Source: a virus
Length of the DNA stretch: 44,197 bases
Direction: 5' to 3' (one strand)
Virus record (IMG/VR): IMGVR_UViG_3300012920_008698
Location: 1 to 44,197 of that record
Shown: positions 1 through 44,197 of the stretch, in pieces
How positions within the stretch are numbered: the first letter of the stretch is position 1
How the letters are laid out: every line of letters starts with the position of its first letter
The notes under the pieces: model-generated
The model's database searches: none
Told to the model about the DNA's origin: nothing
What the model saw: the letters and a program-made list of their open reading frames with translations, nothing else
Position numbers and translations under genes: made by a program

Positions 1-2
1 TA

Positions 3-476
3 TTTGAAAATCATCCTGAACTTGTGGAAGACGAGTACTTTAGTCCTCACAGTACTGCAGTTATTTCAATCCCACAAAAGGCGCCTGAAAATGCAATCAT
101 GAGAACTGAATCAGCACTTCAATTGCTTCGAAGAGTGAAGAAAGTCACAGACGAATGGGTTAAACCTGGTTTTCGAAAAGGTCAAAACACCCATAATATT
201 TCCGCCACCGTTTCTATTAAAGATGCTGAGTGGGTTGATGTGGGAGAGTGGATGTGGGAAAACAGAGAAAGTTATAATGGACTTTCTGTTTTGCCGTTTG
301 ACGGGGGAACTTACACACAAGCACCATTTGAAGATTGCTCTAAGGAAACTTATGAAGCGATGATGAATTCGTTAACAAGTATCGACTTAACACAAGTTGT
401 AGAGGAAGAAGACAACACAGACCTTAAGGGAGAAGTTGCTTGTGCTGGAGGTTCCTGTGAGGTTAAATTTGTATGA
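3..476 (+). CDS. nrdJ: Class II (adenosylcobalamin-dependent) ribonucleotide reductase, C-terminal part
   Basis: This is the 3' end of a gene entering from the left edge: the frame is open from base 3. The residues match the C-terminal part of monomeric B12-dependent ribonucleoside-triphosphate reductases, with the NTHNISATVSI strand, a VGEWMWENRESYNGLSVLP block and a GGTYTQAPFE block. The tail carries CAGGSC, a C-x4-C pair four residues from the end. In this family such a pair re-reduces the active-site disulfide through thioredoxin or glutaredoxin, and a glutaredoxin is encoded at 19285. The enzyme makes deoxynucleotides for phage replication. Its stop overlaps the iscU start by 4 nt, so translation is probably coupled. 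The catalytic cysteines and cobalamin site lie outside the window. Confidence 0.88.
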   Translation, partial: FENHPELVEDEYFSPHSTAVISIPQKAPENAIMRTESALQLLRRVKKVTDEWVKPGFRKGQNTHNISATVSIKDAEWVDVGEWMWENRESYNGLSVLPFDGGTYTQAPFEDCSKETYEAMMNSLTSIDLTQVVEEEDNTDLKGEVACAGGSCEVKFV

Positions 477-862
477 GTTATTCCAAACAGGTAATAGATC
501 ATTTTGAAAACCCAAGAAATGTGGGATCACTAGATAAGGGTGATAATTCTGTGGGCACCGGCATTGTCGGTGCTCCTGCCTGTGGGGATGTTATGAAACT
601 ACAAATTAAAGTTGATGACAGTGGAAAAATCGAAGATGCAAAATTTAAAACTTACGGATGCGGTTCTGCTATTGCCTCATCTTCTTTGATCACAGAGTGG
701 TTAAAAGGTAAGACTTTGGACGAAGCAAAACAAATTAAAAACAAAGAAATTGCAGACTATCTTTCTCTTCCGCCAGTAAAAATTCACTGTTCTGTTCTGG
801 CGGAAGATGCAATTAGATCTGCTATAAAGGATTATAAGAATAAAAATGATATCTCTAACTGA
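473..862 (+). CDS. iscU: Iron-sulfur cluster scaffold protein IscU
   Basis: This full-length 129-residue IscU is collinear with proteobacterial IscU. All cluster ligands are present: Cys37 in GAPACGD, Asp39, Cys63 in TYGCGSA, and His105-Cys106. The LPPVKIHC segment (residues 99-106) keeps the LPPVK motif that the HscA chaperone reads in cellular IscU. IscU builds [2Fe-2S] clusters from sulfur supplied by IscS and passes them to carriers. No iscS, hscA or hscB lies nearby, so the protein presumably plugs into the host machinery. It lies between nrdJ (4-nt overlap) and iscA (17-nt overlap). It is a metabolic gene probably acquired from a proteobacterium. Confidence 0.95.
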   Translation: MSYSKQVIDHFENPRNVGSLDKGDNSVGTGIVGAPACGDVMKLQIKVDDSGKIEDAKFKTYGCGSAIASSSLITEWLKGKTLDEAKQIKNKEIADYLSLPPVKIHCSVLAEDAIRSAIKDYKNKNDISN

Positions 863-1160
863 GTCTGCTGCTCGTAAAATGAAATCTTTACTTAGCGCCA
901 AGAAAGAAACGGGAGTTCGTGCTGCTGTTCAGGGCGGTGGTTGCTCTGGATTTACTTACAAACTGTTGTTTGATGACAAAAATGATAGAGACCGAGTAAT
1001 AACAGACATGGGGGTTGAGATATATGTTGATCCTAAAAGTTATTTATATTTAATGGGAACTCAAATAGATTTTGTTGATGAGTTAAATCAATCTGGATTT
1101 AGATTTGTAAATCCTAACGCAAAAAGAACTTGCGGATGTGGAGAGAGTTTTTCAATATAA
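846..1160 (+). CDS. iscA: A-type iron-sulfur carrier protein IscA/ErpA-like
   Basis: This 104-residue HesB/IscA family protein has the three expected cysteines: Cys33 in GGGCSGFTY and Cys96/Cys98 in the C-terminal TCGCGESF. A-type carriers take Fe-S clusters from IscU and deliver them to apo-enzymes. The start ATG lies inside the end of iscU, so the two are translationally coupled and likely act as a pair. Whether it is closer to IscA, ErpA or SufA cannot be settled by eye. The operon pauses after it, with a promoter-like sequence in the 70-nt gap downstream. Confidence 0.9.
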   Translation: MISLTESAARKMKSLLSAKKETGVRAAVQGGGCSGFTYKLLFDDKNDRDRVITDMGVEIYVDPKSYLYLMGTQIDFVDELNQSGFRFVNPNAKRTCGCGESFSI

Positions 1161-1173
1161 TGTGTAAAAATAC

Positions 1174-1202
1174 TTGCATTAATTGATATAATTTAGTACT
1201 AT
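1174..1202 (+). promoter_or_regulatory. Candidate sigma70-type promoter
   Basis: TTGCAT (1174-1179) and TACTAT (1197-1202) are separated by 17 bp in the iscA-1230 gap. A Shine-Dalgarno AAAGGAG and an ATG follow. The hexamers are imperfect, so this is a moderate call. Confidence 0.4.
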
Positions 1203-1229
1203 TATAAAACCAATAGAAAAGGAGTTATT

Positions 1230-1502
1230 ATGTTTGGTGATGAAAAAGACAATCTTTTAACTAAAGATGAACATATTGTAAATTTTATGAAAGCATTTGT
1301 TGCTATTGAAGAAGAAATGAAACCATTAAAGGAGCACCTCAAGGATTTGCGAGCAAGTTATCATGAAAATGATTGGTTATCAAAAGAAGATATGAGGATG
1401 GCGGTTAAAGTGTATAGAATGCTCAAGCAGGGAGATGATCTGGAAATGATTACAGATTACTTTAATCATCTAAAGCATAATTTTGGAGGCGCAGATGATT
1501 AG
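1230..1502 (+). CDS. Small helical protein, possibly GapR-like (DUF2312)
   Basis: This 90-residue, strongly helical and charged protein has a good AAAGGAG site before the ATG. The centre, with IEEEMKPLKEHLKDLR followed by a short turn and a second basic helix, resembles the layout of GapR/DUF2312 nucleoid proteins. Those have an E-rich first helix with LEEE..I...IKD and then a K/R-rich helix, and they bind overtwisted DNA. The similarity is only by pattern and identity is low, so a generic coiled-coil phage protein is equally possible. It overlaps the GroES-like gene by 8 nt. Confidence 0.45.
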   Translation: MFGDEKDNLLTKDEHIVNFMKAFVAIEEEMKPLKEHLKDLRASYHENDWLSKEDMRMAVKVYRMLKQGDDLEMITDYFNHLKHNFGGADD

Positions 1503-1818
1503 GATCGAGGGCCTTCGCCCTGTCAACAGACATCTGACAATTGTCCCTCACTTCAGAGAAGCAAAGGAAAGCACAGATGTGTTATTGCCAGATGATTACA
1601 AAGAGCAGGAATCTCGATACATTCGAGCAACGGTTATTGATGTATCTGGTGATTGTGCTGATGATTTTCGCCAACTAAAGTATAGTGGCGAAAAGAATGA
1701 AATCATAGTTCAGAGATCTATGATTGAAGAGGTGGACATCGACGACAGAACTCACTACATGATTTTAGAGAATTATGTGATGGGCATTTATAGGAGACCA
1801 ATTTTGAATGAACGTTGA
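1495..1818 (+). CDS. GroES/gp31-like cochaperonin
   Basis: This is a 107-residue protein starting at ATG 1495, preceded by GGAGG with 5-nt spacing; an in-frame TTG at 1483 is less likely. The pattern fits the GroES beta-barrel: an N-terminal strand RPVNRHLTIVPHF, a flexible loop ending in VLLPDDYKEQES (the position of the GroES mobile loop that docks on GroEL), then a strand RATVIDVSGDC and a C-terminal strand. The length matches T4 gp31 and cellular GroES. A groEL gene at 16716 in the same genome supports the call. A phage cochaperonin can customise the folding chamber for phage proteins. The assignment is by pattern, not close identity. Confidence 0.62.
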   Translation: MIRIEGLRPVNRHLTIVPHFREAKESTDVLLPDDYKEQESRYIRATVIDVSGDCADDFRQLKYSGEKNEIIVQRSMIEEVDIDDRTHYMILENYVMGIYRRPILNER

Positions 1819-2518
1819 TTTATTTGGAGATGGTTACGGTTCGGTGCAGTATGTTTCTCATATGGGATCGGACCTTTCAGTTGTTAACGCTGCAAGGGTC
1901 TCGTTTGGAGCAGAAAAGTCAGAGGTTGACGAGACTGATAAAAAACTCATTAATTATTTGATGAAGCACAATCACTCTTCACCTTTTGAGCACTGTATGA
2001 TAACCATGAAGTTTGTGGTGCCTTTGTTTATTAGGAGTCAGCATCACAGGCATCGAACATGGGCTTATAATGAAATATCAAGAAGATACACTAGTGTAGA
2101 TGTAAAGTTTTATGAACCTACAAAGTTCCGACAGCAACACTCTAGCAACCGTCAGGCAAGCACGGATGAATTAATTAATCCTATTGTTGAGTATAACACA
2201 GCAGGGTTTCCAATATCGACAAATGCTAGTGAACTAGTTAAAATGCATAATTCAAGTAGTTTAAAGTTGTTCGAAAAACTTTTAAAGGCAGGTGTCTGTC
2301 GAGAGCAGGCAAGAGGTGTTTTGCCTCAGAATTTATATACTCAATATTTTGGAACAGTAAGTCTACACAATTTATTAAAGTTTATCTCTTTGCGTATTCA
2401 TGAAGGAGCGCAATGGGAAATTCAACAAGTAGCGAAAGCGTGCTTGAAGATAGCAAGAGAACACTTTCCTCATTCAGTAGATTCTTATATTCAAAAAAAT
2501 AAATTGGAGATCCTGTAG
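1808..2518 (+). CDS. thyX: Flavin-dependent thymidylate synthase ThyX
   Basis: This 236-residue protein carries the ThyX signature RHR-x7-S at residues 81-91 (RHRTWAYNEIS) followed by RRY, which bind FAD and dUMP. HNHSSPFEH (residues 54-62) is the other conserved block. ThyX methylates dUMP to dTMP using methylene-tetrahydrofolate and reduced FAD without producing dihydrofolate. With dUTPase at 10988 and the reductase at the left edge it completes a dTMP supply route. It starts inside the preceding cochaperonin gene, and its stop codon shares a base with the next GTG start. Confidence 0.95.
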   Translation: MNVDLFGDGYGSVQYVSHMGSDLSVVNAARVSFGAEKSEVDETDKKLINYLMKHNHSSPFEHCMITMKFVVPLFIRSQHHRHRTWAYNEISRRYTSVDVKFYEPTKFRQQHSSNRQASTDELINPIVEYNTAGFPISTNASELVKMHNSSSLKLFEKLLKAGVCREQARGVLPQNLYTQYFGTVSLHNLLKFISLRIHEGAQWEIQQVAKACLKIAREHFPHSVDSYIQKNKLEIL

Positions 2519-2994
2519 TGGGGATCCTTCTTTCTATATGTCTGATGTTTGGTCAGCATTACGGTCTTTCGAATTACCAAAAGCGTAATGTATGTAAATA
2601 TGAGAACTTAATTGAGAAAGAAGCAAATAAAAACAATATAGATCCAAAACTATTTGCTGCTGTCATCTACGTCGAGAGCAGTTTTCGCACCAACGTTGTA
2701 AGTTCGGCCGGCGCTTGTGGTTTAACGCAAGTTGTTCCCAAATGGACTGGAGGACAAGAAACGGGTGGTATTAAATATACGTGCGAACAGTTGAAGAATC
2801 CAGTAACTTCGATTAAGGTTGGTGCTAAAATTTTGGGATATGTTACAAAACATTATGTTGGCGGAAATATTGAAAAAGGGTTGTGTTTTTATAATGCAGG
2901 CACAAAATGCATTACAAGAAAAGGATTTTACAAAAGGTTATATTATGTTAAAAAAGTTATGGATGTTTATTCTACCATCTCTGATGGTTGTTAG
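2518..2994 (+). CDS. Lytic transglycosylase (SLT/GH23 domain), probably secreted or anchored
   Basis: This 158-residue protein starts at GTG 2518, with GGAGA about 8 nt upstream. A short hydrophobic N-terminus (GILLSICLMF) suggests export or anchoring. The soluble lytic transglycosylase motifs follow in order: the catalytic Glu53 in AAVIYVESSF, GACGLTQVVP, and CFYNAG near the C-terminus. These enzymes cleave the MurNAc-GlcNAc bond with anhydro-MurNAc formation. In a phage this serves host lysis or local wall digestion at DNA entry. It sits in a nucleotide-metabolism operon, not beside an obvious holin, which is unusual for a lysis gene. The next gene begins inside its 3' end. Confidence 0.82.
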   Translation: MGILLSICLMFGQHYGLSNYQKRNVCKYENLIEKEANKNNIDPKLFAAVIYVESSFRTNVVSSAGACGLTQVVPKWTGGQETGGIKYTCEQLKNPVTSIKVGAKILGYVTKHYVGGNIEKGLCFYNAGTKCITRKGFYKRLYYVKKVMDVYSTISDGC

Positions 2995-4993
2995 CGCTTG
3001 TTCTGATTCTACCGTAAGTCAAAGTTTGGATGCGACTGGAGTTCGTGCCATATACGATTCCACTGTAGACGCATCGCCCGATGTTTACACTATAGATTTT
3101 ACTTTTCCAGATGCATATGTTGATCCATGTTTAAGTGCAACTAGTTCTAGTGATATTTTTTGTGATTGTCAACCGCAGTGTTGTCAGATCCAACAATGGT
3201 ATTGCCCACCCTCTGGACTTGGTGTCAATGCTCTAGATGTTGTTATGAATATATGTGATGAAGAGTTCGAACCTTGCGATAGGTCTAATAATTTTAATTG
3301 TCCACCACCACAAGTTCTTTCACAGGGGTCTTGCCGATCTGTGTTAGAATGTCCTCCAAACTTGAATAACGATATAACAATAACGGTAAGGTGCGAGATA
3401 GAAGGCGTTGAGGGCACTCAGAGGATTTTATGTTCCAAAGGTAATATAGAGTATGGAGAGTGCGTGACCTGTACTCCATCAGAAGAAAGATGTAATTATA
3501 GTGATGATGATTGCGACGGAATCACCGACGAGGATCAGAGAAATGCATGTGACGAGTGCGGACCAGTGCCAAGCGAAGAGTGCAATAATGTAGATGACGA
3601 TTGTGACGGGTTAACAGATGAAGAACTAATACAAGAGTGTGCTACGCCTTGTGAGGTTGGTATAGAAATTTGCGACAACGGTAACTGGATATCTTGTACT
3701 GCAAGGCAACCTATAGATGAGGTTTGTGATGGCGAGGACAACGATTGTGATAGTCGAGTTGATGAAGAGTTAAGTTGCCTGTGTGATGTTGAAGATGTTG
3801 GTAACTTGCAACCATGTAGCGAACCGCCTCTCCGTTGCGGTCAAGGGTTTAAAATGTGTGACTGCGTGGATGAAGAGTGCACAGAACTTAGGATGACTGA
3901 TTGTTTGGCGTTTTGTAATTATTTTCCACAAGAAGAAGAGTGTGATCCGACATTAGGCATGGCGGTTATGTTAGAACAGTGTAACGCTTTTGACGAAGAC
4001 TGCGATGATCTACTCGATGAAAATCTGAGTCAACCGTGCTATTCTGCAGATCCTGATACGTTGGGAGTTGGAGTCTGTTCGCCTGGACTAGTTGAATGTA
4101 ACATGGGTGCATGGGGTTCTGAAAGAGATGGCGTTTTCGTGCCTGGGTTTTGTCAGGGGGAGATAACTCCAAGTGCTGAAATTTGTGATGGAGCAGACAA
4201 TGATTGCGATGGTGAAGTAGATTATGGTGAGCAAATAAGGGACACTGATATCTTGTTTATTGTTGACTGGTCTGGTTCTATGGATGATGAAATTGCTGCT
4301 GTAAGAGTGGCACTAAACCAGTTTGCTCAACAGTTTGCAGCAGAGGAAGCGCTCCAGTGGGGTTTGGTTATTGGACCAAAAGAATTTCCTGGCAATTCAA
4401 CTGAGTGGTTAGTTAAAGTTACAGATATTATGCCCTTTGAACAATTTTTGCAAAACTTTGCCGCACTTGGGAGCGAAGGCATGGACACAGGCAGTGAAAT
4501 GCTACGTGATGCATTATACATGTCAATTCAAAATATATCTGCGAGCGCCAACTTTGATGTTTCTATGTCAGAGTGGACTATGAGTACTGACTCCAACCCA
4601 GAAAAAGAGAATTTCAATATTACATGGCGCCCTAACGCTGATAGGATAATTATACTCTTTTCGGATGAAGAACCTCAATCTTTTCTTAATCCTCGCATAG
4701 ACAATGATGTTCTGATTGAAACACTGAGAGGTTCAATTCGATTAAAATTTTATGCATTTGTTGATGCCGGCCGAGATGGTGACTTGTGGGAGGACATTAT
4801 CGCATCCGGACAGGGGCAGAGGTTTGAGTTAACTTCGGATCCGAATGATATGTATAACGACCTTATGTCAATAATTGATGAAGCATGTCTTCCACCTGGT
4901 CAGCAAATGGGTGAAAACAGAAACCAACGTGATGATTTTGCACCAGCGTCCCATTTTCACAGATATGACTATAGAAATAGGGTTTGCATTTGA
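2945..4993 (+). CDS. Lipoprotein with MopE-like Cys/Asp repeats and a C-terminal von Willebrand A domain
   Basis: I place the start at ATG 2945, giving 682 residues, because it opens a clean lipoprotein signal: MLKK, a hydrophobic core and VSAC with Cys19. The open frame upstream overlaps the transglycosylase. Residues 183-425 hold at least five degenerate repeats of the form C-x4-DDDCDG-x-x-DE (CNYSDDDCDG, CNNVDDDCDG, CDGEDNDCDS, CNAFDEDCDD, CDGADNDCDG). This resembles the MopE putative metal-binding repeat of secreted deltaproteobacterial proteins. A VWA domain follows from about residue 435 with the MIDAS motif DWSGS (Asp441). The predicted product is a surface or periplasmic, Ca2+-dependent, disulfide-rich adhesion-type lipoprotein. 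Its phage role is unknown: envelope remodelling, superinfection exclusion or a virion-carried adhesin are possible. Confidence 0.78.
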   Translation: MLKKLWMFILPSLMVVSACSDSTVSQSLDATGVRAIYDSTVDASPDVYTIDFTFPDAYVDPCLSATSSSDIFCDCQPQCCQIQQWYCPPSGLGVNALDVVMNICDEEFEPCDRSNNFNCPPPQVLSQGSCRSVLECPPNLNNDITITVRCEIEGVEGTQRILCSKGNIEYGECVTCTPSEERCNYSDDDCDGITDEDQRNACDECGPVPSEECNNVDDDCDGLTDEELIQECATPCEVGIEICDNGNWISCTARQPIDEVCDGEDNDCDSRVDEELSCLCDVEDVGNLQPCSEPPLRCGQGFKMCDCVDEECTELRMTDCLAFCNYFPQEEECDPTLGMAVMLEQCNAFDEDCDDLLDENLSQPCYSADPDTLGVGVCSPGLVECNMGAWGSERDGVFVPGFCQGEITPSAEICDGADNDCDGEVDYGEQIRDTDILFIVDWSGSMDDEIAAVRVALNQFAQQFAAEEALQWGLVIGPKEFPGNSTEWLVKVTDIMPFEQFLQNFAALGSEGMDTGSEMLRDALYMSIQNISASANFDVSMSEWTMSTDSNPEKENFNITWRPNADRIIILFSDEEPQSFLNPRIDNDVLIETLRGSIRLKFYAFVDAGRDGDLWEDIIASGQGQRFELTSDPNDMYNDLMSIIDEACLPPGQQMGENRNQRDDFAPASHFHRYDYRNRVCI

Positions 4994-5760
4994 AGTGCAA
5001 TCAACTAATTGTTGGTCACTGTATCGAGTCACTAGTGAAGAGTTATTCTGAAAATAAAAAAATAATTCTTACTAGTTTTGATGCTCCGTGTTTTGTCGAC
5101 GATTTTGAGACTCCATTGCTAATCGAAGGTCAGAGTTTTGCAAATGTATCTGATGCTTGGAGTATCTTGCGGTTTCTTTTATCTATGCGTGGTTTAATTG
5201 TTAACCCCAAAGATCTGTTCTCACTAAGGGTGGAGTCTACCAGTCTATTTTTTAACAACAAAAAAATTGATTTTAAAAAATGTCACCTATTTCCAAACGC
5301 AAAAACAAAAGTAGATTTAGAAATAAAGACAATTTTGAATGAAGAAACTTATAGGGTTATCGATATCTTGAGATTACCTTTTTGTAGCGTGAACAATTTG
5401 AAGAAGATGTCAATACCTGGTACTTTTATTGATGAAGTTAAATTTTATGGTAAGAAGAGGATTGTTTGTATTTCAAAGTTGACAAAAAATCAGTTGAATA
5501 GTTTTGACTATTCTGATACAATGTCTAGGATATACACAGAAAAGGAATTGCTTAAACAAACTGAACTTATAAGACCATTAATATCACCAACCCGAGGTAT
5601 GAGAAAACCGAAACCGGTTGTATTAGATAGAATTGTACTTCCCCTTGAAGAAGTTGTGTATACTAGCACTAAAAGAATAAAATACTATGAGCGTACAGAC
5701 AGAGACAACATTATCAAAACATATCGCAGGAATAATACCGGTTGCGAAATCACAAACTGA
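4990..5760 (+). CDS. Hypothetical protein paired with a nucleotidyltransferase-like gene
   Basis: The product has about 256 residues and I do not recognise the family. The frame opens with TTG codons at 4984 and 4990; the latter forms a TTGA overlap with the preceding stop, a coupling geometry used elsewhere here. It is a mixed alpha/beta, lysine-rich protein without signal peptide or membrane segment. The segment SRIYTEKELLKQTELIRPLI and the basic tail KTYRRNN may bind nucleic acid, but this is a guess. It overlaps the next gene by about 74 nt, which suggests a conserved gene pair. Confidence 0.6.
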   Translation: MKCNQLIVGHCIESLVKSYSENKKIILTSFDAPCFVDDFETPLLIEGQSFANVSDAWSILRFLLSMRGLIVNPKDLFSLRVESTSLFFNNKKIDFKKCHLFPNAKTKVDLEIKTILNEETYRVIDILRLPFCSVNNLKKMSIPGTFIDEVKFYGKKRIVCISKLTKNQLNSFDYSDTMSRIYTEKELLKQTELIRPLISPTRGMRKPKPVVLDRIVLPLEEVVYTSTKRIKYYERTDRDNIIKTYRRNNTGCEITN

Positions 5761-6508
5761 TATAGACCTTTTGCTACACCATTCTGTTTTACCGATTGCA
5801 AATAGTTTTTACAACATACAAAGATCTATCGTCGAGTGTGCATATGTTGGTTGCAACACTATATGGATTGTTTGTGAAGATTCTTATGCACCACTTATTA
5901 AAAAGATATGTGGAGACTTTGTGATAAATATGCATGACTATGAGAGGTCTAAACATTCAAAGTATCCAAAAGATAACAGGAGGACAATACCAATTTTTTA
6001 TACACCACTGTCGTTTAAGCATAGAGATAAAAAAGGAATAGGCGTGTCGGTATTGGACGGTGTAATGGCAAGTTTTCATGTGAGTAGCAAAATATCAAAG
6101 TGGGTTGTACCATACAAGTATTACATTGCTTCTCCGTATGGTGTGTATAATCCAGAAGTAAGACGTTCTGTCGTAAAATCTTTCGAGAATTTTTTTCTAG
6201 AACACGACGGCAGGACTGCTTTGGATGGGGAGAACCTGGGTTTTAGTCTTGGCATAAAAGAGGTTAAACATTGTTCTTACCTGTATAAAAAAATGAGCGC
6301 AAATTCTATTTTTACTCTTGACAAAATCTTAGATAATGATATAGTAAAGAACAATGTAAAAACTACAAATATTGATAAATATTATAATATTGAAAACTGG
6401 TCTGGATACCAACAAATGTGGAAAGATCCTTTGGAGATACATCCAAAGTATAAGTTTTGTTTTGACGCAGCGTTTAAATCACAAGAAAGGAAACTAAGTG
6501 AATACTGA
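5687..6508 (+). CDS. Putative nucleotidyltransferase-fold protein
   Basis: This 273-residue protein has the shape of a sugar-nucleotidyltransferase N-terminus: IIPVAKSQTD (usually IIPAAG...), then LHHSVLPIANSFYNIQRSI, where cellular enzymes have HK..LPI..KPLI..I, and VGCNTIWIVCED as the beta-strand after the helix. The canonical glycine-rich G-x-G-x-R loop is not obvious, so NTP binding may be altered or lost. It overlaps the previous gene by 74 nt and dnaE by 11 nt. The family and activity are uncertain; a degenerate cytidylyl- or guanylyltransferase is the best guess. Confidence 0.55.
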   Translation: MSVQTETTLSKHIAGIIPVAKSQTDIDLLLHHSVLPIANSFYNIQRSIVECAYVGCNTIWIVCEDSYAPLIKKICGDFVINMHDYERSKHSKYPKDNRRTIPIFYTPLSFKHRDKKGIGVSVLDGVMASFHVSSKISKWVVPYKYYIASPYGVYNPEVRRSVVKSFENFFLEHDGRTALDGENLGFSLGIKEVKHCSYLYKKMSANSIFTLDKILDNDIVKNNVKTTNIDKYYNIENWSGYQQMWKDPLEIHPKYKFCFDAAFKSQERKLSEY

Positions 6509-9500
6509 ACAACAAAGAGAAGCACCGCAAATCCCATTCGTAGGTTTGCATGCGCATTCTGTAGCAGGGTCTATTTTTGATGCGCTAGGTTATCCCCAAC
6601 AGCATATGGATTATGCATATGAAAACGGCATGGATGCACTCGCACTTACCGATCATGGTAATGCAAATGGATTAGCATATCAGGTTATTCATGCTAAGAA
6701 GATGAAAGAACAAGGACGAGACTTTAAACCAATTTTTGGTTGTGAAGCATACTTCGTTCCAAGCATTGCAAATTGGAAAAAAGATTACGATAAAGCAAGG
6801 GAAGAGGCGAAGAACAAGAAGCAACTTGAGTCTATGCAATCTGGCACAACCGTTGAGCAGGAGGGTGCTTCTAAGAAAAAGAAGTCGATTCTCAACAGAA
6901 GAAGTCATATGATACTTTTGGCACAAAACCAGGTGGGGTTGCAGAATATCTACAAGATGATATCAAAATCATACACGGGTGATAACTTCTATCGGTACCC
7001 GAGAATCGATTACGCAATGCTAAAAAAGCATAGCGAGGGTGTTATTGCAGCATCTGCATGTCTTGGTGGAGTTTATGCTGGAGATTACTGGCAAAACAGA
7101 GATGAAGGTGAAGACGCTGTCTTGGATGCTATGCGCAAGACAACCCAGAAAATGCAATCGATATTTGGTGATCGATGGTATGGGGAATTGCAATGGAACA
7201 GCGTACCAGAACAACATACACTGAATCAGTTTATCATTCAAATGCATTACGAATTCGGAATCGAACTTATTTCCACTGCTGATTCACACTACTATTCACC
7301 TGATGCGTGGAAGGATCGTGAATTATACAAGAGACTTGGTTTCCTTGGTCGCAAAGTTGAATGGTTAAGCGAAGAATTACCTGTAGATGTTGAGGAAATT
7401 GGATATGAACTGTATCCCAAAAACGGCGACCAAATGTGGCAAAGTTACAAAAAATATTCGAAAGAATGTGGCGTTGAGTATGATGATGAACTTATTAAAA
7501 AATCAATCTCTAGAACATATGAAATAGCGCACGAAAGAATAGAAACGTTTTTGCCCGATAACGAAGTGCGACTTCCTGACTTTGTTGTGCCCGATGGTAA
7601 ATCTGCCGGTCAAGCATTGGCAGTTCTTTGTGTCGCAGGTGCCAAAGAAAAGGGATTTGCAGATAAACCTGAATACATTGAAAGGTTAAAGTATGAAGTA
7701 AATGTAATTGAGGACAGAGGGTTTAGTAAATACTTTTTAACAATGAAGAAGATAGCGGAAGAGGCGACGAGAATGCAACTTACAGGCGCAGGACGGGGTT
7801 CTGCCGCCGGTTCTTTAGTTGCTTATGCCTTGGGTATTACTCAGATTGATCCGATCCGTTACGGACTGCAATTTGAGCGTTTTTTGACAAAAGGAGGGTC
7901 TGGATATCCTGATATTGATTATGATGTTTCTGATCCCATGGTTCTCAAGGAACACCTTATTGATGAGTGGGGTGACGATGTTGTAGTGCCGATCACAAAT
8001 TGGAATACATTGCAGTTGCGTTCTTTGATTAAAGATATATCAAAATATTATAAGATACCTTTTAACGAAGTTAATTCTGTAACGAACAAAATGGTATATG
8101 AGGCAACTCCTCTGGCAAAGAAAGCACATGGCATAACCGCAGGTGTTTATAATCCTACGTTTGAAGAGTTGATGCAGTATTCCGAATCACTTCAGAAATT
8201 TTTAAATAAATACCCTGATGTTAGAACTCATGTTAACGCTTTGTATGGACAGACGAGGTCTGCATCTCGTCACGCCGGCGGCGTAGTGATAGGGGAAAAT
8301 TTAAATCAGTGGATGCCACTAATTAATTCTGGAGGCGTAAGACAAACTCCGTGGTCAGAAGGTCAAAACGTAAGACACCTTGAACCAATGGGTTTTATTA
8401 AGTTTGATATACTTGGGTTGGCATCATTAAGAATGATGGAAGACGCAATTAGGCATATCCTCATTCGATATGAGGGCGTGGAGAATCCTTCATTTGAAGA
8501 TATTAGGCGATTTTATGAAATGAACTTGCACCCAGAGAGGATTGATCTTAACGATAAGGAGGTTTGGCAGAATGTATTTCATGAAGGAAGGTGGGCAGGG
8601 ATATTCCAGTTTACAGAAGGTGGAGCACAGTCTTTTTGCAAGAATGCTAAACCGGACAATATTACAGACCTTGCTGCCATTACTTCTATATATCGCCCTG
8701 GTCCATTGTCTGCTGGGGTTGACAAGATGTACATCGGCGCTAAAGAAAATCCTGATGAGGTAGACTATCTTAACAGTTATGTTAAGGATATAACCCAAGA
8801 GACATATGGGTTTCTCATCTTTCAGGAGCAGATTGCCATGCTTGCTCATAAGTTAGGCAAAAACCTATCTCTTGATGAAGGAAATAAGTTGCGAAAACTA
8901 TTGACCAAAAAAGGGACTGGTTCTGCTCAAGTTGAGATGGATAAAATTTATGATAAGTTTAGGCGTGGATGCCTTGAAAAGGGGATGAAAGAATATGAAG
9001 CAAAGCAATTGTGGGAAAAGTTTGAGTATTTTTCAGGGTATGGCTTTAATAAGTCTCATGCTGTATCCTACTGTGTTCTATCTTACCAGTGTGCTTATCT
9101 ACTTAATTATTACCCTGAATGTTGGTTAGCAGCGTTCTTGGATAAAGAACCAGATAAGAGGAAAGAAAGAGCGATAAACGTTGCAAAGTCTTACGGTTAT
9201 CAAATAGAACCATTAAATGTTAACACGTCAGGTGTAAGGTGGGAGATAAGTAAAGATGGTAAGACACTCATACAACCACTATCTTCTATAAAGGGATTGG
9301 GTATGACTGCAATTGAGCAGATAATGAACAACAGACCTTTTGAAAAAGTAGAAGACTTTCTTTTTAACGAAAACATTGTATATTCAAAACTTAATAAAAA
9401 AGCAGTGTCTGCCCTTTGCCTAAGTCAAGCACTTAATTGTCTTGTGGATGAAAGATTTTCAGGACTTAAGCATTTTTGGTCTGCCGTTGCGGTTGAAAGA

Positions 9501-9935
9501 CCCAGGAAAGAAAAGAACTTAAATGAAAACATCGAGAAGTTTGAACTAGAGGGCGATTTTACAGATGAGGAGAAACTTCAATATCTTGTCGACCTGGTAG
9601 GTGTCTTTCCCATGAGCACTGTTATGAATGAACAGTTGCAGTCCAAAATAGACGAATTGATGATACCGCCCATCTCTGAGTTTGATGCAGAACTTCAGGT
9701 TTGTTGGTTTATTCCAAGAGAGGTGATACAAAAGAAGACTAGAAACGGTAAACTATTTTACCTAGTTAAGGTCATTGATAGTAATTCTGAAGAGAATACT
9801 ATTAAATGCTGGGGTGTTGATCCAAACCGAGATAAGGTTTATGTCAACCGCCCTTATATGGCGAGATTAAATTGGGATGCCCAGTGGGGATTCAGTACTA
9901 GATCAGTAAGAAAAATGTTTAAACTATTAGCATAA
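6498..9935 (+). CDS. dnaE: DNA polymerase III alpha subunit (DnaE-type), full length
   Basis: This is a 1145-residue C-family replicative polymerase, close to the cellular length. It starts at GTG 6498 with AAGG upstream. An N-terminal PHP domain begins FVGLHAHSV (His18, His20), with LALTDHGN following. The palm has GAGRGSAAGSL and PDIDYD (Asp472, Asp474), the first two metal-binding aspartates. Asp637 in GFIKFDILG is the likely third. Further landmarks are HAGGVVIGE, YRPGPLSAGV and GYGFNKSHAVSY, and a C-terminal OB-like region (about 1060-1145). No obvious beta-clamp QLxLF peptide is seen. Many phages use PolA- or PolB-type enzymes, so this phage probably replicates with its own bacterial-type polymerase. 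Confidence 0.96.
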   Translation: MNTEQQREAPQIPFVGLHAHSVAGSIFDALGYPQQHMDYAYENGMDALALTDHGNANGLAYQVIHAKKMKEQGRDFKPIFGCEAYFVPSIANWKKDYDKAREEAKNKKQLESMQSGTTVEQEGASKKKKSILNRRSHMILLAQNQVGLQNIYKMISKSYTGDNFYRYPRIDYAMLKKHSEGVIAASACLGGVYAGDYWQNRDEGEDAVLDAMRKTTQKMQSIFGDRWYGELQWNSVPEQHTLNQFIIQMHYEFGIELISTADSHYYSPDAWKDRELYKRLGFLGRKVEWLSEELPVDVEEIGYELYPKNGDQMWQSYKKYSKECGVEYDDELIKKSISRTYEIAHERIETFLPDNEVRLPDFVVPDGKSAGQALAVLCVAGAKEKGFADKPEYIERLKYEVNVIEDRGFSKYFLTMKKIAEEATRMQLTGAGRGSAAGSLVAYALGITQIDPIRYGLQFERFLTKGGSGYPDIDYDVSDPMVLKEHLIDEWGDDVVVPITNWNTLQLRSLIKDISKYYKIPFNEVNSVTNKMVYEATPLAKKAHGITAGVYNPTFEELMQYSESLQKFLNKYPDVRTHVNALYGQTRSASRHAGGVVIGENLNQWMPLINSGGVRQTPWSEGQNVRHLEPMGFIKFDILGLASLRMMEDAIRHILIRYEGVENPSFEDIRRFYEMNLHPERIDLNDKEVWQNVFHEGRWAGIFQFTEGGAQSFCKNAKPDNITDLAAITSIYRPGPLSAGVDKMYIGAKENPDEVDYLNSYVKDITQETYGFLIFQEQIAMLAHKLGKNLSLDEGNKLRKLLTKKGTGSAQVEMDKIYDKFRRGCLEKGMKEYEAKQLWEKFEYFSGYGFNKSHAVSYCVLSYQCAYLLNYYPECWLAAFLDKEPDKRKERAINVAKSYGYQIEPLNVNTSGVRWEISKDGKTLIQPLSSIKGLGMTAIEQIMNNRPFEKVEDFLFNENIVYSKLNKKAVSALCLSQALNCLVDERFSGLKHFWSAVAVERPRKEKNLNENIEKFELEGDFTDEEKLQYLVDLVGVFPMSTVMNEQLQSKIDELMIPPISEFDAELQVCWFIPREVIQKKTRNGKLFYLVKVIDSNSEENTIKCWGVDPNRDKVYVNRPYMARLNWDAQWGFSTRSVRKMFKLLA

Positions 9936-9945
9936 GGAGAATAAT

Positions 9946-10605
9946 ATGTGTAGAATGAAAGGATTTTCTGCCAAAGTTATGGCAGAGCAGTATAAAAAAG
10001 TTTTATTAAATAAAGGATATTCTTTTTTTGAGAGGGGTGATTACAACCTTAACATTATTGGCGTCAGAAATAAGTCTGGTGATGCATCGAAGTTCGATGA
10101 TTTCATCACAGTAATTTACAAGGATGGGGGTGAGTGGGTTTGCGATACATATCCGATTACTACTGAACCCGGCACGAGTATTTTAAAGAGACCTATAAAG
10201 GAGGTCCGCCATAAAGGCACTGCCATACTGGTGCCAGACCAGTATAAGTCAACATATCTAGTTGGGTGGCATGGTAACTCAGAAAGAGGTCACACTGCTT
10301 TGATCCAAAGAGGGGGAAAAGTGAGAGTCGTTAGAGATAACAACAGAGATGACAAACCCGATTATCATAATCCAGAAGAAGAGGGTTGGTTTGGTATCAA
10401 CATTCATAAGCACCGTGATTCGGATGCAAGAGTTAACACTGGAGGTGTTTCGGCGGGTTGCCAGGTCTTTCAAAGTAGTAAAGATTTTTCTGAATTTATT
10501 GAGACATGCGAAGACGCAAGAGACAAGTGGGGAAATAGTTTTACATATACATTGCTAGAGGAGAAGGACCTAGAGACAATGGGTCTTAACTATGATATAG
10601 TATGA
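9946..10605 (+). CDS. YkuD-like (L,D-transpeptidase-fold) phage protein
   Basis: This 219-residue protein starts 10 nt after dnaE behind AAGGAG. The second half has GWFGINIHKH, then a spacer, then NTGGVSAGCQVF. A His followed by S-x-GC is the catalytic layout of YkuD-type L,D-transpeptidases, where the Cys is the nucleophile. Phage relatives of this shape are often assumed to act on peptidoglycan. There is no signal peptide, so it would need a holin or a virion to reach the wall. The N-terminal 80 residues are unassigned. It may cooperate with the transglycosylase at 2518. Confidence 0.55.
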   Translation: MCRMKGFSAKVMAEQYKKVLLNKGYSFFERGDYNLNIIGVRNKSGDASKFDDFITVIYKDGGEWVCDTYPITTEPGTSILKRPIKEVRHKGTAILVPDQYKSTYLVGWHGNSERGHTALIQRGGKVRVVRDNNRDDKPDYHNPEEEGWFGINIHKHRDSDARVNTGGVSAGCQVFQSSKDFSEFIETCEDARDKWGNSFTYTLLEEKDLETMGLNYDIV

Positions 10606-10991
10606 GTAAGAGAGTGCGAAAGAAGAGAACTGTATTTTGTGACATTGACGGCACAATATTTAAATATAGACAATTTGATAAAATTAAAACTACACCCCCT
10701 GAATTGACATCAGGTGCACTTCAGGCGGTAAAAAAATGGAAGAGGGATGGTTGTGTAATTATATTCACAACAGCAAGACCAGAAGAATTAAGGAACCACA
10801 CAGTTAAGGAACTGTTACTTAACGATATTCCCTGGGATAAGTTAATAATGGGTATTGGGAGAGGACCAAGATATCTTGTTAATGACATGGATCCAGCAGA
10901 AAAAAGATTAAGGGCAGTTGCTTATAGTATAGAAAGAGATAAAGGATTAAAAGACGTAATCATAGGAGATACAGAGGAGATTATTAAATGA
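10602..10991 (+). CDS. HAD-superfamily phosphatase
   Basis: This 129-residue protein has HAD motif I FCDIDGT (nucleophile Asp and acid/base Asp), motif II VIIFTTARPEE and a motif IV-like VNDMDP. The cap is minimal. The size and sequence resemble the 3'-phosphatase half of polynucleotide kinases and small phage HAD proteins of unknown substrate. Because an Rnl1-type RNA ligase is encoded at 30151, a role in end-healing during tRNA repair is possible but unproven. Start and stop overlap both neighbours by 4 nt (ATGA), within the dnaE-dut operon. Confidence 0.8.
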   Translation: MSKRVRKKRTVFCDIDGTIFKYRQFDKIKTTPPELTSGALQAVKKWKRDGCVIIFTTARPEELRNHTVKELLLNDIPWDKLIMGIGRGPRYLVNDMDPAEKRLRAVAYSIERDKGLKDVIIGDTEEIIK

Positions 10992-11437
10992 ATAGCGTTA
11001 AAGTATTTAAGACAAGACCGGAAGCAAAGATTCCGAATAGAGCACATGCCACTGATGCAGGTATGGATTTCTTTTTTTGTCCGGTCGACAATTCGCATCA
11101 AAGAGTCGAACCAGGTAGAAGTGTGCTGTTGGAGACTGGCATAAAGATGCAGGTCCCTGCGGGTTGCATGTTGCAAATCATGAACAAATCAGGTATTGCA
11201 AGCAAGACTCAACTTATCACTGGTGCATGTGTTGTTGATGAGGGGTATAACGGAGAGATTTTTGTGAACCTTCAGAACATTGGACAAGAAACACAGTACG
11301 TTTCACCAGGACAAAAGATTGCGCAAGGTGTTTTTGTGCAAATACAGAGTCCGTTGTTAGTTGAGATTGAAGAAGACAACATATATGACGGGCAAACTGA
11401 TCGTGGGTCTGGTGCGCTTGGATCAACAGGTGTGTAA
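10988..11437 (+). CDS. dut: dUTPase (deoxyuridine 5'-triphosphate nucleotidohydrolase)
   Basis: This 149-residue trimeric-type dUTPase has all five motifs in order: ATDAGMDFF, NKSGIASK, GACVVDEGYNGEIFVNLQN (with the catalytic Asp), PGQKIAQGVF and the C-terminal arm RGSGALGSTG. It hydrolyses dUTP to dUMP and pyrophosphate. This keeps uracil out of DNA and feeds ThyX (1808). The gene is embedded in an operon with 1-4 nt overlaps on both sides. Confidence 0.97.
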   Translation: MNSVKVFKTRPEAKIPNRAHATDAGMDFFFCPVDNSHQRVEPGRSVLLETGIKMQVPAGCMLQIMNKSGIASKTQLITGACVVDEGYNGEIFVNLQNIGQETQYVSPGQKIAQGVFVQIQSPLLVEIEEDNIYDGQTDRGSGALGSTGV

Positions 11438-11715
11438 TGAGTCTTTCAAGAAAACTTCGTCGAGCAAAGAAAAAGCAATTTCAAAAAGACATTAAAAAAA
11501 CACTTGGTCTTTTTGACAAGATACCAAATCATTGCTTGACTTGCTTTAAACCCTATGATAAGATGGATAAAGAACAAGTAAAAACATGGAATGTAGTGGT
11601 CAGAGAGAAAGAAGATAAAGTAAATCTTTATTGTCCAGATTGCTGGAGCAAGGCAACAAATCTCGTGAAGGAAATACAAAAGGAAATAGGGGAACATGAA
11701 GCGAGCGACGAATAG
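11437..11715 (+). CDS. Small zinc-ribbon protein
   Basis: This 92-residue, lysine-rich protein has two CxxC knuckles, CLTC at about residue 33 and CPDC at about residue 65, spaced as in a zinc ribbon. The basic N-terminus LSRKLRRAKKKQF may bind nucleic acid. The family is unknown to me. It starts one base after the dut stop region and overlaps the next gene by 20 nt, so it belongs to the replication and nucleotide operon. Confidence 0.7.
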   Translation: MSLSRKLRRAKKKQFQKDIKKTLGLFDKIPNHCLTCFKPYDKMDKEQVKTWNVVVREKEDKVNLYCPDCWSKATNLVKEIQKEIGEHEASDE

Positions 11716-12691
11716 TTTTGATGATGTACTTTTAGTACCACAATATAGTGATATAAAGTCAAGGTCAGAAGTTGACCTTGCAAGGCGTTTGGGTACAGAG
11801 GAATATTCAATTCCGATTATTACAAGTCCCATGGACACTGTTACGGGTGTTGAGATGGCAGAGGTGTTTGGCGAACTTGGTGGTTTAGCAGTTACCCACA
11901 GGTATTGTTCTACAGAAGAGCAAGTTGCAATGACACCACAAACTGCGGCCGCAGCAGTTGGGGTCACAGGCGATTTTATGGAGAGAGTCCACAGACTAAA
12001 CCACAGTGGGGTCAAGACATTCTGTCTTGATGTCGCACATGGGCATCATGTCCTAGTTGAAAGAGCACTTAAACAGATGAGGGATAAATACGGTACTGAT
12101 ATAAATATTATAGCAGGTAACGTTGCAACTCCCAAAGGTTATAAGTCTCTATCAGATTGGGGCGCCGATGCTGTACGTGTGGGTATTGGTGGTGGTTCTA
12201 TATGTTCTACCAGAATTCAGACCGGACATGGTGTGCCTACCTTTGAATCTGTCTTAACATGTAGTTATGAAGATGGTGCAGTTATAATTGCCGATGGCGG
12301 TATCAAAACAGCAGGAGATATAGTTAAGGCACTCGCTGCAGGTGCCGACTTTGTTATGCTTGGTTCCATGTTGGCAGGTACAGACCAAAGTCCTGGAGAT
12401 GTCTTTAAAGGTAATAATGGTACAAAATATAAGGTATACAGAGGAATGGCGTCTGTAGAGGCACAAAAAGATTGGCGTGGCGAAGCAAGATCTTTAGAGG
12501 GTATATCTACAACAATTCCATATAGAGGGTGTGTGATAGATATTGTCAATGATTTGTTGCAAAATATTAGGTCAGGATTATCTTACACTGGTGCAAGAAA
12601 CATAACTCAACTCCAAGCAAAAGCAGAGTTTATAGTGCAGTCTGCTGCTTCGCAGGTTGAAAGCGGGACTCACATCTTGAGAAGAAGATGA
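11696..12691 (+). CDS. guaB: IMP dehydrogenase/GMP reductase family enzyme without CBS domains
   Basis: This 331-residue TIM-barrel enzyme has FDDVLLVPQYSD, SPMDTVTG, the catalytic loop GIGGGSICSTR (Cys nucleophile), ADGGIKTAGDIVKALAAGAD and FVMLGSMLAGT. It is shorter than cellular IMPDH (around 490) because the regulatory CBS pair is absent: the barrel runs straight from THRYCSTEEQ into VGVTGDF. The C-terminal part TIPYRG...LSYTGARNITQL and KAEFIVQSAASQVES resemble IMPDH more than GMP reductase, but the reaction cannot be fixed by eye. As IMPDH it would convert IMP to XMP for GTP/dGTP supply and escape CBS-mediated feedback. It overlaps both neighbours. Confidence 0.85.
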   Translation: MKRATNSFDDVLLVPQYSDIKSRSEVDLARRLGTEEYSIPIITSPMDTVTGVEMAEVFGELGGLAVTHRYCSTEEQVAMTPQTAAAAVGVTGDFMERVHRLNHSGVKTFCLDVAHGHHVLVERALKQMRDKYGTDINIIAGNVATPKGYKSLSDWGADAVRVGIGGGSICSTRIQTGHGVPTFESVLTCSYEDGAVIIADGGIKTAGDIVKALAAGADFVMLGSMLAGTDQSPGDVFKGNNGTKYKVYRGMASVEAQKDWRGEARSLEGISTTIPYRGCVIDIVNDLLQNIRSGLSYTGARNITQLQAKAEFIVQSAASQVESGTHILRRR

Positions 12692-13026
12692 CAAAATATA
12701 AAGGTGGTTATGGCAAGTCCGAAAAAGCAATCATGTTTTCGGATACTGATAAGAGACACGCAGAATTATTGGTAAGACTGAGAAGAGATGGTTTATCTAA
12801 ACCTCAGTTCTTTAGAGAAATAATATCGGGTTACATAAGCAATGATCCAGACTTGCTATCTTTTATAACAAAGACAAAATATAAATTATCTAGAGTTGGC
12901 AAGAAAAAGATTAAAAAAACTAATGAAGAAATTCTACAAGGAAATCAAGTTCTAAAAGACTTCGGAATTACTGAGGGTGATTTAGACTTTATTTTCGATT
13001 TAATTGAAAGAGGAGAAGATGAGTAG
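12688..13026 (+). CDS. Conserved-looking phage protein, possible ribbon-helix-helix DNA binder
   Basis: This 112-residue basic protein has an N-terminal segment KAIMFSDTDKRHAELLVRL followed by LSKPQFFREIISGYI. A short strand then two helices is the layout of CopG/MetJ-like ribbon-helix-helix proteins. The C-terminal third is acidic. I recognise no specific family. The 4-nt overlap with the IMPDH-like gene places it at the end of the nucleotide operon. It could be a regulator, but nothing beyond the fold guess supports this. Confidence 0.5.
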   Translation: MTKYKGGYGKSEKAIMFSDTDKRHAELLVRLRRDGLSKPQFFREIISGYISNDPDLLSFITKTKYKLSRVGKKKIKKTNEEILQGNQVLKDFGITEGDLDFIFDLIERGEDE

Positions 13027-13028
13027 TA

Positions 13029-13301
13029 ATGAGCGAATTGCCGTCATGTGCACAGTTGTGCAAACAAACAAAAACGGAATGCCCAAACAACGATTGTAGA
13101 AAGTGGATCGACTACGAGAAAGAATATAACTGTTGCCTGATTTCTATAGAAGAAAAAGGGAAGGGCGGGTGCGACAAGGGACTAACCCTGCACGAGGTCG
13201 CAGAGAGATTGGATATTAATTATTTAAAGGTCAGACAGATAGAAATTAATGCTTTGAGGAAACTTGCAAATAAAAATGCCTTGAAGCAGTTTGTTGAATA
13301 A
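13029..13301 (+). CDS. Zinc-finger plus sigma-70 region 4-like HTH protein
   Basis: This 90-residue protein has an N-terminal Cys-rich part (CAQLCKQTKTECPNNDC then NCC) that probably binds zinc. The C-terminal HTH, LTLHEVAERLDINYLKVRQI plus EINALRKL, closely follows the sigma-70 region 4.2 pattern that recognises the -35 element. Region 2 is missing, so it is not a full sigma factor. It may act as a region-4 mimic that redirects host RNA polymerase, in the manner of small phage late-transcription factors. It is the last gene of the left operon. Confidence 0.65.
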   Translation: MSELPSCAQLCKQTKTECPNNDCRKWIDYEKEYNCCLISIEEKGKGGCDKGLTLHEVAERLDINYLKVRQIEINALRKLANKNALKQFVE

Positions 13302-13329
13302 TTTACTATACTTTTTGAATAAAATGATT

Positions 13330-13338
13330 CTATTTATT
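13330..13338 (+). promoter_or_regulatory. CTATTTATT motif, possible late-promoter element
   Basis: The nonamer CTATTTATT lies 39 nt upstream of the acidic protein start. The same nonamer occurs before the starts at 18333 (positions 18307-18315) and 25275 (25264-25272), in gaps lacking a good -35/-10 pair. It could be a phage-specific late promoter. Three AT-rich copies are weak evidence. Confidence 0.25.
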
Positions 13339-13376
13339 AATGTTAACAACAAAATACTTTTTAAAAGGAGAAAGAC

Positions 13377-14060
13377 ATGTCTAACAATAAAAAGAAAGCA
13401 CTCTTGAACGAGGCAACCACGAGGAGGTTTTGGAAACTGGCCGGTCTAAGACCAATCCACGAAAAAGCATATCTGTTCGAAGAGGAAGAGGAACTAGAAG
13501 AGGGCGGTGCGATGATGCGACGTTCTAAGGAAGATGACGATGAGGAGCAGTCTCGTGGCAAAGATCTTGAGGAAGGCGGCATGATGCGCCGTTCCAAGGA
13601 AGATGAGGAGCAGTCTCGTGGCAAGGTCAAAGAAGAGGTTGAGGACCTAGATGAAATGGGCGGTATGCCTCGTGCTGACGAAGACGAAATGGAAGAACCT
13701 GCCGACGATATGGAGATGGACGCAGACCCTGCAGGTGAAGATGGCGACATGGAAGACGTAGAGGTCGACATCCCAGAAGGTGATGTTGAGTCTTTGAGAT
13801 CTGCAAGAAGAGTTCTCGACCAGATCCTCGCAGCAGTAGGCGATGAAGACGAAGGCGAAGACATGGGCGAAGATGAACCTATGGATGATATGCCTGATGA
13901 AGAACCCGGAGAGGGCGGCGAAGAACTAGAGGGTGAACTATCCGAAGAACTTGAGCATGATGACCTTAATGAAGTAGACCAAGAGGAACTTGAAGAAGTT
14001 GCTGAGAGAATTGCTTCTAGGGTTGCAAAGAGAATCGCTGAGTCGCTTAAATTAAAGTAA
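13377..14060 (+). CDS. Highly acidic protein, possible prohead scaffold/core protein
   Basis: This 227-residue protein is extremely rich in Asp and Glu. The basic N-terminus carries NEATTRRFWKLAGLRPIHE, a short segment of the type (NE.T.RRFMKLA) that I associate with head and scaffold proteins of large marine myoviruses. An internal near-duplicate of about 20 residues is present. The C-terminus is an amphipathic helix (ERIASRVAKRIAESL) like those in capsid-scaffold interaction tails. Acidic composition and helical ends fit a scaffold. It stands apart from the left operon behind a 75-nt gap with AAAAGGAG. The assignment is tentative. Confidence 0.6.
   Translation: MSNNKKKALLNEATTRRFWKLAGLRPIHEKAYLFEEEEELEEGGAMMRRSKEDDDEEQSRGKDLEEGGMMRRSKEDEEQSRGKVKEEVEDLDEMGGMPRADEDEMEEPADDMEMDADPAGEDGDMEDVEVDIPEGDVESLRSARRVLDQILAAVGDEDEGEDMGEDEPMDDMPDEEPGEGGEELEGELSEELEHDDLNEVDQEELEEVAERIASRVAKRIAESLKLK
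13497..13625 (+). repeat. In-frame near-tandem duplication in the acidic protein gene
   Basis: Unit 1 (13497-13562) and unit 2 (13569-13625) encode EEGG(A)MMRRSKED with tails EEQSRGK. Unit 2 lacks the alanine and two acidic residues. The DNA differs at several third positions, so the duplication is not recent. Confidence 0.8.
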
Positions 14061-14103
14061 TATTTTACTTGACCTACCAAGAAAGGTTTGATACATTAAT
14101 AGC

Positions 14104-14457
14104 ATGGATATCACAACGTCCCTAGCGTGGTTTATAACAGGTGCCTTATTTTCTCTTATTCTAAGGCACCTGTTTTATTTGTATGAACAAAGAAGTATAT
14201 TTGTTTCGATGGTTTCGAGTTACATACCAGTTATAGTAAACTTTAGAAACCATCTCATCATAGCATTAAATAAAAAGAAAGAATGGTACAAGGAAGTTGG
14301 TCTTTCCGATGAAGAATGCGAAAAACAAACCATGCAAGAACAACAATTTATCGAGGCGTGGGAATTGATAGCAACTGCAATATTTGTTGCTTCTCTTCCC
14401 AAGAAGTTTCAAAAATATATATCAACCGAAATGGGAAAGGAACAGGGTGAGAAATGA
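14104..14457 (+). CDS. Small membrane protein
   Basis: This 117-residue protein has an N-terminal hydrophobic segment (SLAWFITGALFSLILRHLFYL), a second moderately hydrophobic stretch (SMVSSYIPVIV), and a cytoplasmic-looking charged C-terminal half. The family is unknown. A TTGACC-17-TACATT pair (14069-14097) lies directly upstream, but its -10 is only 6 nt before the ATG. It would therefore give an almost leaderless mRNA unless fortuitous. It overlaps the next gene by 4 nt. Confidence 0.55.
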   Translation: MDITTSLAWFITGALFSLILRHLFYLYEQRSIFVSMVSSYIPVIVNFRNHLIIALNKKKEWYKEVGLSDEECEKQTMQEQQFIEAWELIATAIFVASLPKKFQKYISTEMGKEQGEK

Positions 14458-14750
14458 TGAATATTACCGCTTGGAGGCAGTTTAAGAATGATGATAAGTC
14501 TGTTGTTTGCAGGATCCAGGTTTCTTACAAAGACGGAAGGAAGATGAAAGCAATCTCTAATTTACTCAGTGAGTGGAGAGTTTGCGGTGAGGGTTTTTCT
14601 TCAAGAGATAAGGAAAGTATATTGTTGTATGAACGTGGATTTAAAAATGACACACTTTGGAAATCTTTTTTAAGAAAGTTTCCTTACAAGATTATAGAAA
14701 AAACCCCAACTGATAAAACGAGAATTTATAATGCTAAGAAAGTCATTTAA
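14454..14750 (+). CDS. Hypothetical protein
   Basis: This 98-residue basic, globular-looking protein starts ITAWRQFKNDDKSVVCRIQVSY, which suggests a beta-rich beginning. I see no known motif, signal peptide or membrane segment. The position, between a membrane protein and a ClpP-like protease with ATGA-type and 20-nt overlaps, indicates cotranslation. No function can be offered. Confidence 0.55.
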   Translation: MMNITAWRQFKNDDKSVVCRIQVSYKDGRKMKAISNLLSEWRVCGEGFSSRDKESILLYERGFKNDTLWKSFLRKFPYKIIEKTPTDKTRIYNAKKVI

Positions 14751-15459
14751 TGCAATCATTGCATTTTTTAAAAACAAAAAAGAAAAGGAAGAAATGAATA
14801 AGCAAGAAGATACAGTAGTTGAAGATCTTACAGATGAGTTGTGTGAACCAGAAGAGTTAAAGCAACCAATATATATCATTAACAATATGGGTAATGACGA
14901 TGGTAAAGATAACATCAGAACAATTAACTGCTATGGTGATATAACAGAGAGACTAGCGGGCGATGTGGTCCAGGCGATGTTGTATTTCGATCACACAAAG
15001 GTTGAGGTAGTTGAGGCAGAAGATGGCACTGTATCAGAAATTGTAAAACCTTTTAAAATGTACATATCCACTCACGGCGGTGTGGTTTCGGACATGTTTT
15101 CTATTCTTGACGTGATGGACATGGTCAAGAGAGAGTGTGATATCGAAACTGTTGGTATCGGCAAGGTCATGTCCGCAGGTGTTTTAATGCTTGCAAGTGG
15201 AACAAAGGGCATGAGGAAGATTGGACGAAACTGCAGGGTAATGCTACACAGTGTAATCAGTGGCCATCACGGTTCTTTTCCTAATGTAGAGAATGAGATG
15301 AGGGAGACCAAGGCACTGCAAGATATGTATTTTGACTACCTGTGTGAGCGCACAAAACTCACCAGGAAGAAACTTAAAAAACTACTTTTAAACAACGTTG
15401 ATGTCTATTTATCTGCAGAGGAAGCGATTAAATACGGGATTGCAGACGATTATCTATGA
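14731..15459 (+). CDS. ClpP-like serine protease (S14 family)
   Basis: The protein has 242 residues from ATG 14731, or 221 from ATG 14794, which has a better AAGGA site. The Clp protease core is clear: MYISTHGGVVSDMFSILDVM, the nucleophile in GIGKVMSAGVLMLASG (Ser148) and MLHS (His173). The C-terminal NVDVYLSAEEAIKYGIADDY supplies the Asp region. The N-terminal extension has an amphipathic start and an acidic stretch not found in ClpP. Phage S14 proteins can be prohead maturation proteases or modify host ClpP pathways. The acidic scaffold candidate at 13377 makes a head role plausible but does not prove it. Confidence 0.85.
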   Translation: MLRKSFNAIIAFFKNKKEKEEMNKQEDTVVEDLTDELCEPEELKQPIYIINNMGNDDGKDNIRTINCYGDITERLAGDVVQAMLYFDHTKVEVVEAEDGTVSEIVKPFKMYISTHGGVVSDMFSILDVMDMVKRECDIETVGIGKVMSAGVLMLASGTKGMRKIGRNCRVMLHSVISGHHGSFPNVENEMRETKALQDMYFDYLCERTKLTRKKLKKLLLNNVDVYLSAEEAIKYGIADDYL

Positions 15460-16646
15460 AAAAAGAAGTTTTGTTAGATCAGATGGTCGACATGATGTCG
15501 ACAATTACCGAAGCAACAATAAGGACAGAAAGAGAGTATTATTGGTACGATGTTTCTAGTGGTAGAATTGATTCGGAAATGCTTGCTATCGCTAGAAAAG
15601 CAATGAATGAACTTGATATGGAAGAGTCTGATTTTTTAGCAAAACTTACAAACAAAATTTACGCTGTTAGGACTTTCAATGATAATAACCAAATAGTCTT
15701 AACAGCATTTTTAACTGCTCCAAACAGAAAGGTAACTCGTGCTCAGGTTAATCAGGCAAACTCAAAAAAGTCAAAGAAGAAACCAAGTTTTACACACGGA
15801 AGACCAGTTAGGTTAGGATCATTAAGTATTGACATTGTGCCTGATAAAACCAAGGTTAGTTGGTTGCAGGTGCGTGAACCTGCTGATCGTAGTTACGAAA
15901 ACAAAGTGCTTAAAAAACTTAAAAAACAATTTTTAGACTTAGGTATTAGTTCGTCGAACCCATCGACGGTTTCTATCAATGGCATCCAGTACCAAAACGT
16001 AGTTGGTATTTACTCGGGGAAAAGAGGTGTCAAAGCAGATTTTGTTTTGAAGACAAAAAGGGGCAAGAAACTAAAAGTTATAAAAGGTTCTGGAATCTCA
16101 TACAAGAAGTTAGGGTTTGAGAGATACGCTGGGATTGCTAGAAGTTCAGATCAATACAATCAAACGGTCGATGAATCTATTTCTAATAGATTCCTGGATT
16201 TGGTTAAAGCAAATTGGCAAAAGCAAGTGTTCCTGGGAAATAAACCGTCTGGGTTTGTTAGCAGGGAAAGTATTCCAGATCAAGAATTAGTCTATCTTAT
16301 ATACGGTACTCACGAGACTGGAGAACCAGGCAACTGGAGAACCGGTGGTGTATCTAACAGCGAAGAACACGCTATGCACTTAATGATAGGTGATTTAAAT
16401 TTGGTAGAGAGTCCAGAAGGTGGGTTTGCCCTAACTTCAGATTTTACATATAAGCATGGCGAGATCCCAAGTGGGGATTTAAACCCCGTATTGTATAGTA
16501 GAATTGGAAAAGGTGGCAGTAAAATCAACATACAAGATATGGAATTGCCTGGATTGGGATCAGTACCTGTCTCTGCTGACGGCAAGATAGCGGTAAGAAT
16601 CTACCTATCTCCAGAAAATAGAGCATCAAGTTTCATAGAAATCTAA
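15456..16646 (+). CDS. Hypothetical protein, possible PD-(D/E)XK-like fold
   Basis: This 396-residue protein has a 4-nt overlap with the ClpP-like gene. In the middle, VKADFVLKTKRGKKLKVI followed by GISYKK resembles a phage family in which a KADF.L...G....IS.K block forms a nuclease-like beta-sheet core; I state this only as a resemblance. The C-terminal 130 residues are beta-rich (LVYLIYGTHETGEPG, KIAVRIYLSPENR). There is no signal or membrane segment. Function is unknown. The gene ends about 10 nt before the groEL promoter. Confidence 0.5.
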   Translation: MKKEVLLDQMVDMMSTITEATIRTEREYYWYDVSSGRIDSEMLAIARKAMNELDMEESDFLAKLTNKIYAVRTFNDNNQIVLTAFLTAPNRKVTRAQVNQANSKKSKKKPSFTHGRPVRLGSLSIDIVPDKTKVSWLQVREPADRSYENKVLKKLKKQFLDLGISSSNPSTVSINGIQYQNVVGIYSGKRGVKADFVLKTKRGKKLKVIKGSGISYKKLGFERYAGIARSSDQYNQTVDESISNRFLDLVKANWQKQVFLGNKPSGFVSRESIPDQELVYLIYGTHETGEPGNWRTGGVSNSEEHAMHLMIGDLNLVESPEGGFALTSDFTYKHGEIPSGDLNPVLYSRIGKGGSKINIQDMELPGLGSVPVSADGKIAVRIYLSPENRASSFIEI

Positions 16647-16654
16647 AAAAACTA

Positions 16655-16683
16655 TTGACAAACATATGATATATGTTTATAAT
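16655..16683 (+). promoter_or_regulatory. groEL promoter with palindromic spacer
   Basis: A consensus TTGACA (16655-16660) and TATAAT (16678-16683) are exactly 17 bp apart, 32 nt before the groEL ATG. The spacer is almost entirely an inverted repeat, AAACATAT-GAT-ATATGTTT (16660-16678). It could be an operator or chance in AT-rich DNA. Confidence 0.85.
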
Positions 16684-16715
16684 ATAAAGTATCAGAACAC
16701 AACAAGCGAGGTAAA

Positions 16716-18290
16716 ATGAAACAGTATTCTGACGGCAAGAACCTTCATAACTTAATGTTAGAAGGAGTCAATAAACTTGCGGACAATGTTGCTTCTACCT
16801 ATGGTCCAAAAGGTAGAAATGTTATTTTAAAAGAGAAGGATAAACCGCCAATCATCACAAAGGATGGAGTAACCGTTGCTAGGTTTGTAAACCTAGAAGA
16901 CCCATTTCAAAATGCCGCAGTGGAAATCGTGAAACAAGCATCGGAAAAAACAAATTCAGATGCGGGTGACGGAACAACGACTTCGACGATTTTAGCACGA
17001 GCAATTTTTGAAAAGTCTACTGAACTTATAGAAAAAGGATTAAGTCCTGTTGAGGTTAAGAGAGGTCTGGATAAGGTTTGCAAACTGGTTTGTGAAAAGA
17101 TAGAAGATAAATCCAAACCTATTTCAAGCGTTGATGATGTAGCGTTTGTTGCCAAGATATCTGCCAACAATGATCAGGTCATTGGTGACCTGGTAGCAAC
17201 AGCAGTCGATAAGGTTGGCAAAGGGGGGTCGGTCACTATTGAAGATGGGCGATCAACAGATACAACTTTAGATTTGGTCGAAGGATTCAGATTTCAATCA
17301 GGATATTTATCCAACTATTTTGTAACGGATGAGAGAAGAAATGTTTGTAGATACGAGAATGCTTTACTTTTTTTGTGTGATGCCCAAGTGGACCAAGTCC
17401 AATCTATATTGCCAGTATTGGAAATTGCCGCCAGAGAACAAAAACCGGTAGTATTTGTTTGTGATAGTGTTGAAGGTCAAGCACTATCTGCATTAATAAT
17501 GAACTCTGTGCGTGGTTCGATGAAAGTCGCCGCAGTAAAATCGCCTGCATATGGTGAAGAGCGTCGTGCTGTTATGGAGGATCTAGCGGTTGCAACAGGC
17601 GCAAGATACTTCAAAACTATGCTAGGTGAAAGGATTAGTGATGTAACTATTAATGATCTTGGCACCTGTAATACGGTAGAGATATCTAAGTATGGCACCA
17701 TCATTGTGGGCGGTGGTGGAAATCCAGAAGATTTGTTTATGAGGATAGAAGATCTAAAAAACCAAGTACAAGATGCTGAATCTTTGGTTGATGCAACACA
17801 ACTATCCGAAAGAGTCACTAGACTATCTAGCGGTGTTGCAGTTATTAGGGTCGGTGCACCAACAGAAATTGAAATGATTGAAAAAAAGCATAGAATAGAG
17901 GATGCACTTGAGGCAGTCCGATCAGCACAACAGGAGGGGTTAGTGCCTGGAGGGGGACTCACTATGTACAGGATTTCAAAAACAATATCAGAGGACATAA
18001 AAAAACTTGATTTGCCGAAGGACCAAAAATTTGCCGCTGAAATTTTTCCAGATATTTTACTTGCACCAATTAGTACAATGTGTAATAATGCAGGATATGA
18101 GTTTGAAAAAATTGACAGTGATTTGAAAACCAAAGAAGAGGACGTTGGTTTTAACTTTTTAACTGGCAAGTTTGTTAACATGTACGAGGAGGGGGTCATT
18201 GATCCAGCAAAGGTGACAAAGAACGCACTAAGAAATGCGGTTTCTGCAGCGGGCACTCTTTTGACTACAAATTATGCTATTATTGAGTAG
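16716..18290 (+). CDS. groEL: GroEL chaperonin (Hsp60)
   Basis: This 524-residue group I chaperonin has the ATP-binding elements YGPKGRNV (residues 29-36), DGVTVAR and DAGDGTTT (with Asp85). It also has the equatorial HRIEDALEAVRSAQQEGLVPGGG block containing the catalytic Asp region. The apical and intermediate domains are recognisable (VEGQALSALIMN, VAAVKSPAYGEERRAVMEDLA). The protein ends AGTLLTTNYAIIE, so the Gly-Gly-Met tail of cellular GroEL is absent. It has its own strong promoter and is separated from the GroES-like gene by about 15 kb, unlike the bacterial groESL operon. It is expected to fold phage proteins in the cytoplasm. Confidence 0.96.
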   Translation: MKQYSDGKNLHNLMLEGVNKLADNVASTYGPKGRNVILKEKDKPPIITKDGVTVARFVNLEDPFQNAAVEIVKQASEKTNSDAGDGTTTSTILARAIFEKSTELIEKGLSPVEVKRGLDKVCKLVCEKIEDKSKPISSVDDVAFVAKISANNDQVIGDLVATAVDKVGKGGSVTIEDGRSTDTTLDLVEGFRFQSGYLSNYFVTDERRNVCRYENALLFLCDAQVDQVQSILPVLEIAAREQKPVVFVCDSVEGQALSALIMNSVRGSMKVAAVKSPAYGEERRAVMEDLAVATGARYFKTMLGERISDVTINDLGTCNTVEISKYGTIIVGGGGNPEDLFMRIEDLKNQVQDAESLVDATQLSERVTRLSSGVAVIRVGAPTEIEMIEKKHRIEDALEAVRSAQQEGLVPGGGLTMYRISKTISEDIKKLDLPKDQKFAAEIFPDILLAPISTMCNNAGYEFEKIDSDLKTKEEDVGFNFLTGKFVNMYEEGVIDPAKVTKNALRNAVSAAGTLLTTNYAIIE

Positions 18291-18332
18291 TAGACGTTTT
18301 GGTTGACTATTTATTCTGTGGAGGGTTCTAGT

Positions 18333-18605
18333 ATGTCTGAAATAGATTTGTCCAAAGATTTAGTAATTGAGTTAACCAGAAAAATTGATAAGTTATGTAT
18401 AAGTATTGAAACAATGAAAGAGCGTCAAGATGAGATGCTTGATAATGTTTCAAAAATAAAAGAAGCAGTATACAACCCAGACGAGGGATTGTACGCTAGA
18501 ATAAGAGCGCTAGAATCGTGGAAAAACACTTCCTCCAAAATAATGTGGACGATGTTTACCGCTGTTGTTGGTCTTGCCAGTGCTCTTGTATTGAAGGGTT
18601 TTTAA
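18333..18605 (+). CDS. Coiled-coil protein with C-terminal membrane anchor (XhlA/holin-like layout)
   Basis: The product is about 90 residues from ATG 18333, chosen because GGAGG lies 7 nt upstream. Heptad-rich helices (LTRKIDKLCISIETMKERQD, VSKIKEAVY) are followed by a single C-terminal transmembrane helix (MWTMFTAVVGLASALVLKGF). This layout matches XhlA-like haemolysin/holin accessory proteins and other tail-anchored phage proteins. No other holin is obvious in the window. It sits alone behind groEL, and a CTATTTATT motif lies upstream. Confidence 0.55.
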   Translation: MSEIDLSKDLVIELTRKIDKLCISIETMKERQDEMLDNVSKIKEAVYNPDEGLYARIRALESWKNTSSKIMWTMFTAVVGLASALVLKGF

Positions 18606-18622
18606 TTAAAAAAGGAGAAAAA

Positions 18623-19048
18623 GTGAAAGTAAAAATTTCTTACACAACAGATACGGATAACATACCAGTTATTATAGGTTCTTTGGCGAAGGAAGCGCAG
18701 TCTACTGCCTCAAAGGTTGTAGAATTGTGCAATAAGATTTCGACCAATGGAGATCACGGGATAGATTCCCTAAACAAAACAGCAGAAGTAAAGCAACTTT
18801 CTGCTGAAATAGTTGAATATGCCTCTGATATGGAAGGCATACTTTCTGCGTTTTTGGTAAATTTTGCACCAAAGAATACAGGTAACGCAAATGAGCAACA
18901 AAAGGAACAACAAAAGGAACAAACAGAAACCAATACTGAAGTGCCAATGCCCCAAGGGGTTCCAAGTCAATTGGGGGATATCGCCAACAAGATTGATCAA
19001 TTAAAGAAATTGGCGGCGGGTCAGGAAGTTCCAGATGTTAAACTTTGA
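18623..19048 (+). CDS. Hypothetical protein
   Basis: The start is GTG 18623 behind AAAGGAG, giving 141 residues. The N-terminal two thirds is helical (SLAKEAQSTASKVVELCNKI, AEIVEYASDMEGILSAFL). A Gln/Glu/Thr-rich linker (EQQKEQQKEQTETNTE) leads to a short helix. No motif is recognised. It is followed by a 14-nt overlap with the next gene in a chain reaching 20602. Confidence 0.55.
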   Translation: MKVKISYTTDTDNIPVIIGSLAKEAQSTASKVVELCNKISTNGDHGIDSLNKTAEVKQLSAEIVEYASDMEGILSAFLVNFAPKNTGNANEQQKEQQKEQTETNTEVPMPQGVPSQLGDIANKIDQLKKLAAGQEVPDVKL

Positions 19049-19292
19049 AAAATTAATTGAGTTCGACGGTCGTGCATCAACAGTGCCAATTGCGATTAAC
19101 CCTGTTAATGTGATATCGATCTCACCAGTGAAACGCCACCTAAAAGAAGTTAACGGACAAAAGGTAGAAAATCTTTCGTTAGTCGAGATTCACTATTCTT
19201 TGGGGTCTGAAGTAAAAAAAGTATTTGTTGTTGGAGAATATAATAAACTGATCAACAAGATACAAAACAAACGGAATATTCTACATGGGTAG
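19035..19292 (+). CDS. Hypothetical protein
   Basis: This 85-residue beta-rich basic protein is of unknown family. It overlaps the glutaredoxin gene by 8 nt. No signal peptide, zinc ligands or catalytic motif can be seen. Confidence 0.5.
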   Translation: MLNFEKLIEFDGRASTVPIAINPVNVISISPVKRHLKEVNGQKVENLSLVEIHYSLGSEVKKVFVVGEYNKLINKIQNKRNILHG

Positions 19293-19539
19293 GGAAACAA
19301 GTTTTATATTGTATGGCAGGTCATCTTGCCCCTACTGCGTAAGAGCAGTCGACTTATTGAGTTTTGCAGGACTCGAACATGATTTTTTTGACCTAGAGGA
19401 AGATAGAGAGTTCCTCCAGGAGGTCAAAGAATATTATAATTATAAAACGGTGCCTATAATTTTAAAAATAGATGGATCCACGGGAGAGGTTAAGTTTCTG
19501 GGTGGGTGTAGCGATTTGGAAGAGTGGTTAAATGATTAA
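19285..19539 (+). CDS. grx: Glutaredoxin
   Basis: This 84-residue thioredoxin-fold protein has the dithiol active site CPYC (Cys15, Cys18) after the first strand SFILYGRSS. The TVP motif with its cis-proline and a downstream GG match glutaredoxins. It uses glutathione-derived electrons to reduce disulfides, and it is the natural partner for the C-terminal Cys pair of the phage ribonucleotide reductase at the left edge. It lies in an overlapping chain of small genes. Confidence 0.9.
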   Translation: MGRETSFILYGRSSCPYCVRAVDLLSFAGLEHDFFDLEEDREFLQEVKEYYNYKTVPIILKIDGSTGEVKFLGGCSDLEEWLND

Positions 19540-19927
19540 ATGTGACTTGCAACCCATGGAAGAATATGGTACTGTTGCACCAGGTGAAAGTAAAAAAACT
19601 AAGTATGGGCGCTATCACGGAAGTATGTTTTGGGATATCCCAGGTTTTTCGAGCAAAAAATGGGTTATTGCAACAAAGATTAAAGTGTTAGAACACCTAG
19701 ATGAATTTTTAACAGACGAAGATATAATCAAGGGTTGTATTGAGTATATAAATACTCCACCGCCCAGAAAGAAATTTCAGAGAAGGATTAGGAACCCTAA
19801 GTATGGTAAGTTCGAACTTTATAAGGCAAAAATAAAAAGGCAATCAGATGAAATTCTCATTACCGCTCTATTAATAACTGATAAGAGAAAAAACAAACAT
19901 TTTTGGGGTAAAGGTTTTGTCACATAG
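19532..19927 (+). CDS. Hypothetical protein
   Basis: This 131-residue, very basic protein (many Lys/Arg in TPPPRKKFQRRIRNPKYGKF) overlaps glutaredoxin by 8 nt. The aromatic and basic composition could suit RNA or DNA binding, but no family is recognised. Confidence 0.5.
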   Translation: MIKCDLQPMEEYGTVAPGESKKTKYGRYHGSMFWDIPGFSSKKWVIATKIKVLEHLDEFLTDEDIIKGCIEYINTPPPRKKFQRRIRNPKYGKFELYKAKIKRQSDEILITALLITDKRKNKHFWGKGFVT

Positions 19928-19928
19928 T

Positions 19929-20261
19929 ATGCCAGATTTCTCTCTTACGAGACAGATGATTGAAGACTTTGTAAACTTATCCTTGAGATACAAGAGCATT
20001 ACAGATGAATTAATAAAGTTCATAACTAAAGAAGAAGTTGTGTACCCAGAGGAAACAGTGGTGGAATTAACAAAATTAAATGTCAACGCATATATTACTC
20101 ATGATTATGTTTCCGGTTTGCTAAAGATAGCAAAAGACAGAACAGATGGCACCCTTGAACTTCTTCCTGCTGAAGAGGCAAATGTTGTTAAGTGTGTGCG
20201 AAGTTTGATCGAATCAAAAAAGTCACTATTAGAATCAAACATAAGTTTAGAAGTGCATTAA
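19929..20261 (+). CDS. Hypothetical helical protein
   Basis: The product has about 110 residues from ATG 19929; an in-frame TTG at 19917 is an alternative. It is an acidic, mainly helical protein with no known motif. Its stop codon overlaps the next ATG (TAATG), so the following membrane protein is probably made by reinitiation. Confidence 0.5.
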   Translation: MPDFSLTRQMIEDFVNLSLRYKSITDELIKFITKEEVVYPEETVVELTKLNVNAYITHDYVSGLLKIAKDRTDGTLELLPAEEANVVKCVRSLIESKKSLLESNISLEVH

Positions 20262-20602
20262 TGAAATATTTTTTAATTGGAACTATGCTATTTTTTGTTG
20301 GGCAGGTTTTGGGTTGGTTTCAACTAAATGCACAAAACATGTCAGAATGGTGGAAAGATAAGGCACTGTTCTCTGCGGTGGTATTGGGTGTGCCAACCTC
20401 TGTGCTTTTTTGGTATGGTTGGAAGTATGTCATGATGCACACTGGATCTGCCTGGTCCGCTAGGTTTCTGGCATCTGCTGCTGGTTTAATAGTCTTCCCT
20501 GTTCTAACTTGGTGCTTTTTAGGCGAAAGTATGTTCACCTTCAAAACAATGACATGCCTCGCTCTTACATTTTTAATACTTTTTATACAACTTTACTATT
20601 GA
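20261..20602 (+). CDS. Multi-spanning small membrane protein
   Basis: The product has 113 residues from ATG 20261, which shares a base with the previous stop. It has four hydrophobic segments: YFLIGTMLFFVGQVLGWF, LFSAVVLGVPTSVLFWYGW, ARFLASAAGLIVFPVLTW and MTCLALTFLILFIQLYY. A short NAQNMSEWWKDKA loop follows the first. This looks like an inner-membrane protein with no signal for a function. Its last codons overlap the -35 box of the hsp20 promoter. Confidence 0.65.
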   Translation: MKYFLIGTMLFFVGQVLGWFQLNAQNMSEWWKDKALFSAVVLGVPTSVLFWYGWKYVMMHTGSAWSARFLASAAGLIVFPVLTWCFLGESMFTFKTMTCLALTFLILFIQLYY

Positions 20603-20626
20603 CAAAATATTTTATGTGTTTATAAT
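20599..20626 (+). promoter_or_regulatory. hsp20 promoter
   Basis: TTGACA (20599-20604) and TATAAT (20621-20626), both perfect hexamers with 16-bp spacing, lie 69 nt before the hsp20 ATG. Confidence 0.82.
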
Positions 20627-20694
20627 ATAGATATGGTTAGGTTGCTTCGGGACTTAATCATAAATTGCAACTTGCTTAATAAGGAGGATATAAA

Positions 20695-21123
20695 ATGACA
20701 CACGCAATTGCTACATACAGACCAGGACTGCTTGGTCACAAAGTTATCAACGAGGTCTTTGATAATTTCTTCAATGACTTCCCAACACACCTCAAGGCAT
20801 CTACACAAGGATACCCCGTTGCCGACATTTATCGAGACGATGATGGATCAACTGTGTTAGAGTTTGCTTTAGCAGGGTTCAAGAAGAAAGAACTCTCTAT
20901 TGACATCCAACCAGACAAGAGGTGTATTACCATCACTGGTCAGGTGGACGAGAGTAATGAAAAGAGACAAAGGATTGCTCGTAGAAACTTTACAAGGACT
21001 TACGTCAATTATGACGATAACCTAGATCTTTCTAAATCAAGAGCGTCTTTTGAAAACGGTTTGTTATCAGTTAGAGTGCCTCAGAGACCAGAGGTCCAAC
21101 CATTATCAATTAAAATTGATTAA
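20695..21123 (+). CDS. Small heat-shock protein (Hsp20/alpha-crystallin)
   Basis: This 142-residue sHSP has an N-terminal arm with VFDNFFNDF, an alpha-crystallin domain starting at YPVADIYRDDDG, and LEFALAGFKKKELSIDI, FTRTY and the late ASFENGLLSVRVP strand (the A.ENGLL signature). The tail QPLSIKID stands in for the usual I-x-I motif. These holdases prevent aggregation and can hand clients to GroEL. It is monocistronic, with its own promoter and a clear terminator, which suggests strong independent expression. Confidence 0.93.
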   Translation: MTHAIATYRPGLLGHKVINEVFDNFFNDFPTHLKASTQGYPVADIYRDDDGSTVLEFALAGFKKKELSIDIQPDKRCITITGQVDESNEKRQRIARRNFTRTYVNYDDNLDLSKSRASFENGLLSVRVPQRPEVQPLSIKID

Positions 21124-21129
21124 ATGAAG

Positions 21130-21154
21130 AAGGAGGGGTAATTTACCCCTCCTT
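21130..21154 (+). terminator. Rho-independent-type hairpin after hsp20
   Basis: Twelve bases on each side (AAGGAGGGGTAA and its complement) form a perfect GC-containing stem around a minimal loop, 7 nt after the hsp20 stop. A short T-rich tail follows. It separates hsp20 from the next promoter. Confidence 0.75.
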
Positions 21155-21166
21155 TACTTCTATCCC

Positions 21167-21195
21167 TTGACTATTTAATATAAATCTATTATACT
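21167..21195 (+). promoter_or_regulatory. Promoter before 21204 gene
   Basis: TTGACT (21167-21172) and TATACT (21190-21195) have 17-bp spacing, just after the hsp20 terminator. The -10 box ends 8 nt before the ATG, so the mRNA would be nearly leaderless or the TATTAT at 21187 is used instead. Confidence 0.5.
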
Positions 21196-21203
21196 GGTGT
21201 ATC

Positions 21204-21593
21204 ATGAAACAAAACGAAATACAAGAATACTTTGATTCCTTAATTACAGAAAAAGACGAAAGAACTAGGCAAACATCAGTTTATCAATTTTATATGATGC
21301 TTGGATACAAGGCGGAGTCTGCTGGGGAATCGGGATATCGTGGACTGGAGGATATTGTTGCAGACATACGTGCTATTCCGAGTGTTACTGTTGTTACAAT
21401 CATGGTTAAAAATCAAAAGATCTCTGAAACAGATTATATTGCCGGTTTAAGACTTAAATTTATACCCAGTCTTCCAGGCGTGATAAGGTCTCCTGAAGAT
21501 GCAAAATTAAAAATCCTAAGTACAATCAGGAAGGTCAAAGGCGTAAGAAGAATTTTTAAGGTATCACAAGGATTTGAAAAGACTACGGTATGA
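21204..21593 (+). CDS. Hypothetical protein, ferredoxin-like alpha/beta pattern
   Basis: This 129-residue protein has, after about 45 residues, alternating strands and helices: LEDIVADIRAIPSVTVVTIM, YIAGLRLKFIPSLPG, AKLKILSTIRKVKGVRRIF. This repeated helix then I..V..V strand is the pattern of ferredoxin-like or ACT-like domains, in which paired strands bind small ligands or RNA. No catalytic residues are seen. It overlaps the LeuA-domain-like gene by 4 nt, so the two may work together. Confidence 0.55.
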   Translation: MKQNEIQEYFDSLITEKDERTRQTSVYQFYMMLGYKAESAGESGYRGLEDIVADIRAIPSVTVVTIMVKNQKISETDYIAGLRLKFIPSLPGVIRSPEDAKLKILSTIRKVKGVRRIFKVSQGFEKTTV

Positions 21594-22153
21594 ATACAAG
21601 AGTTATTGATGAACTGTTCGAAAAATACCTAAAAAACAAACTATCACTAAATTTACAATCATACATCTTGGATGAAAAGAAATCTGAAGCAATTATAAAG
21701 ATTTGTCTTGAGGTTGATGAGGAAGAGGTTCTAATCCAAGGCGAAGGTGTGGGGTTAGTGGACGCTGGATTTAACGCATATATAAATTATTTTTCCGAGA
21801 AGCATCCCTCGCTTTCTACAATATCGTTGAGTGACGTGTATTTTCAAATTGATACTGGAAACAGAGAGGTGCTTGACCTTAAATCAAAGACTCTCCTCAA
21901 ACTTGAATTTGAAAATGATAAGAAAAACAAAACATGCTTTTCCGATAGAACGCAATCTATGAGTTTTACTGCAATAAGTGTGTTAACAAAAGCGATTGAG
22001 TTTTACGTAAATTCTGAATTACTTTTTAAGAGATTAAAATATTTACTGGACGATGCAGAAAGTAGAGGCAGGTACGATGTTGCCTCAGATTTTAAGTATG
22101 CTCTAACTAAAGTGGTAGAGGTGACCAGTTATCAATCCATTGTACAAATATAA
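21590..22153 (+). CDS. LeuA allosteric (dimerisation) domain-like protein with UVR-like tail
   Basis: This 187-residue protein matches the pattern of the C-terminal regulatory domain of 2-isopropylmalate synthase and relatives: VLIQGEGVGLVDAGFNAYIN (cellular G.GPVDA.F.A), SLSDVYFQIDTGN (L.DY.v.a...G), a second beta-repeat LLKLEFEND, and CFSDRTQSMSFTAISVLTKA (G.s.di..AS..A). The catalytic TIM barrel is absent, so it cannot be a synthase. The tail LKYLLDDAESRGRYDVASDF looks like a UvrB/UvrC (UVR) interaction motif. A free-standing regulatory domain could sense a small molecule or act on the host enzyme; this is speculation. Confidence 0.55.
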   Translation: MNTRVIDELFEKYLKNKLSLNLQSYILDEKKSEAIIKICLEVDEEEVLIQGEGVGLVDAGFNAYINYFSEKHPSLSTISLSDVYFQIDTGNREVLDLKSKTLLKLEFENDKKNKTCFSDRTQSMSFTAISVLTKAIEFYVNSELLFKRLKYLLDDAESRGRYDVASDFKYALTKVVEVTSYQSIVQI

Positions 22154-22307
22154 GATAATAGAAAACGCATCGGTGATTTTTTGGGCAGCAGTGATAACTG
22201 CTTTTATATTTTATGCAAAGTGGCAAGATGACAAACACAAAGAACAACAACCCAACAATCAGCAGTTTGAAGAATGTTTAAATGATTGTACCTTTCTCAA
22301 AAACTAG
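22140..22307 (+). CDS. Possible small single-pass membrane protein
   Basis: A 55-residue frame runs from TTG 22140 (or GTG 22173) to TAG 22305-22307. It encodes one hydrophobic segment (VIFWAAVITAFIFYAKW) and a polar Gln-rich tail with two cysteines. It fills an otherwise empty gap and overlaps both neighbours. There is no convincing Shine-Dalgarno, so this is uncertain. Confidence 0.4.
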   Translation: MYKYKIIENASVIFWAAVITAFIFYAKWQDDKHKEQQPNNQQFEECLNDCTFLKN

Positions 22308-22590
22308 TTACAGTGTGGGGAATGTTTGGGAAAAAGTAAAACCAAAACCTGGAGATATAGTTTGTCACTACTTATTCACTAAGTCAGAGTGGAAAGCGCT
22401 GGTTTTACGAAAGGACACCTTGGACTATAGAGACTCGAAAACATATATCAGAATGTTGCCAGGGGTTATGTTGGAGGAATATTTTGAGGATAATAAAAGT
22501 CAGGGGTGGATATATACAAAATGGATATGGGTACTAAAAGAGGAAGTAAAAAATGTTGAAATCATTAAAACCTTACATGATAGAAAATAG
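22282..22590 (+). CDS. Hypothetical protein with KPGD SH3-like start
   Basis: This 102-residue protein includes VKPKPGDIVCHYLFTKSEWKALVL and later WIYTKWIWVLKEE. The pattern GDIV, then a strand with W.a.vl, then a W-rich strand resembles the small SH3/KOW-like barrels that are frequent from 25 to 42 kb. It overlaps the metallopeptidase-like gene by 38 nt. Function is unknown. Confidence 0.5.
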   Translation: MIVPFSKTSYSVGNVWEKVKPKPGDIVCHYLFTKSEWKALVLRKDTLDYRDSKTYIRMLPGVMLEEYFEDNKSQGWIYTKWIWVLKEEVKNVEIIKTLHDRK

Positions 22591-22948
22591 CAAAGTTCCA
22601 GTTTTTTTAAGTAGGTTTTCGCCTATTGATATATGGGCAATATCTTTTGGGTTCTGGGTTTGGTGTAGGGGTAACTTATCTGATGTAACCAAGAGACATG
22701 AGACAATACATTTTCAGCAGCAACTTGAACTACTTTTTCTAGGGCAGCACATTCTATACGTGTGTTGGTGGTTGTATGGTTATGTTAAGTACAGATTGCG
22801 TGGAGAGAAACATGCAGGAAGAATAGCATATTACTGCAGTCCATTTGAAATGGAGTCATATTCAAACGAAACACAAGAGGACTACCTCGAAAAAAGAAAG
22901 AGGTATGCTTGGATCAAATACATAGGGGCAGAGTGTGATGAGTATTAA
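22553..22948 (+). CDS. Membrane-associated HExxH metallopeptidase-like protein
   Basis: This 131-residue protein has a zinc-protease motif RHETIHFQQQLEL (HETIH) after a hydrophobic stretch WAISFGFWVWC. A strong transmembrane-like segment LGQHILYVCWWLYGYVKY follows, then FEMESYSNE, whose glutamate could be the third zinc ligand. The layout suggests a minimal membrane-embedded metallopeptidase. AGAGGAAG precedes the ATG. Proteolysis is predicted from the motif only. Confidence 0.6.
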   Translation: MLKSLKPYMIENSKVPVFLSRFSPIDIWAISFGFWVWCRGNLSDVTKRHETIHFQQQLELLFLGQHILYVCWWLYGYVKYRLRGEKHAGRIAYYCSPFEMESYSNETQEDYLEKRKRYAWIKYIGAECDEY

Positions 22949-23075
22949 GAAAAGAAAAATCAGGAACCCATACGCTACTGCGCTTCAAAAAAGGCACGGC
23001 GGTGGCGTAAAGGTTCATCGAGATAAAAAGAAATACAGTAGAAAAATTAAACATAAAAGCAATAATTTTGATTGA
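22938..23075 (+). CDS. Small very basic protein
   Basis: A 45-residue frame begins MSIKKRKIRNPYATALQK and ends in a lysine-rich tail (DKKKYSRKIKHK). It overlaps the upstream stop region by 11 nt. Small basic proteins of this shape (K/R-rich start, RNP..., DKKKY.RK) recur in large marine phages; role unknown, possibly nucleic-acid binding. The stop overlaps the next promoter. Confidence 0.65.
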   Translation: MSIKKRKIRNPYATALQKRHGGGVKVHRDKKKYSRKIKHKSNNFD

Positions 23076-23100
23076 CATTTTCGAAAATAAAAGTTATATT
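23072..23100 (+). promoter_or_regulatory. uvsE promoter
   Basis: TTGACA (23072-23077) and TATATT (23095-23100) have 17-bp spacing. The predicted transcript starts about 20 nt before the TTG start I favour for the UV endonuclease. Confidence 0.75.
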
Positions 23101-23125
23101 ATCTAAACAACAACGAAAGGGTACG

Positions 23126-24082
23126 TTGAACTTGGGTTACGCATGTATCAACATGAACCTATCAACACTTCCGAAGTCTAAGAGGGTTACTACAAACCGC
23201 TCTATGATTAAGAGGACATTTCAGGAAAAGGGTATCGCATATGCGTCCGAACTCGCTTTGCAAAATGTGACAGACTTATTGCAGATCTTGCAGTGGAACG
23301 AAGACCACGGCATTAAGTTTTACAGAATGTCATCAGATATTTTTCCATGGTCATCTGAATACAATCTAAAGGATTTGCCAGATTATGATGAAATTAGTTG
23401 GAGACTAGATAAGGCGGGTTTGTACGCTTGGAAGTATGGACACCGCATTACAACACACCCAGGTCCATTTAACGTGCTTGGTTCTCCGAACGAAGATACG
23501 GTTAGGAAGACTATCAAAGAATTGGAAACTCACTCGGAGGTCTTCGACATGATGAAGTTGCCAGCAACTCCATATGCTAAAATCAATATCCACGTTGGTG
23601 GTACATACGGTGGCGACTTTGCTGGTACCGCCGATCGGTGGATTCGTAACTATATGAAATTGTCGACAAATTGTCAAAATCGTTTGACACTAGAGAATGA
23701 CGATAAGGCGAGCATGTGGTCTGTTAAACACCTTTATGATTATATCTATAAAGTTGTAAGAGTGCCCATTGTTTTTGACTATCATCACCATAGGTTCTGC
23801 ACAGGTGGGTTGACAGAGGAAGAGGCACTTAAACTTGCTGCATCAACCTGGGAAAATATCACACCAGTGGTGCACCTTTCAGAATCTAGGCGAGAGGAAA
23901 AGGGTGATATCAAAATCAGAGAGCAAGCGCACTCTGATTATATTTACAAACCCGTTGATAATTATGGGGTGAAGTATGATATGATGCTAGAGTGCAAAAT
24001 GAAAGAACGTGCGCTACTAAGATACAAAAAGATATTAGAGATTGGAGAGACGAATGGTGAACAAAAAAAGGCATGCTGCTAA
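23126..24082 (+). CDS. uvsE: UV-damage endonuclease (UvsE/UVDE family)
   Basis: I choose TTG 23126 behind GAAAGG. The protein then begins NLGYACINMNL, matching the first strand of UVDE enzymes, and the start lies downstream of the promoter. The product is about 318 residues, near the family length. TIM-barrel landmarks follow: FYRMSSDIFPW, HRITTHPGPFNVLGSPN (zinc-site His), INIHVGGTYGG, LTLENDDKASMW (Glu), VPIVFDYHHHRFC and TPVVHLSESR. UVDE nicks DNA 5' of UV photoproducts to start excision repair. This fits a phage exposed to sunlight. The next gene overlaps by 29 nt. Confidence 0.93.
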   Translation: MNLGYACINMNLSTLPKSKRVTTNRSMIKRTFQEKGIAYASELALQNVTDLLQILQWNEDHGIKFYRMSSDIFPWSSEYNLKDLPDYDEISWRLDKAGLYAWKYGHRITTHPGPFNVLGSPNEDTVRKTIKELETHSEVFDMMKLPATPYAKINIHVGGTYGGDFAGTADRWIRNYMKLSTNCQNRLTLENDDKASMWSVKHLYDYIYKVVRVPIVFDYHHHRFCTGGLTEEEALKLAASTWENITPVVHLSESRREEKGDIKIREQAHSDYIYKPVDNYGVKYDMMLECKMKERALLRYKKILEIGETNGEQKKACC

Positions 24083-24278
24083 GGCACTAACCTGGAGACT
24101 GGTGGGTACGCTTGACACGTTCCTGTTAGCATGGATTCTTACAGGTAGCGTGCAATTTGGTGCTGCTTTTAGTAGTATAGAGGTCTTAACTAAAACTTTC
24201 TTATACTATGTTCATGAAAGAGTTTGGTACAAAACAAAATGGGGTGTCGAAAGAGAAGAGGATCAACAGACGACTTGA
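24054..24278 (+). CDS. DUF2061 family membrane protein
   Basis: The product has about 74 residues from ATG 24054, with GGAGA upstream inside uvsE. KALTWRLVGTLDTFLLAWIL, a second segment, and IEVLTKTFLYYVHERVWYK reproduce the DUF2061 pattern of two transmembrane helices ending in YY.HER.W. Function is unknown in bacteria as well. It is coupled to the repair gene by overlap. Confidence 0.82.
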   Translation: MVNKKRHAAKALTWRLVGTLDTFLLAWILTGSVQFGAAFSSIEVLTKTFLYYVHERVWYKTKWGVEREEDQQTT

Positions 24279-24284
24279 ACTGAC

Positions 24285-24728
24285 ATGAAGTATGCTAACA
24301 ATGTAAAACCTGGCGATATTATAATAACAAGAATTGGCACAGCAGTGCTCTTGCGGGAAACTAGAGCAATGTGGTATTACCTTTATAAAGATAGAGTAAA
24401 CGGCATTAAGAAATCAGAATTTTGGAGACTTGTTGACATTGGAGAAATACAAATTAAATATGTTGATTCGAAAAAATATAGAAGGAAACAAAAAAAGCAT
24501 CGCATCTTTGACTTGCGGAATGGTGAAGATTACGCTACCAGATTAGAAGAATTTTTAAATACGTTTGATCCGAGTGAGTTCTGGGTCTTAACAAAAGACT
24601 GGGGGTCAAACAGAAAAGAGGACATGAATTACTTTAGCGAATGTATAAATGAATTAAAATACAGGGGGTTCGCATGTGAATTAGATAAAAGAGGACCTGG
24701 ACTAGTATACATAAAGGTTACAAAATAA
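24285..24728 (+). CDS. Hypothetical protein with SH3-like N-terminus
   Basis: This 147-residue protein starts MKYANNVKPGDIIITRIGTA, then LLRETRAMWYYLYKDRVNGI, a GDII barrel start like the mini-proteins further right. A second basic domain and a C-terminal RGFACELDKRGPGLVYIKV strand follow. Function is unknown. It is followed by a hairpin that doubles as part of the next promoter. Confidence 0.5.
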   Translation: MKYANNVKPGDIIITRIGTAVLLRETRAMWYYLYKDRVNGIKKSEFWRLVDIGEIQIKYVDSKKYRRKQKKHRIFDLRNGEDYATRLEEFLNTFDPSEFWVLTKDWGSNRKEDMNYFSECINELKYRGFACELDKRGPGLVYIKVTK

Positions 24729-24730
24729 AA

Positions 24731-24765
24731 AAACTTTTGATTTTTGATCAAAAGTTTGCTATAAT
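24731..24765 (+). promoter_or_regulatory. FKBP promoter overlapped by an 11-bp inverted repeat
   Basis: TTGATT (24737-24742) and TATAAT (24760-24765) have 17-bp spacing and a TGC just before the -10 (extended -10). AAACTTTTGAT (24731-24741) and its exact complement (24747-24757) flank 5 nt, so the inverted repeat covers the -35 and spacer. It may be a terminator for the upstream gene, an operator, or both. Confidence 0.7.
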
Positions 24766-24800
24766 AAAAATTATAAACTCATAAAAAAAAGGAGCAAAAA

Positions 24801-25238
24801 ATGGGTAAAAAGACAATTGCAAAAGAAGGAAGAGAAGTAAAGGTTCACTACAAGGGAACGTTCGAAGACGGTACAGTTTTTGATAGTTCATATGATCGAG
24901 GAGAGACGATTGGATTCACAGTTGGTGCAGGCATGATGATTCCCGGATTTGATGCCGCTGTCAACGGCATGAAGGTGGGTGAAACTAAGACCGTAAATAT
25001 TGCACCCGACGAAGGATATGGTCAGCACAATCCTGACGGCGTACAGACTTTAGATAAGTCACAATTTCCTGATGATTTTCAATTTGAAAAGGGAGTTATT
25101 ATCGAAGGTATAGTTGGAGACCAGACAGTTCGTGGTATTATTCAAGAGATTGACACACAAAATGTCGTAGTGGATTTTAACCATCCAATGGCGGGTAAGG
25201 ATCTTAACTTTGAAATTGAACTAGTGGAAGTAACTTAA
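24801..25238 (+). CDS. FKBP-type peptidyl-prolyl isomerase, SlyD-like
   Basis: This 145-residue protein has VKVHYKGTFEDGTVFDSSYDR, GAGMMIPGFDAAVNGMKVGE and the NIAPDEGYGQHNPDGVQTLD transition into an insert-in-flap domain, then NHPMAGKDLNFEIELVEV. This is the SlyD/FkpA-like prolyl isomerase architecture: an FKBP core with a chaperone IF domain. The metal-binding His/Cys-rich tail of SlyD is absent. With GroEL, GroES-like and Hsp20 it forms a phage folding toolkit. It has its own promoter and AAAGGAG. Confidence 0.93.
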   Translation: MGKKTIAKEGREVKVHYKGTFEDGTVFDSSYDRGETIGFTVGAGMMIPGFDAAVNGMKVGETKTVNIAPDEGYGQHNPDGVQTLDKSQFPDDFQFEKGVIIEGIVGDQTVRGIIQEIDTQNVVVDFNHPMAGKDLNFEIELVEVT

Positions 25239-25246
25239 TGCTACAC

Positions 25247-25294
25247 TAATAATATTCTGTGACCTATTTATTTTATGGACACAGAATATTATTA
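25247..25294 (+). promoter_or_regulatory. 15-bp perfect hairpin enclosing a start codon
   Basis: TAATAATATTCTGTG (25247-25261) and its exact complement (25280-25294) enclose an 18-nt loop. The loop contains CTATTTATT and the ATG (25275) of the next gene. No T-run follows, so a simple terminator is less likely than a structure controlling translation start. Confidence 0.6.
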
Positions 25295-25478
25295 TAATTT
25301 TAAAAAGGGTGATAAAGTGTGGATTAGAGACTATCCCTTTGGTCACCCAATAAACGTCAAGGGTAAAATTGTTGCCAGTTTAGGTAACGATTTTTATAAT
25401 GTCCTTTTAAAGACGGGTCTACAAGAAGGCAAAATTGTTAGGTATAAATCATGGAGTTTGATAAAAGAGGATGAGTAG
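25275..25478 (+). CDS. SH3/KOW-like mini-protein
   Basis: This 67-residue protein has FKKGDKVWIRDYPF, VKGKIVASLGNDFYNVLLKT and RYKSWSLIKEDE. It shows the same order of strands (GDkV, GkIV, yxVxL, W.li) as the tandem mini-proteins at 34-36 kb. The start codon and first codons lie in the loop and right arm of a 15-bp hairpin, and no Shine-Dalgarno precedes it. Initiation should therefore depend on that structure. Confidence 0.6.
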   Translation: MDTEYYYNFKKGDKVWIRDYPFGHPINVKGKIVASLGNDFYNVLLKTGLQEGKIVRYKSWSLIKEDE

Positions 25479-25743
25479 CAAAGAGCGCAGAGATGCAGAC
25501 GGCAAAGGTTACAGGTGGACCATGTCTTCACCGTCTATGGGATGTTACGAAACCTCTGTAAGAGGATATACTATCGATAATTTAAATTCCAAATCCTTGT
25601 CAGACGCATCTGATCATTTTGAAAAAATATTCATACATGTAAGAGAAATACTCCTTGAGTATAACGGTACGCTTGAAGACAACAGGTATGATGTTTGTCA
25701 TCAAATATCTAGATATTTATCACAAAACTTTAATAAGTTGTGA
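25471..25743 (+). CDS. Hypothetical protein
   Basis: This 90-residue protein overlaps the previous gene by 8 nt. The N-terminal half is polar (SKERRDADGKGYRW) and the C-terminal half is helical (SDASDHFEKIFIHVREILLE). No recognised motif. The stop overlaps the next GTG. Confidence 0.5.
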   Translation: MSSKERRDADGKGYRWTMSSPSMGCYETSVRGYTIDNLNSKSLSDASDHFEKIFIHVREILLEYNGTLEDNRYDVCHQISRYLSQNFNKL

Positions 25744-25931
25744 GTAAGAAGGAAAGGAAGAAACTCAAGGAAGGTCAGTTGGTTAAACTAGATCCGAAAC
25801 AGTTCTCTCTTTGGGTTGAAACATATAAACCAGGAGTTGTAATCGCTAAACACGATAAACAATTTGAAGTGGCGTGGGTTGACGGGAAAGTTACTCTAGA
25901 GTGGTACTGGAATTTAGTGGAGGTTCTGTAA
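25740..25931 (+). CDS. SH3/KOW-like mini-protein
   Basis: This 63-residue protein starts at GTG 25740 inside the previous stop (GTGA). After a Lys-rich start it reads LKEGQLVKLD, KPGVVIAKHDKQFEVAWVDG and WYWNLVEVL, the strand order of the mini-protein family (G.lVk, GvVi, fevaWvdG, lveVL). Confidence 0.6.
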   Translation: MSKKERKKLKEGQLVKLDPKQFSLWVETYKPGVVIAKHDKQFEVAWVDGKVTLEWYWNLVEVL

Positions 25932-25932
25932 T

Positions 25933-26043
25933 ATGTGGTTTTGGCATTTAGTAGAAATTAACGCATGGGCAGATATGTTCTGTCTTGGTTTTATTGTGTA
26001 TCTATTGTGCAAGGTGCATGTTCTAGAAAAGAGGTTAAAGTGA
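25933..26043 (+). CDS. Small membrane peptide
   Basis: This 36-residue frame has one hydrophobic segment (MFCLGFIVYLLCKVHVL) and a basic end. GTGA overlap with the next gene supports translation. Function unknown. Confidence 0.45.
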   Translation: MWFWHLVEINAWADMFCLGFIVYLLCKVHVLEKRLK

Positions 26044-26294
26044 GTAGTTTTGTAAAGGGAGAGGTCCTGGTCTTTACTGATCATTATGATTTATTTGATG
26101 TTGATATGTATAAAAAAGAAGTAATGTTCTATAAATATGTCAGCGAAAATACAAAATGTTTGGTTATGTATCCAAAAACAGGAGAATGGGGCGAACCAAA
26201 AGTAGAATCATTACGGCAAAAAAAACCTGGACACGTACCTAGAAAATATGCTAACTTGTGCAAAAGAATTAAATTGATGGAGATTACGTGTTGA
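26040..26294 (+). CDS. Hypothetical protein, SH3-like start
   Basis: The start is GTG 26040 behind AGAGG, giving 84 residues; the longer open frame upstream overlaps the membrane peptide. FVKGEVLVFTDHYDLF and MFYKYVSENTKCLVMYP suggest beta-strands of an SH3-like barrel. The C-terminal part is basic. Function unknown. Confidence 0.5.
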   Translation: MSSFVKGEVLVFTDHYDLFDVDMYKKEVMFYKYVSENTKCLVMYPKTGEWGEPKVESLRQKKPGHVPRKYANLCKRIKLMEITC

Positions 26295-26452
26295 AGCGCA
26301 AAACTCATTACGGAGAAGATTTTACTTTTTTTAGTACCGACACAATTTTATTGTTGACACCGCTAGTCGCAGGTGCTATAGTTACAACAGGTTTTATGAC
26401 TTTGCAATATGGAGCAAAACTATGTTCGAACTTCTTAAAAAAACGACAGTAA
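26291..26452 (+). CDS. Small membrane protein
   Basis: This 53-residue frame starts at TTG 26291 (TTGA overlap; GTG 26288 also possible behind GGAG). It has a transmembrane segment (TILLLTPLVAGAIVTTGFM). It overlaps the following lipoprotein gene by 31 nt. Function unknown. Confidence 0.45.
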   Translation: MKRKTHYGEDFTFFSTDTILLLTPLVAGAIVTTGFMTLQYGAKLCSNFLKKRQ

Positions 26453-26661
26453 TCCTAACGCTGCTTACTTTGAGCGGTTGCCTGATTGTGTTGGACGATG
26501 ATTGCGATAGAACAGATCCGGATTATTGGTACACAGAGTATGACTGCTACTATATTACAGAGACCTTCGAAGTCTGCGGCCGCAATAGTTGCTGGATAGA
26601 AGATAGAAGCAGGAGAGTTTGCGACGAATACTACATATGTGAAGATAGGGAATGGAGGTAA
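26422..26661 (+). CDS. Small Cys-rich lipoprotein
   Basis: This 79-residue protein starts with MFELLKK, a hydrophobic core and the lipobox LSGC. The mature part is acidic, aromatic and has seven further cysteines (CDRTDPDYWYTEYDCYY, CGRNSCW). It is likely an envelope lipoprotein with disulfides. Phage lipoproteins of this size often block superinfection; that role is inferred. Confidence 0.65.
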   Translation: MFELLKKTTVILTLLTLSGCLIVLDDDCDRTDPDYWYTEYDCYYITETFEVCGRNSCWIEDRSRRVCDEYYICEDREWR

Positions 26662-26665
26662 CGGT

Positions 26666-27106
26666 TTGCCACTCAAAGAAAAACAAGTTATTGCTAAAAT
26701 ATCCTTCTTCTTCCAGGGCGAGAGGCATACTGTTGACGCAAATACAAAGGGTACTTTCAGAGTTCCCGTCACAGATGTTGTGGAGGGTAGGGTGAAAACA
26801 AATTACAAAGACCTTACGGCAAAAGAGGTAATAGAACACCCTACAATCAAGCATTGTGACCCTGTTATTACATTGATTACAGGAGAAAAAATTAGAATTT
26901 ATGATGGCGGGGACTGTAGTTACCTGCCAGCGATGTCAGAGGGTATTTTAGAAAAGCACGATAAGGTTGAAAATTTGCGCAGAAAGTTTGAAGAAAATAA
27001 AAAGAAACTGAAAAGCAAAATCAACGAGAAGAAAAAAAGCATTTCTGATACTGATGAATACGACTCACCTTTTTCAGGTTGGTCGGACTTCGATGGAATG
27101 TTTTAG
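26666..27106 (+). CDS. Hypothetical protein
   Basis: TTG 26666 is preferred because GGAGG lies 8 nt upstream; product 146 residues. The first two thirds is globular (IAKISFFFQGERHTVDANTK, DPVITLITGEKIRIYDGG). The last third is a charged helix (RRKFEENKKKLKSKINEKKK) with an acidic tail. No family recognised. Confidence 0.5.
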   Translation: MPLKEKQVIAKISFFFQGERHTVDANTKGTFRVPVTDVVEGRVKTNYKDLTAKEVIEHPTIKHCDPVITLITGEKIRIYDGGDCSYLPAMSEGILEKHDKVENLRRKFEENKKKLKSKINEKKKSISDTDEYDSPFSGWSDFDGMF

Positions 27107-27117
27107 TTTTTAATTTT

Positions 27118-27351
27118 ATGTTTAGACAAGAGTTTGATATAGGTGATGTTGTTCAACTTACTGGACCAATCGGCGCAAGCGGCGAATATGGATTGGTTAC
27201 AAAGAGCAAGAGGATAACAGAATTGCCTACCATGCCGAAGGATTACAAGTGGCATAAGGATGAGTATCACTGCCTCGTTACACTAACTACTGGTGAGGTA
27301 GGTTGGGTTCGTGCTAAATTTCTAAAAATTGTTTCAAGAGCAAAAAAGTAG
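27118..27351 (+). CDS. SH3/KOW-like mini-protein
   Basis: The product has 77 residues from ATG 27118. FDIGDVVQLTGPIG, GEYGLVTKSKRI, YHCLVTLTTGEVGWVRAKFL and KIV follow the barrel pattern (GDvV, GlVt, y.v...G, l.iV) seen in the other mini-proteins. No clear Shine-Dalgarno, so the start is uncertain. Confidence 0.55.
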   Translation: MFRQEFDIGDVVQLTGPIGASGEYGLVTKSKRITELPTMPKDYKWHKDEYHCLVTLTTGEVGWVRAKFLKIVSRAKK

Positions 27352-27380
27352 TTGACAAAAATAAAATAACCATATATATT
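27352..27380 (+). promoter_or_regulatory. Promoter before the membrane-peptide and tRNA cluster
   Basis: TTGACA (27352-27357) and TATATT (27375-27380) have 17-bp spacing. The transcript would carry two tiny membrane peptides, then the Lys, Arg and Leu tRNAs and the methylase. Confidence 0.78.
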
Positions 27381-27408
27381 AGTTTTACATTTTCGAAAAG
27401 GAGAAAAA

Positions 27409-27498
27409 ATGTTAGAGATTCTAGGACAGATTGTCGTTTTATCGGCAGCAATTTTTATTGGCAGTGTATCTTTTGATTGGTGGAGGAGAAATAGATAA
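27409..27498 (+). CDS. Tiny membrane peptide
   Basis: This 29-residue frame sits behind a strong AAAAGGAG. It is one transmembrane helix (LGQIVVLSAAIFIGSVSF) ending WWRRNR. It is coupled by TAATG to the next peptide. Confidence 0.5.
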   Translation: MLEILGQIVVLSAAIFIGSVSFDWWRRNR

Positions 27499-27578
27499 TG
27501 GGTTTTTGGGGAACTTTCTTTACCACGCTGGCGGCGCTTGTTTTTTATGATTACATTAAGATTTTACTAAAAGAATAG
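27498..27578 (+). CDS. Tiny membrane peptide
   Basis: This 26-residue frame starts in the previous stop (TAATG) and encodes a single hydrophobic segment (FWGTFFTTLAALVFYDYI). It ends 7 nt before tRNA-Lys. Confidence 0.45.
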   Translation: MGFWGTFFTTLAALVFYDYIKILLKE

Positions 27579-27585
27579 TTTGTGT

Positions 27586-27660
27586 GGGTCGCTGGCGCAA
27601 TGGTAGCGCATCGGACTTTTAATCCGCTGGTTCCGAGTTCGAGTCTCGGGCGACCCACCA
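27586..27660 (+). tRNA. tRNA-Lys (UUU)
   Basis: A full cloverleaf: acceptor GGGTCGC pairs with GCGACCC, the anticodon loop is CTTTTAA, and the T stem is CCGAG/CTCGG. The CCA end is encoded. It reads AAA/AAG, abundant in this A-rich genome. Confidence 0.95.
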
Positions 27661-27665
27661 ATTTT

Positions 27666-27742
27666 GCCCTGGTAGCTCAGTTGGATAGAGCATCGGACTT
27701 CTAATCCGCAGGTCGCAGGTTCGAATCCTGCCCAGGGTGCCA
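27666..27742 (+). tRNA. tRNA-Arg (UCU)
   Basis: Cloverleaf with anticodon loop CTTCTAA, T arm GCAGG-TTCGAAT-CCTGC and encoded CCA; the first acceptor pair is G-U. It reads AGA/AGG, common in the left and middle genes but rare in many proteobacterial hosts. Confidence 0.95.
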
Positions 27743-27743
27743 A

Positions 27744-27826
27744 GGTCGGGTGGTGGAATTGGTAGACACAGGAGACTTAAAATCTCCCGATCATAGATCG
27801 TGCGGGTTCGAGTCCCGCCCTGACTA
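27744..27826 (+). tRNA. tRNA-Leu (UAA)
   Basis: Class II tRNA with a long variable arm; anticodon loop CTTAAAA, T arm GCGGG-TTCGAGT-CCCGC. The acceptor has two G-U pairs and CCA is not encoded. It reads UUA/UUG. Confidence 0.93.
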
Positions 27827-27849
27827 CATAACTTACAAAAGGAGAGAGC

Positions 27850-28752
27850 ATGTTTAAAACACCGTTAAGATACCCAGGGGGAAAGTCAAGAGCAACCACC
27901 AAGTTAAGTGCTGATTTTCCAAAAGGTTTTACTGAATATAGAGAACCATTTTTGGGTGGTGGATCTGTTGCCTTATCCGTGACGACTTCCAATCTTCGAC
28001 CTATCGATGTATGGGTTAACGATGCATATTACAACCTTTATAATTTTTGGGTTCAACTTAGAGATCGTGGGCAAGACTTGCAAGATGAACTAATCAGTAT
28101 TAAACAACCGATACAGTATGTTGCAAAACCATTGCGTAAAAACAAGATTCACAAATCTCAATGGGATAAGTCTATACTAGACAATATCGATAAGCACCGT
28201 GATCTGTTTAACAAGGCGAAGTCTGAGATTCATAGCGTTGACAATTTTACAAAAGCGGTCTACTTTTGGATCTTAAACAAGTGTAGTTTTTCAGGTCTAG
28301 GTGAGAGTAGTTCTTTCTCGGAGCAGGCATCAGAACAAAACTTTAGTCTTAATGGTATGAATAAACTAATTCACTATACAAAAGCAATCAAAGATTGGAA
28401 GATCACTAATTTAGATTATGCCGATGTCATGAACGCACCAGGTAGCGATAACTGCTTTGTATTTCTTGATCCCCCTTACAATATCAAGGATAATCTTTAC
28501 GGCAAAAATGGTGACATGCATTCTGGTTTTGACCATATGAGGTTTTACGAGGACGTAACACACTGTCCTCATAATTGGATGATTACATATAATTCAAACG
28601 AAACTTTGAAAAAAAGATTTTCAGATTATTATTTTAATGATTGGGACTTGACTTATACAATGCAATCTAGTAAAGTATATTCAGAGTCGCAAAAAGATCG
28701 CAAAGAATTGTTGATAACAAATTACGAAAGGAATAATAATGATAGATCTTAA
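27850..28752 (+). CDS. DNA adenine methyltransferase (Dam/MboIIA-type class)
   Basis: This 300-residue N6-adenine methyltransferase has FKTPLRYPGGKSR at the N-terminus, the SAM motif FTEYREPFLGGGSV, and the catalytic motif LDPPYN (DPPY at Asp207). The order is that of the Dam/DpnM (alpha) class, whose members often modify GATC; target specificity cannot be read here. It overlaps the next gene, a PD-(D/E)XK-type protein, by 14 nt. The two may be a restriction-modification pair; otherwise the methylase protects phage DNA from host enzymes. It follows the tRNAs on the 27352 promoter. Confidence 0.93.
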   Translation: MFKTPLRYPGGKSRATTKLSADFPKGFTEYREPFLGGGSVALSVTTSNLRPIDVWVNDAYYNLYNFWVQLRDRGQDLQDELISIKQPIQYVAKPLRKNKIHKSQWDKSILDNIDKHRDLFNKAKSEIHSVDNFTKAVYFWILNKCSFSGLGESSSFSEQASEQNFSLNGMNKLIHYTKAIKDWKITNLDYADVMNAPGSDNCFVFLDPPYNIKDNLYGKNGDMHSGFDHMRFYEDVTHCPHNWMITYNSNETLKKRFSDYYFNDWDLTYTMQSSKVYSESQKDRKELLITNYERNNNDRS

Positions 28753-29266
28753 AAATGACGTAAATTGGAATAAAGTATTTGGAGTTATCGACTCGGTTCG
28801 AACACTCACTCGCAACCAAACTAGACCTCTTCGTACCGAGATTGTCGAGATGGCGATTGATAAGTACAGTGACGGTAAGTTGAAGTACGTCGGGGACACT
28901 GCCGATGGTATGGACTTTGAAGGTTCTGATGGATTGCGATACGAATGTAAGATGCAGAGAACTATTTTCCAACCGAGGACCCCACACAGTGCAAGAGTAA
29001 TACTTAGAAACCACAGAGGTCGCAACCTTGGAGTTCCACCTAAGACTTTCGATAAGATGATCTTCATTGATACAGGCAAGAGGAAGGTCGGCGTAGTTAA
29101 CTTTGAGGACTTGTCTATGAAAGAGAATGATTCAAATGTTATGTGCAGGGTTGATGATCAGAGTGTAGTGCAGGTTGTTGCTGATGGGGTAACTGCTGAT
29201 AAAAGTTACGATGGTTTGGATATGGAAAAAATCATCTTTGAGGCAATACATAATAGTATGCTATAA
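28739..29266 (+). CDS. Putative PD-(D/E)XK endonuclease partnered with the methylase
   Basis: This 175-residue protein contains DFEGSDGLRYECKMQ: Asp59, nine residues, then Glu69-Cys-Lys71, the D...ExK arrangement of PD-(D/E)XK nucleases. A strand (KMIFIDTGKRKVGVVNFED) and a basic segment (RVILRNHRGRNLG) follow, as expected for a DNA-cutting core. The start lies inside the methylase gene behind AAGGA, which is typical of type II restriction-modification gene pairs. Activity is predicted from motif and context only. Confidence 0.65.
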   Translation: MIDLKNDVNWNKVFGVIDSVRTLTRNQTRPLRTEIVEMAIDKYSDGKLKYVGDTADGMDFEGSDGLRYECKMQRTIFQPRTPHSARVILRNHRGRNLGVPPKTFDKMIFIDTGKRKVGVVNFEDLSMKENDSNVMCRVDDQSVVQVVADGVTADKSYDGLDMEKIIFEAIHNSML

Positions 29267-29290
29267 ACAAAACGGGAGCATAATTAGTAT

Positions 29291-29821
29291 ATGAAACTTA
29301 TCATGGAACAGTGGAGAAAATTCACAGAAAGAGTGGAAATCCCACCACAGGCAAGTGGTGCAGTGCCACCAAAGAATAGGCCAGCAATTAACATTTACCC
29401 AGAACCAGGGTCTTTGTATGACCCAAGAACAGGAAGATTAGATAAGGCGCACGCATCCGAACTACTAGATATTCTTGACCAAGATGGTCAGAAAATGAAA
29501 TCATCGGATGACCCTTATGTAGATGATTGGTTAGAAAAAACAAGTGAAAGGTTCCGTGATGCCATCGCAGCATTTCAACAAAAAGGTAGAGAGGAAGCAG
29601 ACGCTATTGAAAAGTCACTTAATGATCAATTTGAAGACGCAATAGGCGAAATACAGGCAATTATTCGCTCAAGAACGGAGGATACTGTTGATATTTCAGA
29701 TCCAGATGCAGGCGTTGATACTATACCAGGGATTGCTCCTACTACCATTGATGACACAGATACGCTGGACACAAGACCAGTAATGCAAAGAACAATTGAC
29801 TTGAAAAGAAGGAATAAATGA
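29291..29821 (+). CDS. Hypothetical protein, possibly virion-associated
   Basis: This 176-residue protein starts MKLIMEQWRKFTERV, a short N-terminal helix of a type found on several structural or scaffold proteins of large marine myoviruses. A long helical region (SERFRDAIAAFQQKGREEAD) follows, and the C-terminal part is rich in Asp, Thr and Pro. Function unknown. The stop overlaps the next ATG. Confidence 0.5.
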   Translation: MKLIMEQWRKFTERVEIPPQASGAVPPKNRPAINIYPEPGSLYDPRTGRLDKAHASELLDILDQDGQKMKSSDDPYVDDWLEKTSERFRDAIAAFQQKGREEADAIEKSLNDQFEDAIGEIQAIIRSRTEDTVDISDPDAGVDTIPGIAPTTIDDTDTLDTRPVMQRTIDLKRRNK

Positions 29822-29979
29822 GTATACTATCTATTATTAAGTCTATCTTTGGAAAGAAAAAAGAAAACAAACAACAAGAAACAAAAGAGAATAACCCGTC
29901 TTCGCCTTCGCCTGATTTCATTGACTACGATGGAATGGGGAACCAGGGAAGATTTGTTATGAAGAAAAACTATAAATGA
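29818..29979 (+). CDS. Small protein with amphipathic N-terminal helix
   Basis: This 53-residue frame begins MSILSIIKSIFGKKKENKQQ, an amphipathic membrane-binding type helix, then a polar tail. ATGA overlaps on both sides support translation. Confidence 0.5.
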   Translation: MSILSIIKSIFGKKKENKQQETKENNPSSPSPDFIDYDGMGNQGRFVMKKNYK

Positions 29980-30077
29980 AAAATATAACTTCATGGGTTG
30001 AGATTATAATTGCAGTCGCCATACCTGTTTTGGTAATAGCGTTCGGCGTGATGTTGAGTTCGATAATATTTACATAA
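29976..30077 (+). CDS. Tiny membrane protein
   Basis: This 33-residue frame is mostly one transmembrane helix (VEIIIAVAIPVLVIAFGVML). It overlaps the previous stop and ends just before the RNA ligase promoter. Confidence 0.45.
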   Translation: MKNITSWVEIIIAVAIPVLVIAFGVMLSSIIFT

Positions 30078-30091
30078 TTAAAAAAAAGTTC

Positions 30092-30120
30092 TTGACAAAT
30101 AGATAAAAATTTCATACAAT
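30092..30120 (+). promoter_or_regulatory. RNA ligase promoter
   Basis: TTGACA (30092-30097) and TACAAT (30115-30120) have 17-bp spacing. The ATG at 30136 would be too close to the transcript start, which supports initiation at 30151. Confidence 0.75.
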
Positions 30121-30150
30121 ATATGCACAACTTAAATGAAAGGACATATT

Positions 30151-31293
30151 ATGTCATTGCATCCTAATGTTCAGAAGATTGCTAAATTTATTACATCTGA
30201 GATTCGCACCATTGAAGATAAGAAGACCAAATGGGCGTCGTTTAAGAGAGAAAATGCTCAGAAGTTCAAGGAACTATTGCACCTTGAGCACACTGACATG
30301 AAAAACCCAGGTGAATTACTAGGTTTTGATATTGATGAAGAGCGCCAACTGATCCTATTAAATTATACAGGACAGGCGCATAATGTATTACACGAAGTAG
30401 ATCGAGGTTGGTCTCAACCCCTCCGTGACATGCGAGGCATGATCTACGACTTCAGTGTGGAGGAACCAGTTCTCGTTAGTCGAGGATTCGAAAAGTTCTT
30501 TAATTTCAGTGAGTTACCAGAGAATACGTACGACTCGCTTGCTGCAAAATATGGGAACAAGAAGTTTACTGCCAGAGAAAAAGCAGATGGACACATGATC
30601 GAATACTTCGTACATAACGGTGAACTGTGTTCCTCCACTAGAGGGAAGTTTGGAACGGTTAGTGCGGAAATTGCGGGAGGCATGTTTAGTCTTTCGGACT
30701 TTCAGCAGGTAGAAAAGACTTTGGGTAAAAAACTTATGACTATTGTTGTCGAGTTGATTCACCCATATACAGAAGTCTTTGTTGATTATGACAATGCGGA
30801 AACGCTATACCTGTTGAACGCTTATGATTCCGATGGCAAGTCGCTGGAACTTGCAGACTTGGAGCATGTATGTCAAGCAATGCCGCACCTCTTTATCTGC
30901 CCTGAGTCTCGTGAGGTGACATTGGATGAAATTGTCGATGAGGTTGGCAAGCGTTCTGTGTCTAATCACGAGGGTTGGGTGGTTAATTTTGATGGTCAGT
31001 TACTTAAATTCAAGTATATTAGTTACATTGGAGAAATGGTAAAGAGTAAATTAAGTTACAAGTATATCATGAACTGCATGATTAAGGGTAGACTTGACAA
31101 GATGCTGCATATGTTACCAGAGGAAGTTAGGTCTCATGCTTACAGGATGACTGCTGACGTACACATGGCATCTTATGGAGATAGTTATAAATCCCTTTAT
31201 GAGTTGTATAACGAGAATGAAGGCGGCGAGGCATACTTTAGGACAGTTTGTCGAAATTTTTGGAAATGGGATAAGCGTGAGGTTCGAACCTGA
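30151..31293 (+). CDS. T4 Rnl1-type RNA ligase
   Basis: The product has 380 residues from ATG 30151, chosen because AAAGGA lies 7 nt upstream. Nucleotidyltransferase motifs are in order: RDMRGMIYDF, the adenylated lysine in EKADGHMIEYF (Lys144), STRGKFG, VELIHPYTEVFVDYD, EGWVVNF and LLKFK. A helical C-terminal domain, as in Rnl1, completes it. Rnl1 reseals tRNAs broken by host anticodon nucleases. The cluster of phage tRNAs on either side suits this. No polynucleotide kinase is found in the window. Confidence 0.92.
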   Translation: MSLHPNVQKIAKFITSEIRTIEDKKTKWASFKRENAQKFKELLHLEHTDMKNPGELLGFDIDEERQLILLNYTGQAHNVLHEVDRGWSQPLRDMRGMIYDFSVEEPVLVSRGFEKFFNFSELPENTYDSLAAKYGNKKFTAREKADGHMIEYFVHNGELCSSTRGKFGTVSAEIAGGMFSLSDFQQVEKTLGKKLMTIVVELIHPYTEVFVDYDNAETLYLLNAYDSDGKSLELADLEHVCQAMPHLFICPESREVTLDEIVDEVGKRSVSNHEGWVVNFDGQLLKFKYISYIGEMVKSKLSYKYIMNCMIKGRLDKMLHMLPEEVRSHAYRMTADVHMASYGDSYKSLYELYNENEGGEAYFRTVCRNFWKWDKREVRT

Positions 31294-31460
31294 TGCAAAT
31301 GATCGACATTTTGTTTGTACTATGTCTGGCATATAGTTTTTCTGCATTAGTCAGGTTTGCTTTGTCTGCCAATAAGTTATCATTAGAAAAAAAACAAAGG
31401 GAAGAAGAAGAGAGCAAAAGAAAAAGGAAGATTGATACACTGTATGGAAGAGGAGATTAG
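31293..31460 (+). CDS. Small membrane-anchored charged protein
   Basis: This 55-residue frame has an N-terminal hydrophobic helix (IDILFVLCLAYSFSALVRF) and a very charged helix (KKQREEEESKRKRK). It overlaps the ligase stop by one base (TGATG). Function unknown. Confidence 0.5.
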   Translation: MQMIDILFVLCLAYSFSALVRFALSANKLSLEKKQREEEESKRKRKIDTLYGRGD

Positions 31461-31953
31461 ACATAAAATACTGGACTTTCTAAGATCCACAATAGAGAAA
31501 CAAAGGGAAGAGTTTGCAAACTTACCAGTGTGTCCTTTTGCAAAAGCAGAAAGAACCAACGGTAAATTGCAAATAGAATATTTTAACATAGCATCTCATG
31601 ATATATGTGGAGTAGTTTCTAGTATGATTAAAGAAGGGTATCAATCTGGTCTTTACGTTGTAAAAGAAGGTGATATATTTGTTGAGTTGAGTGGCGACAG
31701 AGATACAGTTAGATTTGCTAACTTTCTAAAGAAGCAGTTGAAGGCAGGAGGGTATAAAGATTATACAGTTATATGCTTTAACCCAAATGATACTGTGTCT
31801 GCTGGTGAATACAATGTAAGGTCTGAATTTCCATACCTTATGATAAATGTTGCAAAAACTAATGTTTTGCATGATTCGCAAAAAAACTTGCAAAAAACAA
31901 AATACTATGATAAATTTACAAAACAATACAAAAAGATGTTGGGGATAAAATGA
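31444..31953 (+). CDS. Hypothetical protein with CPFAK motif (DUF1415-like?)
   Basis: The product has about 169 residues from ATG 31444; an in-frame TTG at 31432 is an alternative. The sequence FANLPVCPFAKAERTNGKLQ resembles the LCPFAK..... start of DUF1415 proteins. The rest (FVELSGDRDTVRFANFLKKQ, YTVICFNPNDTVSAGEYN) looks alpha/beta. Function unknown. It overlaps the nuclease-like gene by 4 nt. Confidence 0.5.
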   Translation: MEEEIRHKILDFLRSTIEKQREEFANLPVCPFAKAERTNGKLQIEYFNIASHDICGVVSSMIKEGYQSGLYVVKEGDIFVELSGDRDTVRFANFLKKQLKAGGYKDYTVICFNPNDTVSAGEYNVRSEFPYLMINVAKTNVLHDSQKNLQKTKYYDKFTKQYKKMLGIK

Positions 31954-32477
31954 GTCAAGCAGAAAAAAGAAATATGCTAGGTAACTTGAAAAAATTTAAC
32001 AAGATAGAGCATAGGGTTTACGATACCAAGGGTAAGGATGCTGCACTTAAAGTAATCGACTCCCAGTGGGCAAAGCGTAACAACCATAACTGGAAAACGA
32101 TTGAGAATCCAAATCAATACGGGATTGACTTGCTAACCTTGAACGAAAAAGAGGAAGTGGTTGCTTGTTGGGAAATAGAGGTTAGGCATGGTAATTGGCG
32201 AGGTGACGTTCCATTTCCATTTAATGAGATTAACTGTATTGAAAGAAAAGACCACCAATGGAGGAAAGATAAGTCGTTCCTAGATAAGATACCGTTCAAG
32301 ATGGCAGAAAACTATCGAGTGTTTTATATGCAGTTAAATAAAGAATGTAATAGAGCAGTGGTAATAAAAAGCGACACTATCTTGAAATATCCACTAAAAC
32401 CCTGGCGAAATAGAAAGGCGGAGGGCGAGTATGTCAGGCAAGTACCGATAACAGAGACAGTAGAAATAAGATTCTAG
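31950..32477 (+). CDS. Putative PD-(D/E)XK nuclease-like protein
   Basis: This 175-residue protein includes YGIDLLTLNEKEEVVACWEI then EVRHGNW. An Asp, a hairpin, then E-x-E with a following basic residue resembles the PD-(D/E)XK core, though the usual lysine is not in its standard place. FPFNEINCIERKDH and FYMQLNKECNRAVVI continue an alpha/beta pattern. It sits between the RNA ligase group and tRNA-Met. Nuclease activity is only suggested. Confidence 0.5.
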   Translation: MSQAEKRNMLGNLKKFNKIEHRVYDTKGKDAALKVIDSQWAKRNNHNWKTIENPNQYGIDLLTLNEKEEVVACWEIEVRHGNWRGDVPFPFNEINCIERKDHQWRKDKSFLDKIPFKMAENYRVFYMQLNKECNRAVVIKSDTILKYPLKPWRNRKAEGEYVRQVPITETVEIRF

Positions 32478-32491
32478 GGTTATGATATTAT

Positions 32492-32567
32492 GGACCTGTA
32501 GTTCAGTGGTTAGAACACCCGGCTCATAACCGGTTGGTCCTCGGTTCAAATCCGAGCGGGTCCACCA
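32492..32567 (+). tRNA. tRNA with CAU anticodon (Met, or Ile2 if lysidine-modified)
   Basis: Acceptor GGACCTG/CGGGTCC, anticodon loop CTCATAA, T arm CTCGG-TTCAAAT-CCGAG, encoded CCA. The D loop and variable region (TTGGTC) resemble phage and bacterial tRNA-Ile2 as much as elongator tRNA-Met, so its identity is open. Confidence 0.93.
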
Positions 32568-32598
32568 TTACTTACTATGATAAAAAAAAGGAGGAAAT

Positions 32599-32781
32599 AT
32601 GAGTAATTCACAAATTGCAAAAATCTGTTTTTGGTCTTCACTAGTCTCAGTGGTTGGTTCAATTGCAGTCTGGTCTTTTACGGGTGAAACTGATCCTGCC
32701 CATGCTGAAAGGTTTGGAATTTTTGTTGGTCTTTGGGCACCTACTTTGATGGGACTTGCTAATTGGTTTAAGCAAGACTAG
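32599..32781 (+). CDS. Small two-helix membrane protein
   Basis: This 60-residue protein sits behind AAAGGAGG. Two hydrophobic segments (ICFWSSLVSVVGSIAVW; FGIFVGLWAPTLMGLANW) flank an acidic loop with HAE. The short hairpin topology fits a class II holin-like protein, but it is equally a generic phage membrane protein. It lies between tRNA genes. Confidence 0.6.
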   Translation: MSNSQIAKICFWSSLVSVVGSIAVWSFTGETDPAHAERFGIFVGLWAPTLMGLANWFKQD

Positions 32782-32789
32782 ATCTAGGT

Positions 32790-32863
<74 letters not shown>

Positions 32864-32875
32864 TACTTATTTTAA

Positions 32876-32952
32876 CCTCCTCGGCCGGATGGTGTTCGGG
32901 AGGCGTCTTATAAGCGTCTTAAAGTAGAGTTCAATTCTCTAGGGGAGGACCA
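32876..32952 (+). tRNA. tRNA-Ile (UAU), divergent
   Basis: Acceptor CCTCCTC/GGGGAGG with encoded CCA. The anticodon stem GGCGT/GCGTC encloses loop CTTATAA, giving anticodon UAU. T arm TAGAG-TTCAATT-CTCTA. The D stem is weak (3 bp). It would read AUA codons directly, without lysidine. Confidence 0.85.
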
Positions 32953-32960
32953 AACAAATA

Positions 32961-33200
32961 ATGGAGGGTGTCTTGAGGGCGAAAAAAATTACAATGCAAA
33001 ACTTACCAATGTCTCAATGTAGAGTTGACCTTGATGTTTTGGCAAACGATGTCTTTTTTGACCTGCGATCATTTGGTGAGAATGTGATGCTTCATCAGGT
33101 TTTCGATGTAATAAAGGCGCTACACAATGAGCAAGACCTATTTATTTTCAGTGATGGTACGGTTGCAGCAACGAGAAAGGGAATTAACAATTATGGGTGA
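32961..33200 (+). CDS. Hypothetical protein
   Basis: This 79-residue protein starts at ATG 32961; TTG 32973 behind GGAGGG is a strong alternative. Residues VFFDLRSFGENVMLHQVFDV and DLFIFSDGTVAATRKG suggest a small alpha/beta fold. Function unknown. Its leader overlaps the end of tRNA-Ile. Confidence 0.5.
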   Translation: MEGVLRAKKITMQNLPMSQCRVDLDVLANDVFFDLRSFGENVMLHQVFDVIKALHNEQDLFIFSDGTVAATRKGINNYG

Positions 33201-33212
33201 GGAGGCATTTCA

Positions 33213-33392
33213 ATGTTATCGAATAGGTGGTGTTACTATTCCGAACCAGAATGTCTCGAACACGAAGTATTACGTGTAAATTTCCCTATTTCAAAAAAAC
33301 AAGCAATTTATATTTTGAAAAAAAAGTTGCAAATTCAAAAAATTTATTATATTATTAGTTGTAAAGAATTTGAAAAAGGGAGTTCAAAATGA
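33213..33392 (+). CDS. Possible small basic protein
   Basis: A 59-residue frame starts at ATG 33213 with GGAGG 7 nt upstream and ends in an ATGA overlap with the next gene. The product is basic and aromatic (KKQAIYILKKKLQIQKIYYI). A promoter lies inside it. A competing 28-residue frame (33193-33279) is less well supported. Confidence 0.45.
   Translation: MLSNRWCYYSEPECLEHEVLRVNFPISKKQAIYILKKKLQIQKIYYIISCKEFEKGSSK
33327..33355 (+). promoter_or_regulatory. Promoter candidate before 33389 gene
   Basis: TTGCAA (33327-33332) and TATTAT (33350-33355) with 17-bp spacing in very AT-rich DNA. Confidence 0.45.
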
Positions 33393-34090
33393 GTAACTAC
33401 TCGGTGCGTGATAGAATCGAAGAAGCGATGACCCTGGTTCATTCAGCGGTTCATGTCGGACATATAACACTATCAACCAACAAGAGATTTAGAGATTTTC
33501 TGGATAACATTCACGCACAAGTTGAAAAAGGAAAGAAACTATCTGGAGGTCAGACCAAATATCTTACAGATATAGAGAACCACTGTAGTGCTAAAAATGT
33601 TTCCGAGGCAGTTGATTGGGTAAATAATTATGATGACGATTTGCGACAAGTCGCCGTAACGTGCGCACAGTACTATGATCAACAGGGAACGGATGCCTCT
33701 TACTTCAGGCGCATCAGGCGCAAGGTTCTTGATAATCCAGAGGGTCATATTCTCAGCAAGGTAGAGTTTTCAAAAATGTGTATGAATAAATACGCAGTTA
33801 AAATGTTGAATGAGATGAAAACACCCTGGAAGTTCACCGAAGGACAATTGGTTGTCATAAGGAAAACAAACAGACTAGACATGGCACCCTATAAAGATAG
33901 AAACATAACAAGATCTGCGTACCATGTACATAGGAAGGCAGCAAGAAACGAATTGCTTGCTATGGTTGTATGTAAAAACCCTCGACCAATGTATAGATCC
34001 ACAGCAGGTGGCAAGGTTTACAGTATAATGCCAGTGGGTTCAATGGATTGTTATTATGCGTGTGAAAAAGATTTAAAGGCAAAGCGGTGA
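33389..34090 (+). CDS. Hypothetical protein
   Basis: This 233-residue protein is helical at the N-terminus (VRDRIEEAMTLVHSAVHVGH, LDNIHAQVEKGKKLSGGQTK). The region around residue 150 reads WKFTEGQLVVIRKTNRLDM, followed by a basic stretch and LLAMVVCKNPRPM, like an SH3-type barrel embedded in a larger protein. No known family. It starts the gene block that leads into the mini-protein array and overlaps the next gene by 4 nt. Confidence 0.55.
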   Translation: MSNYSVRDRIEEAMTLVHSAVHVGHITLSTNKRFRDFLDNIHAQVEKGKKLSGGQTKYLTDIENHCSAKNVSEAVDWVNNYDDDLRQVAVTCAQYYDQQGTDASYFRRIRRKVLDNPEGHILSKVEFSKMCMNKYAVKMLNEMKTPWKFTEGQLVVIRKTNRLDMAPYKDRNITRSAYHVHRKAARNELLAMVVCKNPRPMYRSTAGGKVYSIMPVGSMDCYYACEKDLKAKR

Positions 34091-34506
34091 AGTTAGGGTT
34101 TACATGCGGTTCTTTTGATTTGCTTCACGCTGGTCACGTTCTAATGCTAAGAGAGGCAAAATCTGTTTGTGATTATTTAATAGTTGGTTTACAAACAGAT
34201 CCCTCAATTGACAGAGAGGGGAAAAACAAACCAATTCAGTCCCTTGAAGAAAGGGAGATACAGTTATCAGCGGTGAAGTATGTTGATGAGATTATAATTT
34301 ACGACACCGAAGAAGATCTCTATAGTTTACTGCAAAAGGTCAAACCAGATATTAGAATACTCGGAGCAGACCACGAAAATAAAAAATTTACTGGACATGA
34401 TTTGAAAATTGATGTATATTTTAATTCAAGAAATCACAATTGGTCTTCAAGTGACCTGAGAAAGAGGATATACGAAAATGAAAGTCGGAGACCTGGTAAG
34501 AGATAA
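34087..34506 (+). CDS. Cytidylyltransferase-like nucleotidyltransferase (TagD/RfaE-type fold)
   Basis: This 139-residue Rossmann-like protein has GSFDLLHAGHV (HxGH at residues 14-17), GLQTDPSIDREGK, VKPDIRILGADH and the C-terminal SSSDLRKRIYE, which replaces the usual ISTT..R motif. Relatives transfer CMP or AMP to glycerol-phosphate, ethanolamine-phosphate or sugar phosphates. The substrate here is unknown. Its last 29 nt overlap the first mini-protein of the tandem array. Confidence 0.85.
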   Translation: MKLGFTCGSFDLLHAGHVLMLREAKSVCDYLIVGLQTDPSIDREGKNKPIQSLEEREIQLSAVKYVDEIIIYDTEEDLYSLLQKVKPDIRILGADHENKKFTGHDLKIDVYFNSRNHNWSSSDLRKRIYENESRRPGKR

Positions 34507-34636
34507 AGAGAACGGGGTTTACGGTATAATCATCGAGGAAGACAGACCAGAAGGAATGGTCCATGTTTTGTGGAACTTTCGAACTAGAGAGTGGTTGACA
34601 GAGTATTACCTGGAGGTTGTCAGTGAAAGTCGGTGA
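34478..34636 (+). CDS. SH3/KOW-like mini-protein 1 of tandem array
   Basis: This 52-residue frame begins MKVGDLVRDKENGVYGIIIE, followed by MVHVLWNFRTREW and YYLEVVSESR. Strands GDLV, GIII, vhvlW and LEVV define the family. The 3' end encodes LEVVSESR with a DNA sequence that supplies GGAGG and the GTG start of mini-protein 2. Confidence 0.75.
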   Translation: MKVGDLVRDKENGVYGIIIEEDRPEGMVHVLWNFRTREWLTEYYLEVVSESR

Positions 34637-34805
34637 TTTGATAAAATTTAAGTATGAGGGCTACCATAAAGCCTATGGCCTCGGCATCGTCACTGAGATT
34701 GAGTATGATCTCGGAGACAATGATGGCGCTGGATACGGACTGTTCAATAACGAGCGTCTAATGTTTAGGTTTAGAGAAATGGAGCGGGTCAGTGCAAGTC
34801 GGTGA
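34623..34805 (+). CDS. SH3/KOW-like mini-protein 2 of tandem array
   Basis: The start is GTG 34623, six nt after GGAGG; 60 residues. KVGDLIKFKYEGY, YGLGIVTEIEYDLG and LMFRFREMERV. The acidic loop after the second strand is longer than in its neighbours. It overlaps the genes on both sides by 14 nt. Confidence 0.72.
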   Translation: MKVGDLIKFKYEGYHKAYGLGIVTEIEYDLGDNDGAGYGLFNNERLMFRFREMERVSASR

Positions 34806-34947
34806 CACAGTAAAACACAAGATCTACGGACTTTGCATATTGTTGAGCAAAGACATCACACGTTACGATGGTGATTGGTTGGTATACACTCCCAAGCATC
34901 ATGGCAAGAAAATTAGAGTTCGTAAGAGTTGGTTGGAGGCACTATGA
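34792..34947 (+). CDS. SH3/KOW-like mini-protein 3 of tandem array
   Basis: This 51-residue frame starts at GTG 34792 (GTGCAAGTCGGTGA). QVGDTVKHKIYGLCILLSKD, DWLVYTPKHHGKKI and SWLEAL. It is more basic than its neighbours. The end supplies GGAGG for the next start. Confidence 0.68.
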   Translation: MQVGDTVKHKIYGLCILLSKDITRYDGDWLVYTPKHHGKKIRVRKSWLEAL

Positions 34948-35123
34948 AAGTCGGTGACATTGTTTATTACAAAATGGAAGGATGGGAAGATGCCAACGTC
35001 AGAGAAGAGTATGGCGCTGGTATCATAATCGACTTTGATGGATACGATAAGTTCACGATACGTTGGTCGAAAGAACCACGGTTTAACACAGTGTATGAAA
35101 GTTGTTTTTTGGAGTTAGCATGA
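34944..35123 (+). CDS. SH3/KOW-like mini-protein 4 of tandem array
   Basis: The product has 59 residues from ATG 34944 (GGAGG 5 nt upstream). MKVGDIVYYKMEGW, YGAGIIIDFDGYDKFTIRWS and SCFLELA: a clear family member with the GII and f.irW strands. It overlaps a small lipoprotein gene by 4 nt. Confidence 0.72.
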   Translation: MKVGDIVYYKMEGWEDANVREEYGAGIIIDFDGYDKFTIRWSKEPRFNTVYESCFLELA

Positions 35124-35308
35124 GGATTATACTTGCTTTATTTTGTACATTGTTTGTTAGTTGCATTGGTGCGCCCAATCAACAGGCATATAGTTATGCC
35201 TCGGGTAACGCATGGTCAGTGTGCGCCGACTCTTGCCCAGGACAAGAGTGCTTGTGCATCCTTGGACCAGAAAACACTTGGTACATTAGTCCAGAGGTTG
35301 GCGAATAA
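35120..35308 (+). CDS. Small lipoprotein
   Basis: The product has 62 residues from ATG 35120 (GGAG upstream). MRIILALFCTLFVSC is a lipoprotein signal with Cys15. The mature part has a Cys cluster (CADSCPGQECLC) likely to form disulfides. It interrupts the mini-protein array. Probably an early envelope protein; the exclusion role is inferred. Confidence 0.62.
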   Translation: MRIILALFCTLFVSCIGAPNQQAYSYASGNAWSVCADSCPGQECLCILGPENTWYISPEVGE

Positions 35309-35312
35309 AAAT

Positions 35313-35341
35313 TTGACTTTTCAAAAAAATAATTTTATAAT
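35313..35341 (+). promoter_or_regulatory. Promoter
   Basis: TTGACT (35313-35318) and TATAAT (35336-35341), 17-bp spacing, just after the lipoprotein stop and 27 nt before the next ATG. Confidence 0.8.
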
Positions 35342-35367
35342 GTAGAAAATGGAAAGTTGGAGGCACC

Positions 35368-35601
35368 ATGGTTATTCGTTCTAAACTAATGAAACCACAA
35401 CAGAAACTTGAAATCGATTTGAGTGGACCAGAGGGTAACGCATATGTTTTATTGGGGTATGCTGGACGATGGGGTCGCCAATTAGGATGGTCTTCTGAAA
35501 AGATTAAGACTGTGCAGGACATGATGAAGGGTGGAGACTATGAAGTTCTCGTGCAGGTGTTCGATAACTTCTTTGGCGATTACGTGACAATTTGGAGGTA
35601 A
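35368..35601 (+). CDS. Hypothetical small phage protein
   Basis: This 77-residue protein sits behind GGAGG. QKLEIDLSGPEGNAYVLLGY, AGRWGRQLGW and KGGDYEVLVQVFDNFFGDYV look like a conserved small fold seen in many phages without a known role. It has its own promoter and leads the second half of the mini-protein array. Confidence 0.62.
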   Translation: MVIRSKLMKPQQKLEIDLSGPEGNAYVLLGYAGRWGRQLGWSSEKIKTVQDMMKGGDYEVLVQVFDNFFGDYVTIWR

Positions 35602-35603
35602 GT

Positions 35604-35786
35604 GTGGATATTCAAGTTGGAGATATAGTACAAGCAAAGGTATCTGCTGTGGGTCCACTCGTTACTGGATTTGTATTTACTGATGGGTGGGACTTGTTAA
35701 TACGCTGGTTCGATGATAGTGAAATTGAAGCACTAGACAATTACTATGCGTCAGACGGATCTTGTTCTCTAAAGGTATTGAAATGA
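35604..35786 (+). CDS. SH3/KOW-like mini-protein 5 of tandem array
   Basis: GTG 35604 lies 5 nt after GGAGG; 60 residues. IQVGDIVQAKVSAVGPLVTG, FVFTDGWDLLIRWFDDSEIE and CSLKVLK. The W.llirW strand and final L.vL are as in the family. Confidence 0.7.
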   Translation: MDIQVGDIVQAKVSAVGPLVTGFVFTDGWDLLIRWFDDSEIEALDNYYASDGSCSLKVLK

Positions 35787-35947
35787 AAATCGGTGATTTA
35801 GTTATTTGGCAAGATTACAGGAAAATTCTACGTCATGGGTTGATTCTGTCGGACCTACGCAGAGATAGTTATCGTGAGGTTTTAGTAGACGGCAAGATAG
35901 AGTTTTGTCACGAAATAAATCTGGAGGTTATCAGTGAAGGTCGGTGA
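35783..35947 (+). CDS. SH3/KOW-like mini-protein 6 of tandem array
   Basis: The product has 54 residues from ATG 35783. MKIGDLVIWQDYRKILRHGL, ILSDLRRDSYREVLVDGKIE and INLEVISEGR. The terminal LEVISEGR, like LEVVSESR of copy 1, encodes GGAGG and the next GTG. Confidence 0.72.
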   Translation: MKIGDLVIWQDYRKILRHGLILSDLRRDSYREVLVDGKIEFCHEINLEVISEGR

Positions 35948-36143
35948 TTTGGTGAAGGATGTTTACCCTTTTAAGCAAAAACCAGGTGATAGGTATGGGG
36001 TTATAGTTGGTGAAGTAGATCTCATAAATCGTAGTTTTGGTCTGAACAGGGAGTTTAAGGTTTTGTGGTCATGCGGTGCAATAGGTAACAAAGTAGGTAA
36101 CTATGACTTAGAGGTTGTTAGCGAAAGTTGTACAAAGTCGTGA
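35934..36143 (+). CDS. SH3/KOW-like mini-protein 7 of tandem array
   Basis: The product has 69 residues from GTG 35934. MKVGDLVKDVYPFKQKPGDR, YGVIVGEVDL, REFKVLWSCGA and YDLEVVSESCTKS. The ending YDLEVVSES matches copy 1, strong evidence for duplication. It is the last copy before a promoter. Confidence 0.73.
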   Translation: MKVGDLVKDVYPFKQKPGDRYGVIVGEVDLINRSFGLNREFKVLWSCGAIGNKVGNYDLEVVSESCTKS

Positions 36144-36168
36144 AATTATTAAAGTTTTCATTTTTTAC

Positions 36169-36197
36169 TTGCATTTCTAGTTTGTTTTTGATTTAAT
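36169..36197 (+). promoter_or_regulatory. Promoter of the TTTGA-type module
   Basis: TTGCAT (36169-36174) and TTTAAT (36192-36197), 17 bp apart, with TTTTTGA directly before the -10 and an upstream GAAATTATTAAAG, shared with other modules to the right. Confidence 0.65.
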
Positions 36198-36228
36198 GAA
36201 AAAGAATCAAACGAAAGGTAGCAATTCA

Positions 36229-36540
36229 ATGAGTGTATGGCGACCGACTCCAGGCGATATGATACAGTGCTGGGATTACTCAACAGTTGATGAGCACAGT
36301 GGTAAACTTTCTGAACACGGTAAAGTCGGGTATGTAGTGGGTGAAAGCAAAAAAACAGATACATACAAAGATTCTAAAGGTGTTGAGCATAAACTGAATC
36401 ATATTAAGGAAGGTACGTGTTTCAAGTGTATTTTCTTTACAGAGAGTGGTCATGATATTGTTCACGTCAACCAAAATTGGTTACGAAAGATTGAAAAATC
36501 ATCTGATATTAAGAGAGTAGAGGAAATTATTAAGGAGTGA
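36229..36540 (+). CDS. Hypothetical protein with SH3-like N-terminus
   Basis: ATG 36229 is chosen because the longer frame would begin upstream of the predicted transcript start; 103 residues. SVWRPTPGDMIQCWDYSTVD, KVGYVVGESKKTDTYKD and DIVHVNQNWLRKIE show a GDmI, GyVv and W.rki pattern with a longer insert. Probably an elongated relative of the mini-proteins. Confidence 0.55.
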   Translation: MSVWRPTPGDMIQCWDYSTVDEHSGKLSEHGKVGYVVGESKKTDTYKDSKGVEHKLNHIKEGTCFKCIFFTESGHDIVHVNQNWLRKIEKSSDIKRVEEIIKE

Positions 36541-36544
36541 TAAA

Positions 36545-36787
36545 ATGTTAAAGTTGCATTTTCCTATCGATGGAACAAAAACAGTGTATAGAAATATAAA
36601 GACGGGTCAGTATGTGTTGGCATCTTTCTCCACTGTATCTAAACCGCAAGAAATTTATTTATTTAAGTGTAGTGGAACTGGAAAAGTCACAGACTGGGGT
36701 GAGTTGTACGGAGAGAGTGGTTCTCACTTGACTCCTCGTGATATTCAAAAAGTAGTTGACAGGTACAATAACGGCGCTTTGTACTAG
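36545..36787 (+). CDS. Hypothetical protein
   Basis: This 80-residue, beta-rich protein (KTVYRNIKTGQYVLASFSTV) ends with a helix (LTPRDIQKVVDRYNNG). No family recognised. It follows the previous gene by 4 nt. Confidence 0.55.
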   Translation: MLKLHFPIDGTKTVYRNIKTGQYVLASFSTVSKPQEIYLFKCSGTGKVTDWGELYGESGSHLTPRDIQKVVDRYNNGALY

Positions 36788-36797
36788 GAGGTTTATT

Positions 36798-37133
36798 ATG
36801 GGTTATCGTTCTGACGTTTATATGAGATTCGATCAATCTATCATGGAGATGGTCGATGCTGCACGGCAATTCGACCAAGAACTTGACAAGATATTGGATG
36901 AGGGTATGACAGAGAAACCAACAGATTTTCACTGGTCTGATGTCAAATGGTGCAGTATCAATGGTCCGGTGTCGGCAGTTGAGAATTTGATGAACGAATT
37001 GGAATCAAATACTGATGCAGATGGCGCAGAGTGGTTTGGTTTCATACGTGTAGGCGAAGCCGATGACGACGTTGAGCGCCGTGGTCACCCTGATGGCCAC
37101 GATATGTATACTCACACACAAGTGGAGTGGTGA
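36798..37133 (+). CDS. Hypothetical protein, MGYRSDV-type
   Basis: The product has 111 residues from ATG 36798 behind AGGAGG. It begins MGYRSDVYMRFD, an opening I associate with a widespread small phage family of unknown role. DFHWSDVKWCSINGPVSAVE and EWFGFIRVGEADDDVE follow. Acidic. Arginines use CGT/CGC plus AGA. Confidence 0.6.
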   Translation: MGYRSDVYMRFDQSIMEMVDAARQFDQELDKILDEGMTEKPTDFHWSDVKWCSINGPVSAVENLMNELESNTDADGAEWFGFIRVGEADDDVERRGHPDGHDMYTHTQVEW

Positions 37134-37134
37134 T

Positions 37135-37374
37135 ATGACTAAAGAGGTTATTGAAAAAAGGTCTCCCTTCATCGGGAAGATGGTGAAGAATATCGCCCAC
37201 CCAGGCGCAGACCTCGTAGGTGTTGTTGTTGATGGGCGTAGAATGGTTGGCAGAATAAGTGAGAACGTAACTGATGTAATCAGTGTGCTTTTCACTAATC
37301 AAAGTAAGGAGTGGATGCTCGTGGGCACTGATTCACAAATTAGCAATCCATTCTATGTCTTTGTAGATGATTGA
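37135..37374 (+). CDS. Hypothetical protein, possibly SH3-like
   Basis: The product has 79 residues from ATG 37135, two nt after the previous stop. GKMVKNIAHPGADLVGVVVD and ISVLFTNQSKEWMLV give G.mV, GvVv and a W strand, loosely like the mini-proteins. Weak. Confidence 0.5.
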   Translation: MTKEVIEKRSPFIGKMVKNIAHPGADLVGVVVDGRRMVGRISENVTDVISVLFTNQSKEWMLVGTDSQISNPFYVFVDD

Positions 37375-37399
37375 AATCATTAAACATTTCATTTTTTAT

Positions 37400-37428
37400 T
37401 TGACTTTTGTTTGTTGAATTGATTTAAT
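37400..37428 (+). promoter_or_regulatory. Promoter of the TTTGA-type module
   Basis: TTGACT (37400-37405) and TTTAAT (37423-37428), 17 bp apart, with ATTGA before the -10 and upstream GAAATCATTAAAC like the 36169 copy. Confidence 0.68.
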
Positions 37429-37457
37429 TGTAGCATGTTCAAACGACGGAGGACATT

Positions 37458-37661
37458 ATGTCTAGCGCAGTGTGTATCAAGTGTCATGAACCCTATAATC
37501 CACGACGCCTAGAGTTGGGTTACAGAACGTGTTTAGATTGCGGAGGTAGATCTGCTTTAATCGAGAAAGCAAGAAAAGCAAAGTGTTCCGCACCAGCATA
37601 TAACAAAGGTGCATATCAGTATGTCGGTACAGTCCAGGCAGCGAAAGGGGTTGGCAGGTGA
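37458..37661 (+). CDS. Small zinc-finger protein
   Basis: This 67-residue protein sits behind GGAGG. CIKCHEPYNPRR and CLDCGGRSALIE give two CxxC pairs 19 residues apart, a zinc ribbon. The C-terminal half is basic. Possibly a nucleic-acid or protein binder. It overlaps the next GTG by 4 nt. Confidence 0.65.
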   Translation: MSSAVCIKCHEPYNPRRLELGYRTCLDCGGRSALIEKARKAKCSAPAYNKGAYQYVGTVQAAKGVGR

Positions 37662-37885
37662 AAGCAGGAATGTTGGTAACACTATCAAAATATGGTAAGG
37701 ATAGGGTACAAAACAACAGTGTAACGTCCTATACAGATAATCCCATTGGTATGGTAACAAAAGTCAAAGAAAGAAGGGCTTACCCTTTTGTTGTGAAGTG
37801 GATTAACATCCCAGGATTTTATAATGGATCTATTGACTGGCAGGATTGCTATAGTCGTCGGGAGTTAAAGTATGCAGGTCGGTGA
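37658..37885 (+). CDS. SH3/KOW-like mini-protein, KWINxP subfamily
   Basis: The product has 75 residues from GTG 37658. KAGMLVTLSKYGKDR, PIGMVTKVKERRAYPFVVKW and SRRELKYAGR. The pair VVKWINIP and RRELKYA also occurs at 41932 (VKWINRP, RRKDLKYA) and partly at 41720, which defines a second subfamily. Confidence 0.68.
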   Translation: MKAGMLVTLSKYGKDRVQNNSVTSYTDNPIGMVTKVKERRAYPFVVKWINIPGFYNGSIDWQDCYSRRELKYAGR

Positions 37886-38045
37886 TTTGGTAAAATACAA
37901 TCACCCTGACTGGCCAGGTTGGTATGGTATTGTAATCCGTGAGATACCAGGCACAGAAGAGCGGAAGGTGGTCAAATGGGCAAGACATCCGTTCACTATA
38001 ACCAGTAACCCGAAGAGAGACTTGGAGTTGATCAATGGCAGGTAA
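37872..38045 (+). CDS. SH3/KOW-like mini-protein, KW subfamily
   Basis: The product has 57 residues from ATG 37872 (ATGCAGGTCGGTGA). MQVGDLVKYNHPDWPGWYGI, VIREIPGTEERKVVKWARHP and RDLELINGR. It combines the MxVGDLVK start of the tandem array with the vvKW..P strand of the second subfamily. Confidence 0.7.
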   Translation: MQVGDLVKYNHPDWPGWYGIVIREIPGTEERKVVKWARHPFTITSNPKRDLELINGR

Positions 38046-38214
38046 AGCACGAATGAGGTTCATAGCACGTCAGAATAATTTACGATTTGACCGTGATTCT
38101 GGATACTATCGAGGTCAGACTGATTATGGTGTAGAGTGTATCTATTGCCATGAGTATTTCCCCAACGCAAAGAAACCTGAGTTTGGTGGTCATGTTTGCA
38201 GGAGTTGCAAGTGA
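38035..38214 (+). CDS. Small zinc-ribbon protein
   Basis: This 59-residue frame starts in the end of the mini-protein. It is basic at first (GKARMRFIARQNNLRFDRD), then CIYCHEYF and CRSCK form a zinc ribbon. GTGA overlap with the next peptide. Confidence 0.6.
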   Translation: MAGKARMRFIARQNNLRFDRDSGYYRGQTDYGVECIYCHEYFPNAKKPEFGGHVCRSCK

Positions 38215-38318
38215 GAGAGTTTGTACTGATATTCATAGGATTCGTTCTCGGTGATGCAATGGGCGTCGCTGGGATTGTAGACTTGGGTCATAAGGTAGCG
38301 AAATTATTTGGTTTTTAA
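38211..38318 (+). CDS. Tiny membrane peptide
   Basis: A 35-residue frame from GTG 38211 with one hydrophobic stretch (EFVLIFIGFVLGDAMGVAGI). Function unknown. Confidence 0.42.
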   Translation: MREFVLIFIGFVLGDAMGVAGIVDLGHKVAKLFGF

Positions 38319-38326
38319 TTTTTTGT

Positions 38327-38355
38327 TTGACAATTCAATTTTTGTTTGAAATAAT
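38327..38355 (+). promoter_or_regulatory. MoxR promoter, TTTGA-AATAAT module
   Basis: TTGACA (38327-38332), 17 bp, AATAAT (38350-38355), with TTTGA before the -10 and G after it. The same core recurs at 42204, 42791 and 44005. Confidence 0.72.
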
Positions 38356-38412
38356 GTAATTGTTCGTTGGGAACTGAATCGCAAAACTGCTAATTACTAC
38401 AGGAGATATATC

Positions 38413-39477
38413 ATGGCAGTAGACTTCAAGACATTCGGTAAAATTGTTAAGCACGTTACCTCAGTGCGTAAACCTGTTCTACTTCGTGGTCGTCACGGTA
38501 TCGGTAAGTCTACTGTTGTATACCAGTACGCTACCCATATCGGTCTTCCTGTTGTTGAGCGTCGTGCATCACAGATGACAGAGGGTGACTTGGTTGGGTT
38601 GCCTTCAGTAGAGAATAATTCTACTACATTCAATCCACCAGACTGGTTCAAGACTGCTTGTGATAGTGCTGTTGTTCTATTCTTGGATGAGGTTGACCGT
38701 GCAACACTTGAGGTACGTCAGGGTATTTTCGAGTTAACTGATTCACGTAAACTAAACGGGCATACTCTTCATCCTGATACCATTGTATTCGCCGCTGTTA
38801 ATGGTGGCGAGCATGGTTCACAGTATCAGGTTGGTGAGATGGACCCAGCAGAGTTAGACCGTTGGACTGTCTTTGATATTGAACCATCCGTAGATGACTG
38901 GTTGGATTGGGCAAAAAAGTCTGACATCTCAAACGAGGTGTGGAGTTTTATTAACGCTAACCACAATCACCTTGAGCACAAGGATGACTTTGAACCAAAC
39001 AAAGTCTATCCATCACGTCGTTCATGGGAACGACTAGATGAGTGCCTTGTCAAGGGTGACTTGTTTGAGGATGGCAATGCGCTGTATCATTTGACCAGTG
39101 CGTTTGTGGGTTTTGAGGCAGCAGTGGCGTTCCGTGACTTTGTTGCCACCATGGACAAGCAGGTTACTGTTGAGGACATAGTTGACAAGGGTGACTTGTC
39201 AAAGGTGCGTGATTTTGACATCAATGATCACACTGCGCTTGTCAGTAAGTTTGAGGCAGAGGCAGTCTTTGCTACCGAACTATCTCAAGAGCAGATTGAG
39301 AATGTTGCACGATACATGATGTCGTCTATGCCTTCAGAGGTTGTCATGAAGGTATGGTCACTGTTGGGTCAAACAGGTGGCGATGAGCAAAAGAATTTAC
39401 TGAAGATCCATCAGGTTGAGATTGACGGTCGCACCTTTTCTGACTTCCTGGTTGATATGCTCAATCCAAACAATTAA
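38413..39477 (+). CDS. MoxR-type AAA+ ATPase
   Basis: This 354-residue protein has Walker A GRHGIGKS (residues 26-33), Walker B VLFLDEVDRA (Asp92, Glu93) and sensor-1 AAVNGGEHG. ELDRWTVFDIEP supplies the arginine-containing segment that ends the AAA+ core. TEGDLVGLPS is typical of MoxR proteins. The C-terminal half is a helical lid. MoxR ATPases act as chaperones with VWA-domain partners, and one is encoded next (39536). Arginine is written almost only as CGT, with no AGA or AGG seen. It has its own promoter. Confidence 0.9.
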   Translation: MAVDFKTFGKIVKHVTSVRKPVLLRGRHGIGKSTVVYQYATHIGLPVVERRASQMTEGDLVGLPSVENNSTTFNPPDWFKTACDSAVVLFLDEVDRATLEVRQGIFELTDSRKLNGHTLHPDTIVFAAVNGGEHGSQYQVGEMDPAELDRWTVFDIEPSVDDWLDWAKKSDISNEVWSFINANHNHLEHKDDFEPNKVYPSRRSWERLDECLVKGDLFEDGNALYHLTSAFVGFEAAVAFRDFVATMDKQVTVEDIVDKGDLSKVRDFDINDHTALVSKFEAEAVFATELSQEQIENVARYMMSSMPSEVVMKVWSLLGQTGGDEQKNLLKIHQVEIDGRTFSDFLVDMLNPNN

Positions 39478-39479
39478 AT

Positions 39480-39508
39480 TTGACTTTTTGTTTAGGTCGT
39501 TGTATAAT
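39480..39508 (+). promoter_or_regulatory. Promoter of the VWA gene
   Basis: TTGACT (39480-39485) and TATAAT (39503-39508), 17-bp spacing, starting 2 nt after the MoxR stop. The partner gene can therefore be expressed independently. Confidence 0.8.
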
Positions 39509-39535
39509 ACAAAACATAAATGAATGGAGGTTGTT

Positions 39536-40780
39536 ATGACCAGTGCCGAGAATGCCAAAGAATTTGACCTAAATTTTCATACTGCTAGACTCCTTATGTC
39601 CGAACCGTTCTTTGCAGCGATTTCACGTAGGGTTAACAAGCGTGCATCCTTTGGTATTCCTACCGCTGGCGTCATGGTAAATAAAGAGACAGCACAGTTT
39701 GAAATGTTGTACAATCCTGGATTCTTTGAAGGTCTAACCGATGTTGAGAAACTCGCAGTGCTAAAGCATGAATTTTATCATATCATCTTCAAGCACGTTA
39801 CAGACCGTGCACCGTGGAACAATGATGATTCGGATGTTAATGCAAAGGTGTGGAACATCTGCACCGACTTGGCAATTAACTCTCATATCTCGGGACTACC
39901 AGATAATGCACTAGTACCAGGCAAAGCAGATACGCCATTCGCAGGTCTGCCACCGATGATGGCAGCAGAGTGGTATATACCAGAAGTCAAGAAACTAATG
40001 GAGCAGCAACAGCAGAGTGGTTCTAGTGGTCAAAACAATGGGCAAAGTCAATCTGGCGATACCATCAGCGGTCAGTCGTCGGGTCAGACCCCTATGGATT
40101 CACTAGATGATCACAGTGGTTGGGGTGATGTTCCGCAGGAAACGAAAGAAATTGCTAATGAGAGACTCAAAGACATTGTTAAACAGGCGGCCGAAGAAGC
40201 AGCGTCCACTAATTCATGGGGATCTGTATCACAGTCATTACGGAAAGAGATCCTTGAAAGTATCAAGACTAAGATTGACTGGCGAAAGGTATTGCGATTT
40301 TTTGTGAAGTCCTCACAGAAAGCGAACAAGTCTAACACTATCAGGCGCATTAACCGTCGGTATCCCTATATTCACGCTGGGCGCAAGTCTAACCGTGTTG
40401 CTAACATTGCGGTGAGTATTGACCAGTCGGGATCAGTAGATGATAAGATGTTGGGTATGTTCTTTGCAGAGTTGAACAAACTATCAGAGATTGCATCCTT
40501 TACGGTTATCCCGTTTGATACTAGAGTAGATGAAGATAAGGTGTACCAGTGGCGCAAAGGAGAAACCAGGAAGACAGAGCGTGTGCTACATGGCGGCACT
40601 TGTTTCGATGCGCCAACAAAGTACGTTAATGATCGTAACTTTGACGGTCATATCGTGTTGACTGATTTGATGGCACCTAAACCTATCCCTAGCAAGTGTC
40701 AGCGTATGTGGATGACCACAGAGCACTACGCTAACAATAGATATTTTTCTACCACCGAACGTGTGGTTGTGGTTGATTAG
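39536..40780 (+). CDS. VWA-like protein with metallopeptidase-like domain (DUF2201-like), MoxR partner
   Basis: The product has 414 residues from ATG 39536, behind GGAGG. The N-terminal domain has LKHEFYHIIFKH (HEFYH, residues 78-82), a zinc-protease motif, with WNICTDLAINSHI downstream. A Gln/Ser/Gly-rich linker (about 160-190) follows. The C-terminal VWA-like domain has IDQSGSVDD (MIDAS Asp296, Ser298, Ser300) and HIVLTDLMAP. This matches DUF2201-type proteins that accompany MoxR ATPases in bacteria. The pair is probably a metal-dependent chaperone or maturation machine. Client unknown. Confidence 0.85.
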   Translation: MTSAENAKEFDLNFHTARLLMSEPFFAAISRRVNKRASFGIPTAGVMVNKETAQFEMLYNPGFFEGLTDVEKLAVLKHEFYHIIFKHVTDRAPWNNDDSDVNAKVWNICTDLAINSHISGLPDNALVPGKADTPFAGLPPMMAAEWYIPEVKKLMEQQQQSGSSGQNNGQSQSGDTISGQSSGQTPMDSLDDHSGWGDVPQETKEIANERLKDIVKQAAEEAASTNSWGSVSQSLRKEILESIKTKIDWRKVLRFFVKSSQKANKSNTIRRINRRYPYIHAGRKSNRVANIAVSIDQSGSVDDKMLGMFFAELNKLSEIASFTVIPFDTRVDEDKVYQWRKGETRKTERVLHGGTCFDAPTKYVNDRNFDGHIVLTDLMAPKPIPSKCQRMWMTTEHYANNRYFSTTERVVVVD

Positions 40781-40788
40781 GGGTGAGC

Positions 40789-41028
40789 ATGAGGTTGAGG
40801 AGAGGCAGTATGGTAATATCTAGCAAGGTAGGAAAACATGGACTACCTGCCATTGGTGTGTTGCTATACAGCAAGGGTCAAGACTGGTACTATGCCTTAA
40901 CAAGTCCTCGACATGAGGATGGCGTCGTCCAGACCGTAGTATATAAGGATAAGAGGTCGAGACTTGTACAAGGCATAACCAGTGGTGCAGTGATATATTA
41001 TCCAGCAAAGAAGAAAGGCAAATCATGA
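40789..41028 (+). CDS. SH3-like mini-protein
   Basis: The product has 79 residues from ATG 40789 (AGGGG upstream; GTG 40783 also possible). LRRGSMVISSKVGKHGLPAI, GVLLYSKGQDWYYALTS and VQTVVYKDKRSRLV give the G.mV, GvLl, dWYyal strand order. Basic tail KKKGKS. Overlaps the next frame by 4 nt. Confidence 0.55.
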   Translation: MRLRRGSMVISSKVGKHGLPAIGVLLYSKGQDWYYALTSPRHEDGVVQTVVYKDKRSRLVQGITSGAVIYYPAKKKGKS

Positions 41029-41168
41029 TAGGTCGAGCATTCAAGTCAGACGGGTTCATGTGGTTGGTTATTGGTGAATCACGATATGATGGTTATTTTA
41101 ACTGTATCAACACTGATTCTCAGATTGTTCAGTACAATGCAGGTTTTTTAAGGAAGGTGCTAAGATGA
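41025..41168 (+). CDS. Small hypothetical protein
   Basis: A 47-residue frame from ATG 41025 with overlaps of 4 nt at both ends. FKSDGFMWLVIGESRYDGYF and FLRKVLR suggest a short beta protein, possibly a shortened barrel. Function unknown. Confidence 0.5.
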   Translation: MIGRAFKSDGFMWLVIGESRYDGYFNCINTDSQIVQYNAGFLRKVLR

Positions 41169-41413
41169 ATTGTATGATTTCAGGGGATTTTACAATCGAA
41201 GAGTTGCAAAGAAATAAAGACTTGATTCTCAATGGTATCATGAGGGGTGTACTTGATACACTTTATCGTCTCGACGCATCCGAGATCGCCGCTACGGTCT
41301 TGTGTGATAGTATATCAGACGAAGAAATCACAGACGCATTTGAGGATGGTTTACAGACTCACTTACAGTATAGAAGTATGATGGGTGTAGGTGTAAGTAT
41401 CGAAAATCGTTGA
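41165..41413 (+). CDS. Hypothetical helical protein
   Basis: This 82-residue acidic helical protein (LQRNKDLILNGIMRGVLDTL, SDEEITDAFEDGLQTHLQY) is of unknown family. It closes the transcript that begins at the VWA promoter. Confidence 0.52.
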   Translation: MNCMISGDFTIEELQRNKDLILNGIMRGVLDTLYRLDASEIAATVLCDSISDEEITDAFEDGLQTHLQYRSMMGVGVSIENR

Positions 41414-41429
41414 CAATTCACGATTTTTC

Positions 41430-41458
41430 TTGCGGAAATTTTTTTTCTATAGTACAAT
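41430..41458 (+). promoter_or_regulatory. Promoter candidate
   Basis: TTGCGG (41430-41435) and TACAAT (41453-41458) with 17-bp spacing. A perfect TTGACA at 41410 upstream has no matching -10. Confidence 0.5.
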
Positions 41459-41489
41459 GCAAAGCATAAGATGAACCGACGGAGATTGC

Positions 41490-41720
41490 ATGAGAATTGT
41501 CACACTAGCATTATTCGCAACACTGTTAACAGGTTGTGGCGATGAGACTGAATTAGACTGTGATACAACGGTTGAATGTAGTGATGAAAGAGAATCTCTT
41601 TGTGATCCGCCAATAACGGAAGTGTACAGTGATGGCACTACAACGGTGGTTAGGTCATGTGTATACGCTACTTATGAGCACTGTTTTGAAAAAACAGTTT
41701 GCAGGGAAATAACAAGATAA
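41490..41720 (+). CDS. Small Cys-rich lipoprotein
   Basis: This 76-residue protein starts MRIVTLALFATLLTGC, a good lipobox with Cys16. The mature part is acidic with about eight cysteines (CDTTVECSDERESLC, CVYATYEHCFEKTVC). It resembles the 26422 lipoprotein in size and Cys-rich style. Envelope role inferred. TAATG coupling to the next gene. Confidence 0.65.
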   Translation: MRIVTLALFATLLTGCGDETELDCDTTVECSDERESLCDPPITEVYSDGTTTVVRSCVYATYEHCFEKTVCREITR

Positions 41721-41935
41721 TGAAGAAAATGCCGATTGGTTCACTTGTTTCATACTCTAGGATTTACCAGAAATCATGGGGTGCATTTTATAAGAGTGAA
41801 TGGGTAGGTGTCATCATCGAGCATATACCACGATGGGGTGAACAACACCCATACTATAAAGTTAAATGGACTCAAGGCACCGTCGAGTCTCATATATCCA
41901 GGGATGAACTAAAGTATTTCAGGGGTAAGAAGTGA
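41720..41935 (+). CDS. SH3/KOW-like mini-protein, KW subfamily
   Basis: The product has 71 residues from ATG 41720. MPIGSLVSYSRIYQ, WVGVIIEHIPRWGEQHPYYK, VKWTQGTVES and SRDELKYFRG. The WvGviI, yyKVKW and DELKYF elements match the copies at 37658 and 41932. Confidence 0.68.
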   Translation: MKKMPIGSLVSYSRIYQKSWGAFYKSEWVGVIIEHIPRWGEQHPYYKVKWTQGTVESHISRDELKYFRGKK

Positions 41936-42207
41936 AACCGATACCAGTGGGCACACTCGTTAAGTTATCTTCAGCAGCACACGATTCATACGGTTGTTAC
42001 GATGGGTATCCGATAAGAGATACAAAAAAGTGGATTGGAATTGTGTTAGCGGTTAAAGAACCTGCGTATAGTTGGTGTGAAGAAAACTATATTGTTAAAT
42101 GGATTAACCGCCCCAGTTGTCCTCACCGTTGGGTACCCCATGTTAGGAGAAAAGACTTAAAATACGCTAAGTTACCGAAATTATTGAAGAATCAAAAAAA
42201 GATTTGA
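41932..42207 (+). CDS. SH3/KOW-like mini-protein, KWINxP subfamily
   Basis: The product has 91 residues from GTG 41932. IPVGTLVKLSSAAHD, WIGIVLAVKEPAYSWCEENY, IVKWINRPSCPHRW and RRKDLKYAKLPKLL. It is the closest relative of 37658 by eye, with a longer loop and a basic tail. The next promoter lies across its 3' end. Confidence 0.68.
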   Translation: MKPIPVGTLVKLSSAAHDSYGCYDGYPIRDTKKWIGIVLAVKEPAYSWCEENYIVKWINRPSCPHRWVPHVRRKDLKYAKLPKLLKNQKKI

Positions 42208-42232
42208 TAAATTGATTTTGTTTTGAAATAAT
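42204..42232 (+). promoter_or_regulatory. Promoter, TTTGA-AATAAT module
   Basis: TTGATA (42204-42209), 17 bp, AATAAT (42227-42232). It is preceded by GAAATTATTGAAGAATCAAA, almost identical to the module at 42791. Confidence 0.7.
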
Positions 42233-42261
42233 GGATTCAAGTTAATCGAGTGAGGCAAACA

Positions 42262-42552
42262 ATGACGTATAGACTCTACAAGAAAGGTGATGTCGTTAGG
42301 TTGAAGAACCCGCACCATATCAGGAATGGCGAGAATCACGGTGTGGGTATCGTTATCGGATACCGTAAACTATTGAATGGCAAGGATTGCAAAGATACGC
42401 CGATGGTTGTATGGTCGGGGAATGTTGAACATAATCCAGCAGCGGCGCTATGGTCTAACCTTAAACCGCATGACGATAACACACCGACCGCCGATACTGC
42501 ACAGTGGAAACGATGCGTCGGACATTGGATGACTTGGGAGGAAGCACGATGA
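42262..42552 (+). CDS. SH3/KOW-like protein
   Basis: The product has 96 residues from ATG 42262. YRLYKKGDVVRLKNPHHIRN, NHGVGIVIGYRKLL, DTPMVVWSGNVEH and LWSNLKPHDDN: GDVV, GIVI, vvW and l.nLkp strands in order, with a C-terminal extension. It overlaps the next start by 4 nt. Confidence 0.62.
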   Translation: MTYRLYKKGDVVRLKNPHHIRNGENHGVGIVIGYRKLLNGKDCKDTPMVVWSGNVEHNPAAALWSNLKPHDDNTPTADTAQWKRCVGHWMTWEEAR

Positions 42553-42761
42553 TCGATGGACTAGAATTGTCAAGGGAAGCAAACCTGTTGTCAGTTGCTA
42601 TCAAGCACGCCGTTTGGGAGGAGTTAAAAGACCAGAGGTTAAATGATGAGGAAGCGTTACAGGCAGTTGCGGAAGTGTTCGAGAGTCACAACGCCGCAAA
42701 AGCACTCGTTGAAGGTCTAAAAGACTATCGTAGGTTTTTGGAAATTTGCCCTGTTAAGTAA
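42549..42761 (+). CDS. Hypothetical helical protein
   Basis: The product has 70 residues from ATG 42549 (GGGAGG upstream). All-helical, acidic (LSREANLLSVAIKHAVWEEL, EEALQAVAEVFESHNAAKAL). Family unknown. Confidence 0.52.
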   Translation: MIDGLELSREANLLSVAIKHAVWEELKDQRLNDEEALQAVAEVFESHNAAKALVEGLKDYRRFLEICPVK

Positions 42762-42790
42762 TTGAAATTATTGAAGAATCAAAAAAAGTT

Positions 42791-42819
42791 TTGACAAATC
42801 AATTTTGTTTTGAAATAAT
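42791..42819 (+). promoter_or_regulatory. Promoter, TTTGA-AATAAT module
   Basis: TTGACA (42791-42796), 17 bp, AATAAT (42814-42819). The leader continues TTTCACAACGTCGAGGAAAG, shared with the module at 44005. Confidence 0.75.
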
Positions 42820-42852
42820 GGTTTCACAACGTCGAGGAAAGGTAAATAAATT

Positions 42853-43128
42853 ATGTCACGTCACAGCAACCACGTTATTCCTGAAGCATGGGCAGTAGGT
42901 CAGAGTGCATCGTCTCACACTGGTAATTTTTGGACCGATGGTACAAAGTTGTATTCGTACCGATTGTGCATCGGTGATACCATTAACGGTGACAAGGTGC
43001 TTTACGAGTACCGCTCAGGCACCGAGTACGGGTATCAGTCACAGACTACCTCATGTCACGTTGGCAAGGCAGCACAAAGCGCCGACCTGATCGACTGCGG
43101 TAAGCGTATTCGCAAGGCACGAGGATAA
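42853..43128 (+). CDS. Conserved-looking small phage protein
   Basis: This 91-residue protein sits behind GAGGAAAGG. PEAWAVGQSASSHTGNFWTD and GTKLYSYRLCIGD look like a tidy beta-rich domain that I have seen as an unnamed phage protein; two later cysteines (CHVGKAAQSADLIDC). Arginines are mainly CGT/CGC/CGA. Likely highly expressed early. Function unknown. Confidence 0.6.
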   Translation: MSRHSNHVIPEAWAVGQSASSHTGNFWTDGTKLYSYRLCIGDTINGDKVLYEYRSGTEYGYQSQTTSCHVGKAAQSADLIDCGKRIRKARG

Positions 43129-43150
43129 GACAAGAAAGGGGAAAATAAAA

Positions 43151-43333
43151 ATGAAGTTTCTGATTCTGGTTGTGTTGGTATTATCTACAGGGTGCGCTAG
43201 TATGAACACCATTAAGCATGAGCGATTGACTAATGATACATTCAGAATCAAACAGTCGTTATCAAGTGATATTCTCTGCGTCCGTACAGGAAAGGCAGAG
43301 ACTAAATGTTATCACGTCACAGGTGGAGATTAA
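43151..43333 (+). CDS. Small lipoprotein
   Basis: This 60-residue protein starts MKFLILVVLVLSTGC with a clear lipobox (LSTGC, Cys15), then a basic-acidic mature part with two cysteines (CVRTGKAETKC). Possible envelope-modifying or exclusion protein; inferred from type only. Confidence 0.62.
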   Translation: MKFLILVVLVLSTGCASMNTIKHERLTNDTFRIKQSLSSDILCVRTGKAETKCYHVTGGD

Positions 43334-43337
43334 AAGT

Positions 43338-43406
43338 ATGGCGAGAAAAAAGAAAGCAAAAAAAACCTCAATCGCTAGAGCATGGGCAAAGACTCGCAAG
43401 CGATAG
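43338..43406 (+). CDS. Tiny very basic peptide
   Basis: A 22-residue frame, MARKKKAKKTSIARAWAKTR plus KR, with GGAG upstream and 4 nt from the lipoprotein stop. More than half of the residues are Lys or Arg or Ala. Possibly an RNA- or polymerase-binding peptide, or not translated. Confidence 0.45.
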   Translation: MARKKKAKKTSIARAWAKTRKR

Positions 43407-43448
43407 AAAAAACACAGAAAGCGAGGCGTAATGCGTATACGTGATGGC

Positions 43449-43527
43449 CCTAACCTTAGACCGTAACGGGAATCGGTCCCCCGCTTATACTAGGTTACAG
43501 GGGGATGACCAACGGAAGAGATCCCCC
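43449..43527 (+). ncRNA. Candidate structured RNA or leader element
   Basis: A 229-nt gap without a convincing gene contains nested pairing: TAACCT (43451-43456) with AGGTTA (43492-43497), enclosing GACCG (43459-43463) with CGGTC (43474-43478). GGGGGAT (43500-43506) pairs with ATCCCCC (43521-43527). CCCCC at 43478-43482 could alternatively pair with GGGGG at 43500, giving a switch. An 11-codon frame (43431-43466) overlaps the first stem. No T-run follows. Confidence 0.4.
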
Positions 43528-43558
43528 ACAAAATAAAGAAAAAAAACACACAAAACGC

Positions 43559-43587
43559 TTGCGTATGTGTAACGAGTATGGTATAGT
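43559..43587 (+). promoter_or_regulatory. Promoter with extended -10
   Basis: TTGCGT (43559-43564) and TATAGT (43582-43587), 17-bp spacing, with TGG just before the -10. It lies upstream of the 43635 gene. Confidence 0.65.
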
Positions 43588-43634
43588 GTAAAGGTAATGA
43601 AGGGAGGAAGCGCAATTCTCTAACAGGTAATCAG

Positions 43635-43958
43635 GTGGATGCTAGTGTTTATCGGTGGTATCTAGTGTGTGCGGGTGTTAATCGCCTAACGCTGCGAACC
43701 GTTAGAAAAATAACGCAAAGCGACAGAATGTTATCGGCAGAATGGCAAAAATACGACTCGGATACGTGGGGGTTCGAATGGGGGGATCTCTTAGCGTTAA
43801 TAAAAGAACGAGAAAAAACGTACACCGCAGTCGTCGGCACCATGAAAGAGGCGCTGTATGTCATACACGATGACACCCTAGAAAATACACAGAGTAGGGC
43901 AATCCGTGCGATGATAGTGATAAACAACGGGTACGACGTGAATAGATGCACGATATAA
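43635..43958 (+). CDS. Hypothetical protein
   Basis: This 107-residue protein starts at GTG 43635, with only a weak site nearby; a strong GGGAGG at 43601 is too far. It is mixed alpha/beta (YRWYLVCAGVNRLTLRTVRK, WGFEWGDLLALIKEREKTYT). Codon use (many CGA, CGT, GCG, ACG) differs from the left-hand genes. No family recognised. Confidence 0.55.
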   Translation: MDASVYRWYLVCAGVNRLTLRTVRKITQSDRMLSAEWQKYDSDTWGFEWGDLLALIKEREKTYTAVVGTMKEALYVIHDDTLENTQSRAIRAMIVINNGYDVNRCTI

Positions 43959-44004
43959 AGTGAGTCGATAAATGGTTGTAATTCTTATTGTTTTCATTTT
44001 TTTG

Positions 44005-44033
44005 TTGACAGATACAAAATAATTTGAAATAAT
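44005..44033 (+). promoter_or_regulatory. Promoter, TTTGA-AATAAT module
   Basis: TTGACA (44005-44010), 17 bp, AATAAT (44028-44033), with TTTGA before the -10. The leader TTTCAGAAAGTCGAGGAAAG matches the module at 42791. Confidence 0.75.
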
Positions 44034-44066
44034 GTTTTCAGAAAGTCGAGGAAAGGAAAAAACAAA

Positions 44067-44197
44067 ATGATCAATCCATTACCGAAAAATCGTCTCTTTG
44101 CTACCCTGGACGCCAACGACGTAGCAGGCATCATCGCAGGACTACCCGAAGAGCACCGTGCAAACGCATACCGTATCTACTTCGGTACCGTCAACCA
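44067..44197 (+). CDS. Hypothetical protein, N-terminal part (runs off the window)
   Basis: The first 43 residues are visible from ATG 44067 behind GAGGAAAGG. They read MINPLPKNRLFATLDANDVA then GIIAGLPEEHRANAYRIYFG. Alpha-helical start; family unknown. The shared leader with 42853 suggests the same early, strong expression. Confidence 0.6.
   Translation, partial: MINPLPKNRLFATLDANDVAGIIAGLPEEHRANAYRIYFGTVN

What the first reader, a model, noticed from the sequence alone, without database searches (positions are those of the whole stretch)
34478..42552. Expanded family of SH3/KOW-like mini-proteins, partly in a tandem array with a shared gene-junction sequence
Seven genes between 34478 and 36143 encode 51-69-residue proteins opening with (M)xVGDlV/T, then a G-I-I/V strand, a v.W strand and a final LEVV/LEL. 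At several junctions the last codons of one gene (LEVVSE..R) carry GGAGG and the GTG/ATG of the next (GTGAAAGTCGGTGA, ATGCAGGTCGGTGA). This looks like unit duplication with overlapping reading frames. A second subfamily (37658, 37872, 41720, 41932) shares vvKWinxP and RRxLKYA. Looser relatives are at 25275, 25740, 27118, 36229, 40789 and 42262. More than a dozen paralogues in one phage early region suggests a diversifying set of host-interaction or polymerase/ribosome-binding barrels. The fold is inferred from pattern.
Basis: partly seen in the sequence, partly recalled or inferred. Interest (0 to 1): 0.82.

Follow-up and report, generated by a model that had tools for sequence, protein, structure and literature searches.

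The report
Shuffling cassette array of mini-barrel genes
A lineage of uncultivated large phages carries arrays of up to dozens of tiny, all-different SH3-barrel genes, each bounded by the same roughly 25-base sequence that ends one gene and starts the next, and these genes behave like interchangeable cassettes that are re-sorted between phages.

Summary
The window is a fragment of an uncultivated phage lineage (DnaE 41-82% identical in all 26 large records sampled; isolate phages about 30%). The tandem genes encode 5-strand SH3/KOW-like barrels (pLDDT 95.8 for one). Neighbours overlap so that one sequence, about GGAGGTnATCAGTGAAAGTCGGTGA, holds the Shine-Dalgarno site and start of the next gene and, in another frame, the end and stop of the previous one (LEVISESR*). 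In IMG/VR I found 1,289 such genes, up to 37 in 14.8 kb; 620 of 1,169 adjacent pairs overlap by exactly 14 nt. The copies are not local duplicates: 94% have no paralogue of 40% identity in their locus, while near-identical copies sit beside unrelated neighbours in other phages (neighbour kept in 21/125 pairs, against 21/23 for ordinary genes). DNA identity collapses at the junction. No integrase, resolvase or reverse transcriptase was found (0/22); RecA is in 21/22. Best reading: a cassette array of diversified binding mini-proteins, shuffled by homologous recombination at a dual-coding junction. The exchange is well supported; the proteins' function is inferred. Closest precedent: T4 PeSL 'mobile regulatory cassettes'.

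The parts
34478..34636 (+). cassette A, 52-aa SH3-like barrel, ends LEVVSESR*
   Evidence: HMM E 2.5e-18; AlphaFold pLDDT 95.8, five strands
34613..34636 (+). junction A|B: GAGGTTGTCAGTGAAAGTCGGTGA, Shine-Dalgarno + GTG start + upstream stop in one dual-coding stretch
34623..34805 (+). cassette B, 60 aa, 14-nt overlap with A
   Evidence: HMM E 8e-9; 63% identical to a cassette in L108
34792..34947 (+). cassette C, 51 aa, 14-nt overlap with B
   Evidence: 88% and 84% identical to genes in L012 and L027 with other neighbours
34944..35123 (+). cassette D, 59 aa, 4-nt overlap with C
   Evidence: HMM E 3e-8
35604..35786 (+). probable cassette E, 60 aa
   Evidence: missed by the HMM; 35% identical to cassettes in L078 and L081
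35783..35947 (+). cassette F, 54 aa, ends LEVISEGR*
   Evidence: HMM E 3e-11; 54-60% identical to cassettes in L016 and L024
35924..35947 (+). junction F|G: GAGGTTATCAGTGAAGGTCGGTGA
35934..36143 (+). cassette G, 69 aa, 14-nt overlap with F; its own end (LEVVSESCTKS*) is a decayed junction with no gene starting in it
   Evidence: HMM E 3e-14; sequence
34087..34506 (+). cytidylyltransferase-like gene before A; its end NESRRPGKR reads through a mutated junction (GGTGA to GGAGA)
   Evidence: Pfam PF01467 E 1.7e-16; sequence
37458..37661 (+). border gene U (four-cysteine, zinc-finger-like protein)
   Evidence: 66-82% identical in six other loci; cassettes lie between U and V
37658..37885 (+). cassette I, 75 aa, KWINxP / RRELKYA type
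   Evidence: missed by the HMM; 41% over 49 aa to N
37872..38045 (+). cassette J, 57 aa, 14-nt overlap with I
   Evidence: HMM E 6e-13; 65-67% identical to cassettes in L016 and L095
38035..38214 (+). border gene V (four-cysteine, zinc-finger-like protein), 11-nt overlap with J
   Evidence: 64-85% identical in six other loci
41720..41935 (+). cassette M, 71 aa
   Evidence: HMM E 2e-7
41932..42207 (+). cassette N, 91 aa, the same barrel with two helices, 4-nt overlap with M
   Evidence: HMM E 4e-4; AlphaFold pLDDT 83.7
42262..42552 (+). dispersed member
   Evidence: HMM E 4e-5
25740..25931 (+). dispersed member
   Evidence: HMM E 7e-5
27118..27351 (+). dispersed member
   Evidence: HMM E 6e-6

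Best explanation
A cassette array. Each cassette is one small gene for an SH3/KOW-like barrel, beginning at the start codon inside GTGAAAGTCGGTGA and ending with the next copy of the same junction. The junction is coding on both sides. In the upstream frame it spells the C-terminal tail LEV(I/V)SESR-stop; in the downstream frame it supplies the Shine-Dalgarno GGAGGT, the GTG/ATG start and the residues MKVGD. Because every cassette begins and ends with the same 25-35 bp, homologous recombination between junctions (phage RecA-type recombinase, co-infecting phages) can add, drop or swap whole genes without breaking a reading frame or losing a ribosome-binding site. The result is a variable, non-redundant set of small binding proteins per phage, most likely proteins that bind different host or competitor targets. 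Shown by computation: predicted fold, dual coding, non-redundancy, exchange between phages, breakpoints at the junction, purifying selection. Inferred: RecA as the agent, translational coupling, and target binding as the function (about 0.45 for that function; about 0.8 for cassette exchange through the junction).
For: 620 of 1,169 adjacent family pairs overlap by exactly 14 nt. Pairs 80-99% identical in different records keep a homologous next gene in 21/125 cases, against 21/23 for ordinary genes of the same records. DNA identity of 83 such pairs is 0.80-0.92 up to the junction, 0.99 in the overlap and 0.25 beyond it. Alignment ends cluster at junctions, 57% against 31% expected. The borders U and V enclose 0 to 12 mostly different cassettes in different phages. 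Unrelated genes and one tRNA-Ala also sit between junctions. RecA in 21/22 records; integrase, resolvase and reverse transcriptase in 0/22. Median dN/dS 0.18. Conserved ends and core, variable surface, net charge -14 to +8. Barrel models and fold matches.
Against: Loci were found through the junction, so the frequency of 14-nt overlaps is enriched. In a sample chosen by DnaE instead, 11 of 18 records have members and 4 the strict junction. Pair counts are not corrected for shared ancestry. No recombination event was seen directly. No host, expression or binding data. Junctions are only 25-35 bp, short for efficient RecA pairing.
Confidence: 0.65

Rival explanations
1. Local tandem duplication followed by divergence: one unit was copied repeatedly within a genome.
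For: Common fold, common ends, head-to-tail order.
Against: 1,209 of 1,289 genes have no paralogue of 40% identity in their locus; closest relatives of window genes are in other phages.
Confidence: 0.1
2. Ordinary phage mosaicism: random illegitimate recombination plus selection leaves only joins at gene borders, and the junction is conserved only because compact overlapping genes need a Shine-Dalgarno site, a start and a stop.
For: Explains joins at gene ends without a special role for the repeat. Compact overlapping genes are common in phages (general knowledge). The protein motif VGD is conserved even in members without the overlap.
Against: Ordinary genes of the same records keep their neighbours in 21/23 pairs. 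Synteny is lost more at 14-nt junctions (33/282 kept) than elsewhere (13/39 kept). GTC GGT is used in 78% and 100% of overlapping starts against 35% and 40% elsewhere, although AGG would also give arginine.
Confidence: 0.2
3. Site-specific shuffling by an unrecognised recombinase or nuclease that acts on the junction, as in an integron.
For: Cassette arrays with one repeated boundary resemble integron arrays (general knowledge). Breakpoints are sharp.
Against: No tyrosine or serine recombinase and no reverse transcriptase in 22 records. The junction is a coding direct repeat without a consistent stem.
Confidence: 0.07
4. On function: the barrels are KOW-like nucleic-acid, polymerase or ribosome binders with one shared activity.
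For: Fold matches to Spt5 and NusG KOW domains; weak profile hits to uL24 and NusG (E about 0.05); T4 MotB, an early phage protein with a predicted KOW domain, binds DNA (PMC7827196).
Against: Core net charge averages 0 and ranges from -14 to +8; only 2 of 89 members reach the Pfam KOW model at E 0.01.
Confidence: 0.2

Closest known systems
T4-type phage PeSLs, 'mobile regulatory cassettes' that mediate modular shuffling (Arbiol 2010; Comeau 2014; known here through PMC4503421)
   Same: Short repeated sequences at gene borders of variable phage regions, held to mediate gene shuffling between related phages.
   Different: PeSLs are promoter plus stem-loop elements. Here the repeat is inside overlapping coding sequence and supplies Shine-Dalgarno, start and stop; no consistent stem or promoter lies in it; and the cargo is mostly one protein fold.
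Cyanophage S-PM2 ORFanage (PMC4503421)
   Same: A block of dozens of small ORFs whose order is rarely conserved in metagenomes.
   Different: No member of this family by HMM; ORFs of many kinds; no shared junction is described, and the authors doubt the PeSL mechanism there.
Start-Associated Sequences of cluster K mycobacteriophages (PMC3203893)
   Same: A conserved repeat directly upstream of many starts, across unrelated genes.
   Different: A 13-bp pre-start sequence, not dual-coding; the passages read do not describe cassette exchange or a single-fold gene set.
Integron gene cassette arrays (general knowledge)
   Same: Works like one: a row of exchangeable single genes separated by one repeated boundary.
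   Different: No integrase found; boundaries are coding direct repeats, not attC hairpins.
SH3-like barrel proteins (KOW of Spt5/NusG, Tudor, HspQ, UvrD C-terminal domain, T4 MotB N-terminal domain)
   Same: Same five-strand barrel in fold searches, or as predicted in PMC7827196 for MotB.
   Different: Only weak sequence links (best KOW profile hits E about 0.05); stand-alone domains of about 50-90 aa, up to dozens per genome.

Membership tests
SH3-like barrel fold | Five-strand small barrel | tested here: met
   Window A: pLDDT 95.8, five strands, TM-score up to 0.90 to Spt5 KOW regions although Foldseek E is only 0.0075 at best. Window N: five strands plus helices, pLDDT 83.7, weaker matches
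KOW family | Sequence match to the KOW profile | tested here: not met
   2 of 89 members at E 0.01; profile against PDB gives uL24 and NusG at E about 0.05
T4-type PeSL cassettes | Early promoter plus stem-loop at the gene border | tested here: not met
   Junctions are coding, folding z-scores +1.9 to -1.8, no strong promoter-like site in them. PeSL definition taken from a citing paper
T4-type PeSL cassettes | Repeated border sequence with exchange of the genes between borders | tested here: met
   Neighbour test and breakpoints
Integron | Tyrosine-family integrase | tested here: not met
   PF00589 in 0 of 22 records, 14 of 14 controls positive. Records may be incomplete
Diversity-generating retroelement | Reverse transcriptase | tested here: not met
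   PF00078 in 0 of 22 records
Known phage protein families (PHROGs) | Match to a described family | tested here: inconclusive
   A few weak matches (phrog_9237, phrog_1690 and others, each 1-2 of 89 members), none with a function

The most novel reading that the evidence does not exclude
A recombinase-free cassette system: the gene junction itself, read in two frames, is at once stop, ribosome-binding site, start and recombination site, so that a phage population shares a large open repertoire of one-domain binding proteins and each genome carries a non-redundant hand of them to act on different host targets or defences.
Probability: 0.4. Interest if true: 0.92.

Novelty: new variant of a known kind. 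Interest (0 to 1): 0.8.

Why it matters
Phage accessory genes turn over very fast, and how whole small genes are swapped without wrecking an operon is usually left to chance plus selection. Here the boundary sequence, its dual coding and its breakpoints can be read directly from over a thousand environmental copies, so the question becomes testable. It also exposes a very large natural set of diversified small SH3-like barrels on a fixed scaffold, not found in the isolate phage records searched and nearly absent from Pfam and PHROGs, which may be a repertoire of host-binding proteins.

Tried and rejected
Local duplication: rejected by the near absence of close paralogues within loci. Integrase, resolvase and reverse-transcriptase explanations: none of these genes found. 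Membership in the S-PM2 ORFanage: no HMM hit. Isolate phages: the junction has no full match in 50,697 records; tblastn with window A, G and J and with a cassette of L106 found nothing significant, and a made-up consensus-like sequence found only one Enterococcus phage protein at E 3e-3. Defence-system library: no match. PHROGs and Pfam scans of single members: essentially nothing. Host from bacterial genomes: only four MAG contigs of mixed taxonomy, so no host call. An HMM from the seven window copies alone is too weak: it finds only J. Paper searches found no description of such an array; the library holds open-licence papers only. One search failed for a malformed reference and was repeated.
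Full report
What the window is. The window is a whole IMG/VR record of 44,197 bases, a fragment of a large phage. It carries a DnaE-type polymerase III alpha, a GroEL-like protein, ThyX, NifU- and IscA-like proteins, ClpP, UvdE, an RNA ligase and tRNAs. The DnaE protein is found at 41-82% identity in all 26 large records (119-236 kb) that share the junction described below. The best full-length matches in 50,697 isolate phage records are about 30% identical. The lineage therefore appears to be uncultivated.

The observation. Seven small ORFs lie at 34478-36143 as stated. At A|B, B|C, F|G and I|J the genes overlap by 14 nt. The start region of the downstream gene, GTG AAA GTC GGT GAy (MKVGD), is read in the upstream frame as AGT GAA AGT CGG TGA (SESR-stop), so the VGD codons supply the upstream stop. 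The Shine-Dalgarno GGAGGT lies in the codons for L-E-V. In the window the 14-mer occurs 8 times with up to 2 mismatches against 1.6 expected. Two decayed forms support the reading: the cytidylyltransferase before A ends NESRRPGKR because GGTGA has become GGAGA, and G ends in a broken junction with no gene starting in it.

Membership. Five listed members (25275, 35604, 36229, 37658, 40789) are not found; 35604 and 37658 are linked through relatives. The 'second subfamily' is I, M and N; J belongs to another cassette group.

Generality. A slightly wider pattern hits only four contigs, all from MAGs of inconsistent taxonomy, in 257 billion bases of bacterial and archaeal genomes. In 161 distinct junctions nearly every upstream and downstream gene is a family member. 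An HMM finds 1,289 genes in about 1 Mb, with up to 37 in 14.8 kb. Of 1,169 adjacent pairs, 620 overlap by exactly 14 nt and 94 by 4 nt. Whole records hold 5-33 members at a stricter threshold. This sample was chosen by the junction. A sample chosen by DnaE shows members in 11 of 18 records and the strict junction in 4, and one 121 kb record (incomplete) with 89% DnaE identity has a single member. The array is thus accessory and variable in size.

Cassette behaviour. If arrays grew by local duplication, copies in one locus should resemble each other; 1,209 of 1,289 genes have no paralogue of 40% identity or more in the same locus. If arrays were inherited whole, near-identical genes should keep their neighbours. 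In pairs 80-99% identical from different records the next gene is homologous in 21 of 125 cases, against 21 of 23 for ordinary genes in the same records (Fisher 6e-12). For 83 pairs of the same cassette with different next genes, DNA identity stays at 0.80-0.92 inside the gene, is 0.99 in the last 6 nt of the overlap, 0.77 in the next 6, 0.33 in the next and then about 0.25. On the 5' side it rises from 0.28 to 0.72 at the Shine-Dalgarno and 0.89-0.99 from the start codon. Local alignment ends fall within -20..+25 of a start codon in 57% of cases, against 31% expected. Synteny is kept less at 14-nt junctions (33/282) than elsewhere (13/39). The border genes U and V, 66-82% and 64-85% identical across six other loci, enclose 0, 4, 5, 8, 9 or 12 cassettes there and two in the window (I and J; the HMM counts only J), of mostly different kinds. 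In L012, whose RNA ligase and AAA ATPase are 83% and 85% identical to the window's, relatives of window cassettes C, D and A are present in another order. Some junctions lead to unrelated genes, and in L110 a tRNA-Ala lies between two junctions. These pair counts are not corrected for shared ancestry.

Mechanism. The consensus of 563 junctions runs from about TTTGGAGGT to GATTTGGT, some 35 bp with a near-fixed core. RecA is found in 21 of 22 records searched (the exception is the window fragment); tyrosine integrase, serine resolvase and reverse transcriptase in none. Homologous recombination between junctions is therefore the most economical agent; this step is inferred. The overlap encodes residues outside the barrel: in the model of A the strands span residues 6-49, so MKVGD and the SR end of the tail are free to be dual-coded.

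Function. The genes are under purifying selection (median dN/dS 0.18, with partly saturated synonymous sites). Conservation is confined to the two ends, the hydrophobic core, one glycine of strand 2, a tryptophan of strand 3 and a turn glycine; loops and surface vary and the core's net charge runs from -14 to +8. This fits a fixed scaffold with diversified binding surfaces better than a shared nucleic-acid function. The closest folds are Spt5 and NusG KOW domains, Tudor domains, HspQ and the UvrD C-terminal domain. Pfam, PHROGs and PADLOC give almost nothing. Binding of varied host or competitor targets is my preferred function, at about 0.45.

Comparison. Shuffling by short border repeats is known in T4-type phages as PeSLs, described in a citing paper as promoter early stem loops (PMC4503421). 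The S-PM2 ORFanage is another shuffled block of small ORFs, without this family. Cluster K mycobacteriophage SAS are repeated pre-start sequences (PMC3203893). None of these, as far as I could read, is a dual-coding junction around a single-fold gene set. I file it as a new variant of border-repeat shuffling, and do not call the proteins KOW family members because the profile test fails.

Limits. The literature library holds open-licence papers only, so an earlier description elsewhere cannot be excluded.

Noticed in passing
36141-36176 and 37372-37412: Repeated intergenic element: a TGAAAT..ATTTCA stem-loop followed by a T run and, at the second copy, TTTGACTTTT that looks like a promoter -35. 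It resembles a composite terminator-promoter (PeSL-like) bordering the array units.
   Followed up: partly
42205-42245 and 42790-42830: Two near-identical intergenic stretches with sigma-70-like boxes (TTGAyAAATyrATTTTGTTTTGAAATAATGG), suggesting repeated early-type promoters.
   Followed up: no
34932-34946 and 35356-35370: GTTGGAGGCACyATG repeats before cassette D and before an unrelated 77-aa gene (Y, 35368-35601), a second type of start-associated repeat.
   Followed up: no
L110, minus strand near 1845: A tRNA-Ala gene lies between two copies of the junction, as if the tRNA were itself a cassette; readthrough gives a pseudo-protein ending LEVISESR.
   Followed up: partly
38413-40780: AAA_5 ATPase next to a DUF2201 metallopeptidase/VWA-like protein, a MoxR-VWA-type pair, conserved beside the arrays in several relatives.
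   Followed up: no
473-1160: NifU_N (IscU-like) and IscA-like iron-sulphur assembly proteins in a phage.
   Followed up: no
2819-4993: 724-aa protein with a MopE-type metal-binding motif match; by eye it also has a VWA-like stretch and many cysteines.
   Followed up: no
BFVD accessions A0A516M... and A0A516L...: Many of the best viral structure matches share one UniProt accession series, suggesting one deposited virus set with several such barrels; its name was not available.
   Followed up: no
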